Part shown: positions 1 to 64,000 of the stretch, piece after piece | How positions within the stretch are numbered: the first letter of the stretch is position 1 | Layout of the letters: each line of letters starts with the position of its first letter | Origin: Trifolium pratense | Taxonomy: Eukaryota > Streptophyta > Magnoliopsida > Fabales > Fabaceae | DNA: 64,000 nucleotides | Direction: 5' to 3' | NCBI RefSeq assembly: GCF_020283565.1 | Contig: NC_060060.1 | Coordinates: 1 to 64,000, forward strand | Program-made: the position numbers and the translations under genes | Notes under the pieces: model-generated | Told to the model about the DNA's origin: nothing | Seen by the model: the letters and a program-made list of their open reading frames with translations, nothing else | The model's database searches: none

Positions 1-178
1 GACGGAGGAAAATGATGCACAAACCGGTACTGTTGTTGGTTATGCAGTTGATAATAAAAAGAAACGATGGGCATCTATATTAGCAAAATATGCTTTTGAG
101 ATAGGGTATTCAGCTGCAACAAACAGCTTGGTTTCAACAGCTTCTTCTGTAATTGTTGAGATTTTTAAAAATATGTAG
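1..178 (+). CDS. HSP70 gene, 3' end only (runs off the window start)
   Basis: The first 178 bases read in frame to a TAG stop and encode the C-terminal tail of an HSP70 of the same family as the three complete copies in this window. The tail is nearly identical to the last residues of the gene at 52064-56125 (ending in EIFKNM), while the first ~45 bases resemble the gene at 2453-5391 more closely, so the copy looks mosaic. The following ~110 bases also match the 3' flank of the 52064-56125 gene. Only the extreme C-terminus is visible, so activity cannot be judged. Confidence 0.8.
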   Translation, partial: TEENDAQTGTVVGYAVDNKKKRWASILAKYAFEIGYSAATNSLVSTASSVIVEIFKNM

Positions 179-291
179 TTAAAACTTCTTGCAAATTGTA
201 TTGGCAAATACATATTTAAGGTGGTGACAGTGTCAACTATAAGATAAATTGTTGGATATGATTATAGATGTATAATATCCTTATTAATTAG

Positions 292-848
292 CTGTTAAGA
301 ATAAAAAGAGTCGTTGGATATCATTATTGGCAAATTATGCCTTTAATGTAGTATATTCAACTGCAACTGGTAACATCATTGGGTTAGTTTCTCCCATAAT
401 TGACATTGTGTTTAATAGTTAAAACTTCATGCAAATTGTATTAAGAAATTCATGTATAAGGTGACCATGTCAAGTATTTCTGTCTCCAAATTTTTTTTTT
501 TTTGTATGTGGTACTATAATATTTATTGACAAAAAACTATTGATTTTTCGATTATTCAAGGAATTAGCGTTAGCAGTTTTGCGATTTGACTCATAGGATT
601 GCTCAATTCTGCAATCCAAATGTATAAACTTTTGCTATGTCGCAAACTGTGGGATTTCCAGAAAATCTTGAAAAAGGATAATAACCAAGAAAGAAATGAA
701 GGTTTTATTATGCACATGCACATATTTGAAAATTAGAAATGAAGGTTTTTCAAAGAGCAAATATTTCTTCCTTGTCTCCCTCATAACGTAGGTGCAAATA
801 ATTTTTTTCTTTGCGAACCTCCCTAGTAAACAAAGATCATATTTTTTC
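292..848 (+). repeat. Duplicated HSP70 tail and 3' flank (copy of ~5261-5812)
   Basis: This stretch is almost identical to the last ~130 coding bases plus the 3' flank of the HSP70 gene ending at 5391. It joins the unrelated 3' flank of the preceding HSP70 copy at a shared CTGTTAA (292-298, matching 5261-5267). The copies diverge again at about 848/5812. There is a small indel near 715 and a longer T run near 490. It is a non-coding remnant of duplication or unequal exchange in the HSP70 cluster. Confidence 0.85.
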
Positions 849-1239
849 CCACAAGCCCATGTTTCATATTTAGATTAGAAAGTGGAAGAACCAATGAAAT
901 TGTGGCACTACTATTAACGAACAGTTTCCTTTTCTTTTTTTTTGACAAGAATAGTTTCCATTTTTTAATAACTTCATAAGCCAACCTGAGTTTTTCACTT
1001 CATTTATTCTCTTCGATGTTCCAATTTTGTTATAACATAGTGCTTCAATGGTTGTTGTGTACTTTCTTAGATGATACTGTTCAGAGTTGTCTTGGAAAAC
1101 AATGTTCAAAACTGTGGTAGCTACTGGAGTTTGCGCACTATGCGCAGGAATGGGAGTATGATGCGCAGGAATTTGCAGGATTGGGGGCAGCTTCTTCCTT
1201 CTGCGCTTCATGCGCCAGAAGCTACGCCCCATGCGCCAA
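849..1239. other. Intergenic, no gene recognised
   Basis: No coding sequence is supported here. The part from about 1130 contains several short repeats of the type TGCGC(A/C)GGA and GCGCCA. It may already belong to the LTR of the copia-like fragment that follows, but its left boundary could not be placed. Confidence 0.4.
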
Positions 1240-1926
1240 AAGCAGTATAAATGCTGTTATGTTTTCAGTGCAGCCGCCACAGGAGAGAGAAAGTGCAGTT
1301 TTCAAGGATTCGGGAAAATGGTAGATTTATGAAAAATTTTAAATCTTGAAACTCTTTGTATTTGAATCTTTGTAATCAAGAAGAACAAGTTTGATAGTGA
1401 GTCAGAGAGCTGCTCTCTCCCCCAGACTAGGTCATTATTGGACCCAAACTAGGTAAACAAATATTCGTGTATTTATTGATTTTATTTCACTTTGTGTTTA
1501 TTGCTTATTCCATAAGTTAGTTTTGGTTGCTTAATCGTTTTGCTCCATACACTTGAGTTTTATTGATGTGGTTTTCGGTTCGAATTCACAACAATTGACG
1601 CCCACCGTGGGGCAAGGGTTCAAACGATTTAAGTACCAATGAGTTATAAATGAGATATTGAGAAGTTCACCTGGAGTAACGCCTTTGGGTTGTTGAAGGT
1701 GAAAGTGAGGGCAATATTAACACAACAAAAGTGTGCGGATGTGTTATTGGGAATAGAGAATATGCCGACTACTCTCTCACAGGCGGAGAAGACCGAGATG
1801 AATGATAAGGCTCTAAGCGCCATTATCTTGTGCCTCGCGGATAATGTGTTGAGGGAGGTAGCTATGGAAAGGACGACGGTGGCTATGTGGGGAAAGCTTG
1901 ACTTATTGTATATGACCAAGTCTTTG
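1240..1926 (+). mobile_element. Ty1/copia-type retrotransposon fragment: LTR end, primer-binding site, start of gag
   Basis: The order is LTR-like sequence, a primer-binding-site-like TTGACGCCCACCGTGGGGC (1598-1616), then a gag start at 1639. The reading frame has an early in-frame TGA (1651-1653). It then continues through residues typical of a plant copia gag N-terminus: EKFTWSNAFGLLKVKVRAIL, later DKALSAIILCLADNVLREV, MW.KL, YM.KSLA. Homology stops abruptly after KSLA at 1926, where an unrelated repeat begins. The element is truncated, broken and certainly inactive. No second LTR is present nearby. Confidence 0.75.
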
Positions 1927-2040
1927 GCCAAATTTTATGTGTATATCCTCATGCTTATTGGTATGTGGCTTAGCACGCGCGTGACTGTCTTTTTCATCAA
2001 ATCGAATTTTTCATGACATAAGATATATTTACAATTGAAA
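1927..2040 (+). repeat. Copy of the terminal repeat of the 26224-27290 palindrome
   Basis: This segment, with the core TGGCTTAGCACGCGCGTGA, is closely related to sequence at 27152-27241 (same strand), 26278-26370 (opposite strand) and 27357-27420. It directly abuts the broken copia gag at 1926. It is probably one end of a dispersed repeat family. Confidence 0.7.
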
Positions 2041-2149
2041 GCGAACAAAGAAAAAAATAAATAAATTTAAAGCTTGAAATTCATAAGCAACTATATAGGT
2101 CAATATGTCTTATGTGAACCAACATCCACAAATAATATTTATAACGCAA

Positions 2150-2377
2150 GAAGTTTCTTATATTCTTTCTTGATAATGGGTAGCCAGTTTCCACTTCCTT
2201 TCTTTCTTATTTCCTTTTTTTTGGATTATAGCTTAACAAGTTGATCAATTGTTCCAATATTGAAAATGATAATATTTGTACGATTGTCAAAAAAGAAAGA
2301 TAATTGTACAAGTCAAGCAGCCAATCACGAACTTAATAAATTGAGTGGAAGTGCATATAACAACAAGCCTATATATA
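2150..2377 (+). promoter_or_regulatory. HSP70 promoter: partial heat-shock element and TATA box
   Basis: A TATA box (TATATATA, about 2370-2377) lies ~80 bp before the HSP70 start codon, a normal plant spacing. At 2150-2157 GAAGTTTC gives two inverted heat-shock-element pentamers, short of the three usually needed for strong HSF binding. The leader just before the ATG (about 2391-2450) is shared with the copy at 52064, indicating duplication of promoter and gene together. Confidence 0.5.
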
Positions 2378-2452
2378 CTTACCTAAATAATAACTGTTTA
2401 TTCTCATCTTTAGTATTTCTTTTCCTTCTCTCAAAATTACAAGACATTTAAA

Positions 2453-5391
2453 ATGGCAGGAACAAGTAAGAAAGTTGCAATAGGAATCGACCTAGGAACA
2501 ACATATTCTTGTGTTGCTGTGTGGAGGAATGATCAGTTAGAGATCATAGTTAACGAGCAAGGGAACAGAATAACACCTTCTTATGTTGCCTTCACCGACT
2601 CTCAAAGGATGATTGGTGATCCTGCTTTCAACAAGGCTGCTTACAACCCAACCAACACTGTCTTCGGTAAATATTACTATATTTCTTAGCATTTTTCATT
2701 TAAATAGCTTTTAAATTCTATAAATTTTTTAGGGTATGGTTGTTTACTCCGAAAAGTTAGCCAAATTTGATTTACCCCGCTCAATTTTTTTTCTATTTAA
2801 TGAGGGGGCAGGGGCAAAATTATAAAATCTTCATATTGCAGGGATAACCAGAAAAAAAATTGCACAGAGGGTAAATCAAATTTTGCTAACTTTACGAGGG
2901 ATAAACAATCATTTACCCAATTTTTTATGAGTCACTTGTTCTACCTAACGGAAAATTTAAATTTAACGGTTGGATTGATTTAATTTGTCTCCTACAAATA
3001 GTGACCAAAAAGTTTGACATATGATGTTAACGAATCAAAAGTCATAAATAGAGAGAATGCGGAAAAAGAGAAACCAAATTAAATTGAACTTGTGTTAAAT
3101 CATATGTGTGTAATTAATATTGATTACGTTATTTGTTACAAAGGATCTATTGTGCAAATAATTGATTAATAATCAAAATCCCAATATAATTAATTAGAGT
3201 TATCGCTTATTTATATATACTCCCTCCGGTCCTTTTTATAAAGAACACTTTAAAAAAATCACACAGACCAATGAAGCACATTTAACATAGTTATTTTCAT
3301 TTAATACTTTTATAAATTTAAATTTATTCCATGTATACCCTTATTTAATTACTCTTTATTCAACTAACTTACTTATTTTTAAATTCTCTCTCATAATAAA
3401 TAAGGGCATAAGTGAAATTAAACATTTAAAACATTTGAAAATTGGTCAAAGTTTCTTATAAAAATGACCAATTTTTTTGTCCTAAGTGTTCCTTATAAAA
3501 AGGACCGGAGGGAATATATATGATGATCATCGATCGGATGTTTCATACAGTGCACACTACTCCTGTTTGTTTTGTAGATGCTAAGAGGCTAATTGGTAGG
3601 AGGTTTAGTGACCCTATAGTTCAAAATGATATGAAATTGTGGCCATTTAAAGTAATTGGCCGTCTCGATGACAAACCCATGATTGTTGTCAATTACAACG
3701 GAGAAGAAAAACAATTTGCTGCTGAGGAAATCTCATCCATGGTATTGAGAAAAATGCGTGAGATTGCAGAAGCTTACCTTGGATCAAAAGTGAAGGATGT
3801 TGTTATAACAGTTCCTGCTTATTTTGATAACTCACAACGTCAAGCTACTAGAGATGCAGGTGAAATTGCAGGCATGAATGTTAAGCAAATAATCAATGAG
3901 CCTACTGCAGCAGCAATTGCATATGGCCTTAACATGAAACCGTTTAAATTTAATCATCAATATAGAAATGTTTTCGTTTTTGATTTAGGTGGTGGTACAT
4001 TGGATGTGTCTATTCTCACATTTGACACGGATGATATCCAAGTTAAGGCCATTGGTGGAGATACTCACCTCGGGGGACAAGACTTTGATAATACAATGGT
4101 GAAACATTTTGTGAAGGAATTCTTGAGGAAGCATAAAATTGACATTAGTGGAGACCCACGAGCCGTGAGGAGGTTGAAGTCTGCTTGTGAGAAAGCAAAG
4201 AGGACACTTTCTTCCAATACCAACGCCACCATTGAGATAGAATGTTTACAAAAAGATATAGACTTCCACTCAACAATTAGTCGTGCAAAGTTTGAGGAAC
4301 TCAACGAATGTCATTTCGACAAGTGCATGGAGATTGTAGAAAAATGTTTCGCAGATAGTAGGATGGAGAAGAGTAGCATTCATGATGTTGTCCTTGTTGG
4401 TGGCTCTACTAGGATTGTAAAAGTGCAACAACTATTGAGTGACTTCTTTGAAGGGAAAAATTTATGCAAAAGCATAAATGCAGATGAGGCAGTTGCACAT
4501 GGTGCTGCGGTCCAAGCTTCGATAATGAGTGGTGAGTTTAGTGAAAAGGTGCAAGATTTGCTATTCAAGGACGTTATTCCTTTGTCTCTTGGATTGGATA
4601 CTCACGGGGGAATCATGGAAATAATAATTCCTAGGAATACCAAAATTCCTACGAACATGGAGCACGTCTTCACGACTCATTTTGACAACCAAACCAATAT
4701 TCTAATTCATGTTTATGAGGGTGTGAGACAAACAACTAGAGACAACAACTTGCTAGGAAAATTTGTGTTGGAAATTCCTCCAGCTCCGGCAGGTCGTCCT
4801 CAAATCAAGGTCAGCTTCCAAATTGATGATGATGGCATCTTACACGTCTCTGCCTTGGAAAAATTGTCCGGGGTTAACATGAATGTTAAAATAATAAGTG
4901 ACAATGGAAGACTTTCAAAGGAGGAAATTGAGAGGATGATCAAAGAAGCTGAGAAGTGCAAAGATGACGAAAAGAGGTATCAGAAGAAGGTAGACGCAAG
5001 AAATGCATTGGAGACTTATGCATCCAATATGAGGAAAGTGATAAATGATAAGGATATTGGATCAAATCTTTCCTCTAAAGACAAGAAAGAGATCAATAAA
5101 AAAATTGATTTGGTTTTATTGTGGCTTGAAGTTAATGATACTGCCGAAAAACATGATTTTGAGCATTTTCGTAGCATTCTTTCAAGTGTATTTGATCCGA
5201 TTATTTTGAAGATGATGACGGATGAAAATGATGCACAAACCGGTACTGTTGTTGGTTATCCTGTTAAGAATAAAAAGAGTCGTTGGATATCATTATTAGC
5301 AAATTTTGCCTTTAATGTAGTATATTCAACTGCAACTGGTAACATCATTGGGTTAGTTTCTCCCATAATTGACATTGTGTTTAATAGTTAA
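2453..5391 (+). CDS. Cytosolic-type HSP70 chaperone, copy A (two exons)
   Basis: ATP-dependent protein-folding chaperone of the HSP70 family. Exon 1 is 2453-2666 and exon 2 is 3578-5391. The 911-bp intron has GT-AG ends and splits the Asp codon of FDAKRLIG, giving 675 residues. The ATPase domain is intact: IDLGTTYS (residues 12-19), Lys74, [21 protein letters not shown] (207-214) and VLVGGSTRI. The substrate-binding domain keeps PLSLGL, VYEG and NNLLGKF. Conserved GGEDFDN reads GGQDFDN. The usual Gly/Pro-rich tail ending EEVD is absent. Instead, the last ~45 residues form a basic patch (KNKKSRW) followed by a hydrophobic stretch ending DIVFNS. Without EEVD, binding to TPR co-chaperones is not expected (inference from the family). 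Copies B and C lie ~47-60 kb downstream on the same strand. Confidence 0.93.
2732..2918. mobile_element. Short MITE in intron 1 of HSP70 copy A
   Basis: A 187-bp element with imperfect terminal inverted repeats of about 45 bp (outer bases GGGTA(A/T)...TTTACCC; inner AGTTAGC(C/A)AAATTTGATTTACC). It is non-coding. I could not identify the superfamily or a clear target duplication. Confidence 0.65.
3220..3514. mobile_element. Stowaway-like MITE in intron 1 of HSP70 copy A
   Basis: A 295-bp non-coding element with inverted termini CTCCCTCCGGTCC / GGACCGGAGGGA flanked by TA on both sides, as in Tc1/mariner-derived Stowaway MITEs. The right terminus ends about 60 bp before the intron acceptor at 3577, close to the branch-point zone. 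Confidence 0.85.
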
Positions 5392-5870
5392 AACTTCATG
5401 CAAATTGTATTAACAAATTCATGTATAAGGTGACCATGTCAAGTATTTCTGTCTCCAAATTTATTTTTTTTGTATGTGGTACTATAATATTTATTGACAA
5501 AAAACTATTGATTTTTCGATTATTCAAGGAATTAGCGTTAGCAGTTTTGCGATTTGACTCATAGGATTGCTCAATTCTGCAATCCAAATGTATAAACTTT
5601 TGCTATGTCGCAAACTGTGGGATTTCCAGAAAATCTTGAAAAAGGATAATAACCAAGAAAGAAATGAAGGTTTTATTATGCACATATTTGAAAATTAGAA
5701 ATGAAGGTTTTTCAAAGAGCAAATATTTCTTCCTTCGTCTCCCTCATAACGTAGGTGCAAATAATTTTTTTCTTTGCGAACCTCCCTAGTAAACAAAGAT
5801 CATATTTTTTTCGCACCAGTAGTAAAAGGTTAATTGTCATCATCAAGAGACGACTTTTTAAAAAAGGTTA
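5392..5870 (+). repeat. 3' flank of HSP70 copy A, duplicated at 422-848
   Basis: A non-coding 3' flank, nearly identical to 422-848 as far as ~5812. It presumably contains the 3' UTR of copy A. No gene is seen. The last ~60 bases are unique AT-rich sequence leading into a MITE. Confidence 0.75.
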
Positions 5871-6030
5871 TGTTAACATATGCCCTTAGGGCACATGTTA
5901 AACTACCTAAAACTAGAAATACAACATTTAATGATACAAAATATTTAATGTTTAGAGAATTGAATTCACAAATTAACATTTAATATTTACCTTATCTTCT
6001 TAACATGTATCTTAAGGGCATATGTTAACA
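5871..6030. mobile_element. 160-bp MITE with ~30-bp inverted termini
   Basis: The ends are TGTTAACATATGCCCTTAGG and, in reverse complement, TGTTAACATATGCCCTTAAG. The interior is AT-rich and non-coding. The superfamily is not assigned. It lies between the HSP70 3' flank and the MULE remnant. Confidence 0.75.
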
Positions 6031-6375
6031 TTCTCCTTTAAAAAAATAATGGTAGCAGTCAATCCGTACCAAACAACACTCATGACAACTCCTAATTAAT
6101 GATGAGACAATAATCAAAATATATATTGTCTTTAGAGTAGGGAGAAAAATCATAATATTGTCCCTTTGACGGCGCCTTCTAGGATGGGACACTATAGTAG
6201 GTCTCCCATGGTGGGAAAATGAGCTTATCGTAAATTTGTTTGTACCATATTTCTTCCTCACTGTTGCTATAAAAAAAAAATTCAATCCACCAGCGACCAC
6301 CACTCATCCCATGATTTTCCACCGTCCACTTATTCCCTGCTGCTTCTGTCCTTTGTCGTCATCGCTCTACGCCAC
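6031..6375. other. Intergenic, no gene recognised
   Basis: No supported coding sequence. It may include the 3' flank of the minus-strand MULE transposase pseudogene, but no terminal inverted repeat of that MULE could be identified. Confidence 0.4.
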
Positions 6376-7359
6376 TTATTGAGTCCATATTGCCTCAATT
6401 GCATGACTCATGTCCAACTCATATTCATGCTCTGTGTCATCCTCTAGTGGTTCTTCCATAGTCAATTTCTTCCAGTGACTGTGAACTGAATTTAATGGTG
6501 TCGGTACACCGCTGGTTGTATACCCACCCAATTCACAAGTACAAGGCAACTCACATGTTGACCTAAGTTTGCAATCACAAAAGTTTTTATCTGTTCCAAC
6601 AATGCCAATTCTCTTCATCTCATAAGAAATTAGTGTCATAGCGGTTCTGGAGACAAAGTTTCTCAAATTTTGAAAAAATGGACTGCTGTGTGTCTTCCTT
6701 GCATAAGTCGCATTTGCTGTGTTCCAACATTTGCTTCAGTTTCTAATGTGCAGACTCAACTCTAAATATCAAATTGCAAACAACGGTCAATTAATTAAAC
6801 GCAAAAATAAAATAAAAATATAATTACAATTTTGAAAAAGACAAAATCATACCTATTAGTCGTTGTGTTTCCTAAATGCATCACTTGATTGGTCCATGCT
6901 GCAACAAATTGTTCTTTGTGAGGGGTCAACTAGGTGTTATTGACATAGTCAACAAACTTGCTTGAATTAACACATGCTTGCTGAAACGCATTCAACCGCT
7001 GCTAATACTCCACCTCATCTGGACTTTCAACAACATTTTTCCACAAATTTTTCACCTTTTGTCGCATATCCTTAGGTATATGCAGGGTGCATCTCGTATT
7101 CACATTTTTGATTATGTGCCACGTACAAAGCATATTAACAGTATGTGGAAATATAACTTTAATTGCATTCATCAAAGCAAACTCTCTGTCGGTCAAAATT
7201 AATTTAGGAAATATATCTTGCTTAGTAAGCAATTCCTTCAGCTTCCCTAACGCCCAATGATAATTGTTCGTCTTCTCAGCAAATGTCATGTTAGTTGACG
7301 TTATGCCAGTAATTTCAAGCAGTGGCTGTCTATATTTATTAGTTTTGTATGTGCAGTCC
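6376..7359 (-). pseudogene. MULE transposase, C-terminal half (split by LTR insertion)
   Basis: On the minus strand, from 7359 downwards, the reading begins DCTYKTNKYRQPLLEI, then gives ILTDREFALMNAI, LCTWHIIKN (MULE transposase core) and, after stops, IVGTDKNFCDCKLR and LPCTCELGGYTT. The last two correspond to the C-terminal SWIM-type zinc-finger region of MULE/FAR1-like proteins. Stop codons near 7000 and 6900 and frame breaks show it is dead. The N-terminal half lies at 21387-22027. The two parts are directly contiguous once the Tat element and one target-site copy are removed. The reading was therefore interrupted inside the conserved DCTYKTN motif. Confidence 0.88.
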
Positions 7360-8134
7360 TGTTGGATATAAATTTGGTATTTATCAATTAAATATAATTG
7401 GTGGGTCCAATATTTATTTGGAGGTGATATTGTTAAAATAAAACTTTCAAAGGTGGCGTCGAAAGCCAGCTAGGTCGAAGCCAAAAAGCGCTTCGAAAGA
7501 TATGGATAATACGTCCAATTTTGGTTCTGCCAGGAAGCTATCGAAAGCGCGAAATCGAACCGATGGAGAGTTGGGCCAAGCCCAAAGAAGGAACAACGAA
7601 CGGCCCAAAAGGCCTTGGCGCGCGCTGAAGGAATGAAAGATGAAAGTGGAGAACGTGGTCGACGTGGCAAATGGAGGAGCGTCCAGATGATCGAGAAACA
7701 GTTACCACTTAGTAGTAGTATTTATAGTAGTTTTTCATTCAGAACAGGGGTCACAAAATTTATACAAACACTCTCTCTAAAAATTCTAAGTACTCAGCGA
7801 TCGAACGAACGGAATTCGAAGGAGAAATGTATGTTTTGTGAACCATCTTTATTTGTAATTGTTTTCATTCAATGCAATTTGTTTTCCAGTAATTTTTTCC
7901 AAGTCTGAATCCAGATACTTGCTTGAGAAACTGCTACTTCGAGGCGATTCGAATTAGTTTCTCTTGTATGCTTTAAAATATTTTAATTCCTAAGTGTTTG
8001 TTTCCTTATTCAAACGAACATTCAAACAGTTTTCTTGAAGCGAATAAACACAAAATTGTCCTGAGATTTACTAGTTGATCTCGCGAGTTTAAATACTTAA
8101 ACTAGCGGTTGTTTACCAAATCCCAACGTAAACA
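7360..8134 (+). repeat. 5' LTR of the Tat element
   Basis: It begins TGTTGG and ends TAAACA (short TG...CA inverted ends). A TATA-like TATTTATAG near 7718 is a plausible retroelement promoter. Several GTCGAA/TTCGAA motifs (for example around 7450, 7492 and 7546) recur along the LTR and the internal region. Length and sequence match the 3' LTR except for one base. Confidence 0.95.
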
Positions 8135-8137
8135 AAT

Positions 8138-8155
8138 TGGCACGCCCAGTGGGAC
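8138..8155 (+). other. Primer-binding site of the Tat element
   Basis: TGGCACGCCCAGTGGGAC begins three bases after the 5' LTR and starts with TGG, the complement of a tRNA CCA end. The matching tRNA was not identified from memory, so the primer is left open. Confidence 0.7.
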
Positions 8156-8243
8156 TGGTTTTGTGTTTGTTAAAGTTGTGTTTATTTTTATATTGTGGAA
8201 TAAAAAACTTGTTACTTGCATATAACTCATGATAAGTTAGGTT

Positions 8244-11200
8244 ATGGTTAAAACTACTCAGAGATCTAATCCTAGTAAAACTCCAAGTTCTAGTGCGATG
8301 AGTAGTGAAGCAAGTTCGAGTGGTGGAGTCGATCCGCCTCCACAAAGTTTGGTAACATCTGAGTTGGTGAATGTTCCAATATTCTCCAGTCCAACCATTT
8401 CGACTGTGCATGATGTTATTCCAACTTTGCCAGTACCAACTATGGCAATTCCGTCCGTGACTGCTGGTTTTGGACGTTCGAAACCACCATCAGGTCAGGG
8501 CTTTATGTATGGGCCTCCCCCCACACTTGGCTTAGGAATGCCAAGTTTCGAACCTGATAGGTATACTTCGTCAAGGGTAACTCCCACACCCTTAACGACT
8601 GCATCTGTGTTGTCTTTGAGACAGCAAATGGATGAGAGCAACCACGAAATGGTTAATCTCTTAACACAACAAATGGGTACTGTGTTTAATCCATTAATTC
8701 AGAATACCAATGAGAGTTATCAAATGTTGGCATTTCAAATGAGTCGAATTGCAGATTTTTTTGGGACACCTCCACCACCTCCTAGAGTAAATCCCATTAC
8801 TCCACAAGTAATATTACCTGCAATGTCTTCGACCCCAGTGCAGCAGAGGCCAACCTATGTGGCTACTGAAACAGTTCCTAACCCAACACCTACGCCAGTT
8901 GTACAAGAGGAAACCTATTATCCTCACGAGGTTAATCAAATGCCTCAAGTAGTAAATCAAAACCCTCCTGTTATGAACCCAAATCCACAAGTGGTACATC
9001 AGAACCCCCCAGTGGTAATGGTTAGGAGGAACCAGGATCCTGACGAGGTAGTGCGAGAGGTGCAAAACAATAATTTGCTTGGCCAACACAATTTGGCTAA
9101 CATGGTCGAAACGATTTTGGCCCAAAACGGCCTAAACACGGGTTGTCGAAGGCCAAACTTTGTCTCTGCTTTCACTGAATATGTGCTGCAAACCGAGTTA
9201 CCAAGAGGTTGGAAGGTCCCAAAATACACTAAGTTTGCTGGGGACACTAATGAGTCAACCGTAGAACATATTGCCAGGTATCTAGCTGAGTCTGGGAATT
9301 TAGCGAATAATGAAAATTTGCGAATGAAGTATTTTCCTAATTCGCTTACCAAGAATGCATTTACTTGGTTTACAACTTTGCCTCCCAGTTCGATCAATAG
9401 TTGGGCCCAATTGGAAAGGATTTTCCATGAGCAATTTTATATGGGCCAAACCAAGATAAGTCTGAAAGAGTTAGCCAGTGTAAAAAGAAAAAACCAAGAG
9501 TCAATTGATGACTATCTAAATAGGTTTCGTTTGCTGAAATCCAGGTGCTTTACTCAAGTGCCTGAACACGAGCTAGTGGAAATGGCTGCTGGTGGGTTAG
9601 ATTATTCAATTCGAAAGAAATTGGATACCCAATACCTTCGAGACATGTCACAGCTGGCTGACAGAGTGAGACAAATCGAAAGGTTAAAAGCTGAAAAAGT
9701 TAGAAATTCTAAGTTTCAGAAAAAGAAAGAAATAGGTTTTGTTGATTCCTATGATAATGAAATTGATTATGAAATGAGTGATGAATACTTAGATTTTGAC
9801 GATAGTGATATTAATGTGGCTGAATTAAAGCTTGGGCCTCCTTACACTTGCAAATTGTTGAGGCCGTCGAATGGAAAAAATCCTATCGAACCAAAAAATG
9901 ATAAGTTTGTTACGAAGACTTATACTTTCGACATCACTAAATGTGATGAGATTTTTGATTTATTGGTGACTGACGGCCAAATTATTGTGCCAAAAGATAT
10001 GAAAATACCACCAATAGAACAAAGAAAGAAAAGAGGTTATTGTAAGTTTCATAATTATTTGGGACATAAAACTTATCAATGTGTTGTTTTCAGGGATTTG
10101 GTGCAAAAAGCGCTGAATGAAGGAAGGCTGAAGTATGCTGATAAGGCTAAGCCTCCAATGAAGGTAGATTCAGACCCTTTGCCACCTGCGGACGCTACCT
10201 ATGTCGAAGTCTATGACTGCAACATGGTCGAAGTGATAGATGCTACTGCTCCAATCAAGGCGGTGCCTGAAGAGGAGTATGAAAAGAGGGTACGTGAGGT
10301 GTACCCCAATGCTGAGGAAGAATTGGTGGACTTCCTAAATAGGTGCAAGCTGAAGAATGCTGAAGTGATGCTTTGCCCTAGATGTAGTGCTGTGTGCGAC
10401 AAAGAGGCTACTGCAGGCCTTCAAAGTGTTGTACCTTATGCTGAAAACAAGAGAAAATGGCCAAAATCTAGGCCAAATCAAAAAGCTTGGCCTTACAAAG
10501 GAGCCAACTGGGGAAAGCCTATTACCAAAGGCCTTTCGATCCAGCAAAGGCTAGGCCCCCAAAACACTTTCAAACCATCTGGGAGAGCACCTGTTAACCA
10601 ATGGGTGAGTGGACAGTACGTCACTTTCAATCGAAGGATGATGGAAAATGGAAGCTCTAGCAACGTTAACGTGAACATTGTAGCCGAACCCAAGGGTTCA
10701 AAAGTGGTAGCTGGGAAAGAAACAGTGAATGCCGCCACTGAAGTCAACAAATACTCTTATAGGAATAACTATAAGGGAAAAAATCCTATGACCCGCACTC
10801 AGTGGCGAAGGTTCCAGAGGAAACAAAAGTTGACAGCAAAAGAGGCTGGGGGCAAGGCTGTTGCAACCCAGAAGGTTGAAAAGGTTGAAATGGCCAAGAG
10901 GCCAGTAAAGGAGAGGCTTTCCATAATATTGGAAGAGCCAATAGCTGAAAATGCCCAAGGAGGGGCAGAAGATGAGGATGACATGGAGGATGATGATCTC
11001 CTGGATGAGGGGTCTGATTTTGATGTCATGGTCAATGTGGTGTCGATTCTGCCACTGGAATATGATATACCTACTGAAGTCAATGAACTGGAAGAGGACT
11101 TCGAAGCCCTTAATTTGGCTGATCATAAGCCAATGTGTTATTATGTTATGCAAAATGGTTGTGTTGAAGAGCAAAAAGCTGTCTTCGAAAAGCCAGATCT

Positions 11201-11855
11201 GGGAATGCAGAACCACTTGAAGGCTTTGTTCATTAGGGCAAAAGTCAATAATGTGGGAATCAATAAAGTCTTAGTGGATGGAGGAGCTGTGGTGAATATC
11301 ATGCCTCACTTCATGTTGAAGAAATTAGGTCTCTATGACACAGACCTTCATTCCCACAATGTGGTGTTGGCCAACTATGAAGGAAAAACTGGTCATTCCC
11401 TGGGGGCAGTGCAGTTGGAAGTTTGTGTTGGTAGTACAGTTCGAAAGACCTTGTTTATGGTCATAGCTGCCAAACCTAATTACAATCTGTTATTAGGTAG
11501 AGAATGGATACATGGTGTTGGAGCTGTTCCCTCAACCATGCACCAAAGATTAATCATCTGGAGAGAAGATGGTTTAGTCGAGAATGTAGAAGCAGATCAG
11601 AGTGCATATGTTTCAGAGACAGGCACTGTGACATTACAGAACTTCGACAAAAACCTGGCCTCGATTGCTCCTTGTGGTGAGCAAGATGCTGCCTTCGATC
11701 CAAATGAAGTGGTATCAAAAAATGTATACCACTCAGTTAAGTTGCATCCAACCCATGGCTTTTGTTGGGAAAGGGAAGACATAGAGAAACCCTTGTGTGA
11801 GGATGCATACCCACCAGTGTCTGGATGGGTCAACCATGATGAGTTTGATGATTGA
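8244..11855 (+). CDS. Gag-protease polyprotein of the Tat element (1,203 aa)
   Basis: Structural capsid protein fused to an aspartic protease. The N-terminal ~330 residues are low-complexity and proline/asparagine-rich. The retrotransposon gag domain follows at about 360-480 (AFTWFTTLPPSSI, FHEQFYMG). A zinc-knuckle-like CKFHNYLGHKTYQC near residue 600 is a C-H-H-C variant rather than CCHC. Near the C-terminus LVDGGAVVNIMP (Asp at residue 1012) is the protease active-site segment, with DGG in place of the usual DTG/DSG, followed by the flap and NLLLGREW. The frame stops at 11853-11855. Pol continues in the +1 frame, overlapping slightly. Start chosen: the first ATG after the PBS. Confidence 0.9.
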   Translation: MVKTTQRSNPSKTPSSSAMSSEASSSGGVDPPPQSLVTSELVNVPIFSSPTISTVHDVIPTLPVPTMAIPSVTAGFGRSKPPSGQGFMYGPPPTLGLGMPSFEPDRYTSSRVTPTPLTTASVLSLRQQMDESNHEMVNLLTQQMGTVFNPLIQNTNESYQMLAFQMSRIADFFGTPPPPPRVNPITPQVILPAMSSTPVQQRPTYVATETVPNPTPTPVVQEETYYPHEVNQMPQVVNQNPPVMNPNPQVVHQNPPVVMVRRNQDPDEVVREVQNNNLLGQHNLANMVETILAQNGLNTGCRRPNFVSAFTEYVLQTELPRGWKVPKYTKFAGDTNESTVEHIARYLAESGNLANNENLRMKYFPNSLTKNAFTWFTTLPPSSINSWAQLERIFHEQFYMGQTKISLKELASVKRKNQESIDDYLNRFRLLKSRCFTQVPEHELVEMAAGGLDYSIRKKLDTQYLRDMSQLADRVRQIERLKAEKVRNSKFQKKKEIGFVDSYDNEIDYEMSDEYLDFDDSDINVAELKLGPPYTCKLLRPSNGKNPIEPKNDKFVTKTYTFDITKCDEIFDLLVTDGQIIVPKDMKIPPIEQRKKRGYCKFHNYLGHKTYQCVVFRDLVQKALNEGRLKYADKAKPPMKVDSDPLPPADATYVEVYDCNMVEVIDATAPIKAVPEEEYEKRVREVYPNAEEELVDFLNRCKLKNAEVMLCPRCSAVCDKEATAGLQSVVPYAENKRKWPKSRPNQKAWPYKGANWGKPITKGLSIQQRLGPQNTFKPSGRAPVNQWVSGQYVTFNRRMMENGSSSNVNVNIVAEPKGSKVVAGKETVNAATEVNKYSYRNNYKGKNPMTRTQWRRFQRKQKLTAKEAGGKAVATQKVEKVEMAKRPVKERLSIILEEPIAENAQGGAEDEDDMEDDDLLDEGSDFDVMVNVVSILPLEYDIPTEVNELEEDFEALNLADHKPMCYYVMQNGCVEEQKAVFEKPDLGMQNHLKALFIRAKVNNVGINKVLVDGGAVVNIMPHFMLKKLGLYDTDLHSHNVVLANYEGKTGHSLGAVQLEVCVGSTVRKTLFMVIAAKPNYNLLLGREWIHGVGAVPSTMHQRLIIWREDGLVENVEADQSAYVSETGTVTLQNFDKNLASIAPCGEQDAAFDPNEVVSKNVYHSVKLHPTHGFCWEREDIEKPLCEDAYPPVSGWVNHDEFDD

Positions 11856-14800
11856 GTCCCCAGCATGGGATCGAATTACGGCTTACGCAGCCGAGAATAG
11901 AATCAAAATGGCTCTTGAGGCCATTAATGTTCAAGAAAATATGGCTGTCGAAGCTAATGATGTCTTAAGGGACAAACTGGCCTTGGAGGCTAGTGAAGTA
12001 AACGATGGAAAAAAGCAAAAGTTGGATTGCATCTATGATGATGAGCCTTTGGGTTTTGAGAGAGATCCACATAGTTCGATTCAGAGAATGCAAGCCCAAG
12101 ATCCTTTGCAGGAGGTTGATATTGGAGATGGCTCTGTTAAAAGGCCAACTTACATTAGTGCCAATATAGACCCAACCTTAAGAGAAAAAATGGTCGAGTT
12201 GCTTAAGAAATACAGAGACTGCTTTGCATGGGACTATAACGAAATGCCTGGGTTAAGCAGAAATCTTGTGGAGCATAGGCTACCCCTTCGACCAGATAAG
12301 AAACCTGTAAAGCAGCTTCCAAGGAGGTTTGCACCGGAAATCATGACAAAGATCAAAGCAGAAATTGAAAGGTTGCTTAAATGCAAGTTCATTCGAACAA
12401 CCAGGTATGTGGAATGGTTAGCTAACATTGTTCCTGTTATTAAGAAAAACGGATCACTTAGGGTTTGCATAGACTTTAGAGATTTGAATAATGCTACACC
12501 TAAGGATGAATATTCCATGCCTGTAGCCGAAATGTTAGTCGACTCAGCAGCAGGGCATGAATATTTGAGTATGTTAGATGGCTATTCAGGTTATAATCAA
12601 ATCTTTATTGACGAGGATGATGTGCCAAAAACCGCATTTCGTTGCCCTGGTGCTTTAGGCACCTATGAGTGGGTAGTGATGCCTTTCGGATTAAAAAATG
12701 CTGGAGCAACATACCAAAGAGCCATGAACTTAATTTTTCATGATTTTATCGAAATATTTATGCAGGTTTACATTGATGATATTGTGGTGAAATCCTCTTC
12801 CCAGGATGAACATATCGAACATCTTAAAAAATCGTTCGAAAGAATGAGAAAATGTGGATTAAAAATGAATCCACTGAAATGTGCTTTTTGTGTACATGCA
12901 GGAGATTTCCTTGGCTTTGTTGTGCATAAGAAGGGCATAGAAATTAATCAAAATAAGACAAAAGCTATCATGGAGACAGAACCTCCAGGAACAAAGAAAC
13001 AGCTTCAATCTTTGCTGGGAAAGGTCAATTTCTTGAGAAGGTTTATATCAAACTTAAGTGGCAGAGCTCACCCCTTTTCTCCACTGCTGAGGCTCAAGAA
13101 AGGTGATGTATTTGAATGGGGAACGGAACAACAAAAGGCATTTGATGATATCAAGGCATACTTGTCAAAGCCTCCAACTTTAATGCCTCCTATTCGAAAC
13201 AAAGCAATGAAGTTGTACATCGCAGCGTCAGATTCGACTATTGGAAGCATGCTCGCACAAGAGGATGAAAATGGCATAGAAAAGGCTATTTACTATCTAA
13301 GTAGAATCTTGAATGATGCTGAGACTAGATATAGTCCAATTGAAAAGCTTTGTCTATGTTTGTATTTCTCTTGTACCAAACTTAAGCAATATATCAAACC
13401 AGTTCATGTTTATGTTTATTCTCATTTTGACATCATTAAGCATATGTTATTAAAACCAATTTTGCATAGTCGAATTGGGAAATGGGCTTTAGCTTTAACT
13501 GAATATTCATTGACGTACCAACCCCTGAGGGCTGTAAAAGGTCAAGTAGTGGCTGACTTTCTTGTTGACCACTCGGTGGCTGAGATCCCAATAACATATG
13601 TAGAACATGAACCTTGGATGTTGTACTTTGATGGCTCGAAGCACAAACATGGTACAGGAATTGGAATCTTAATCATTTCTCCTTCAAAGATTCCAACAAA
13701 GTTTAAGTACAAGATTAATGGAACATGCTCCAATAATGAAGCCGAGTACGAGGCTTTAATTGTAGGTCTAAAAATTATTTTGGACTTGGGGGCAAAACAT
13801 GTTAAAATCAGAGGAGATTCTGAGTTAGTGATAAAACAATTGACAAAGGAATATAAATGCATTCAAGAACATTTGATGAAATACTTTGTCATTGCCTTCT
13901 CGCTACTAAAACGATTTGATTCATGTGACATTCAACACGTGCCTCGGATCGAAAACCAAGAAGCAAATGACTTAGCCCAAATTGCTTCTGGTTATAAGGT
14001 AACGGGGAAAAAATTAGATGAGATAGTTGAAGTTAAAGAAAAACTAATCTCATGTGAGGTAATACCCCATCAGCTGGGGGCAAATGAACTAAATGTCGAA
14101 AGGGAGTCCGAAAGGGCTGATGCACACTTTGATGAAGCAATGACTGAAGTCTTCGTGATTGACAATTTGGCTGACACGGATTGGAGACAACCCATTGTTA
14201 AATACATAGAAAATCCAACAGGTACAGCCGATAGGAAGGTTAAGTATAGAGCCTTGAATTACACAATCATGGGAAATGAACTATTTAAGAAGACTCCTGA
14301 AGGGGTTTTGTTGAAATGCCTAAATGAAAACGAAGCGTATGTAGCAATTTCAAACGCCCATAGTGGAGCCTGCGGTGCCCATCAAGCAGGCCACAAGATG
14401 AAGTGGCTTTTGTTTCGACAGGGTTTATATTGGCCTTCCATGCTTAAGGACTGCATAGAATATGCGAAAGGCTGTCAAGAGTGTCAAAAACACGCAGGGA
14501 TACAACACGTTCCTGCCAGTGAGTTGCATTCGATTATCAAACCTTGGCCTTTTAGAGGCTGGGCTCTAGATTTAATTGGTGAGATAAGGCCCGCGTCATC
14601 CAAGAACCAACGTTATATACTAGTTGGGATTGATTATTTTACCAAATGGATAGAGGCTGTTGCCCTAACAAACGTGGATCAGGAAACAGTGATCAATTTT
14701 ATCCAAGACCATATTATTTATAGGTTTGGGCTTCCTGAGACGATCACTACAGACCAAGGAACGGTGTTTGTTGGTCGAAAGATGCAAGATTTTGCTGAAC

Positions 14801-15450
14801 AATTGGGTTTTAAGCTAATGACTTCGACGCCTTACTATGCTCAAGCAAATGGCCAAGTTGAAGCAGCCAACAAGGTTATAATTAGTTTAATTAAAAAGCA
14901 CGTTGCCCAAAAGCCAAAGAATTGGCATAAGACCCTGGACCAAGTCCTATGGGCATGTAGGAATTCTCCTAAAGAGTCAACAGGTTCGACACCTTTTCGA
15001 CTAACATATGGTCACGATGTCGTGTTACCTGTTGAAATAATGATGCAGTCGATTCGAGTACAAAGGCAATGGGAACTACCTCCTGATCACTATGAGAACA
15101 TAATGTTAGATGAATTAACAGACGTGGATGAGGAAAGGTTGCAGGCGTTAGATGCTTTGATTCGACAAAAAGAACGAATTGCTAGAGCATATAACAAAAG
15201 GGTTAAATCCAAACTCTTTGACGTAGGAGACTTAGTTTGGAAAGTCATCCTCCCCATGGACAGACGAGATCGAGTCTTTGGAAAATGGTCACCCAATTGG
15301 GAAGGACCATTTAAGATTTCTCAAGTTTTGTCAAATGGAGCTTACGAGATTGAAGAGTTAACTCCTGAGAAACGTTCAGTCAACATGAATGGCAAATATT
15401 TAAAGAAATACAAGCCAATGTTGCAAGAAATAACCATGAAAAATGAATAA
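11803..15450 (+). CDS. Pol polyprotein of the Tat element: RT, two RNase H domains, integrase
   Basis: Reverse transcriptase carries the catalytic YIDD at 12769-12780 and upstream FRDLNNATPKDEY. The RNase H next to RT (from ~13210) has lost most acidic residues (LYIAASDSTIGSML). A second, archaeal-type RNase H follows, with Asp in MLYFDGSK, Glu in NNEAEYEALI, Asp in RGDSELVI and Asp in EANDLAQ. Integrase has an H-C zinc finger (HSGACGAHQAGH...CQECQ), the DDE triad (WALDLIGE, TTDQGTVF, NGQVEAANK) and a C-terminal GPFKI region. No ATG initiates it convincingly; 11803 is only the first in-frame ATG. Expression probably needs a +1 shift or splicing from gag near 11853. It is intact over ~1,215 codons. 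Confidence 0.92.
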   Translation: MHTHQCLDGSTMMSLMIESPAWDRITAYAAENRIKMALEAINVQENMAVEANDVLRDKLALEASEVNDGKKQKLDCIYDDEPLGFERDPHSSIQRMQAQDPLQEVDIGDGSVKRPTYISANIDPTLREKMVELLKKYRDCFAWDYNEMPGLSRNLVEHRLPLRPDKKPVKQLPRRFAPEIMTKIKAEIERLLKCKFIRTTRYVEWLANIVPVIKKNGSLRVCIDFRDLNNATPKDEYSMPVAEMLVDSAAGHEYLSMLDGYSGYNQIFIDEDDVPKTAFRCPGALGTYEWVVMPFGLKNAGATYQRAMNLIFHDFIEIFMQVYIDDIVVKSSSQDEHIEHLKKSFERMRKCGLKMNPLKCAFCVHAGDFLGFVVHKKGIEINQNKTKAIMETEPPGTKKQLQSLLGKVNFLRRFISNLSGRAHPFSPLLRLKKGDVFEWGTEQQKAFDDIKAYLSKPPTLMPPIRNKAMKLYIAASDSTIGSMLAQEDENGIEKAIYYLSRILNDAETRYSPIEKLCLCLYFSCTKLKQYIKPVHVYVYSHFDIIKHMLLKPILHSRIGKWALALTEYSLTYQPLRAVKGQVVADFLVDHSVAEIPITYVEHEPWMLYFDGSKHKHGTGIGILIISPSKIPTKFKYKINGTCSNNEAEYEALIVGLKIILDLGAKHVKIRGDSELVIKQLTKEYKCIQEHLMKYFVIAFSLLKRFDSCDIQHVPRIENQEANDLAQIASGYKVTGKKLDEIVEVKEKLISCEVIPHQLGANELNVERESERADAHFDEAMTEVFVIDNLADTDWRQPIVKYIENPTGTADRKVKYRALNYTIMGNELFKKTPEGVLLKCLNENEAYVAISNAHSGACGAHQAGHKMKWLLFRQGLYWPSMLKDCIEYAKGCQECQKHAGIQHVPASELHSIIKPWPFRGWALDLIGEIRPASSKNQRYILVGIDYFTKWIEAVALTNVDQETVINFIQDHIIYRFGLPETITTDQGTVFVGRKMQDFAEQLGFKLMTSTPYYAQANGQVEAANKVIISLIKKHVAQKPKNWHKTLDQVLWACRNSPKESTGSTPFRLTYGHDVVLPVEIMMQSIRVQRQWELPPDHYENIMLDELTDVDEERLQALDALIRQKERIARAYNKRVKSKLFDVGDLVWKVILPMDRRDRVFGKWSPNWEGPFKISQVLSNGAYEIEELTPEKRSVNMNGKYLKKYKPMLQEITMKNE

Positions 15451-15589
15451 CGCAAGAATAAAATTTGCGAAATGGTAAAAGGAAATGCCAATAATCAAGT
15501 TTTATTTCATATAAAATCAACAATACAACCAATCATTCAAGAATGTTCAAGAAAATACAAGAAATGGTTGAATGTTGAAAGATAAACAC

Positions 15590-15940
15590 TTAAGGTTTAC
15601 CCTGAACCCGAGTTCCCTCATCCTTTGAATCAGAATTGGAAAGTTCTGAGATCTGAGAGTCTTCATCCTCAGAAGAAGGAGTTGGAGTTCCTGGGTATTC
15701 TTCATCAGGCTCTAGGGTACTGAGGAACTTGAGGTAGTCTTCATCTTCGTCATCTGAACTAGAGCTTGAGGAGTCAGAAGAGAGAATGATGGTTTCTACT
15801 ACATTAGCTGGTGCCGGTCGAGGGCGAAGGATTCTAGCGCGTGGAGGTTTGGAAGCTGGAATCTTGATTCGTCCCTTTCTAAGAGGACGCAGCATGTTTG
15901 AGCTTGAGGTAGAAGAAGGAGGATTTGTCTTGTTATCCAT
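15590..15940 (-). CDS. Small antisense ORF in the Tat element (116 aa), SUMO-interaction-like motif
   Basis: Unrecognised protein of 116 residues, antisense to gag-pol. The first ~45 residues are basic and proline-rich (LRKGRIKIP, RARILRPRP). The middle has a hydrophobic core, ETIILSSDSSSSSSDDEDED, running into a serine/acidic tract, the pattern of a SUMO-interacting motif. The remainder is acidic, with TPTPSSEDEDSQ. A TATA-like TTTATAAAG sits about 70 bp before the ATG on the same strand (16009-16018). It lies directly downstream of the larger antisense gene. Function is unknown. It could be a short accessory protein or a degraded exon. The open frame and its own TATA box make a real gene plausible. 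Confidence 0.55.
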   Translation of the reverse strand: MDNKTNPPSSTSSSNMLRPLRKGRIKIPASKPPRARILRPRPAPANVVETIILSSDSSSSSSDDEDEDYLKFLSTLEPDEEYPGTPTPSSEDEDSQISELSNSDSKDEGTRVQGKP

Positions 15941-16391
15941 TCTTTGTGGAGAGGTATTGATGCGTTATTTGTGCAAAATGATGAACAAAAACTTGCAAAG
16001 CGTGGGTCTTTATAAAAGGATTAAGGCGCGTTAATGGCTAGGTAGTTACAACTAACCATGGTCAGTTTGCATAGGGAAATGCCAAAGCATTAATGCCCAA
16101 AACCGTGTAGTTAATCATGTTGACTGCTTTGGAAACATGTTCATTCCATTCCTTGCAAAATACTATTAATGAGGCTTGGGATAATGACCCAAAAGAAGGA
16201 AAGCAAGCAACAATAAAGGAATAAAATACTCAGCCAATACATGAACATGCACCATGAAAAGGCCAAGAAGGGCATACATTTAAAAAAGCATGTACAAAAT
16301 TGTTCGATAGTTGCTAGTGTTAAAAGATCTACAGTTATGACATCCAAAAGAGAATAACAAAAATTTAAGACTAAAAGGAAAATTTATAAGG
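15941..16391 (-). promoter_or_regulatory. Spacer between the two antisense ORFs, with TATA box at 16009-16018
   Basis: No ORF is supported. On the minus strand CTTTTATAAAG (about 16009-16019) is a good TATA box for the 15590-15940 ORF. The sequence is close to palindromic and also reads as TATA on the plus strand. The remainder may hold the 3' UTR of the upstream antisense gene. Confidence 0.5.
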
Positions 16392-19300
16392 TCAAGATTG
16401 TTGCTGGGATGTCGAAGGAGGCTGTCGATTGGCCGCTTGAAATTGGTAATACTGAGTTCGAATGGACGCCAGTTTACGTTGTAGCATTTCTTTATCACTA
16501 GCAAGGTGCTCAACTCGCTTTTGGACAGCTAGACCATTACTGTAGTGCTGGATACCTTCACGTGCTAGCTCATCAAGCTTAACTTTTTGTGCTTCGATAG
16601 CTACTGCAGCTAGCTTTTCCATCTTAGCCTCTTCCTGTCGAACCTTTTCCTTTAGCGCTTCGATTTCAGACTGCCATTGAGCAATATTGTTCTCACAAGC
16701 CACAAGTTGCTCAAGGGCTTCATCAGAGGCAGTCTTGATAGTTGTGACCTCTGCATTGCAACTATTAGCTTGCTCGAAATGTTGTTGCTGGGTGGCAAGC
16801 AGAGATGTCAAAAGGTCGCTAGTCCTGGTTAGGAGTTGAGATTGACTAACGAATTGTTCTAGAAAGGTTTCAGCCTGAGTCACTAGAAGGAACATTGCTT
16901 CGTCAGTCTTTGGGTTCTGCAGCTTGCGGAAAAGAGCTTTGATGTTGTAATATATAGAAGAGTCACGCTCAAGCAGGCCCAACATATCCCCATTAAGAAT
17001 TTCTCGCCTAAACCTGATTTCATGCTCAAACTGTTCTTGCTCAAGTACATCTCCGTTACCTTCTGTGTCCTCAAAAGTGGAGCTAGAGGTGCCATGGCTT
17101 GATAAAAGCTTGCTAAGTGCGTCTACTGGAGTTAAATCTTTTAACTCTTTAGCAAGTTCAGCTGGCAGGACAACAGTGGGAAATGGCTTTGACACGGAAG
17201 TTCCCTCTTCACCGAGTGAGTCACCAATATAGGAGTTCCCATCTTCAGAGTCGAAAGCGCCAGCACTGGGTGAACTAGATTCATGGTTTGACCCACTTGG
17301 TTGTGGTTGATTGGTAGTGGAGTGCTCACCATCAACTGTTGGCCTTTGTTCAGTATTAGCAATGGGGTCAGCTTGAAAGTTGGTTGGAGGATCATTATTG
17401 GCTAATACTGGGGCAGGATGTGTCGAAAGGTTTGGTTGTGGTAGGCTTCGATCGAGTTGGTCTTCTTCATTGTTAGGCTTAAGATTGTCATCTTCGAAAG
17501 CGCGGTGAGGCGGGCTAGGAGCCTTGGGCGGTGATGAAGTTTCAGTAAGAATGGCCGTTTCGAGAGGCTGAGGAGATGAGATTTTTTCTGCAACATCTTC
17601 AGGAGGCGCATTGCTTGGCCCTTCGACCACCCCCTCAGCCGCTTTGCTAAGAGCAGGCTCATCCTGAGGAATAACTTGAGCAGAGTTTTGTGGCTGAAAC
17701 AAACAAAACCATGAAAGAATGAGTAACACAGTCAAAAGCTGAAGAAATAACAAGAAGTAAGAATGGCTTACTTGGGTTTGAGGGGTAGCAGAAGCTTCAG
17801 GTTGTGAAGTTGTTTCTTTTGCAGTAGCAGAAGCCTCGACAACAGTAGCTGCAGCAGGAGATTTTTTCTGCTTCTTTTTCTTCTTTTTCTTCCTCTCCGA
17901 TTGTTCCAAAGGAGGGTCTTCAGGTGATGCCAGAGTATCAGGTTGTGCCTCAATCTCAGAGGACTTGCGCTCAGGAGTACTTTCTTGGGTGGGTTGGTGT
18001 TCTTTCTTCTTCTTCTTCTTTTTCTTTTTCTCATCAGTAATGGGTTCAGCACTAGGAAAAAGATCTTGAGTAGTAGCAGCGGTAGTGTGCTCAGGGATAG
18101 TCGAGAGAACAGGAGTATCCTGCAGGCCACAGTTCAGTAAGTTCGCATTTAAGCCAAGGGAAATAGAAATCGTTGGATAAATGGATACCTCATCTGGAGC
18201 ACTCGAACAAGTGGCCGGAACAGGTTTTTGCTTCTTCGAAACAGAAGGAGTTTCAGTTGAATGAGGCCTCTTGCGTGAAGCAATCTAGGAAGGGCATATC
18301 AAAGTTAACATAGAAATCTTACAGAAGTGTGAAAAGCCACAAGAAGGGAAAAGCCTACCTGTAGTTCAACCTTAGATGGTGGGGGAAGAGGCTTGCTAGA
18401 ATCGCTGGAACCTGCCTTCGACTTACTCCCTACATCGAAGAGGTGTGCATAAGAGAAAAGCACGCAAGGTAAAAACGATGCAAGTAAAAGTAAAACTAAA
18501 AGAATACCTCTGGCGTTCAATTTCGACTTAATCTTGTTCAAAATAGATGAGTCGAACCCATTAGAGATAGCAGTGAGCAAGGCAGTCTTGTCGACCAGGC
18601 GTCCTTCATAGTGTCGAGACCACCAGGTAAAAAATTCCCTAGTGCAGGCATGTGAGGGAGCGAAGTCGAATGGGGTAAGCTCATAAGAAGGCTGATTGAA
18701 GTGGTTCAAGAATGAATGGAACTGTGGTTCTGTCATGCCATGTTTGCCCAAACAAACCTCCCTCTCTTCCAAATATATGCTCTTAGGGAGTATTTGAGTT
18801 AAGCCAAATTGGCGAGACACCAGGTTTGGGAAGTAACCAACTAACCCAAAATCTCCAGAGGTCAAGCCAATTCGACAGGACAAGACTGTAGGCATCAAGT
18901 AAGCAGTCCAAATGTTGTTGGTTACCGTCTCGAATTTCGGTGGAGAAGGAAATCTGTGAGTAAACCAAGGAGGACCAAGTGGCCTATCCACAAAGGGAGC
19001 AAAGCTAGGCTTGAACTTCTTCAGGCTGAGGAAAGTATTAAAATACTGTTGGAAAGCCACATCATAACCAAGGCCTCTTTCCCTAGGCACCATTCTCGCC
19101 AACCTCGTGCCTTCGACTCGACGTGTTCTTGATTCCTCATAGTATGGCTCAGGCAAGAAAAGGTCAAGCTCAGCATGAAAAGTGGCAGTTAGCCATAATT
19201 GCAGTAACCAGAAGGGGCCAGCACCTAAAAAGGTGGATCCATCACCTGTTCTTTTAAGATGTTCACAAGCATCCCTCATGGATTCATAAAGACATCCAAG

Positions 19301-20125
19301 AATAAGCCGAGCGAAGTTGAATTGCTGGCACTCATGTAATTGAATAGCCATAGGGATGAATTTCTTGGCTACTTGGAGAGATTGAGTGCAGAAGACATAC
19401 TGCGATAGCCATAAGGTTAAGAAAGCGATGTGTTCTTCGTCACTTACTTCATCACTAGTCTTTCGATTCTCCACGATGTATTTAGAGTAAGACTTGTTTC
19501 GAAAGTCGAATTTGATGGTGTCGGAAGCTTTGCAAGGATCATAAGTGTCGCCAAGAGGCGATAAGCCAGTAATGGCAGCAACATCCAGCAGTGTAGGAGT
19601 CATCATGCCACATTCGAAGTGGAAAGTGTTGGTGGAAGACTCAAAGAAGTGCAAAGCAGCAACAATCATTTCCTGCTGGTATTTAAGGCCGGTCCGAGAA
19701 AGTTGAATAAGGTCATAAATGCCACAAGCTTGCCAAATGTCAGCTTTGTCACGTTGTACCCTGTCTAACCAGCCAAGGTATTGATCATTCAAAGAAGGAG
19801 CTGATCGAAACACTCTGTTAGGCGCCTTGATATAGCTAAAATTATAGGGTTCACTAATGAAAACCCTAGGAACACAAGGCTTATAAACAGGAAAAATAGA
19901 CAAAACCTTGGAATTCCGACTTTTATCACTTGGTTTGGGTCCCCCAAATGCATGCACGAGGTTATCAACAGAATAAGGAAAGATTAATTGATTTTCCCAA
20001 AACTTTTGTAAATCCAGACGCAACGATGGTTCTGGAACCACATCCGCGTCGTAAGAGGAAAGAGTGGTGGCGGTCCACTTACCGGCGTAAGGAAGGAATT
20101 TTCCAACACCCGAGCCTGACGCCAT
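16392..20125 (-). CDS. Antisense five-exon gene in the Tat element: plant-mobile-domain, lysine-rich and coiled-coil protein
   Basis: Minus-strand exons: 20125-18508, 18429-18359, 18284-18189, 18119-17772 and 17693-16392. The four introns (78, 74, 69 and 78 bp) all have GT-AG ends, and the joined frame is open for 1,144 residues. Exon 1 (~539 aa) resembles the aminotransferase-like plant mobile domain: GMMTPTLLDVAAITGLSPLG near residue 175 and FTWWSRHYEGRL near 510. Exons 3-4 add lysine clusters (SKKQKP, EKKKKKKKKE, ERKKKKKKKQKK) typical of nuclear-localisation signals. Exon 5 is Pro/Ser/Glu-rich, then predicted coiled coil (about residues 950-1130) with a Q/S-rich end. A TATA box lies ~245 bp upstream. 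Tat elements are known to carry antisense extra ORFs. The exon structure here is my inference from splice signals. Confidence 0.8.
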
Positions 20126-20611
20126 TGATGAAGAGATAAAGATGGCGTGAAAGAATGGTGATTAGGGTTAAATTTGGGAATCACAGGTTGTTTGCAACGG
20201 TTGAGGAAAATCCGAGTGAAAAGAAAGTTGATGACTGGGTGATAAGTAGAAAAGTGAAGACAAGAAGTCTTTTGGAAACAAGAATTCAAGAAATAATCGC
20301 GGAAGATGAAGAAGAAGATGAACAGTTGACAGAGAAAAATTGGAGAAAACGCAATAAAGGGAGGATATGGCTATTTATAGAGGCACGCGGTCTGTTGAAA
20401 ATAACAAATTTTTCAACTCCCTTGTTGACAAATGTCCAAACCCCTTGACAGGTGGAAAGAAAAACAAGTTTTGGAGCCAATCCAAAGTTTGAAAGGCAGC
20501 CTAAACGATAGGAGAGATAAATGGAAAAGAAAGATATCCATTAATACTTTCAAAAACGCCACTTCCTCTTGCGATAAACATAGTCGAAAATGGCATTTTT
20601 GGGGGGCAATT
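20126..20611 (-). promoter_or_regulatory. Promoter and leader of the antisense gene; polypurine tract at its edge
   Basis: On the minus strand CTATAAATAG (20371-20380) is a near-perfect plant TATA box. It would place the start of transcription ~215 bp before the ATG at 20125. No ORF in this stretch is convincing. At 20597-20611 the plus strand reads TTTTGGGGGGCAATT immediately before the 3' LTR, the polypurine tract that would prime plus-strand DNA synthesis. Confidence 0.65.
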
Positions 20612-21386
20612 TGTTGGATATAAATTTGGTATTTATCAATTAAATATAATTGGTGGGTCCAATATTTATTTGGAGGTGATATTGTTAAAATAAAACTTTC
20701 AAAGGTGGCGTCGAAAGCCAGCTAGGTCGAAGCCAAAAAGCGCTTCGAAAGATATGGATAATACGTCCAATTTTGGTTCTGCCAGGAAGCTATCGAAAGC
20801 GCGAAATCGAACCGATAGAGAGTTGGGCCAAGCCCAAAGAAGGAACAACGAACGGCCCAAAAGGCCTTGGCGCGCGCTGAAGGAATGAAAGATGAAAGTG
20901 GAGAACGTGGTCGACGTGGCAAATGGAGGAGCGTCCAGATGATCGAGAAACAGTTACCACTTAGTAGTAGTATTTATAGTAGTTTTTCATTCAGAACAGG
21001 GGTCACAAAATTTATACAAACACTCTCTCTAAAAATTCTAAGTACTCAGCGATCGAACGAACGGAATTCGAAGGAGAAATGTATGTTTTGTGAACCATCT
21101 TTATTTGTAATTGTTTTCATTCAATGCAATTTGTTTTCCAGTAATTTTTTCCAAGTCTGAATCCAGATACTTGCTTGAGAAACTGCTACTTCGAGGCGAT
21201 TCGAATTAGTTTCTCTTGTATGCTTTAAAATATTTTAATTCCTAAGTGTTTGTTTCCTTATTCAAACGAACATTCAAACAGTTTTCTTGAAGCGAATAAA
21301 CACAAAATTGTCCTGAGATTTACTAGTTGATCTCGCGAGTTTAAATACTTAAACTAGCGGTTGTTTACCAAATCCCAACGTAAACA
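20612..21386 (+). repeat. 3' LTR of the Tat element
   Basis: 775 bp, equal in length to the 5' LTR and differing by eye at one base (A at 20818). It begins TGTTGG after the polypurine tract, ends TAAACA, and is followed by the target duplication AGTCC. Confidence 0.95.
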
Positions 21387-22027
21387 AGTCCAAAACCAAA
21401 ACAATGGGAAACAAGTTCCTATTCCAACTGACATATTTTGCATCATCTAACCACTGCAGCAAGTGTTGCAACCCTGTTCTGGAGCCTCTTTCCTCATTTT
21501 GCATCATGTGTCTTTTCTATATACATGCTTGGCATCAACAACAGACTCTGGATTTTGATATTTCAAATCTAAAACGATGTGCCTTGGTGCTACATGACGC
21601 TTTGTCAAATCTTCAACACGTTTGTTTTCATCAGCGGTTAAACGTGCCTTGCGAGGATGACCATGATATTGGTCAGGTAGCCCTGGTTGTGAACTCCATG
21701 AATAACCTGAACATTCCATCCTGAACCATCTGTTGAAGGTGCGACTCTAATTTTGAATGGACAGTAACACTTTTTCGATGCAGTTGTCTTGGAACTTTCT
21801 GAAGAGTCATACTTTCCACCTTTGTCACAACCCAAAATTAACTTGTCATTTCTTCCTCTTATTTCGTTCTTTTTATCCGACCGAGTAATGATAATACTGA
21901 CTTTGTTGGCATCTCCAACATCTCGAACCCATGTGAGAACAACATCTGGTGTAGCAAATTTTTGATCCGTTGTAAAAGCATATGTAGTATCTACCAATAT
22001 TTGACTTGTAACGCCGAGATAAGCCAT
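21387..22027 (-). pseudogene. MULE transposase, N-terminal half with FAR1-type DNA-binding domain
   Basis: From the ATG at 22027 on the minus strand the frame encodes a FAR1-type DNA-binding domain: VVLTWVRDVG, then IRGRNDKLILGCDKGGKY, KKCYCPFKIRV and GSGWNVQVIHGVHNQ. A single-base frameshift near 21680 moves the reading to DQYHGHPRKARLTADE and APRHIVLDLK. Further stops and a deletion follow before FPIVLVLD at the insertion junction. Removing the Tat element restores VLVLDCTYKTNKYR across 21387/7359. It was therefore a MULE (Mutator-like) transposase gene, already broken independently of the insertion. Confidence 0.88.
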
Positions 22028-22077
22028 ATCTGTTTAAAAATAAAACAACAAATTAAAATTAAAATAATTGATATTAA

Positions 22078-22365
22078 CATACCGGTACACTTGTTAAATA
22101 CCGGAACACTTTTTGCGTTGTTACATACCGGTACACTTATTAGCATACCGGAACACTTTGAAAAAATGTTCTGGTATGTATAACGATAAACGAAACGAAC
22201 CGGTACACTTTTTAAAGAGTATTCCGGTAAATTTTGCATTCCGGAACACTTGTTAAAAAGTCGGAACACTTATTAAAAAGTGTGCCGGTAAAATTAACGT
22301 ACCGGTAAAGATAAATACTTACCGGAACAGTTTTTTGGGAGGATGAACAGTCTACCGGAACAGTA
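22078..22365. repeat. Cluster of ACCGG(T/A)ACACTT motifs upstream of the MULE transposase
   Basis: At least seven direct copies of ACCGGTACACTT or ACCGGAACACTT and shorter variants, plus one inverted copy (AAGTGTGCCGGT), are spread irregularly over ~290 bp just 5' of the transposase ATG. Spacing is not constant, so it is not a simple tandem array. Clustered subterminal motifs are often transposase-binding sites, but here that is inference. Confidence 0.75.
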
Positions 22366-22588
22366 TAATACGACAAAATTAAAAAAAATATTAAAATATA
22401 CTAATTTTTTATAAGGGTATAATGGGTATTTTGAAAAATATGTTGGGGTAGAAAAAAAAATTTTCAGTTAAGGTTTTGTTTTCTCCAGGACCGACCGAAG
22501 GGTAAAGCGGCCCAATCCCTAGCTTTGGGCCCCAAAATTTTTTATTTTTTTAATGTAGGGTTTAGGCTCCAAAAAAATTTTATGTTTG

Positions 22589-22592
<4 letters not shown>

Positions 22593-22650
<58 letters not shown>
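22593..22650. repeat. (AT)n microsatellite, left flank of the foldback element
   Basis: An uninterrupted AT dinucleotide run of about 58 bp. It directly abuts the GGGG end of the foldback element. Confidence 0.95.
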
Positions 22651-22652
<2 letters not shown>

Positions 22653-24191
22653 GGTTTTCTAACTTAGACCCTAGTTAGGTCTAAGTTAGCAAGGTGCACC
22701 TTTTCAATTGGACCAAAATACCCATTCTTTTTAATTAATTAACCAAAATACCCATTAGTAGACGCAGATCCAGTGTCGCGCGCGTACCGAAGGACCATGG
22801 TTACAGACCGTTGATTTCCATCAGACAGCCAAGATCTGATCTCATCAAGACTGTCTGATCAATCAGACAGCCCAGATCATCCTGATCCATCAGATTCCAG
22901 CGCCTGCGCCACACTGGATTACAACCTGGAGAGAGAAAAATTTGCTTTTTAAAAGTAGGACACGTGTCACACAATGGTTGGCTGGGCGTGATTTTTGTTC
23001 ATTTAATACTTTGAACTCAATTATTTCATTGTAAATTAATTTTTTATTTTTTTATTTTTAGACCAAAATTCATAATTTTTTTTTGTCTACAAATAGAGAC
23101 TTGGTTCGTTTGATTTGGACACCGAAAAAAAAACGCAATTTTTCACTACCTTAATCTCATTTTTTGTCTACTAAATACGTTACTTGTGTGTTGTAATTTA
23201 ACACGCACCACTCAACCAACTCACTGAAACCATTATACCAGGAAAATAGTAGATAATATTCTGGAACTTTTGGTATATTTTATGAAATTTTTGGAGACCT
23301 GAAACTATTTTTAGTTAATTAAATGAGATAAAACGGTAATTAAAAACTAATGTTTGCTTCTGAAACCATTTTACTGGTAGAATGGTTGCACATAGTTGTA
23401 TTCTGAAACCATTTTACTGGTAGAATGGTTTCAATGAGTAATTTATTAATTGTGTTTGCTTCTGAAACCATTTATCTGGTACAATGGTTTCAGAGAGTTG
23501 TAATCTGAAACCATTTTGCTGGTAGAATGGTTTCAGTAAGTTGATTATTAGTTATTTGCTTCTGAAACCATTTAGCTTGTAGAATGGTTGCACATAGTTG
23601 TATTCTGAAACCATTTTACTGGTAGAATGGTTTCAGTGAGTAATTTATTAATTGTGTTTGCTTCTGAAACCATTTATCTGGTACAATGGTTTCAGAGAGT
23701 TGTAATCTGAAACCATTTTGCTGGTAGAATGGTTTCAGTGAGTTGATGTAAGGTAGTGAAAAATGAGATTAAGGTAGTGAAAAATTGGGTTTTTTTTTCT
23801 GTGTCCAAATCAAACGAACCAAGTCTCTATTTGTAGAGAAAAAAAAATTATGAATTTTGGTATAAAATAAATAAATAAAAAATTAATTTACAACGAAATA
23901 ATTGAGTTCAAAGTATTAAATGGAAAAAAATCACGCCCAGCCAATCAGACAGCGACACGTGTCCTGCTTTTAAAAAGTAGATTCTTCTCTCCAGGCTGTA
24001 ATCCAGTGTGGTGCACGCGCTGGAATCTGATGGATTCGGATGATCTGGGCTGTCTGATTGATCAGACAGTCTTGATGAGATCAGATCTTGGCTGTCTGAT
24101 GGAAATCAACGACCTGTAACCATGGTACTTTGGTCCAACTGAAAAGGTGCACCTTGCTAACTTAGACCCAACTGGGTCTAAGTTAGCAGCC

Positions 24192-24194
<3 letters not shown>
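22651..24194. mobile_element. Foldback element with ~0.45-0.5-kb inverted arms
   Basis: The left arm (22651 to ~23165) and right arm (~23757 to 24194) are reverse complements over most of their length. Matching blocks include the GGGG end with CTAACTTAGAC, AAGGTGCACCTT, GGCTGTCTGA(T/C), GACACGTGTC, TGGTTCGTTTGATTTGGACA and CACTACCTTAATCTCATTTTT. The left arm has an extra ~70 bp around 22700-22790. No protein is encoded. The element sits inside an AT microsatellite, so its target duplication cannot be read. Confidence 0.88.
23221..23745. repeat. Array of hairpin-forming CTGAAACCATT...AATGGTTTCAG units in the foldback core
   Basis: About eight copies of a ~32-bp imperfect palindrome (stem CTGAAACCATT / AATGGTTTCAG, loop containing CTGGTA) lie between the arms. 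They sit at roughly 23361, 23402, 23464, 23507, 23562, 23606, 23667 and 23708, organised as a duplicated ~200-bp block. Some copies have one degraded stem (AATGGTTGCAC). A half copy occurs at 23225. Confidence 0.85.

Positions 24195-24287
<93 letters not shown>
24195..24287. repeat. (TA)n microsatellite, right flank of the foldback element
   Basis: A ~92-bp TA dinucleotide run abutting the CCCC end of the foldback element, with a second AT run on the other side. Confidence 0.95.
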
Positions 24288-24290
<3 letters not shown>

Positions 24291-24531
24291 GGCCTCCGTT
24301 ACAAATCAGTACGGGCCATGTAGTCCATTTGGTTGTGTCCTTCATTTTGATATTGGCATGATATGTGTTCGATCCTTGCCAAAGTCAGTTTTTGTTTATT
24401 TTAGCTTTTCTTTTCACAGTTTTTTTCAAAAAACTCCACTAGAGAGGGTGGTGGAGAAGTTCGTGAGGTAAAGCACGGGATTGCCATGATGGGCCCGGGG
24501 GTTGTTACAACTTATATCCAAAAAAAAAAAA
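24288..24531 (+). mobile_element. Possible SINE-like retroposon
   Basis: This segment contains a pol III B-box-like TGTTCGATCCTTGCC (about 24367-24381) and ends in a 12-bp A run at 24520-24531. TTTTATGTT(A)TGAA follows the A run, and a similar TTTTATGTTTGAA precedes the AT tract at 22580, a possible target duplication. No clear A box. Low confidence. Confidence 0.35.
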
Positions 24532-25084
24532 CTTTTATGTTATGAAATTAAAAATCAGAGATTAATAAAGTTTTGTAATTAAAAAATGTACCTTATTTAA
24601 ATTTCTGCAAGAATTGTGATAGTTGGAAGACATTAATAAGAAAGAACCATTGTGTTATTTGAATTTAAAATGAAGGGTAATTTGGACAATATAAAAAATC
24701 CAGCCCAAATTCATCTATCCTTTTTATATATTGTTATAGATAATGTTCTAATATATTTTTTGTTTGGTAAGTAATGTTCTAATTGTTTAGAGAATATTAT
24801 TTATTTATGCTTAAAAAAACAAAGAGAACATTATTTATTCAAATTCAAACAAATTACAAAAGTTATTGGTTTATACCATAATATAAAATAAAAATACAAA
24901 ATATAACTACTACTTTTAGTTTGATTTTCTTTTTTGTACCAATTTATTCTTAACAATTTTTTTAATATTTTATTTAAATTTAATTACATACAGCCTAAAT
25001 ATTGAATATGAAATATAGATAAACTTAAATAATCAAAAAATTATGAAAATGAAATAAATAAATTAAAATTAATTAAACAAATAA

Positions 25085-25378
25085 GTTGCTAGCGTATGGG
25101 TTGTGTGGACAGAAAGAAATCACAGGTTATTCAGAGGCTCAGACAGTACTCTTCATCAGTTGTTGGACAAGATCAAGCTTTTTTCTTATAAGTGGTTGAA
25201 GACGACGAGTGTTACCTTAATCTTAAACTACCATAGTTGGTGGTCTAGTCTTTTACTATGTTTGGGCCTTGTATGATTGTTTGTATTTCTTTCTGTGACT
25301 TTTTGTAAATTCTGGTCTATCTTGACACATCTTGTGCTGAGGAGGCTTTTTTGTTTTTCAAAAAAATATTATGCAATA
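25085..25378 (+). pseudogene. 5'-truncated L1-type LINE: last ~60 codons of reverse transcriptase ORF plus 3' UTR
   Basis: The frame through 25097-25276 reads WVVWTERNHRLF, then LHQLLDKIKLFSYKWLK and LNYHSWWSS...CLGLV before TGA. This is the characteristic C-terminal end of plant L1-type LINE ORF2 proteins (the region after the zf-RVT segment). The 3' UTR ends in AGGAGGC, a T run, then CAAAAAAA. Everything upstream is missing, as usual for abortive LINE insertions. Confidence 0.8.
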
Positions 25379-25655
25379 AAAACAATATTTTTTATGCAAT
25401 AAAAATAATATTTTTTATTTTGTTCATATTATAAAAGTATTTTCTAATAGTATATTTTATTTTTATTATAAATATAATTGATATATTTTTAACTTTCTTA
25501 CCAAAAATTGTTTATTTATTTATTTATTTATTTTTAAATATAAATTTTACGTTTTTCTTTCGTACAATATTTTTTTGCTTAAAAAATATACATTTTTATG
25601 TTAGGCCTCATATTAATGACCGCTTCAGGCCCCACATTATGTTGGGCCGGCCCTG

Positions 25656-26223
25656 GTTTGCTCCAACGTCGCCGGATCAATCGGAAACTAAGAAGAGAAG
25701 AGAAAGAATGAGGTTGAGAAAACGGTTGTTACTCGAGCTAGAGCCGCGAGAAAATAGGGGAAAATTGTGAAGGTGCAATATTATAAAAAAGATTCAGTTT
25801 TAATAAAAAAAAAATTAGTTTTGTTTTTTTATTTATTTTTAATTTAAAAATTAAAAGAAAATGATGTGGCAAATGATATGGCAAAAAATCCACGTGTTTG
25901 TCCAAGTGTGCATCACCGTTTGCCACATGTCCACATCTAACGGCGTTAGTAAAAAATATGACGGGAGGGACTAACTTATTAAACAAAAGAAAAGATAAGG
26001 GACCAATTTGAAACTTTTAAAAAATAAGGGACCAACTTAAAACCTAAAATAAAGATAAGGGACCAGATGTGCAATTAAGCCTTTTTAATTTTTATTTTTT
26101 TCACCTTTATTTTAGGAATTGACCATAATGAATGAGTTGAGGAGAAATTGTTGTATAAAATAGTAAAATGAGTTTACCATATAAGTAAAAATGATTTTTT
26201 TATTAGTAATAACATGGAGATAC
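25656..26223. other. Intergenic, no gene recognised
   Basis: It includes three spaced copies of AAGGGACCA(A/G) around 25997-26065, a pattern seen in degraded retroelement 3' regions, and otherwise AT-rich sequence. No coding sequence is supported. Confidence 0.4.
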
Positions 26224-27290
26224 AAATTGGCAAAAGAAAAGAGTGCCACTTTTTTACATTGAATTACATATCATACAAACCATGAAAAATCAAATTTGAT
26301 GAAAAAGAGATTCACATACGTGTTATGCCACATCCCAATATGAGTGAGAAGATACACAAAATTTGACATTAAAATTATCCTCACATCTCATTTCAATGTG
26401 TCATTTCTTACTCTAAAGTCGCAAACACATCCACCCTTAAGTTCTCCCTTCTCTCTTTTTGTGTTTCAGCCATGTCAAACAGCATGAAAAATCTAGGTCA
26501 CAAAAAGATTGAGATAAAAAAGATGAACAATGAGAGCAACCTGCAAGTAACTTTCTCGAAGTGTCGTATCGGGCACTTCTAATGAGTTTTTCACTCTTTA
26601 TGGTGCAGTTGTTGCTCTGGTTGTATTTTGTCCTGGTGATAAACAATTTGGCCATGCTCCCAATGTTGATATAGTCACAAATCGTTATCTCCGTAGGTCA
26701 CACATCAAAACAACGACATCATGCCAATTCATTGAAACTCATCGTAAGGTGGCTCTACAATGAGCTTCAATGAATGACATCGTGCCATTGTTTTGAAGCA
26801 GGACCCACGAGAGATAAAGATCTATGACCAAATCGACATTTGGGTGGTCAAAGTAAAACACTTTCTCACCAGGTTAAAATACAATGAGAGCAACATCTAC
26901 ATCACAAAGTGTACAAATCATACAAGCTTTCTCGAAGAGCCCGCTACGGCGCTTCGAGAATGTCACTTGCAGGTTGCTCACATTACTCATCGTTTTCATC
27001 TCAATCTTTTGGCGACCTAAACTTCTCCTACTGTTTGACATGACTAAATTACAGAAAGAGAAAAGGAAGAACTAAAGGGTGGAGGATGTGTTTGTGACTT
27101 TAGATTAAGAAATGACACATTGAAATAAGGTGTGGAGGGGTAATTTATAGCCAAATTTTGTGTGTATATCCTCACGCTTATTGGTACGTGGCTTAGCACG
27201 CGCGTGATTCCCTTTTTCGTCAAATCGGATTTTTCATGGTTTATTAGGTATATAATTCAATGTAAAAAAGTGACGTTCTTTTGCCAATTT
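26224..27290. repeat. Giant imperfect palindrome (~1.07 kb, arms ~530 bp)
   Basis: The whole segment is one inverted repeat with its centre near 26755. Outermost matches are AAATTGGCAA (26224) with TTGCCAATTT (27281-27290). Inner matched blocks include the TTTTTTACATTGAATTA end block, AACCATGAAAAATC, AAATTTGATGA/TCGTCAAATCGG, TCAATGTGTCATTTCTTA, AACACATCC, CATGTCAAACAG, AGATTGAGAT, GCAACCTGCAAGT, CTCGAAG, and near the centre GACATC(A/G)TGCCA and TTCATTGAA. No protein is encoded. The unpaired loop is short (<20 bases). Confidence 0.9.
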
Positions 27291-27354
27291 TATAAGACCG
27301 TTTTACCATTTTACCAAAAAAAAAAAAGTTTGCTAAATATAAGATCCTCTATGA

Positions 27355-27420
27355 ATTTTGTGTGTATATTCTCGTTCATATTGGGACGTGGCTTAGCACG
27401 CACGTGAATCTCTTTTTTTT
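27355..27420 (+). repeat. Additional partial copy of the palindrome terminal repeat
   Basis: TTTTGTGTGTATATTCTCG and ACGTGGCTTAGCACGCACGTGAA repeat the outer-arm sequence found at 27152-27241 and 1927-2014. It lies ~65 bp beyond the palindrome and is oriented like its right arm. Confidence 0.75.
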
Positions 27421-28276
27421 AAATCCCCTTATATAAAGGCAAGTTTTGGCCCATGGAACACAACTCAATCACTTTTCACTTTCACTCCGCCTTGATCACA
27501 TACTGACTTGACCAATATTGGATGGCTAACGTAGTTATTGGTACTTTCTCCATCGTGATCCACCGCACCGGAATAGTATTTCCATCGTAACTGTTTCAAT
27601 TCTCAACGTCGGAGTCATCTATTTCTCTGTCGAGAAGAACACTACGCAAGAAATTGAAATTACGAACACTTTAAAAATATATTATTTATGTTAATTATAA
27701 AATATTACTCCATGCGGTCTTTTTTAAAAGATACAGTTTACGTTCCAAGATTCATTGAATAAATAATGTATCTGGTCTATAATATTGACCAGATTCATTA
27801 TTTATTTAATGAATTTAGAAAAGTAAATTGTTGATCTCTTATAAAAAGGATAAAAGAAAGTATAATTTAAAAAGGAAAGCATAATTTTTTTCTTGTCAAT
27901 AAAATCATAATTTTGTAAATAAATTAATTTGTTAAAGTAACAATTATTTTTAATTTATTTTATTCTGATAATCTTTTTTTATTTATTTATTATATTATTT
28001 TTTTTACTGTAATTATATTACATATGTATGGAAATTGATTTATTTATTTCTTTATAATAGTTTTTTTTTTGAAATTTCTTTATAATAGTTAAATATAGTG
28101 TTAAACCAAAAGTGGTTTCCGAACAATTACTCTGAAATTTTGATGAAAACAATATATAAGAAAACAATTGGGGAACCTAAAGTATGTTCAAGTACTCAAG
28201 ATCATAAAGAAATATGCTACTACTAAACACACTTTGAAAAAAGACTAATAATTAGTGTAATGATCGAAATTGGTAT
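27421..28276. other. Intergenic, AT-rich; contains a degraded MITE
   Basis: A short GC-richer segment at 27500-27650 reads MANVVIGTFSIVIHRTGIV from an ATG at 27522 before a stop; it matches nothing I recognise. The remainder is AT-rich and non-coding and includes a probable MITE at 27708-27860. The last five bases, GGTAT (28272-28276), are the target duplication of the Athila element. Confidence 0.5.
27708..27860. mobile_element. Degraded Stowaway-like MITE
   Basis: A 153-bp segment with termini CTCC(A)TGCGGTC / GGATAAAAGAAAG, related to the family in the HSP70 copy A intron, flanked by TA. An internal palindrome, ATTCATTGAATAAATAATG and its complement, is visible. Confidence 0.5.
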
Positions 28277-29454
28277 TGATGACGTTAGTCATTACATGGA
28301 AATAAAGACCATTTTCAAGTGTTTTTAGAGGTTTTTGACCTAAATCATGAAGAACAAGACATTGATTTGAAGCTACATGCGAAGAAAGATAGCAAATGAA
28401 AATTGGTGGATTATATAGCATTTTTACGCCTGGGGCGGAATTCTTTGCGCCTGGGGCGGAAATTTCACTGAAGAAGCTGGTTTGCTCACTGTTTTGCCGT
28501 TTCAGGCGAAATTCTTGTGCCTGAAACGTAACTTCTTACGCCTGGGGCGGAAATTCTGTGCCTCAGGCGGAAAACGTTACTTTTGATCATTTTTATAAAA
28601 GGGAAACATCAGATCTGGATCATTATCGAATTTTTACGCAAAAGAACAGCTATTGGAGCGATTTTGGAGGATCAAGAGCGATCAAGCAAGGATTCCAGTG
28701 TGGAAACACATCAAGATTCTTCTTGTAATCATGCTTTCTTTCATTTTATTTGATGTAATTTCTGAATTTGCAATGTCTAGCTAAATTCTCATGATTAGTC
28801 CTTAGGTGATTCTAATTACTTTTGATCTTGAATTATGTGATTGTCATATGATATGATTAATGAATTACGAAGTTAGTTTCTATTGATTGTTCTTTGTGCT
28901 TAATGCTTTGTATGAATTCACGACTTATATGATGATTGCAATGATTTGTTTTACTATGACGATAGGAATAAATCATCGATCTAGGAACGATTGATCAATT
29001 AATTTTCACTTAAGAAATTTTGGATTGTTAATTGAGATTAAAAGATTAAAGTTTTTCTTCCTCACATGATCATAGGTCTTACTAAGAAATTAGGGATTGA
29101 TGATCATGAGAGAGGATTATGTTACCAAGACATTGGGCATAATCAATTGTGTTTTAATCAAATCATGAAACTAATTCGACTAATTCGTTATCATACATGA
29201 AATTACCAAGAGAAATAGTAATTAGATGACCCAAAAAGGACCAATCGCTTTTCTTACATCAATCTAAACACCAAAGTAATTCCAAAGTTTAAAAATTTGA
29301 ACTTGAAACCAAACAAGAACCCCCTTTTTACAATTTATGTCAATTTACATGAGTATGTCTTCAATTTACAGTTGATTTAGAACAATCCCTGCGGAGAGAA
29401 CGATTTTATTATACTACTTGACGGCTATTTAGTACACTTGCTAAATTTCTATCA
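28277..29454 (+). repeat. 5' LTR of the Athila element
   Basis: It runs from TGATGACG to TCTATCA. A TATA box, TATAAAA, is at 28594-28600. Upstream of it, six copies of a CGCCTGGGGCGGAAA-type motif occur between 28430 and 28575. Differences from the 3' LTR were seen near 28350, 28797 and 28921. Confidence 0.95.
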
Positions 29455-29460
29455 AGTTTT

Positions 29461-29478
29461 TGGCGCCGTTGCCGGGGA
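29461..29478 (+). other. Primer-binding site complementary to tRNA-Asp(GTC)
   Basis: TGGCGCCGTTGCCGGGGA lies six bases after the LTR. It is complementary to the 18 nt at the 3' end of plant tRNA-Asp, including CCA. This primer is usual in Athila-type elements. Confidence 0.92.
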
Positions 29479-29665
29479 TTGTTGATTAAATCAACAAGGC
29501 AATTGAGTCATACTTTTAAATTTTATTGTTTTATTGATTAAGTTTTTGTTTATTTTAATTATAAATATATATAAAAAAAAAAAATATATATATAATTTCT
29601 GAATTTTATTTTCATTTTCATTCTTGTGTAGTGCAGTTGCTTCTTAAGGTATTTTCTGGTTGTTT

Positions 29666-32600
29666 ATGCAAGGTAGGAGAGTAGCAAGAGAACTAATCTT
29701 TGATCCTGAAATAGAGAAAACAGCTAAAGCAAACAGAAAAGCAGTTCGGTTAGCCCGAGAGGTTGCCCGGTTAGCAGGTGTTGCACAAGAAAGTAGTGAA
29801 GAAGCGGTTTCTAGTCCAAACACATCGGACAACGAAGCCAACATCATGGCTGAGAATCCACCACCACCTCCACCAGTTGTGCCTGAGAGGATGTTAGGTG
29901 ACTATGGGCAAAGAAACAATGGAGAGCTTGCCAATCTGGGTTTCCAACCGAGAAATCATGTGTCATTTGATATCAAGAATTCAGTGCTCAGCGCCCTCAA
30001 AGAGAATCAATACTCAGGGGCAGAAACACAATGTCCAAATCTCCACCTGGAGCATTTCTATGAAGCTTGTGACTATACAGACCCACCAGGAGTATCTGAA
30101 TCAGATAAAAGATTAAGGCTTTTCAAGTACTCGTTAACTGGAAGAGCTAAAGACTGGCTGGACACAATACCACCTAACACCATCAATACTTGGCAAGAGC
30201 TAGAGATGAAGTTCATGGATAGGTACTTCCCAATTCACAAGTATCTTGAAAGAAGAGCTGACATTACAAGTTTTGAGCAAGGAGACTCCGAAACATTGTA
30301 TGATGCCTGGGAAAGATTCAAACTGAGCCTGAAAAAGTGTCCTAAGCATGGGCTCGATAGTCATACTCAAATGCAGCATTTCACACAAGGATTGAGAGCT
30401 CAAACTAGAATGTTTCTAGATGCATCGGCAGGTGGATCTTTGAAAAATAAAAATCAAACTCAAGCTAGAGAGTTGGTGGAATCCATGGCTCAAAATGAGT
30501 ACAGAGTTGAAAATGATCGTGGTGCAAAGAAGAAAGCAGGCATGATAGAGCTTGATACTCAAACTGCTCTTTTGGCCCAATCTACATTGATGAATTCTCA
30601 AATGGCAGCTGTGTTGAAACACCTCACTAGCACTCCTAATGCCCAAATGCCAGTCATGGCAGCTAATGAGGTGAAATGTGATTTTTGTGGACAAGGGCAT
30701 GCTAATGGCCAATGTTTTCCTGAAGGGTCAGAAGAGGCAAAGTACCTCGCCAACTTCAAAAGGAACAACCCAAAGTATGATCCATATTCAAACACTTATA
30801 ACCCAGGTTGGAGAGATCATCCAAACTTTGGTTGGGGAGGAAATCAAAACGCAAATCAATCTCAACAACAATCTTCTTCACAAAACTCTCAACAAAGGAG
30901 ACCTTCTCAATTAGAGGATACACTTACTCAATTCATAAAGGTGACTCAAGGGAACTTCGAAGCTATGAAGGTTAGCCAAGATCAAATGAAAGCCAACCAA
31001 GATATTGCCAACAAGAATCATGAAGCTTCAATTAAGAACTTGGAAACTCAAGTTGGACAATTGTCAAGGCAATTCGCGGCTACTCAAAATAATGGTTTTG
31101 AAGGTTCTACAAAGGATAATCCGAGGAATGAAAGTTGCAAGGCGATTAATTTGAGAAATAGAGTGGTTCCTTCACCTGAGATTGTAACGAAGAAAAAGAG
31201 TGAGTCTAGTGTTGAGGAACCAAAAGAAAAAAATAACGTTGAGGGAGAAGTTGAACATGAGAATGAGGGAGAAGTTGAGAACGAGTTGGAAAAAATGATT
31301 GAGATTGAGAAAGAGGAGTTAGTTGAAGAGGAGGAAGATAAAAAAATTGAAAAAAAGAATGATGAGAAGTTAGTTGAAAAGAGAGGCAAGGGTGTAGAGG
31401 AGAAAGAAAATTCTGTCCATGCTAAATTGCCATATCCGCGCAAGAAGAAGACAAAGGCTAATGATCACCAACAATTCAAAAAGTTTATGAAGATGCTTCA
31501 TGATCTCCAAATTAACATTCCTTTTGCTGAAGTGTTGGAACAGATGCCTGTCTATGCCAAATTCATGAAGGAACTTATGACAAAGAAGCGGAAACCTCTT
31601 GATGATGATACAGTGGAGATGACAGAGGAATGTAGTGCCATAATCCAAAAGAAACTTCCTCAAAAGAAGAAGGATCCTGGAAGCTTTACCATACCATGTT
31701 CAATAGGTAACATCTCCGTTGGTCGAGCTCTATGTGATTTAGGAGCTAGCATCAACCTAATGCCATTGTCAATGATGAAGAAGATACCCGGAGCTGTTGC
31801 AAAACCCACAAAGATGCAGCTCTCTTTAGCTGATCGTTCTATTGTACATCCTTACGGCGTACTTCATGATGTGTTGGTAAGAGTTGCGGAGTTTGTTTTT
31901 CCGGCTGATTTCGTCATCCTTGATATGGAAGATGATGCAGATGTAGAACCATTGTTGTTGGGTAGACCATTCTTAGCTACCGGAAGAGCATTGATTGATG
32001 TTGAGATGGGAGAACTTATGTTGAGAACACATGGGGAACAAGTCATGTTTAACGTGTTCAAAGCTATGAAACACCATGATGATGAGCCACAATGTTACAA
32101 GGTTGACGTGATTGAGGAAGTGGTAGAAGATGTCTTAGTGGAAGAAACACCATCCTTACCATTGGAAAGAGTAATTGTTAATTCCATTGATGATTTGGAA
32201 GAGGAATGGGACAAGGAGATTGAAATTTGTCTCCGTCAACTTGAAGCATGTAAAGAAGAAGAAGCACAAAATGATTTTGAAAATGTGTATGCTGTGGAAG
32301 AGAAAGCTAGTGGTAAGGAGGACTTAAAAGTTACTATTCCGGAGTTGAAAGAGCTTCCCCCTCACTTAAAATATGTTTTCTTGGGAGAAGATGCTTCACA
32401 ACCGGCAATCATAAGCAGCAGGTTGAGTTCTTTGGAAGCAGAGAAGCTAACTAGGGTCTTGCGAGAAAATAAAGAAGCCATGGGTTGGAGCATCTCTGAT
32501 TTGAAAGGGATTAGTCCCGGATTCTGTATGCACAAGATAAAAATGGAAGATGAATACAAACCTGTGGTGCAACCTCAAAGAAGACTAAATCCAACCATGA

Positions 32601-35236
32601 AAGAAGTGGTGAAGAAAGAGGTTCTTAAACTTCTAGAAGCTGGTATGATTTATCCAATCTCGGATAGTGCGTGGGTTAGTCCTGTCCATGTGGTCCCGAA
32701 AAAAGGTGGTATGACAGTTGTGAGAAATGAAAAAAATGAACTGATACCCACTCGCACCGTCACTGGGTGGCGGATGTGTATAGACTACAGGCGGTTGAAC
32801 TCGGCAACAAGGAAGGACCATTTTCCTCTTCCATTCATGGACCAAATGTTGGAAAGGCTTGCAGGGCAGGCCTATTATTGCTTTTTGGATGGATATTCTG
32901 GGTACAATCAGATTGTGGTAGACCCAGAGGATCAGGAGAAAACAGCTTTTACTTGTCCTTTTGGAGTATTTGCTTACCGGAAGATGCCTTTCGGGTTGTG
33001 CAACGCACCGGCCACATTCCAGCGGTGTATGCTATCTATTTTTGCTGATATGATGGAGGACACAATCGAGGTATTTATGGATGATTTTTCTGTGTTTGGT
33101 AAGTCTTTTGATAAATGTTTAGCCAATTTGAATGCCGTATTGAAGAGATGCATAAGTACCAATTTAGTTTTAAATTGGGAAAAATGTCATTTTATGGTTA
33201 AAGAAGGTATTGTGCTCGGACACAAAATCTCTTCAAAGGGCATTCAAGTTGACCAAGCAAAGATAGAGGTTATTAAGGAATTGCCCCCTCCCGTTAATGT
33301 TAAGGGAGTGAGAAGTTTTTTGGGTCATGCCGGTTTCTATCGGCGTTTCATCAAAGATTTCTCGAAAATAGCAAAGCCCTTAAGTAACCTCCTTGTGAAG
33401 GAAAATGATTTTAATTTTGATGATAAATGTTTGAATGCTTTTGTTGTGATTAAAGAAAAGTTGGTCACCGCGCCCATAATCGTTGCACCTAATTGGGATC
33501 TCCCTTTTGAATTAATGTGTGATGCAAGTGATTATGCGGTTGGAGCGGTGCTTGGCCAACGACATGCGAAATTTTTCCATGCTATATATTATGCAAGCAA
33601 GGTTTTGAATGAAAACCAAATCAATTACACAACTACTGAAAAAGAGTTGCTTGCAATAGTATTTGCTTTGGAAAAATTTCGCTCTTATCTGATTGGGTCG
33701 AAAGTTGTTGTTTTTTCAGATCACTCGGCACTTAAGTACCTCCTCACAAAAGGCGACTCAAAGCCTAGACTCTTGAGGTGGGTACTACTTTTGCAGGAAT
33801 TTGATTTGGAGATAAAAGACAAGAAAGGTGTGGAGAATGTGGTCGCAGACCATTTGTCAAGGTTAGAAAATCCAATGGTGACCACAAAAGAGAAGTGCAT
33901 TAACGAAGAGTTCCCGGATGAAAAATTGCTGATGGTTTCTAAAAGGCCTTGGTTTGCTGACATGGCTAATTTCAAAGCAGGAAATGAAATCCCGGAGGAC
34001 TATTCCTATCAACAAAAGAAGAAATTCTTTAGAGATGCTAACTTCTATTTTTGGGATGATCCATACCTATTTAAGGTGGGGCAAGATGGCTTGATCCGTA
34101 GATGTGTTGATGAGGAAGAGGCACAAAGCATAATGTGGCATTGCCACAGTTCTCCGTATGGTGGTCATCATAGTGGTCCACGAACAGCAGCAAAGGTGCT
34201 TCAAAGTGGTTTCTTTTGGCCGACACTGTTTGCAGATTGTGTAGAGTTTGCTAGAAGATGTGATAATTGCCAGAGGACCGGCAATGTTTCAAAGCGGGAT
34301 GAGATGCCTCTAAACCAAATGCTCGAAGTAGAACCTTTTGATTGTTGGGGGATTGATTTCATGGGACCTTTTCCATCTTCACGGTCTAATCTTCATATAT
34401 TGGTGTGTGTAGATTATGTTACAAAATGGGTGGAAGCTATTCCTTGCCAAGCGAATGATTCTCATACCGTGGTGAAGTTCCTTAAAGAAAATATTTTTAC
34501 TCGGTTTGGGGTTCCTAGAATTCTCATTAGTGATGGAGGCAAACATTTTTGTAACAAATACTTGGAGAATGTCTTGGAGAAATACAATGTCAAGCACAAG
34601 GTGGCCACTCCATACCATCCTCAGACAAGTGGACAAGTTGAAGTATCTAACCGGCAATTGAAACAAATTCTGGAGAAAACGGTTTCTACTTCAAGGAAAG
34701 ACTGGTCAATGAAGCTTAATGATACACTTTGGGCTTATAAAACCGCGTTCAAGACACACTTGGGGTTCTCTCCGTACCAACTAGTTTATGGCAAATCATG
34801 TCACCTACCGGTTGAGCTAGAACACAAGGCATATTGGGCTGTGAAATTTTTAAATTTTGATGCAGGTCTTGCGGGTGAGAAAAGATTGCTTAAGCTGAAC
34901 GAACTTGAAGAATGGCGGATGCAAGCATATGAAAATGCCGTGATTTTTAAAGCAAGGACAAAGAAGTATCATGATAAAGGGTTGGTAAGAAAGGAGTTTA
35001 AGAAAGGACAGCAAGTCTTGTTGTTCAATTCTCGTTTAAGGTTATTCCCGGGTAAGCTGATGTCTCGGTGGTCTGGTCCGTTTGTCATTAAGGAAGTTTT
35101 TCCACACGGGGCTGTGGAAATTTTTACACCAGGAGAGGAGGAGAAATCTTTCAAAGTAAATGGACAAAGACTCAAGTTTTATAAGGGAGGAGATTTTAAT
35201 CGCCACAAGGTGGCAGTACTTTTCAAAGACCCTTGA
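29666..35236 (+). CDS. Gag-pol polyprotein of the Athila element (1,856 aa)
   Basis: One uninterrupted ORF. The gag domain spans about residues 110-260 ([23 protein letters not shown]), with a zinc knuckle [13 protein letters not shown] near 340. A Glu/Lys-rich linker (~500-590) is probably coiled coil. The aspartic protease has [13 protein letters not shown] near 690. RT begins near 960, with FMDDFSVFG as catalytic motif (~1138) and [11 protein letters not shown] before it. RNase H starts [14 protein letters not shown]. Integrase has the HHCC finger ([11 protein letters not shown]...CDNCQ) and the DDE residues in [17 protein letters not shown] and [13 protein letters not shown] at 29666 is taken as start. 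All catalytic residues that I can locate are present. Confidence 0.93.
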
Positions 35237-35392
35237 GGTTTCGAGACCGTCAAGCTAATGACGCTAAAAGTAGCGCTGCTTGGGAGGCAACCCAAGGTTT
35301 TATTTAACCGTAATAGTTTTTCTTTTGATTTTTTGTGTTTTGCAGGTCAAATTGAAAAAAAGAGGAGTGTGAAAAGTGTACAACCAGGAAAT

Positions 35393-35833
35393 TACGTTTG
35401 GGGCGGAAAAAATGGAGCCTGGGGCGTAAAAAAATTCTGGAAAATGTTGGTTGCTCTCTGTGTGCCGTTTGGGGCGTAAAAGTGCCGTTTGGGGCGGAAA
35501 AGTTTGAAGAAAAAAAACATTGCTCTCTGTTTTGCCGTTTGGGGCGGAAATGTTGGTGTTTGGGGCGTAAAAAAATTCTGGAAAATGTTGGTTGCTCTCT
35601 GTGTGCCGTTTGGGGCGGAAAAGTTTGAAGAAAAAAAACATTGCTCTCTGTTTTGCCGTTTGGGGCGGAAATGTTGGTGTTTGGGGCGTAAAAAAAATAC
35701 TGAAGAAAGTGGCTGTCACTTATTTTTCCGTTTGGGGCGGAAGGGTTTACGCCTAGGGCGTAAAAATTCTGAAGAATTTTGGGTGCTCTCTGTTTTGCCG
35801 TTTGGGGCGGAAATTTTCGTTTTAGGCGTAAGA
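35393..35833 (+). repeat. Array of ~13 CCGTTTGGGGCGGAAA-type motifs, with a 121-bp tandem duplication
   Basis: The non-coding region after pol holds about thirteen variants of (T/C)TGGGGCG(G/T)AAA between 35395 and 35830. A 121-bp unit is duplicated in tandem (starting 35484 and 35605). The same motif occurs six times in each LTR upstream of the TATA box. It is not translated in the sense frame. Confidence 0.9.
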
Positions 35834-35841
35834 AATTCATG

Positions 35842-36320
35842 AAACCCTCATTCTTTCTCTCAAACTTCATCTTCTTCCACAAACCTTATCCTTTCTCACA
35901 AAACTTCATCTCCTTCCTCACACAAATCCTCCATTAACAACCATCCAAACCTTCAAACCCAACACAAATCCTTCATTAAAACAACAACCACAACAAATTC
36001 ACCCATTCTCTTTCACCAATTTCATCCTCAAATCTCAAACCCCTCTTGAACCTAAACCTCCCAAATCCTTCAAAACCCCATTAAAACAACAACCTCTCTC
36101 ACACCCATAACACCAAACCCACGAAAATTTCTTCCATCCAACTCTATTCTTCAAAACCCATCATCAACAACAACCAATTCTTCAAATTTTTCCAAAACCT
36201 AAAATCAAAAAAACCCTTCAAAACCCTACACGAAAATTCATCCAAAACCACCATAAATCTTCATCTTTTCCATCAATCACCCATAACCCATCACCCTTCT
36301 CAATCTTTACCTTTCTCACC
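35842..36320 (+). promoter_or_regulatory. G-depleted leader before ORF3 of the Athila element
   Basis: These 479 bases contain only three G residues (36048, 36123 and 36232) and are built of A, C and T. No ATG occurs before the ORF3 start at 36321. Such a C/A/U-rich, nearly unstructured sequence looks like a 5' untranslated leader of a separate mRNA for ORF3. No TATA box was found immediately upstream. Confidence 0.7.
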
Positions 36321-37793
36321 ATGAAGAACATATTCAAAAAATCCTCAAAGGACAAGGAAGTGGAAGTTGGGTCTTCAAAATCAAGGTCAAAGGTGGTGAA
36401 GAAAAGGAGAGTAGTCCGAACTCCTACACCGTCACCTTCGCCTTCTCCTCCACCATCACCGCCTAGAGAGCAATCACCACCTCCTCCAACGCCGGTTGCG
36501 ACTGAAATTCCTCGGTCACGTTTTGTTCGTCCAACGGCCTACAATCGGTACCAGACTCTCAAAAGTAAGGACTTCAAACCTGAAAAGCGTCTCACGGATG
36601 AAGTGCTAGCATTTCCCTTAATTGAAGCAGAATTCCGCAACAGGCATTGGTATGAGTTTAATTTCTGTCTTCGGTCTGGAAATCGTACTTTAGCATTAGA
36701 ATTTTTGAGTAATGCATGGCGAGTGAAAAATTCGTCACCACGGATTGCTAAAGTACGCGGGGTAGATGTAGACTACTCCCCGGAAACTATAAATAGGATA
36801 TTTCATTTTAATGTTCCTGAATTCTGTGTTCTGAATCATCGACGTGAGAATAGGGCAACCATGGCATCAGATAAGCGTGAGGCTTTAAAATCTCAGCTGA
36901 CTGCACCCGGAAGTGTGTGGGTGAGACCATCTAGACAGCTCCCACCCCAGTGGTTTAAAACCGCTCATTTGTTGGATATTCCACGGATTTGGGCTGAATT
37001 TTGGATAAATAACGTGGAGCCAAGTGGGAACAATTCTGAGATTCCTATGGATGTAGGGCTAGCACTTCAAACTATTTTGTTAGGTGAAGACATAGATTTG
37101 GGCACAATTCTGAGTGATGATTTGTCTGCAATTATCCAGAAAGATCTCGGGTCATATAGTCTAACACATCTCTGTTTGATCACTAAACTGTGTCTGGATC
37201 AAAATGTTGCTACTTTTGATGATGATCAAATGGAAGAGCCTAGGAAAGTCACTACGGCTTTTGTGAGAGATGTGAGAAGAAAAACTTTCGGGAAGACATT
37301 CATTCCATTTGCTGATGTGGATGATGTGATGGATTACACGGTTGAGGGAGGAGGTGAAGAAAGGGAGGAGAATGTTGAAAATGTGATGCACCATGAAGTG
37401 CCACAGGCTCCGGAAATGGAGAGTTTTCCAGCTCCGCAATTTGATGTGAATGTTCTTGCTGACATGGTGTGGAAAATGGACATGAGCACCCAACAGGGCA
37501 TTGATATGGCGGACCACTATGACACTTCATCCGCCTTATGGCAAGCATCCATGCGTTACCGGGAGCAAGTCCCGGCATATTTCTATCCGAGATATCCAAC
37601 AATGCATGATTTTGATGAAGCTCACAATCAAAGAGTTAGGAGCATGGCGGCTACACATGAAATGAACCGTGCTACCTACATTCGCCAAAGGAGGGCAGCT
37701 GGCCTTCCAGATGAAGGAGGGTCCTCATCAATGCAATTTCCTGGAAATCTGCCTCGTTTTGATCATGACCATAACATGCCCGAGCAGGATTGA
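36321..37793 (+). CDS. ORF3 of the Athila element (490 aa), putative plant-transposon-protein domain
   Basis: The third ORF, in the position of the so-called env-like gene of Athila elements. The N-terminus is basic (KKRRVVRTP, a likely nuclear-localisation signal) followed by a Pro/Ser stretch. The middle (about residues 85-290) resembles a domain found in many plant transposon-encoded proteins (RGVDVDYSPETINRIF, then IWAEFWINN and DVGLALQTILLGEDIDLG). The C-terminal third is acidic then Met/Tyr/Arg-rich. I see no signal peptide and no transmembrane segment, so an envelope role is not supported. It starts directly after the G-depleted leader. The function is unknown. Confidence 0.82.
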   Translation: MKNIFKKSSKDKEVEVGSSKSRSKVVKKRRVVRTPTPSPSPSPPPSPPREQSPPPPTPVATEIPRSRFVRPTAYNRYQTLKSKDFKPEKRLTDEVLAFPLIEAEFRNRHWYEFNFCLRSGNRTLALEFLSNAWRVKNSSPRIAKVRGVDVDYSPETINRIFHFNVPEFCVLNHRRENRATMASDKREALKSQLTAPGSVWVRPSRQLPPQWFKTAHLLDIPRIWAEFWINNVEPSGNNSEIPMDVGLALQTILLGEDIDLGTILSDDLSAIIQKDLGSYSLTHLCLITKLCLDQNVATFDDDQMEEPRKVTTAFVRDVRRKTFGKTFIPFADVDDVMDYTVEGGGEEREENVENVMHHEVPQAPEMESFPAPQFDVNVLADMVWKMDMSTQQGIDMADHYDTSSALWQASMRYREQVPAYFYPRYPTMHDFDEAHNQRVRSMAATHEMNRATYIRQRRAAGLPDEGGSSSMQFPGNLPRFDHDHNMPEQD

Positions 37794-39159
37794 GGTTTTG
37801 TGCCATTCACCTTTACTGTCCTTCTCCTCTATAGATTCTTTTTGGCCTGTGTATTATGATTTCTTTGTTTAATTTGTTGCATGCTTGATGTTGGTCTATA
37901 ATAAGTACTTGAGCTAGTCGTTTTGTTTTCTTTGAATGTTTTAGTCTTTTTGAAAACCTCACACTATTGAAATTTGTTTGGCTATCATCTTAGATTCAAA
38001 ATTGTTGACAAAATGTGTGATATGAATTTGTGATGTTTTTGATTGTTTCGGATGCATCATAGTGATGATTTAGGCAAGGCTTAGGGACTCTCACAAATAT
38101 TGACCATTGTTTAATTCAGCAAAAACTGTGAGATTTTGAGCCCAAACACTGATTTCTTTTGATGATTATGAGAATTCCACACTTAGCTATGTCTCTAGAA
38201 TTTGCGCATGTTCTCTTTAATTGATTTATTGTTGTGATGTACACACGAGGCAAGTTGTTTGGTACCTTGAGCCTGTTCTAGCCACCCTTATCATTGTTTA
38301 TCCTTTGTTTAACCCCTTTTGAGCTTAAAGAAAAATGTTTGTTTGTTATCTGACCCAAGATATATAAAAATAAAAAATAAAAAAATGATTTTCTTGGAGA
38401 ATTAGATACCTTTAGTGGTTTTTGCACAATGCATGTCACTAAGTTTGGGGTTGCTTTTAGAATTAGCAACAACTTAAGTTTGGGGTGGGTATACTAGAGT
38501 ACTAAAAAAATTTATGAAAGAAAAAATTCAGAAGTTCACCAAGAAAAGAAGTATCGAAAAAAAAAAAAAGAAGAAAAATTAAAAAAAATATATAATCATG
38601 GTGATCTTCTTGAAAACAAAAAGGAATTCCTTGAAAGAAAAATTTGTGAAAGAAAATTGTTCTCTAGTATCAATTCTTACAAAGTAGGGTGGGGTGTTGG
38701 ATCTATTCAATTCAGTGGTATCTGACTTCAAGTTTTTTTTACTCACTTACCAAAAAAAGCCACCATCCACCTTTTAACCAGGCCACGTTATAACCTTTAA
38801 AAAGTCCTCTAATGTGTGTGCTCATGACATGGTAATTGATTTTTGAGAATGTCTGCAAATTTATAGTAGTCTAGTTATGATGTGTTGATTGAGTGATTTT
38901 ATTACCCTTAAACAGGAGAGTCGGTGAGGGTGTGAAGAGATTAAGTATGGTCAATCTTTGTTTGATGCTCTTTGTTTTGCTTAAATTTGAAACTGTGTGT
39001 ATTTGAATCATGACGAAATTGATCATTGAAATGTTATGCAAATTAAGTCTAACTTGATTGAGTTTGAGTTTGTTTAGCCAGATGGATTGAGGTAGTGTTT
39101 TGTTTTCCTAGAGATTGAGATATTCCTTGAGGACAAGGAAAAGTTCAAGTTTGGGGTTG
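37794..39159 (+). other. Untranslated 3' region and polypurine tract of the Athila element
   Basis: No ORF is supported over 1.37 kb. AAGTTTGGGGT occurs near 38437 and 38470 and again (AAGTTTGGGGTTG, 39147-39159) immediately before the 3' LTR, where it serves as the polypurine tract. The two internal copies could act as secondary plus-strand priming sites (inference). Confidence 0.65.
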
Positions 39160-40337
39160 TGATGACGTTAGTCATTACATGGAAATAAAGACCATTTTCA
39201 AGTGTTTTTAGAGGTTTTTGACCTAAATCATGAAGAAGAAGACATTGATTTGAAGCTACATGCGAAGAAAGATAGCAAATGAAAATTGGTGGATTATATA
39301 GCATTTTTACGCCTGGGGCGGAATTCTTTGCGCCTGGGGCGGAAATTTCACTGAAGAAGCTGGTTTGCTCACTGTTTTGCCGTTTCAGGCGAAATTCTTG
39401 TGCCTGAAACGTAACTTCTTACGCCTGGGGCGGAAATTCTGTGCCTCAGGCGGAAAACGTTACTTTTGATCATTTTTATAAAAGGGAAACATCAGATCTG
39501 GATCATTATCGAATTTTTACGCAAAAGAACAGCTATTGGAGCGATTTTGGAGGATCAAGAGCGATCAAGCAAGGATTCCAGTGTGGAAACACATCAAGAT
39601 TCTTCTTGTAATCATGCTTTCTTTCATTTTATTTGATGTAATTTCTGAATTTGCAATGTCTAGCTAAATTCTCATGATTGGTCCTTAGGTGATTCTAATT
39701 ACTTTTGATCTTGAATTATGTGATTGTCATATGATATGATTAATGAATTACGAAGTTAGTTTCTATTGATTGTTCTTTGTGCTTAATGCTTTGTATGAAT
39801 TCGCGACTTATATGATGATTGCAATGATTTGTTTTACTATGACGATAGGAATAAATCATCGATCTAGGAACGATTGATCAATTAATTTTCACTTAAGAAA
39901 TTTTGGATTGTTAATTGAGATTAAAAGATTAAAGTTTTTCTTCCTCACATGATCATAGGTCTTACTAAGAAATTAGGGATTGATGATCATGAGAGAGGAT
40001 TATGTTACCAAGACATTGGGCATAATCAATTGTGTTTTAATCAAATCATGAAACTAATTCGACTAATTCGTTATCATACATGAAATTACCAAGAGAAATA
40101 GTAATTAGATGACCCAAAAAGGACCAATCGCTTTTCTTACATCAATCTAAACACCAAAGTAATTCCAAAGTTTAAAAATTTGAACTTGAAACCAAACAAG
40201 AACCCCCTTTTTACAATTTATGTCAATTTACATGAGTATGTCTTCAATTTACAGTTGATTTAGAACAATCCCTGCGGAGAGAACGATTTTATTATACTAC
40301 TTGACGGCTATTTAGTACACTTGCTAAATTTCTATCA
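39160..40337 (+). repeat. 3' LTR of the Athila element
   Basis: 1,178 bp, same length as the 5' LTR, about 99.7% identical by eye. It is followed by the target duplication GGTAT. Confidence 0.95.
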
Positions 40338-40342
40338 GGTAT

Positions 40343-40716
40343 AACGAATCTTAAGTAAGAAATTAACGTATACTTAAGTAAGGGATGCATTAACCATTGA
40401 GAGAAAGTTGAAGTATAAAATGACCATTGTATCCAGTAGCGGAGCTAAGGGTGCCATGGCTGGACCATGACCCACCCCAAATAAAAAGGAAATTACTATT
40501 ATACCCAAGATGTCTTAATAAAATTACTAGTTATACTATATAAATATATATTAGTTGGAGCGTAAAATAGCAAGATAGAATAAGTAGACGAGTGACTAAT
40601 GAGACACTCATGTTGTAAGAGGTAGTCGATTTGATCCTTGCTACTCGAATTTTTGGCATTTTTCCTGTTTTATTATTATTTTTAATTAAATCAATTAACT
40701 ATGATTTCACAAGGCG
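40343..40716. other. Intergenic; possible degraded hAT end
   Basis: CCAGTAGCGGAGCTAAGG (about 40434-40451) resembles hAT termini (CAG...CGGAGC), but no partner end was found. GATTTGATCCTTGC near 40632 resembles a pol III B box. No gene is seen. Confidence 0.35.
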
Positions 40717-40852
40717 GTAAAGTGAAATTTAAGAACAAAACATTGCGATGGTTGTAGTAACTGTCGTATGAATTGTTGCAAATGTCTTAAGAAATTCACA
40801 TATTTAAGTGGTCGCAATAGAATTGTCGCAAAATGCTTATTTTTTGTAGTGT
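40717..40852 (-). mobile_element. CACTA-type transposon end (fragment)
   Basis: Read from 40852 on the minus strand the sequence starts CACTACAAAAAATAAGC and has repeated TTGCGAC(A/C) subterminal motifs, as at the ends of CACTA (En/Spm) elements. The other terminus is not in view; it is probably a solo end or small derivative. Confidence 0.55.
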
Positions 40853-41585
40853 TAGGAGTAGAACACTTTATCTTAAAAAAAATATATCAACATCTTATCA
40901 CTAATTATTTTATTTAAGAAAAAATACAATTTCATTGTTTGTAAACATTGTACTAATTTAAGAACATTCTTATCACTTCACTCCCTCTCATTTACCTTAG
41001 CCACCAAGCTATCCTTATAACTCCAAACCACGACCATTTTCAATTAAGAACAATTACTCCCGTTTATGAAAAAAAAAAAAAAAGAACAATTATTCTCCTT
41101 GGAAGGAGATGATAAAAGAGAGTAACTAATTTGCTATGATTTGGGAAAGTAATGATCATGTGAAATTTTAAGTAAATAAATATGAGCCTTTAGATTAATA
41201 AAAATAAATGGACAAGATTTGATGTCAAATTAAAGTTTGACACCTGATGTCAACGGATCCTGACTCATATATGAGTGTTTACCATATAAAATAAGAATCA
41301 AATAATAAAGGTAATAAAATAATACACATTTTATATAATAAAATAATAAAATAATAATAATAATACAAATTTATTTTAATTTTTCTAACTTTTTTTTTTT
41401 TTGATATAGTAATTAATTTTTCTAACTCTAACATAGAACTAGCATCAGTAATTTAGACAAGAAAAAAAGAACTAGCATCAGTAAAAAATAAAATAAAAAA
41501 AACATAGAACTTAGCAGGCGAGGAAAAAAAAATTGACAAGAAAAGATAAAATAATAGAAAGGAAGTGTGGTTGAGTGGATTTGAT
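40853..41585. other. Intergenic, AT-rich, no gene recognised
   Basis: AT-rich, with homopolymer runs and AATAAT repeats around 41330-41370. The last nine bases, GGATTTGAT (41577-41585), are the target duplication of the following element. Confidence 0.5.
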
Positions 41586-42205
41586 GGTCGCATTTAGCCT
41601 GGTCTAGTAAGGTTTCTGTTCACCATGGTCAAGTTGGTTTTTGACCATTAGATTAAATAGAGAGCACAATTTCATTTTTCCCTTACCAACAACACATTGA
41701 TTTGGCTGCAAATATAATAAAAATCCTATCTTTGTTGTATTTTTTATTACTATTTTCATATTATTTGTGGGGATTGAGATTTCACTTTGATGGAAGATTG
41801 TAACTTTATAATCAAAACTAATAAAACTAAACATAATCAATTCCATAATTTAATGGATGAATTAAAAAGAAAAATAAAGAACCGCAAAAGTCGTCATGCC
41901 CAGAAGAAAAATTGAGGAAAGGAAGAAGTGAAATCTTAGTTAGAAGATTTGGTTTTATCACATTTCGTAAATATTAAAAGATTGTGTTGTTTAAGATGAA
42001 ACAATTTGAGTGAAATTTGCAAGAGTTTTTTTAGTTTCTGAAAAATTGTGTTGTTTGGTGGAAAATAGTGAGGTTGAAGATAGTGTGAGAAAACATATAG
42101 TGTGGAAATACCATAATAGAATTCATGGACTAGCAGGATCTAACGGTAAAAAAGCAACTTGACCATGGTGGTAAAAAGTTGTAGTTCCCCATGCTAAATG
42201 CCACC
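41586..42205. mobile_element. Mutator-like MITE, 620 bp
   Basis: Termini GGT(C/G)GCATTTAGC with inverted similarity over ~65 bp, including CCATGGTCAAGTTG in both arms. A perfect 9-bp target duplication, GGATTTGAT (41577-41585 and 42206-42214), is the diagnostic length for Mutator-like elements. The interior is non-coding. Confidence 0.9.
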
Positions 42206-42316
42206 GGATTTGATGGGTGGACCTCAAAAAAAAAAGGAGCCGAGAGTTGGTGTAAGTTGATATTTTTAACTTTTTTTCATATTCCTTATAGATTGTTTTT
42301 CTTCACCAAAATAAAG

Positions 42317-42639
42317 CAGTACGGATCCAGAAATTTTAATGAGTGAGGTCAAAATTATAACATAAAAAAAAATATAAATTATTATTTATATAGTTATAAC
42401 ATTTTTTTATACAAAATTATTTATTTTGATTTCTTAGTCGATGTTTTTAAGATACTCATTAACATTATAAATTAGTCTTATTAATTTATATTTATTGTAG
42501 TGTACTAAATTAACTATATAAAAACGATAATATCATATATGTGAGGTCACATTGCATGAATAATAATAGTGTTAACCAAAAATATAATAGGCAAGTTGGG
42601 TCGGCTGACGCCATTGCCACCACACTAAATCCGTGCCTG
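42317..42639. mobile_element. hAT-type MITE, 323 bp
   Basis: Ends CAGTACGGATCCAG and (reverse complement) CAGGCACGGATTTAG. A perfect 8-bp target duplication, AAATAAAG (42309-42316 and 42640-42647). AT-rich non-coding interior. Confidence 0.9.
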
Positions 42640-43109
42640 AAATAAAGTACTTATATTTTAATAGAACTTCTCTTAAATTGTGTTTGGTATGACTTCTCCT
42701 TAAAATAAAAAATAAGTCCTAAATAAACTGGGCCAAACGATACTTGAGTGTTTTGTGTGTTAGAAGGTCCTTGACTATTGACCATATGTAGTAAAATGAT
42801 ATTTTCTATTCTTTAAAATATTTGTTTTCTGAACAACTTGAGATTTCATAATAAACTCAGCTACCAGCCTAAAGAGATTAGCTCAATTTTTTATATATTA
42901 ATTCTCAGATTTGTAGGGAAAGAGATCTTAATAATTCATATATATTCGACTACAAGGTATGAAAATTTGACAAAAATAGTGGTTCTACTTCTTTTTTTTT
43001 TGAAAATAAATAGTGGTTCTACTTAAAAATTGAATCTTTAAGTTCTTTCAAATAATCTATACTTTGGTGAAATTTAATAACTAATTGAGCTCAATATCTT
43101 AGTTGTAAA
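42640..43109. other. Intergenic, no gene recognised
   Basis: AT-rich sequence between two hAT-type elements, ending in GTTGTAAA (43102-43109), the target duplication of the next. A segment near 43000 repeats AGTGGTTCTACTT twice. Confidence 0.45.
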
Positions 43110-43770
43110 CAGGGACGGAACGACGTATAGACTAAAAGGGGCGACCGCCACCCTAAATTGGTAGGAATACACGTACCTCCTATGTATGTATATGGTTCGC
43201 CACCCACCATATGGCTCTATGTAATAAATACTTGCATCATATACCTTTTTATCATATAATAATAAATTAATAACTACTATAATGTACTACTATTTATATT
43301 TTGTATATTTAGATAAACCACTATTTTAGTCTTAAAATATAGTAATTCACAATGACATTTTTTTTTGTTGATAGACGAAATGACAAAGTCTTTGAAAACT
43401 CACACACACACAGTGAAGTAACTGGGGTTGTCCCGATGTCCGACAATAGTAATTTAAGCATTTCTGTCAGTTGAGCTAGGATTTGTGGACCAATGACATT
43501 GATTTTTAAATGTATTGAAATTGTAAAAACGTTAAAAAATGTCTCTTTTATTAATTATTTTAGTCATCGTCAAATCTTTTTTAAATAATAATCAACTTAG
43601 TTCTCAAATATATTTTTTGTTGGTCATGTTATTAATCTATAAAATTACTAACAAAAGAGATAGTAGGGATGTATTTGCAAAAACATTTACTATTGAAGAA
43701 ATTGTAGAAGAGTTTTATCAAAGAAAAAAAAATTCGCCACTCTCAATAATTATTTCTGGTTCCGTCCCTG
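43110..43770. mobile_element. hAT-type element, 661 bp, non-autonomous
   Basis: Ends CAGGGACGGAACGAC and (reverse complement) CAGGGACGGAACCAG. A perfect 8-bp target duplication, GTTGTAAA (43102-43109 and 43771-43778). An internal plus-strand stretch around 43650-43735 encodes DVFAKTFTIEEIVEEFYQRKKN, possibly the degraded C-terminus of a transposase, but the parent family is not certain. Confidence 0.9.
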
Positions 43771-43778
43771 GTTGTAAA

Positions 43779-44291
43779 TTTTATATATTTGAAAGATAAT
43801 AATAATAATTGTAAAAGGGGACCTTCTCTCGTCATATTTTTTGCCCATTAAATATAAACAATCCATTTTGTTTTTTTCACGGCTTCAATCATAAAAAAAA
43901 ATAAAAAATCAATATTTACAGGGCTTGGATGCCCTCTGGTGATATTTACATGAAACAATCTTATCCTATATATGAGTGTCTAGTAATACTTTGAGTTTCA
44001 TTCGTAAGTAATCCGTACAATGTTATGTAATATTTTTACAATAGATATATATTTTGCTCTTATAATATACAAAATTATGCAACTCATATATGTTAATATT
44101 ATTTTTTTTTAAAGAAAAAAAAACTCAATATTAAATTGATGATACAATACCTTAAATAAAATACTTGGATCATTTTATATATATTCACCGTGTCATATCA
44201 TGGTTGTTTCAATGATAACAAAATGATATACAAATTAATAGTTTATAAGACTCTCTTAGATATCTTCATCAAAAATACTTTAAAAATTATA
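43779..44291. other. Intergenic, AT-rich, no gene recognised
   Basis: No ORF or repeat structure could be supported in this AT-rich stretch. Confidence 0.5.
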
Positions 44292-44305
44292 AAAGTTAAA
44301 CTAAT

Positions 44306-44429
44306 TTTTTTTTTTGTGTGTGTAAAGTACGTAGCCTAGTAGTTAGCATTTCAGATGTTTTAAAAAAGTAAGTGAAAGAACTATAGTTCAAACCCTAATC
44401 TTATATTTTACATGCAATATTTCTAGAAT
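44306..44429 (+). mobile_element. SINE-like tRNA-derived retroposon
   Basis: A ~124-bp body with a pol III A-box-like TAGCCTAGTAGTTAG (44332-44346) and a B-box-like AGTTCAAACCCTA (~44384). It is flanked by a perfect 14-bp duplication, AAAGTTAAACTAAT (44292-44305 and 44430-44443), as created by LINE-type target-primed insertion. A T run lies at the left edge. Confidence 0.75.
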
Positions 44430-44443
44430 AAAGTTAAACTAAT

Positions 44444-44738
44444 TATATTTCCATTAAACAATAACAAGAAGGGTACGGTAGAATCTCTTCACATGAGCAT
44501 CTGCCTAATGTCAACGAGACAAGCGCCACTTGCAAAAACACTATTTACAAATTACAACTTGATAAGGTCAAAATCACTCACCCCCACACAATTAAAATTT
44601 TCAATTGAAACTAGTTTTTTCTTCATTTTTCTTGGTTGGCAAATTAATTGTAGTCTCTCTCAGCCAACGACGGATACAGGTACAACACATTGGGAGCTCA
44701 AGCCTCCACCAAAAATAATAGTTTTGCTTTAATACATA
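44444..44738. other. Intergenic, no gene recognised
   Basis: A short spacer between the SINE-like element and the Helitron. Base A at 44738 is the left host base of the Helitron AT insertion site. Confidence 0.45.
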
Positions 44739-46222
44739 CTAGGGGTAAACCCGTGCGTTGCACGGGTTCGATTAAATATATAATTAAAATATTTTTATAA
44801 ATGAAAAAATAATAATTGTTATAAATATAATAATATCATATAGTTAAATGATAGATATTAAAATAGCATATTTAACTCATCTTCGATGTATTATTGGTCA
44901 AAAAAGAATAAGAAAATATGAGACATAAGAGCAATTTAAAGTTCGCTTATAGATATGTCGTAAAATAAATTATAACTTTTAACTTCTAAACTTTTGCATA
45001 GGTCATATACATTCAAATTATTTTTAATGTAGTTGAGACATACACTTATTTTTTACAAAACATACCAAATCCATGGTTTAAATAGAAGGAAAACTTCCGA
45101 TCAAATGGACGTGCTCCACAATCATCACACTGCAATGACCACATTTATTGCATAAAGCAATCTTTAAACTTCAGTCCTTAAAAAGATGAAAAATGGATAT
45201 TGAAAATAGAATAACATTCATATATATAGACATAATAATTTGCTAAAATATCTATACATAGAAAACATACAAAATAATTTAAATACAAAAAATGAGAGAG
45301 CATGACTAAACAAAAAGTATGTGATACATGTGAATAGATATTAGTTATATAAGGATCATGGTTACATTGAGAAGCATTCCAACAGTCATAAGATTTAATT
45401 GTAATGAGTGTTTAGTTATCATTGCATTATATTTTTACAAATTAACTATGCAAATGTTAATTTATAGCATAAGAAATTAGATCTCTTTATGCAAAAACCA
45501 CAATAACACATGAAGTTTAATTCTTTTCATTTTAGTGTGCTGTTTCTTTTGCAGATAATCAAAAGTCACACTATTAATTGGTGTTTCCAATTATTTGCAA
45601 TTAAGCATAAAATAAATCTCATAACTGATTTCAATTATTTTTTCTTCTATGGACCAATAATAAACATGTTATTGTTCTCATATTTATCAATTCTCTTTTC
45701 TAAAAAGTCCGGTATCAAATATAAAATTATATTCATAGTTATACAATAACTTTAGTAAAATTGCATATTATTAAAAAAAATCTCTAAGGAAGATTTTTTT
45801 ATTTTTTTTTATCAGAAATTTTTTTAGTAAAGTTGGACGCAAAAATGTCAATATGGCGCAATTCCGTTTTTTCTCAATTACATTATATACTATCATTTAT
45901 CATTGTAAGTCCAAATTTAGTAGAAAGCTGAGACAAATAATATAAGAATACATCATTGTTTGTTGATATATCTTCTTGTGAGAATTTCATTTTAGAATTC
46001 CAACAATCATGAGAATTTGATGGTCATAGTATCATTTATGTCTCTCTCTAAACCATAACCGAGATATAAATTTGTAGGTCTTATAATATTAGTTGGTCAC
46101 TTTTAATTAAATTTTTCATTTTTCATTATTGATATATTCTTTTGTAAGAAATTCTCTTAGAGGTGCCACATCATCACAAAGAAGGCCTAAAACAATTCAA
46201 GCTTCCTTTTAATAGTAAAAGA
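44739..46222 (-). mobile_element. Non-autonomous Helitron, 1,484 bp, minus orientation
   Basis: On the minus strand the 3' terminus is the hairpin CCCGTGCAACGCACGGG (44750-44766), then TTTACCC and terminal CTAG at 44739-44742. The 5' terminus is TCTTTTACTATTAAAAGG (46222 downwards). The flanking bases are A (44738) and T (46223), the AT target of Helitrons, with no target duplication. No Rep/helicase is encoded and the interior is AT-rich. Confidence 0.82.
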
Positions 46223-47831
46223 TGTTATGTCAATTTTCAAGATATAATTTGGCCGATCAATATAATAGATATCCAACCATAAAAAATATGGATTAACATA
46301 TATGAAGAATATGAAATACAAAATGGATAAATAATAAAAGGGTGAAACTGAATATACAATAGATGATAAAATATTCTTATATGAGTGACTATTTGTTTTA
46401 CAAATTTCTCGTAAGGATGCATGAAAATCAATAGATACTTTAGTCAATATTCTGCCATAGAAATCAATAAATTAGTGAAGGCATACATGGAAAGTAAGAA
46501 AAGAACATAAGACATTATTAAAAGTTGAAGAATACGTACCTAAGAGTTATTTTGGAGAAAGTAAATGATGACTCAAACAAAAAATTTATAAATTAGTAAA
46601 TACCTTTTTCTTCCTCTGGTTCTATCACATATGGATCTGGAGTATAAGTAGACTAAAATAATATAACGTTCTATGTTCTCGATAACAAATGAACAACCAA
46701 TATCAATAAATAAATGAGAAAAATAAGATTGTTTACTTACAATCATTGTTATGATAAAAAATATATTTTAAAGATAACTTTTAAATGAACAATATAATTT
46801 GATAAGAGTAATTGAGTATACCGGCCTTTTCATCCATTAACATTCTATTGTAGTGAAAAATTATTTCTTTCAACCTACACATGAAGAACAAAAACTAAAC
46901 ATTAGTACAAATGAATATTGTTGGATATCAATACATAGCACCATGGTAGAAATACGCTCAAAGATTGAATGAAAATATCAATTATTAAGATTTAGAAATA
47001 ATAAGTAGAAAAAGAATGTGGGGTGGTGGTTATAAAGAGTGAGAGTGAACGTATTAGTCACTAAACTTTCTCATTTTATAGTAAAGTGTTTTTCTAGCTC
47101 ATACCACTTTCTAGCTCTAGAATTTGAAAGAAAAACCTATCATAATACATAGCACATACCACTTTTTTTTCTTAGTATTGAAAGAATATATTTTGTGGTT
47201 ATATTGGTCCATTTTAATTCATTTAGGAACCAATTAACTTGCAATGAAGAGAGACACATGTTTTTTTTTTATTAAATTCAGCTCTTTAAGAGATTGATCA
47301 AAGAGGTTTGGAATATCAAAGTGACTCACTTGCTTGAAATATAATGATTCCTTTTTTTTATTAGTATTAGTATTGAAAGAATTCCAATAGTCATGAATAT
47401 TTTGTGGTTATATATATAGGTTCAGACCTTTGTAGATTTCACGAGAAAAGAAACCTAGGTAACTTGATAGTTGTGGTGGAGGGGCTAAGGAGTGGAGTGA
47501 TTAGGAGGTCAAGAATTTGATTTCAACTTCCAGCATAATATTAATAACAATACTAACATTTTCCGCTAAAAAAAACTTATGATTCAGACCATGGAATATT
47601 TTAGTAGTCTCGCGCTATACTTCACCTCTCAAATAGAGTATAGTCAGTCATAAAATTTCTTTGATGTAGAAATCTGTCGGTTTAACTCTTTTCTCCTTGA
47701 AGTTGGCCATTCCAATTGAAAGTCATTGTGCGCGGAGAAATATTTGGCTGATGGACTTCTAGATTATTTTTCATTTGCTTGCCTGACATATTAGGTAATT
47801 AACAATGAGCTTCTCTCTGGTTTTCATACAG
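46223..47831. other. Intergenic / intronic, no gene recognised
   Basis: AT-rich. The part near 47830 should be intron upstream of the kinesin fragment. At 47465-47575 a segment with a pyrimidine-poor start and CCGCTAAAAAAAAC end resembles a SINE, but boxes and duplication are unclear. Confidence 0.4.
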
Positions 47832-49501
47832 GTACAGTATTTGCATATGGAGTAACAAGCAGTGGGAAGACTCATACAATGCATGTGAGACCACTTATTT
47901 TCCGTCTGCATCTTGTTGATCCGTCTAATTTGTTACTTGTCTTGAATTTGGTAATTTAAGGTTGTTATTTAGAATATTTATCACTTCCCATCTCCTCTGA
48001 GAGGTACACAAGGAGTATTGGTATTTTGTTTAGATTATTAACAAGTGCACAGTAGCATTGAACTGAGGAAGCTAGGGATTTTAGCTAGTTAATTGTTATA
48101 TTGTACTCGATCAAAATCTGCACGGTCTGCATAAAGCTCAAAATAATTTGTTCAAATCCACAACTTAACAGCTATTGACCTATAATGATAGCCTTGAATA
48201 TAGAGTAACAACTTAACAGCTATGCTGAACAAGTTTAAGATTTTAAGTTCATGCTCACTTCTTTTGATCAGTTTTTCATATGACTGGAGACCATCGTGTT
48301 ATGCAATGTTACCACATAAAAATTAATTGATACTATCAGTTATTGCGACAAGTTCTGATAATATTGAGTTAACCTATGAATTTGGATTACTTGCTGATAA
48401 TGCTAAGAGGTATTCTTGCTCATAAATTCATAATTGCAGGGTGATCAAAGATCTCCTGGAATCATACCTCTTGCTGTGAAGGATGCTTTTAGCATTATCC
48501 AAGAGGTATGGAAAATACTGGTCTGTTTCTTGCACTTTTATTTTAGAAATTATGCAATCTGATGTTTCTTCACACCAGACTCCAAACCGAGAGTTTCTCC
48601 TTCGAGTTTCGTACTTGGAAATCTACAATGAGGTATGTTTCTCCTTCTCTTTTATTGTATCTTAGTTTTATATTACTTAATTAATAGTCAAGATTGTCTG
48701 CTCTGGATTACTTTAGTTGCCAAGTGCCAAAATGTTATTTTTAGTCAATTAAGCCAAGTAACATTTGATGCACAAAAGAAAAATTGGGTTCTAGATGATT
48801 TAGAGATATGCCAATATCTTGTAATATCTTGATATTGGTGAGTATTTTTGTTTATCTCACAGGATTAAGGTTTTTTTTTTAACCATTAGAGTATCTAGAA
48901 AGATAAGTTTTGAATTTTCTTATGTCAAAAAGGTTATTATTTTGAAGGAAAGTCTGTATCATTTGTATATTGATTGACATGCAGGGCACCTTTGTTGAGG
49001 GAATAAAGGAAGAGGTTGTACTCTCCCCTGCTCATGCACTCTCTCTTATTGCAGCTGGAGAAGGTAAATGTTCCAGCTAGTTTTTTTCTAATTGATCAAT
49101 TTAATTTTCTGGTGGTGTACTATCAAAGTGTTGGATATTTTTATTCCGTCTTGCGTCTTTTGTAATTAAATAATGATGTTTATGTATTATAAAATTGGGA
49201 GTTACTATGAAAAGTGACACAATATTAGGTTATCTTTATGCACTAAAATAACAGGTATATTGTTTGACTACTTTTAATATGATATTGTCAAACAGTTGCT
49301 CCATACATAATATTTTTTGGCTGTTATTAAAAAGACTGTTTTTCTGGGTTTTACAATTCTGCTTGATGCCTCCAAGACTTTCTGTTCTTTCTTTGATGTG
49401 TTTGTTCTTGATAAAATTTTAATTTGACAACAGAGCACAGACATGTTGGGTCCACAAACCTTAACTTACTCAGCAGCAGGAGCCATACAATATTTACCCT
49501 G
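47832..49501 (+). pseudogene. Kinesin-7-type motor-domain fragment (five exons)
   Basis: Exons 47832-47884, 48440-48505, 48579-48632, 48985-49063 and 49434-49501, with mostly canonical GT-AG borders, encode parts of a kinesin motor: GTVFAYGVTSSGKTHTM (P-loop), GDQRSPGIIPLAVKDAF, NREFLLRVSYLEIYNE, GTFVEGIKEEVVLSPAHA and EHRHVGSTNLNLLSSRSHT (switch I). The exon expected between the third and fourth (the segment leading to IRED) is missing. So are everything before the P-loop and everything after switch I, including switch II. No frameshift is seen within the exons. It is an isolated gene fragment, captured or left after deletion, not a working motor. The KIN-7 (plant mitotic/organelle kinesin) assignment rests on motif wording. 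Confidence 0.82.
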
Positions 49502-50096
49502 GTGGGTCTATACTATCTTAATGGACTACTCATATTGTTTCAACACATTGTTATCGTATTCTGTACTAAATATATCATACATGCCATATATTATACAATC
49601 ATAAAAAAAACTATATGAAAGTTTATCCTCAAGGTCTATATATAGGCTAACTTATCCAATAGAGCCAATCTTAATAGCTAACAAACCGGCTTAATGATCA
49701 AGTAATTATTTTCTTTCATTCTTTGTTTAGTATATTTTATTGTTCTTTGCTGGCTATATTCAAGATTTATTTAAATTTATCTTGTCGTGTTCGTTACAAT
49801 TTTTGTTCATTTTAATGTAGGTTACACAATTCAAGACAAATGAGAAATTGATTTGTATGGAGAGTCGCTTTTAGCTATGGAGGAGAAATAGATTCTTAGT
49901 TATAGATAGTATATTGTTGTTTTGAGAATTTGGTTGTAAATTCTTAATTTCAGGAACAATATTAAATACTAGTGATGTTTTTGTATTTTTGTGATGATAT
50001 ACGTGATACTTATGGATTCGATTAAAAAAATATTTTATATATAAAATTTTTATTTTGCTGAATATAATAAATGTATTATAATAGCATTTATGAGGA
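49502..50096. other. Downstream of the kinesin fragment, no gene recognised
   Basis: Begins as the intron after the last kinesin exon (GTGGGT donor). No further kinesin exon was recognised. Confidence 0.45.
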
Positions 50097-50536
50097 AATT
50101 TCAATTACATCATAAATTAGGGAGGGAGTTTCAAATATGTCACAAATATTAGTTGTCACAATTATTAGCGAGGGAATATGAAATCTATCATAAATTAGGG
50201 AGGGAATATGAAATCTGTAACTAATTAGTGAGGGAAATGAATTTCATCACTATTTAGCGAGGGAACTGCATTCCATCACTAATTAGCTACGGAATTTAAA
50301 GAACAAATGTTGTACTTTTAGTCAGTCATAAGTGACGGATCTATTATCTTTGTGACGACTTTTTCCGTCGCCAATTGTGACGGATGATGAATTCCCTCAC
50401 TAAATGTTTGCGACGTTGAAATTGTTTACGGATTTCGTGTCGTCGCAAATTCCGTCGCTAAAATTGTTTGTGACGGATATTTAACGATTAGCGACGGATT
50501 CCTTCCCTCTCTAAATTTAATTTTTCTAGTAGTGTA
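50097..50536 (-). mobile_element. CACTA-type transposon end with subterminal repeats
   Basis: From 50536 on the minus strand the terminus is CACTACTAGAAAAATTAAA. The subterminal region has two families of direct motifs: (A)TTAG(C/G)GAGGGAA-like repeats, about six between 50110 and 50290, and TTGTGACGGA / GCGACGGA-like repeats between 50320 and 50510. No matching opposite terminus was found to the left. The element is truncated, or its other end has decayed. Confidence 0.7.
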
Positions 50537-50860
50537 TAAATCTTATATATTAGTTGGTCCATTTTAATTTAATAATTTTTCATTTTAGTTAGTTGGTCCC
50601 TTTTAAGAAGTTATATATTGATAATTAAAATTAAAATGATTTAATTAAAGATAATTAAAATTAAAATGATTTAATCAAAGAAGATGATGAAAAGGTTTTT
50701 TAATAGAGATTGTAAACTTGATAATTTGATATATTGATAATTAATTAAAGGAGATGATGAAAATGTTTTTTAATAGAGATTGTAAACTTTTCTTGTAGAG
50801 TGCCACATCATCAAAATACTTGATTGTGAGCAACTCAACATTCCTTTTACTTGTAAAAGA
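50537..50860 (-). mobile_element. Second Helitron 5' end (related to 46065-46222)
   Basis: The minus strand from 50860 begins TCTTTTACAAGTAAAAGG. The sequence is similar to the 5' end of the Helitron ending at 46222 (shared GTGCCACATCATCA and ATTAGTTGGTC). An AT-rich ~55-bp block (GATAATTAAAATTAAAATG) is partly duplicated internally. Its 3' end is not found. It abuts the CACTA end at 50536. Confidence 0.6.
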
Positions 50861-51771
50861 TATTAATATTGTTATTAAGCCCCCATGAGTCATGACTATC
50901 TCTACTATCCACTCACCACAAATTTATCTTCTTATTTTTCAACTTTTTGCTATTTCAACTCCTTAATTTTCACACACTTTCTCTCTTAACTTTACCCTTC
51001 TTCTCTCTTAATTCACCGAGTCATCAACTTTTTCTTGCCCAATCATTTTTTGTCTTTTTCTCTTGCTTTTACTTTTCTTGGATGGTGAGAGATAATGACT
51101 CACTTAAAGTCTTTTTTGTCATTATCTAATACAAGTCATTATCTAATATTAGTTCTTGCTTTTAATAATTAAATCTTATTATTATTATTAATAGTTCTCG
51201 TTTCTCGTAATATTAGAATCAAAATATGTCATTAAAGGGTATACAAGTCATTTTTTTAAGATGATGAGAGATGGTGAATGATAAAAAAAATGGATTTTGA
51301 TAAAAATTATTGAAAATAAATGAATTTTGATAAAAAAATGATTGTTTTACTAAAATAATTTTTGAAAAAATATAAAACAAACACAAATAAGATAAAAAAT
51401 AGTTTTTTTTTTTTTTGAAAAAAATAAATTATTTTGAAGAAAAATCTGAAACAAACGGTCCTATATCGGAGCTAGCTCCACGAAATTGGATTCACAACCA
51501 TGGACAAAGTCACACATTCAAGGAATTGGACACCTTTGGATCAAGATCTGACCATTAATAAAAAGATGATTTTTATTTTACAATTTAAAATATTCAACTT
51601 AAATTTAAATCTTTTAATTTTGATCGAAACTTAGAATGCGTGGTTGCCCCTGCCCGACACTAGAATACACGGTCCTAGTGTTCAACCAGCTGTTTATGAA
51701 AGTGATGGACTAATATTATAATATTATAATCATGCAAGTTGATCCAAAGGAGTATGAAATACTCCATCCCA
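50861..51771. other. Intergenic upstream of HSP70 copy B, no gene recognised
   Basis: CT-rich segment at 50900-51070, then AT-rich. No gene was found. The proximal part could include distal promoter sequence of HSP70 copy B. Confidence 0.45.
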
Positions 51772-51904
51772 AAATAAATGACCTATTTTTGACTTTGTGT
51801 ACTATTTATATGATCTATTTTAATTATATTTATTGACGACTAAAGTCGTACATTGACAAACGTGACAGTAATCAAGTAGGTCATTTATTTTGAGACGGAG
51901 GGAC
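51772..51904. mobile_element. Stowaway-like MITE in the HSP70 copy B promoter
   Basis: 133 bp with inverted termini CTCCATCCCAAAATAAATGACC / GGTCATTTATTTTGAGACGGAGGGAC (part shown), flanked by TA. It lies about 160 bp before the start codon of copy B. Confidence 0.8.
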
Positions 51905-52063
51905 TATATTAAGTCAACTAGTCAAGCACCCTAACACGACTGAGTCAAACTAAATGAGATATATGAAATGGATTTAATGGAGTGACTGTTTATTCTCATC
52001 TTTAGTATTTCTATTCCTTCACAAAATTTGGTTGAACTGAGTGAATATTGCTAGAGATCTGAA

Positions 52064-52535
52064 ATGTCTGAAAATGGTAAAAAAGTGGCAATAGGAATTG
52101 ACCTTGGCACAACTTATTCATGTGTTGCAGTGTGTATGAATGATAAGGTAGAGATTATAGTGAATGATCAAGGGAACAGAATAACACCTTCTTATGTTGC
52201 TTTCACTGACTCTCAAAGGATGATTGGTGATTCTGCTTTCAATATGGCTGTTTGCAACCCGACCAACACTGTCTATGGTAAATCCTTCTAAACTTTGTTA
52301 TTCTACATACTCTCTCGGTCTCAAAATATAAGAACAGGTTGACTAGTGCACGTATACCAATGCATAATTTGATATTTTGAAAATATTTGTCGAAACAAAT
52401 CGAACAAGATCTTATATCATAATATTTACATTTATATATTTTTAGAAAAATATGGTCAAAACAAGACATATGAATAGTGTATTTTGTTAAATGAGATCTT
52501 ATAAAATGAGACTAATGGAGTATAAACTCTCTCCA

Positions 52536-52574
<39 letters not shown>

Positions 52575-52890
52575 ATTTGCTAATGCACACCCACTCAAAA
52601 CAACAAATATGAGATTTAGTAACATTTTGTTACTATTTAGATTTAGTAACATTTGAACACATGTTGCATAAAGCCCATGTTACTAAAGATGTTTAGTAAC
52701 ACTTGAAAGTTTTGTTAGTAACATCTAAAAAATGTTGCCTATTTAGTAGCTAATTCGTAGCCAATTTATAGCAAATGAGTTTAGCTAAAACTTGAGCATG
52801 AATTGAGTGGCCAATTAGCCATGAAATAATTTCGTAGCTAATTTATAGTTAACCTTAAACCGAAATTATTTCATGGCTAATTGGAAGGGT

Positions 52891-52939
<49 letters not shown>

Positions 52940-55900
52940 AACAATAAAAGACAAAGGAAAATGAAAACCTTAATCTTCTTGGTGACAGAAGAGCTAGGTG
53001 ATGGAGTATCATCTGAGCTTAGATATATATTGCAAATCAGTGCAGAAAATGGTTCAAATCTTCAACCCTTTTAAACATAATTTAACAACAAAAACATAAA
53101 AGTCATAAGCAATCATATAAATATGTAACCCTTATCAATTTGAACACATAGGACAAGTTATTAGCATCAAACCTTCAACCAAATGAAGCCTTAAAGTAAG
53201 CCACATGTGAAACCAGTTAAGCTACTATCTCAAACAAGAATGTATTACTAAAGTAATCTTTATTCTCAGTTATTGTTGAGCAGCCTCAATTGAACTAACC
53301 TAAGTCTGCGAATGCAACCATATATCCATGAACATGAGATAATAAAAGTTCAATTCTCAAGTTTAGACATTAGCAGCATGAGAGTATGATCAAGTTGCTC
53401 TAAGTTGCTTTTCATCTAGTGCTTACTATGTCCAATAGCTTCTCCACATCTAGTATTCAAGCTTAATATGATTTCAATTATGACCACCAAACCATGGTGT
53501 TTTACCACTCGTGATGTTACTTTATGAACAATATTGATAAATGAAGGAACCTATAATGTAATCAAGCCTATTGTGATTTAAATCATGACCACCTAACTAG
53601 TGAGTGCTATGCTACAAGTGTAATGGTAAAAGTGAAGTACCACCAATTATAGAAGCTCTCAAATTCCCCTTCCATTTTCTGTGTTGGTGTCAAATTGATC
53701 AGCAATAAAAGCAATGTTGCAAGGCTACAAAGCTGCAGACTGATAAACATCAAGCTCTTCAAACTCCTGATTTGTAGAGACCCTGAAATTAAACAACTCT
53801 TTCTTGGTCAAAAACGTCGTTATGCAGTATATTCTGAATAATTAAGAAGCAACTATGAAGCTCGGTACCATCGAGTAATCACATGTTCAGTCAAGAAATT
53901 TAACACACAAAACTTTTCAGGGAAAAGCTATGCTAATCAAAATTTTATGATCATTTAGTTGTCCTGAAAATCAAGTTGTTAATAATGCAAAGAAGAAACA
54001 ATGTATGTAAAAATACAGTTTCATTGTGAATGTAAAAACAAGCCATGAACCTTCAACCTCTGTTTCAGCGTTATCATCTTCCTTTGCAAATCAAGGGACA
54101 AAATTGCATGACTCTTTAGAAAATTGCAAATCAAGTAGTTACAGGGTGTCATCATCAAGAGATGAATTTTTGAAAAATTGGTAGAGAGCTGGTAAAAAAT
54201 GGTTTTAGTCATTTTTATATAATTGGATTAATTCATAAGCAAAGAAATGATTAGTTCATGAAATGATTCAACAATATTTTCTCATCGTGTAGTACACAAC
54301 TCTTTTTTGTTTTGTAGATGCAAAGAGGCTAATTGGTAGGAAATTTTCTGACCCAATAGTTCAGAGTGATATGAAATTATGGCCATTTAAAGTAATTGGC
54401 GGCATCGATGACAAACCCATGATTGTTGTCAATTACAACGAAGAAGAAAAACAATTTGCTGCCGAGGAAATCTCGTCCATGGTATTGTCAAAAATGTGTG
54501 AGATAGCAGAAGCTTACCTTGGATCAAAAGTGAAGGATGTTGTTATAACAGTTCCTGCATATTTTGATAACTCACAACGTCAAGCTACTAGAGATGCAGG
54601 TGAAATTGCAGGCCTCAATGTTATGCGAATAATCAACGAGCCTACTGCAGCAGCAATTGCATATGGCCTTGGCATGAAACCATTTAATCAAGGACGAAAG
54701 CATGTTTTCATTTTTGATTTAGGTGGTGGTACTTTGGACGTGTCTATTGTCACATTTGAGAAAGATGATATCAAAGTTAAGGCCCATGCCGGAGACACTC
54801 ACCTCGGAGGACAGGACTTTGATAATACAATGGTGAACCATTTTGTGAAGGAGTTCTTGAGGAAGCATAAAATTGATATTAGTAGAGACCCAAGAGCTCT
54901 TAGGCGGTTGAAGTCGGCTTGTGAGAAAGCAAAGAGGATACTTTCTTCCAATACTGACACTACCGTTGAGATAGAATGTTTAAATCAAGGTATAGATTTT
55001 TACTCACCAATTAGTCGCGCAAAGTTTGAGGAACTCAACAAGAATCACTTCAACAAGTGCATGGAGATTGTAGAAAAGTGTCTAATAGATAGCGGTGTGG
55101 AGAAGAGTAGCATTGATGATGTTGTCTTAGTCGGTGGCTCTACAAGGATTGTAAAACTGCAACAACTATTGAGTGATGTCTTTGAAGGCAAGGAATTATG
55201 CAAAAGAATCAATGCCGATGAGGCGGTTGCATATGGTGCTGCAGTCCAAGCATCTATATTGAGTGGGGAATTCAATGAAAAAGTTCAAGTTTTGATGGAA
55301 GTTATTCCTTTGTCCCTTGGATTGGAAACACATGGGGGGATCATGAGAATAATAATTCCTAGGAATACCATGATTCCTACAAACAAGGAACATATATTCA
55401 CTACACATTTCAACAACCAAACCAATATTCTAATTCATGTTTATGAGGGTGAGAGGCAAGCAACTAGAGACAACAACTTGCTAGGAAAATTTGTGTTGGA
55501 AATTCCTCCAGCTCCGGCAGGTCTTCCTCAAATCAAGATTAGCTTCCAAATTGATGATGATGGCATCTTACACGTCTCTACCTCGGAAAAATTGTCCGGG
55601 GTTAACAAGAAGGTTAAAATAATAAGTGACAATGGAAGACTTTCAAAGGAGGAAATTGAGAGGATGATCAAAGAAGCTGAGAAGTACAAAGATGAAGACA
55701 AGAGTTATAGAATGAAGGTGGAAGCAAGAAATGCATTGGAGAAGTATGCATACAACATAAGTAATGCCATAAATGACAGGGAGATTAGCTCAAAGCTTTC
55801 CGAAGAAGACAAGAAAGCGATCAATGAAGTAATTGACTTGGTCTTAATGTGGCTAGATGTCAATGTGATTGCAGAACAACATGATTTTGAATATTATAGA

Positions 55901-56125
55901 AGCCTTCTTTCAAACGTGTTTGATCCAATTATTGTGAAGATGGTAAGCGACGAGGGGGATAGCTTGCAACTCGGTACTGTTGTTGGTTATGCAGTTGATA
56001 ATAAAAAGAAACGATGGCCATCTATATTAGCAAAATATGCTTTTGAGATAGGGTATTCTGCTGCAACAAACAGCTTGGTTAACACAGCTTCTTCTGTAAT
56101 TGTTGAGATTTTTAAAAATATGTAG
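52064..56125 (+). CDS. Cytosolic-type HSP70 chaperone, copy B (two exons, 2-kb intron)
   Basis: Exon 1 is 52064-52277 and exon 2 is 54318-56125, splitting the same Asp codon as copies A and C and giving 673 residues. ATPase signatures are present ([46 protein letters not shown]), with Tyr replacing Phe before [12 protein letters not shown] is shared with A and C. The tail lacks EEVD and ends [19 protein letters not shown]...EIFKNM, with a basic KKKRW. The 2,040-bp intron has gained a Stowaway-like MITE, two microsatellites, a perfect hairpin and ~1.3 kb of extra sequence. The leader at 51984-52030 matches copy A, but no clear TATA box remains. Splicing of the expanded intron is the main doubt about activity. 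Confidence 0.9.
52310..52520. mobile_element. Stowaway-like MITE in intron 1 of HSP70 copy B
   Basis: 211 bp with termini CTCTCTCGGTCTCAAAATATAAG and, inverted, the corresponding ATGAGACTAATGGAG end, flanked by TA. Confidence 0.65.
52541..52571. repeat. (AT)n microsatellite in intron 1 of copy B
   Basis: An uninterrupted AT run of ~31 bp in the intron, directly before the inserted segment starting GGGATTTGC. Confidence 0.95.
52811..52884. repeat. Perfect 24-bp inverted repeat (hairpin) in the copy B intron
   Basis: CCAATTAGCCATGAAATAAT plus TTCG (52811-52834) pairs without mismatch with 52861-52884, leaving a 26-base loop. Confidence 0.9.
52893..52934. repeat. (GA)n microsatellite in the copy B intron
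   Basis: Uninterrupted GA run of ~42 bp, eight bases after the perfect hairpin. Confidence 0.95.
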
Positions 56126-56350
56126 TTAAAACTTCTTGCAAATTGTATTGGCAAATACATATTTAAGGTGGTGACAGTGTCAACTATAAGATAAATTGTT
56201 GGATATGATTATAGATGTATAATATCCTTATTAATTAGTTGTTAACAATGATATAAAACAATGGACTTATTTCTTTTATTTCAGTAAATTAAAGCCTATT
56301 ACACGCATCATCGCATTATATGTTGTTAATTAATAAGGCTTCGAGAAAAT
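56126..56350 (+). other. 3' flank of HSP70 copy B
   Basis: The first ~115 bases match 179-291, the flank of the partial HSP70 copy at the window start. No gene. Confidence 0.7.
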
Positions 56351-56760
56351 TGTTAAGAATATAGATAGCTGGTTGAAATTTCCACTAGTTTGTTAGAGTT
56401 GGTTATTTGTTGCTTAGTTGGTTAATCTCCAAAATTGCTCTATATAAGAGTCACTATTGTACTATTTTCATTATTCTTTTATCAATCTATATTCATTCAA
56501 TATGAATTCTTATGAATATGTACTTTCTTTATCCCTATGATCCCATGATTCTTAACATGGTATCAAAGCGATGCCCAAGGCATGAAGATGAAGATTGCGT
56601 TTCCGTTAACAGTTCTGAAAATTGTGAAGAAGATGAACCTGATGATGTTGCAATTCTCAGCACTTCTACTCATGATCTGGAATCTTCAACTTCACAAAAT
56701 TCAATCCTTTTTGGCTTCTTCACATCTATGATCTTTATCCTATGATCCAATAATTATTCA
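56351..56760 (+). mobile_element. Copia-type LTR with initiator-Met primer-binding site (truncated element)
   Basis: A 207-bp LTR (56351-56557) has inverted ends TGTTAAGAAT / ATTCTTAACA and a TATA-like CTCTATATAAGAG near 56437. It is followed at once by TGGTATCAAAGC, the plant copia PBS for initiator tRNA-Met. The ~200 bases after it encode no recognisable gag and no second LTR was found. Size would fit a TRIM or a broken copia element. Confidence 0.8.
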
Positions 56761-58544
56761 TAACAAAAATTGAATTGCAAATATTTATCCCTGTATCTTA
56801 TGGATGTATCTTTATTGTACTCTATCTTTATCCCTGTGATTATGGATGTATCTGACCCCTTTATTGTTTGATTGATTCATTTTTTCTTGCATCTTTTTGT
56901 GTATATGTTACAATATTGTTTATGTTAAAAGAAAACAAATGTTAGACGATTCTGATTTGACTCGTATGATTGCACAACCACATGCAAAGCATGTTGCTTG
57001 TTTTCATTAGTTGTTGGGTAAATACGCCCAAATTATCAAGGGGTAGAGTGGGTCTCACTTAAATTTCTCTATGTTGTAAATTGTGGGGTTTCCTAAAAAT
57101 TGTGAAAAGGGATATATACTAACCAAGGAAGAAACTAGAGTGTGTTTGGATGAAATAATTAGAAATTTTAAGTAATTTAAATGATGGCATTTGAATTACC
57201 TTTATTTTAAAATTTATGTTTCGATAGAGTAATAGGAGATTTCATCGTGAATATTGGGCCACTTTTAAAAATTTAGAAAGTTTTGGGTCACTTTTAAAAT
57301 TTGAAAAATATGAAAGCAATTTGCAATTTTTAATATTTTAAAGGATCAATTTATAAATTTTTAGGGATCAATGTGCAATGTGTTTGCACAATCCTAGATT
57401 TTATCCAAAACACACCGAAGGTGTTTGCAATTTTGTTTCCCAATCCGAGATTTTATCCATAACACACTGAATCATTGGTCAATGATTTCCCAAAGATTTC
57501 CTCCTTTTGTCCCTCTAAAACCCTAGGACACATCCCTAAGAGAATGTAAGAAAAAAGACAATTTTTATATTGCTTCTCCGGTTAGCGCCATGAGCTCCCT
57601 CCCTACGCCCCGCACTCGTACGTCACGCCTACGTGCATCCACCATAGGCAAAACCTAAAAAACAGAAACGGGCAAGTGCCTCGCGCAACCTATCAAGCGC
57701 CCCACACTTCCAATAGTAGCAACAACCATTTTCTAACATAGAAATTTGAGATTTCAACACACAACAGACATGAAGTTTTGTCTCTATCATAGAGCAGTCA
57801 TAATCTTTTTATTTTAAAATTTGATATCGAGCATTACAATCGACTAATCCGACGAGACTAATATACCACTATCCACTTGCGAGAGCCCATTTAAAGTCAG
57901 AGTGTTTTTGGCCACTTTTTTCAAAAAAAATAATTTAAAATAGTATCTTTGGTCTCCAAACTTGAGATTTTGGTCTCATAACTTATTCTGATTTCTCTTT
58001 ATAAAAAAACTTATTCTGGTTTCTTATTAATTGTTTTTTAACATTAAACGAATCATTTCTCACTTAATTGTATTCTAATGATTAATCATCATTTAATAGA
58101 CCTTCTATATATCTTAATTAAAATACCAATTTTGCAAGGTACAAGTACGAAATGGTCAAATTTTAGAGCTGAGTGGTCAAGATTTTTAGTTGTAAGGACA
58201 AGAGGAGGCTTATGATTTTTCTTTAGGTACTTTTTGTATGTTTCCTAAATAGAAGAAGTACATTTTTTGAAGTTATAACAAACTTTGAAAAAGTCACAGA
58301 GTAGGAGATCATAGTTAGTTAAATTAAATATCATACGAAATTATTTCTTATTTTTCATTCTTTATATTCCTATTAATCTTTATACTATAAGTATTCAACA
58401 CCCCCATGAAATAAACAGAACAAGCATAGTCCTCTTTATTATTTGTTCATTGTAAACATTTCAAAGTAAGGTATGGGGAAAAATTTGTAACCACTAAGCT
58501 CAAAATCAAATATACTTTCCCGAAAGAAAAAAATATGGTCAATT
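56761..58544. other. Intergenic before the AAA-ATPase, no gene recognised
   Basis: Contains a duplicated motif AATCC(T/G)AGATTTTATCC with AACACAC (57389-57415 and 57440-57470) and a GC-richer patch near 57590-57700 without a supported ORF. The last few hundred bases should hold the AAA-ATPase promoter. No clear TATA box could be singled out. Confidence 0.45.
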
Positions 58545-58552
58545 ATGTCTAG
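58535..58552 (+). promoter_or_regulatory. Five-codon upstream ORF overlapping the AAA-ATPase start
   Basis: ATG at 58535 opens MVNYV and stops at TAG (58550-58552), six bases inside the main ORF, in another frame. If the transcript includes it, it would reduce or regulate initiation at 58545. Confidence 0.45.
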
Positions 58553-59966
58553 CATAATGTTTCTGTTTGGCATATTTGAGAAATTCTTCACAAATCAACT
58601 TCATAGATATGTTACCAAATACTTGCAAAAATTCATAAATTTTATGTCCCCTTACATTCAAATAAACTTTCCTGATCAAATATCAAGAAAGCATCTCCAG
58701 GGCAGTGATGCTTACACATGTATCAAAACATATCTCAGTCTAAAATCATTAGAAAGAGCCAAAAGGCTTAATGCCGAAGTTGTCGAAAATAATCTAACCC
58801 CACTTGTCCTTACCCTAGGTGACAATGAGGAGATCATCGATGAATTCAATGGAGTAAAGGTTTGGTGGGTTGCTAACTTAAAGTACAACTCTCAAAATGA
58901 TCATTCATATGAGAAAAAATGGTTAACACTTACGTTCCATAAAAGGTATCGCGATCTCATCACTACTTCTTACATAAAACATGTGTTGGAAGAAGGAAAA
59001 ATGATTACAATGAAGAATAGAAAGCTTAAGCTTTACACCAACAACCCGAGCGAAGATTGGTGGAAATCATCGAAAAAAAAGTGGAGTTCCATTACTTTTG
59101 AACACCCTGCAAGGTTTGAAACACTTGCTATGGATCCAAAGAAGAAAGAAGAGATCATAGACGATCTTATTAAGTTCAAGACGGGTAAAGAGTACTATGC
59201 TAATGTTGGAAAGGCCTGGAAACGTGGTTATTTACTTTTCGGTCCACCTGGGACTGGAAAATCTACCATGATATCCGCTATGGCGAATTTCATGAACTAT
59301 GATGTGTATGATCTTGAATTAACAACTATCAAGGATAACAATGAGTTGAAAAGACTTTTGATTGCGACGTCAAACAAATCAATTATAGTGATAGAGGATA
59401 TTGATTGTTCCATTGATCTCACCGGTAAAAGGAAGGAAAAAAAGGATCTTGTTTACAATTCTAAATACTTTGATCCGGTGGAAAGTAAAGTAACACTTTC
59501 GGGTTTATTGAATTGTATCGATGGAATTTGGTCGGCGTGTGGAGGAGAAAGGATCATTATTTTCACAACAAACTTTGTGGAAAAACTTGATCATGCTCTT
59601 ATTAGGAGGGGAAGGATGGATATGCACATTGAAATGTCATATTGTAGCTATGAAGCTTTCAAAGTGCTTGCAAAGAACTATTGGAATGTTGAGTCTCATG
59701 ATGGGTTGTTTCCAATTATTGAAAAAATGATAGGAGAGATTAATATAACGCCCGCCGATGTTGCTGAAAATTTGATGCCGAAGTCAATTGGTGAAGATTT
59801 TGAAACTTGCTTGAAGAATTTGATTCAATCTCTTGAGAATGCAAAGAAAAAGGAAGAGAAGAAAGCAAAGGAAAAGGTGGAGGATGTGGAAGCTCAATTG
59901 AAGGTAGAGGAGGATAAACAAGAATTTACTAAAGAGAACAAGAATGTTTTAAGTTTGCTTGATTAA
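58545..59966 (+). CDS. BCS1/OM66-type AAA-ATPase, intronless (473 aa)
   Basis: Member of the plant AAA-ATPase family related to mitochondrial BCS1 and OM66/HSR4-like proteins. These use ATP hydrolysis to act on membrane or protein substrates, and several respond to stress. The N-terminal ~20 residues (MSSIMFLFGIFEKFF) are hydrophobic and may anchor or target the protein. The AAA-associated N-terminal domain follows (SPYIQINF, DAYTCIKTYL, WWVANLKY, LTFHKRYR). The ATPase core has EHPARFETLAMD, Walker A GPPGTGKS (residues 233-240), Walker B IIVIEDIDCS (about 280-289), LSGLLNCIDGIWS, IIFTTN and RRGRMDMHI with arginine-finger candidates. The C-terminus is Lys/Glu-rich, probably helical. Single-exon structure is common in this family. 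It sits between HSP70 copies B and C on the same strand. Confidence 0.92.
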   Translation: MSSIMFLFGIFEKFFTNQLHRYVTKYLQKFINFMSPYIQINFPDQISRKHLQGSDAYTCIKTYLSLKSLERAKRLNAEVVENNLTPLVLTLGDNEEIIDEFNGVKVWWVANLKYNSQNDHSYEKKWLTLTFHKRYRDLITTSYIKHVLEEGKMITMKNRKLKLYTNNPSEDWWKSSKKKWSSITFEHPARFETLAMDPKKKEEIIDDLIKFKTGKEYYANVGKAWKRGYLLFGPPGTGKSTMISAMANFMNYDVYDLELTTIKDNNELKRLLIATSNKSIIVIEDIDCSIDLTGKRKEKKDLVYNSKYFDPVESKVTLSGLLNCIDGIWSACGGERIIIFTTNFVEKLDHALIRRGRMDMHIEMSYCSYEAFKVLAKNYWNVESHDGLFPIIEKMIGEINITPADVAENLMPKSIGEDFETCLKNLIQSLENAKKKEEKKAKEKVEDVEAQLKVEEDKQEFTKENKNVLSLLD

Positions 59967-60644
59967 TACTACTTTGGGTTAGGTTAATTTCACTAAGATT
60001 AATAGTATTTAGGAACTTTCTAATGGCACTATTGTTTTTATGTTATGCTTTTGTTTGAGTAGTGTGTGTAACTTTGGTTGTACTTTTGTTCTGTTATCTA
60101 AGTACTTGGTGTTGAGTTATCTAATAAAATTTGATTATTAAAAAAGAAAAAAAGTGATTCATATAAGTAGTTTTTTAAACTTGGATGGAAAGATCTACAC
60201 TATATATAATGATAGAATTTGAATTGTTATCGCATTTTAGATGACTTATCTAATGAGGAAAACTTGGACATGGTATCATTCATTTATTGTAATTATCAAT
60301 TTATTATTTTTTTTGACAAATATTGTAATTATCAGTTAGTTCTAATAAGTTTTTTTTTTTTTTTTTGACTAAAAATAAATGATATTCATTCATTCAAATT
60401 GATAGGGTACATCGATGTAATACAAATTCAAATTTGCTAAAAACAAAAAGGATGAATCTGCAAACAAACTCACAGCATCCATGTTAATAGCATAAAACGG
60501 CAAATTACATAAGCCTACATATATGACTATATTGAAGTGTCTGGAATGTCCATGCCCCCAGATCTGCAACGTTGATGACACAAAAGTCGACATTGGATAA
60601 ATTTGTACTTGATCGGATCTAATCCTTCAACCTGAAACAAATGA
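59967..60644. other. 3' flank of the AAA-ATPase and a possible minus-strand retroposon tail
   Basis: The first ~170 bases are probably the AAA-ATPase 3' UTR. A T run at 60349-60366 followed by TTGACTAAAAATAAATG reads on the minus strand as AATATCATTTATTTTTAG then poly(A), as at the end of a retroposed sequence. No gene. Confidence 0.45.
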
Positions 60645-60728
60645 ACACCGCACAAAGACGGGAAAACAAAATACACCGCACAGAGACGGCACAACAGAAT
60701 ACACCGCACAAGGACGGGATAACAAATA
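60645..60728. repeat. Three tandem 28-bp repeats
   Basis: Units begin ACACCGCACA(A/G)(A/G)GACGG at 60645, 60673 and 60701. Similarity between units is high (about 4-6 differences each). Confidence 0.9.
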
Positions 60729-60795
60729 ACATAAAACCAAACAAATATGTGAAAAATCACACTTATTTAATAACGAGAAAGAAAAAACAATTTGG

Positions 60796-60836
60796 AGGGG
60801 TGATTTTAGGTCAAGATTTGACCTGAAATCACCCCT
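60796..60836. repeat. 18-bp hairpin followed by a T run
   Basis: AGGGGTGATTTTAGGTCA (60796-60813) pairs with 60819-60836 at 17 of 18 positions across a five-base loop. TTTTT follows. Confidence 0.8.
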
Positions 60837-61715
60837 TTTTGATAAACTAAGAAGAAGATATTGCATTTTTGTGGGTATGGCCGAAATTAAGGGTGTACAT
60901 CGGATTGTGTTAGATGGCGAAAATTAAAATCTGAATCACATAATGTACTTCGGATTATGTCAAGTAGTTATTGAACCGGGTTGAGTAAATACACTTATTT
61001 TCGAGAATGGTTTGGACTGGGTTGAATACACGACTAAATGGTAAATCATATTTTTTTCAAATATTTCAAATAAATATAGTAGGGTGGGCAGATTTTTTTG
61101 GTTTGAATCCAGTTTTACTCGAAACCCAGTTTTTTATGGGTTGTTCATTTTGAAATTCATACCTGCTACTCAATGACATGCCCCAACATATTTTTTAGAT
61201 TAGATCACCACAAGTAAAAGTCATAAGTTGTAATTGTCCCAATTTATAGAGACCCAAAACATTTAATCCAAAAAGCTATTAATTGGAATGATGTGTGATG
61301 ACTAGAGTCAAATTTTAATTTAGATGAAATTTTTTATACACGTTTTATTTAATGCATACAACCACCAGTACACTTGTTGATCTGAACAATTGTGATAAAT
61401 TTTTTTTTTTTACGGTAATTGTGATAGATTCATAAATAGTAATTATTAATTTTTTTTATATTAAATACTGTTGATTTATATTAGAATGGTACACCTTAAC
61501 GGTATATCGATACATGTTCAAATAAAATGTCTATTAAAGTCTTTAATTAAAAGATTTGTTTATAGTAGTCTATACTTTTATAGGAGCCGACACATTTAAT
61601 CCAAAACAGTTAAAACTCAAAACTAAACTCAATTATTTTTGATTGACTAATTCACTCAAAACTAAACAAGTATTTTTGACTCATTCAAACAGGTATTTGA
61701 GTCAAACTAACCAAG
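60837..61715. other. Intergenic upstream of HSP70 copy C, no gene recognised
   Basis: AT-rich with repeated phrases on a CGGATT(G/A)TGT theme at 60900-60960 and (AAACTAAAC) around 61610-61670. No ORF or element with clear ends. Confidence 0.45.
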
Positions 61716-61725
61716 TATATATATA
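61716..61725 (+). promoter_or_regulatory. TATA box of HSP70 copy C
   Basis: TATATATATA, 87 bp before the ATG at 61812. No convincing heat-shock element was seen close by. Confidence 0.6.
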
Positions 61726-61811
61726 GGCTCAAAACCTTCCAAAAGAAAAGAAGAAAAAAAAAAGAAGCATATTCCATCTCAAAACATAGTTTGACTTTTA
61801 GAAAGAGAGAA

Positions 61812-63992
61812 ATGACAGGAACAAGTAAGAAATTTGCAATAGGAATCGACCTAGGAACAACATATTCTTGTGTTGCAGTGTGTAGGAATGATAAGGTAGA
61901 GATCATAGTGAACGACCAAGGAAACAGAACAACACCTTCTTATGTTGCCTTCACTGATTCTCAAAGGATGATTGGTGATTATGCTTTCAATATGGCTGCT
62001 TGCAACCCAACCAATACTGTCTTTGGTAAGATCTAACTTCTTATGTGAATCAAATTATTCGACCCTTTATCATTTTTTTGTGTCCCTTAGGCTCCGTTTG
62101 ACAAGAAACAGTGGATAACCGATAAGTTAACAGATAGCTGATGAACTTATAGTTTATGATTTAGCGTATAGCATATAGCATATAGCTAATTGAATTCGTA
62201 GTATTTACAAAACTTCTTGTTTTTTTTAGATGCGAAGAGGCTAATTGGTAGGAAATTTTCTGACACTATAGTTCAAAGTGATATGAAATTGTGGCCATTT
62301 AAAGTAATTGGTGGCCTCGATGACAAACCCATGATTGTTGTCAATTACAACAATGAAGAAAAACAATTTTCTGCCGAGGAAATATCATCCATGGTATTGG
62401 CAAAAATGCGTGAGATTGCAGAAGCTTACCTCGGATCAATAGTGAAGGATGTTGTTATAACTGTTCCTGCTTATTTCAATAACTCACAACGCGAAGCTAC
62501 AAGAGATGCAGGTGTTATTGCAGGCCTCAATGTTATGCGAATAATCAACGAGCCTACTGCAGCAGCAATTGCATATGGCCTTGACATGAATCCATTTAAT
62601 CATGGATGTAGACATGTTTTTATTTTTGATTTAGGTGGTGGAACTTTGGATGTGTCTATTGTCACATTTGAGAAAGATGACATAAAAGTTAAGGCTCATG
62701 CCGGAGACACTCACCTCGGAGGACAGGACTTTGATAATACAATGGTGAACCATTTTGTGAAGGAGTTCTCAAGGAGGCATAAAATTGACATTAGTGGAGA
62801 TCCAAGAGCCATGAGGAGGTTAAAGTCTGCTTGTGAGAAAGCAAAGAGAATACTTTCTTCCAATACTGACACCGCAATTGAAATAGATTGTTTAAAACAA
62901 GGTATAGATTTCTACTCACAAATTAGTCGCACAAAGTTTGAGGAACTCAACAAGAATCACTTTAGCAAGTGCATGGAGATTGTCGAGAAGTGCCTAATAG
63001 ATAGCGGTGTAGAGAAGAGTAGAATTGATGATGTTGTCCTTGTTGGTGGCTCTACAAGGATTGTAAAATTGCAAGAACTATTGAGAGATATCTTTGAAGG
63101 AAAGGAATTATGCAAAAGAATCAATGCCGATGAGGCGGTTGCATATGGTGCTGCTGTCCAAGCATCTATATTGAGTGGGGAATTCAATGAAAAGGTTCAA
63201 GATTTGAAGGAAGTCATTCCTTTATCCCTTGGATTGGAAACACATGGGGGGATCATGAAAGTATTAATTCCTAGGAATACCACAATTCCTACAAGCAAGG
63301 AACACATATTCACGACGCATTTTAACAACCAAACCAATATTCTAATTCATGTTTATGAGGGTGAGAGGCAAACAACTAGAGACAACAACTTGCTAGGAAA
63401 ATTTGTGTTGGAAATTCCTCCAGCTCCGGCAGGTCTTCCTCAAATCAAGATTAGCTTCCAAATTGATGAGGATGGAATCTTACACGTCTCTACCTCCGAA
63501 AAATTCTCCGGAGTTAACAAGAAGGTTAAAATAATAAGTGATAAGGGAAGACTTTCAAAGGAGGAAATTGAGAGGATGATCAAAGAAGCTGAGAAGTACA
63601 AAGATGACGACAAGAGGTATAGAATGAAGGTGGAAGCAAGAAACGCGTTAGAGAAGTATGCATACGATATGAGTAATGCCATAAATGATAAAGTGATTAG
63701 CTCAAAGCTTTCCTTAAAAGACAAGAAAGTGATCAATGAAGCAATTGATTTGGTCTTAATGTGGCTAGATGTCAATGTGGTTGCAGAGCAATGTGATTTT
63801 GAATATTATAGAACCATTCTTTCAAATGTGTTTGATCCAATTATTGAGAAGATGATAAACGATGAGGAACTCGGTACTGTTGATATTAAAAAGAATCGTT
63901 GGTCAAAATTATTAGCAAAATATGCTTTCGAGATAGGGTGTTCAGCTGCAATTATTACATGCAAATATGCATGGTTATTAATTGTACTTTAA
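61812..63992 (+). CDS. Cytosolic-type HSP70 chaperone, copy C (two exons, altered C-terminus)
   Basis: Exon 1 is 61812-62025 and exon 2 is 62230-63992. The 204-bp GT-AG intron splits the conserved Asp codon, giving 658 residues. ATG at 61812 starts MTGTSKK, matching copy A, and is chosen over anything upstream. The ATPase motifs are complete ([45 protein letters not shown]), with GGQDFDN. The substrate-binding domain closely follows copy B. The tail is shorter. A segment before KKNRW is deleted, and after EIGCSAA the sequence departs from the other copies to end [12 protein letters not shown], a short hydrophobic terminus. EEVD is absent. The compact intron may represent the ancestral form, which MITEs and insertions enlarged in A and B. 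Confidence 0.92.
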
Positions 63993-64000
63993 ATTAATTA

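Follow-up and report, generated by a model that had tools for sequence, protein, structure and literature searches.

The element and its antisense genes

The window analysed here comprises the first 64 kb of contig NC_060060.1 of Trifolium pratense (red clover; assembly of 413.6 Mb). It holds a complete LTR retrotransposon at 7360-21386 (window coordinates, used throughout), the LTRs of which end in TG..CA. The two 775-bp LTRs differ at one base only. At 1.3e-8 substitutions per site and year, this corresponds to an age of about 50,000 years, in agreement with the near-zero age given to the element in an earlier note on this sequence. The features discussed below are as follows.

7355..7359 (left copy) and 21387-21391 (right copy): target-site duplication AGTCC, flanking both LTRs
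7360..8134, plus strand: 5' LTR, 775 bp, TG...CA, 1 mismatch against the 3' LTR
8244..11855, plus strand: gag-protease ORF (Retrotrans_gag above its cut-off, gag-asp_proteas below its cut-off)
11797..15450, plus strand: pol ORF with RT, RNase H and RVT_3 (extra RNase H-like) before integrase, the Tat-type order
15501..15506, minus strand: AATAAA behind gene 2, kept in 15/18 rows (2 shortened, 1 missing)
15590..15940, minus strand: predicted antisense gene 2, 116 aa, with a basic N-half and an acidic/serine C-half; open in 18/20 rows
16009..16014, minus strand: TATAAA box of gene 2, core kept in 18/18 rows
16392..17693, minus strand: gene 1 exon 5, ending with the stop codon; encodes a linker of low model confidence (probably disordered), a helical domain and the long coiled coil
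16425..16901, minus strand: predicted helix of the long coiled coil (residues 976-1134), with a pLDDT of about 89-99 by block
17694..17771, minus strand: gene 1 intron 4, 78 bp, GT-AG
17772..18119, minus strand: gene 1 exon 4, holding both lysine runs
17871..17894, minus strand: lysine/arginine run, residues 671-678 (8 residues)
18003..18029, minus strand: lysine run, residues 626-634 (9 residues)
18120..18188, minus strand: gene 1 intron 3, 69 bp, GT-AG
18189..18284, minus strand: gene 1 exon 3
18285..18358, minus strand: gene 1 intron 2, 74 bp, GT-AG
18359..18429, minus strand: gene 1 exon 2
18430..18507, minus strand: gene 1 intron 1, 78 bp, GT-AG
18508..20125, minus strand: gene 1 exon 1, 539 codons plus 1 base
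18617..19723, minus strand: plant mobile domain (PMD), residues 135-503
20371..20380, minus strand: TATA box CTATAAATAG of gene 1, inside the element between the ATG and the 3' LTR
20612..21386, plus strand: 3' LTR, 775 bp
20711..20811, either strand: cluster of 5 TCGAA/TTCGA sites at LTR nt 100-200, with 6 matches on both strands

Antisense gene 1 consists of five minus-strand exons, separated by four short GT-AG introns, which when joined give 1,144 stop-free codons from the ATG at 20125 to the TGA at 16392. This structure, proposed in the earlier note, could be rebuilt exactly from the window. The longest stop-free stretch on the minus strand runs to 630 codons; in 500 first-order Markov resamples it averaged 113 codons and never exceeded 262. 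Introns 1 and 4 can be read through in frame, and each is retained in one GenBank model (P0123 intron 1, P0121 intron 4); the partial T. pratense model P0001 shares all four joins. The TATA box lies about 245 bp upstream of the ATG and is identical in all 30 aligned rows (the window and 29 copies), and 18/18 rows share the ATG context TCATCAATGGC. Gene 1 is thus probably driven by a TATA promoter of its own, located within the element next to the 3' LTR. Scanning 20100-20640 for bacterial-type promoters, a method unsuited to plants, gave nothing.

Exon 1 matches the whole PMD model of Pfam (PF10536, positions 1-347 of 347; E 1.6e-38, 133.2 bits against a cut-off of 34.9). The N-terminal PMD of the earlier note is thus confirmed far above the cut-off by the profile search which that note had suggested. 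Its long coiled coil is likewise predicted, as a single helix, and probably serves self-association. As for its three lysine clusters, two are clear runs of K/R; the third, around residues 560-580, is less strongly basic and not an equal cluster. These basic stretches resemble nuclear-localisation signals, so that the protein may enter the nucleus. In the structural model of exon 5, the C-terminal half of the protein, mean pLDDT is 66.4 and pTM 0.33, with most of the last 245 residues modelled confidently. Motifs resembling SUMO-interacting ones, by a pattern of our own, occur in 25 of 58 proteins of at least 900 aa, against 9.8% of shuffles; as 9 of the 25 have them in the N-terminal arm, this candidate was set aside.

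In pol, Pfam places RT_RNaseH at residues 468-570, RVT_3 at 611-728 and rve at 918-1014. Together with the TG..CA LTRs and the target-site duplication, the second RNase H-like domain, placed after RNase H and before integrase, marks the Tat lineage. PMD-bearing Ogre/Tat retrotransposons are reportedly the subject of Steinbauerova 2011. The extra RNase H before integrase is described as a mark of angiosperm Tat elements, in which PMDs were found in extra ORFs of 57% of the Ogre elements; the PMD of the present element suggests that it is of the Ogre type (cf. PMC6317226). Gypsy-encoded PMDs form the PMD-A clades (PMC5418596), and the PMD, still listed among the domains of unknown function (PMC9289625, PMC8616336), outnumbered every other atypical domain in a screen of plant LTR retrotransposons (PMC9289625). 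Antisense extra ORFs and PMD extra ORFs in Tat/Ogre elements are both in print (PMC6317226, PMC5418596, PMC7264820); the earlier note had named antisense extra ORFs of the Tat lineage, and PMDs in host and transposon proteins, as known. Such papers count an open frame as an extra ORF from a length of 250 codons, whereas gene 1 has five exons, conserved introns, a TATA box, a tail and measured selection. Its position, antisense between pol and the 3' LTR, is that of maize Grande GENE23, which has its own promoter and a nuclear product (PMC7264820), and of the Retand TRP28 ORFs (PMC7264820, PMC11963269). HBZ of HTLV-1 is also expressed from a spliced antisense transcript (PMC1459196), like that predicted for gene 1. 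These three systems differ from gene 1 in their domains, as annotated, and gene 1 has four introns within its coding frame.

What is new here is the spliced structure of gene 1 and the selection on it, the fold match and the motif excess reported below, and gene 2; the PMD and antisense extra ORFs are known. In the open literature (most subscription journals and bioRxiv lie outside this scope), no paper turned up that describes a spliced antisense PMD gene, a link between PMD and VANC, or the structure 9lnj discussed below.

Purifying selection and relatives in other legumes

Candidate sister copies of the element, 40 of 130 of which were scored, were ranked by how closely they resemble an intact exon 1. 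All four GT-AG introns are kept in 28 of 29 sister copies. Within those 28, exons change in length by multiples of three only (9 or 6 bp), and introns have lost or gained 1 or 3 bp. Exons 1-4 are free of stops in 26 of the 29. Nineteen copies cover the whole of gene 1: 15 of them keep the frame up to the usual stop codon, in two the frame ends early and in two the tail diverges. The ranking biases the intact share upwards. Substitution ratios are expected to be free of this bias. On the exon 1 tree of 29 sequences (the window and 28 copies, L010 being left out), 314 synonymous and 80 nonsynonymous changes give an omega of 0.109, computed with a mutation spectrum derived from the introns; it is 0.082 on internal and 0.128 on terminal branches. 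On the same tree, exons 2-4 have an omega of 0.354. Pairwise dN/dS, over 153 non-independent pairs, is 0.072 in exon 1 and 0.25 in exon 5; L040 and L057, whose tail sequence is unalignable, were left out of these pairs and of the counts for gene 2. The spliced frame of gene 1 is under purifying selection.

The earlier note had deduced selection from the intact frame of this one near-zero-age element. That argument does not hold, since any new copy of an active element starts out intact. The selection itself is established by comparing exon frames and Ka/Ks between sister copies, the check which the note had proposed. One close copy, L042, goes against the trend on few changes (3 synonymous, 7 nonsynonymous).

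Long PMD proteins of 978-1,238 aa from other Trifolium species, soybean, Lotus and pea align with the gene 1 protein over its full length. For 21 proteins chosen out of the database match lists, identity outside T. pratense is 39-66% in the PMD, and across regions it is 10-31% in the linker and 18-40% in the C-terminal helical domain. Several of these long proteins have 17-115 member sequences. In a 26-row tree, the window PMD and the chosen long, mostly multi-copy legume proteins form a fully supported group, set apart from two other repeat PMDs of the clover genome (one in a MULE included) and from eight PMD loci of the same genome which we label host-like; MAIN/MAIL1 and the published PMD-A references are outside this tree. 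Because the relatives in other legumes align along their length and group with full support, the combination of PMD, basic stretches, linker and coiled coil is, judging from these sequences, an old design and no local accident.

The VANC21 fold match and the TCGAA motif

Residues 78-519 of the gene 1 model match the DNA-binding region of VANC21 (PDB 9lnj) with Foldseek TM scores of 0.33/0.46 and a sequence identity of 8-10%; the match is to a predicted model, and helical folds may score high by chance. The PMD of gene 1 and the VANC21 DNA-binding region are thus predicted to share a fold, which would imply that the gene 1 protein binds DNA. Only the fold comparison gave a relative. Searching PDB with the gene 1 protein sequence returned 0 matches at E <= 1, and with a gene 1 profile 4 weak unrelated matches at E <= 10 and no relative. 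By fold, 0 of the 26 matches listed from the viral structure library reached E <= 0.001, and neither did any of the 33 listed for the exon 5 half against PDB. DUF1985 is absent from the gene 1 protein at E <= 1, and also from the 16 families matched by 36 relatives; a weak match to it (E 0.024) was seen in a MULE PMD.

VANC21 is described as an anti-silencing factor (PMC5735166) and its targets as lying in noncoding tandem repeats (PMC5735166, PMC10398659). Gene 1 resembles VANC21 and other VANC proteins of VANDAL MULEs in its predicted DNA-binding fold, in being encoded by a TE and, perhaps, in having its own element rich in a short target motif. It differs in its host, an LTR retrotransposon and not a VANDAL/MULE DNA transposon, in its antisense orientation, in showing no DUF1985 match, and in an identity of only 8%.

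A VANC-like protein would be expected to have some short motif in abundance within its own element. TCGAA was first spotted by eye in the LTR, after which all 5- to 7-mers of the element were counted on both strands. TCGAA tops the 5-mers with 101 occurrences against 20.8 expected, about five-fold (both strands, 17 palindromic TTCGAA being counted twice), GTCGAA occurs 36 times against 3.6 expected, and each of the twelve leading 7-mers listed contains TCGA. Under a maximum-order Markov model, the eight leading 6-mers lack TCGA, which places the excess in the 5-base core. The motif is dense in the LTRs (9 sites with 12 matches in each), gag, pol and gene 1, that is, mostly in coding DNA, whereas two internal noncoding stretches, the gene 1 promoter and 15451-16391, show no excess, with 1 match each. 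In all three coding regions it occurs more often than synonymous-codon shuffles do on average; the highest count among 2,000 such shuffles equals that seen in pol and in gene 1, and for exon 1 alone it exceeds it (14 against 13 seen). Among the NCGN contexts of the coding regions, TCGA alone shows a clear excess, the others being near or below expectation. The remainder of the window has 0.86 TCGAA per kb, and the eight host-like PMD loci have 20 in 32.6 kb and no TCGA excess.

The VANC21 motif lies in noncoding tandem repeats, while TCGAA is dispersed here; VANDAL-like tandem-repeat targets were rejected, as only 12 short, low-scoring tandem-repeat rows were found in the element. Strong conservation of CpG in TCGA, which appeared when counted per 4-mer (875/927 against 1851/2283 in other NCGN, four regions pooled), was likewise dropped, being not significant site by site: retention is 0.946 for TCGA (32 sites) and 0.877 for others (79 sites), with p 0.057 overall, 0.2 in noncoding and 0.064 in coding DNA.

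Three other repeats with PMDs were examined as 6-kb pieces. L059, a relative of the window element's family, has 27 TCGAA against 12.3 expected. In L060, TACCGAA occurs 26 times against 0.9 expected, and in L061, which has a MULE transposase nearby, ACCGGTA occurs 19 times against 0.3 expected; in each case the motif is clustered beside the PMD frame, and both repeats were picked before their motifs were viewed. An Athila-like element (our label) in the window, whose listed ORFs include no PMD, has a repeated motif as well, CGCCCC, in its LTRs and in a tandem array, and this counts against a special link between PMDs and motifs. TCGAA, in the fuller form [GT]TCGA[AC], is hypothesised to be the target of the gene 1 protein.

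Possible roles of the gene 1 protein

In our best reading, which we hold at about even strength, the gene 1 protein is a VANC-like, self-targeted anti-silencing or transcription factor that binds motifs of its own family. Gene 1 would be transcribed antisense from its own TATA promoter and spliced. Its introns would survive retrotransposition, being introns solely in the antisense transcript: by established splicing logic, the reverse-transcribed sense genomic RNA does not present them as introns. The protein would pass into the nucleus by means of its basic stretches, its PMD would bind short motifs in family copies (the best candidate being the one above, dense in LTRs and coding regions), and the coiled coil would mediate self-association. 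The bound copies might then be kept accessible or demethylated. The earlier note had proposed a nuclear regulator; the protein does have the features of one, and among the options given there, countering of silencing gains weight from the modelled VANC21 fold.

Several alternatives deserve consideration. The protein may be a nuclear DNA-binding regulator of its own element, acting in activation, repression, copy-number control or nuclear import after the manner of HBZ or GENE23, and leave silencing marks untouched. We consider this rather unlikely, even though the anatomy of gene 1 is that of published antisense accessory genes with their own promoter and a nuclear product (PMC7264820), and the basic runs, the coiled coil and the DNA binding implied by the fold match would all suit it; it is the less specific reading, as the sole solved fold relative is described as an anti-silencing factor (PMC5735166). 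Theoretically, the protein could also mimic a host PMD, competing with MAIN/MAIL1 for PP7L or other partners and blocking their silencing pathway in this way, with no sequence-specific DNA binding. MAIN/MAIL1 are host PMD proteins that promote silencing, acting on TE silencing and gene expression (PMC5418596); they interact with PP7L (PMC7156037), and a 'DOWN' promoter motif is enriched among the genes down-regulated in their mutants (PMC5418596, PMC7156037). TE-encoded PMDs have been proposed, on phylogenetic grounds, to counter silencing (PMC5418596, PMC8616336). The cited descriptions of MAIN/MAIL1 mention no K-rich/coiled-coil tail like that of gene 1. Mimicry seems improbable to us, given the long, fully supported branches between the window PMD and the eight host-like loci, and it leaves the TCGAA enrichment unexplained. 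That the antisense transcript works as RNA only, through dsRNA or interference with gag-pol, has been discussed as possible for antisense ORFs (PMC7264820); here, an incidental frame is largely refuted by the omega of about 0.1 in exon 1 and the frame-keeping indels of the sister copies, which point to a protein, and we give it almost no credence.

A separate question is whether the TCGAA excess has anything to do with the gene 1 protein. It might instead reflect CpG decay that spares TCGA, or a site for another factor, for example a transcription factor of the LTR. This falls only somewhat short of an even chance. The motif is centred on CpG and stands alone among the NCGN contexts of the coding regions, an LTR TATA-like site follows the LTR cluster at a distance of about 160-260 bp, the two internal noncoding stretches lack an excess, and the conservation test was not significant. 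On the other side are the absence of a TCGA excess from the rest of the window and from the host-like PMD loci, and the different, strongly repeated CpG motifs beside the PMD frames of L060 and L061.

A broader proposal, which we advance tentatively and doubt more than we believe, is that PMD and VANC/DUF1985 constitute one fold family of DNA-binding proteins which TEs encode and which target their own elements, with anti-silencing shared by Tat/Ogre elements, PMD MULEs and VANDALs, and with MAIN/MAIL1 as domesticated or opposing members. TCGAA would then be a family-specific CpG motif recognised by the product of a spliced antisense gene, which would remove or block silencing. MAIN/MAIL1 act in the opposite direction to anti-silencing (PMC5418596), which counts against the anti-silencing reading of gene 1. 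The VANC21 match offers a molecular hypothesis for the PMD, namely sequence-specific DNA binding, together with a candidate motif. If true, LTR retrotransposons, besides MULEs, may carry self-targeted anti-silencing genes, suggesting how such elements may escape host silencing.

Gene 1 is adjoined by a smaller second antisense gene, predicted with its own TATA box; its rows comprise the window and 19 copies, L040 and L057 being unalignable there. The gene 2 protein had no match at E <= 1 among 172 comparison proteins and none above cut-off in Pfam. Its ATG context is kept in 18/18 rows, and dN/dS is 0.37 on few changes. The acidic/serine C-half shows little variation between copies.

Antisense genes and gag-pol arrangement of the window element

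The young Tat-type retrotransposon carries a five-exon plant mobile domain (PMD) gene, antisense gene 1, and a second antisense mini-gene, antisense gene 2, alongside its sense frames. The features concerned are:

18430-18507, minus: intron 1 of antisense gene 1, 78 bp, open in frame
17694-17771, minus: intron 4 of antisense gene 1, 78 bp, open in frame
15590-16014, minus: antisense gene 2, which has a TATA box and an AATAAA of its own
11785-11855, plus: overlap of the gag-protease and pol frames, which lie in two different reading frames

Since introns 1 and 4 share a length of 78 bp and are open in frame, isoforms that retain them, and thereby gain hydrophobic inserts, are possible. The length of intron 1 differs in 5 of 29 sister copies, at 77 or 79 bp. 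The product of antisense gene 2 contains a stretch, VVETIILSSDSSSSSSDDEDED, that resembles a phospho-SUMO-interacting motif. In Ogre, according to PMC6317226, an intron lies between the gag-protease and pol frames; in contrast, these frames overlap in the window element, without a separating intron.

PMD genes elsewhere

G000 C3:46450673-46703246: PMD cluster, taking in L001-L003 and L005-L008
L061 921-1214: CpG motif cluster (GTGTACCGGTACAC, palindromic), adjoining the PMD frame of a MULE
L060 421-821, 3804-4008, 5618-5822: CpG motif clusters (ATTTCGGTA), adjoining the PMD frame of another repeated PMD family

The cluster on contig C3 holds at least 17 PMD places in about 250 kb among the matches listed. 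Their open frames span 362-815 aa, and four are interrupted by internal stops. An expansion of host PMD genes at a single locus is the probable explanation. The motif clusters at L060 and L061 may be likened to the target arrays of VANC, the anti-silencing proteins of VANDAL MULEs. Among the organism-named matches (120 of the 142 listed), the sole non-legume protein is P0056, which carries a PMD and comes from Orobanche minor, a parasitic plant (48% identity across 67% of the query). It may have been acquired from a legume host.

Athila-like element

28272-39454: LTR element, Athila-like (our own label)
36321-37793: its Transposase_32 ORF

Each LTR of this element has three occurrences of CGCCCC, and a tandem array at 35400-35809 has another 11.
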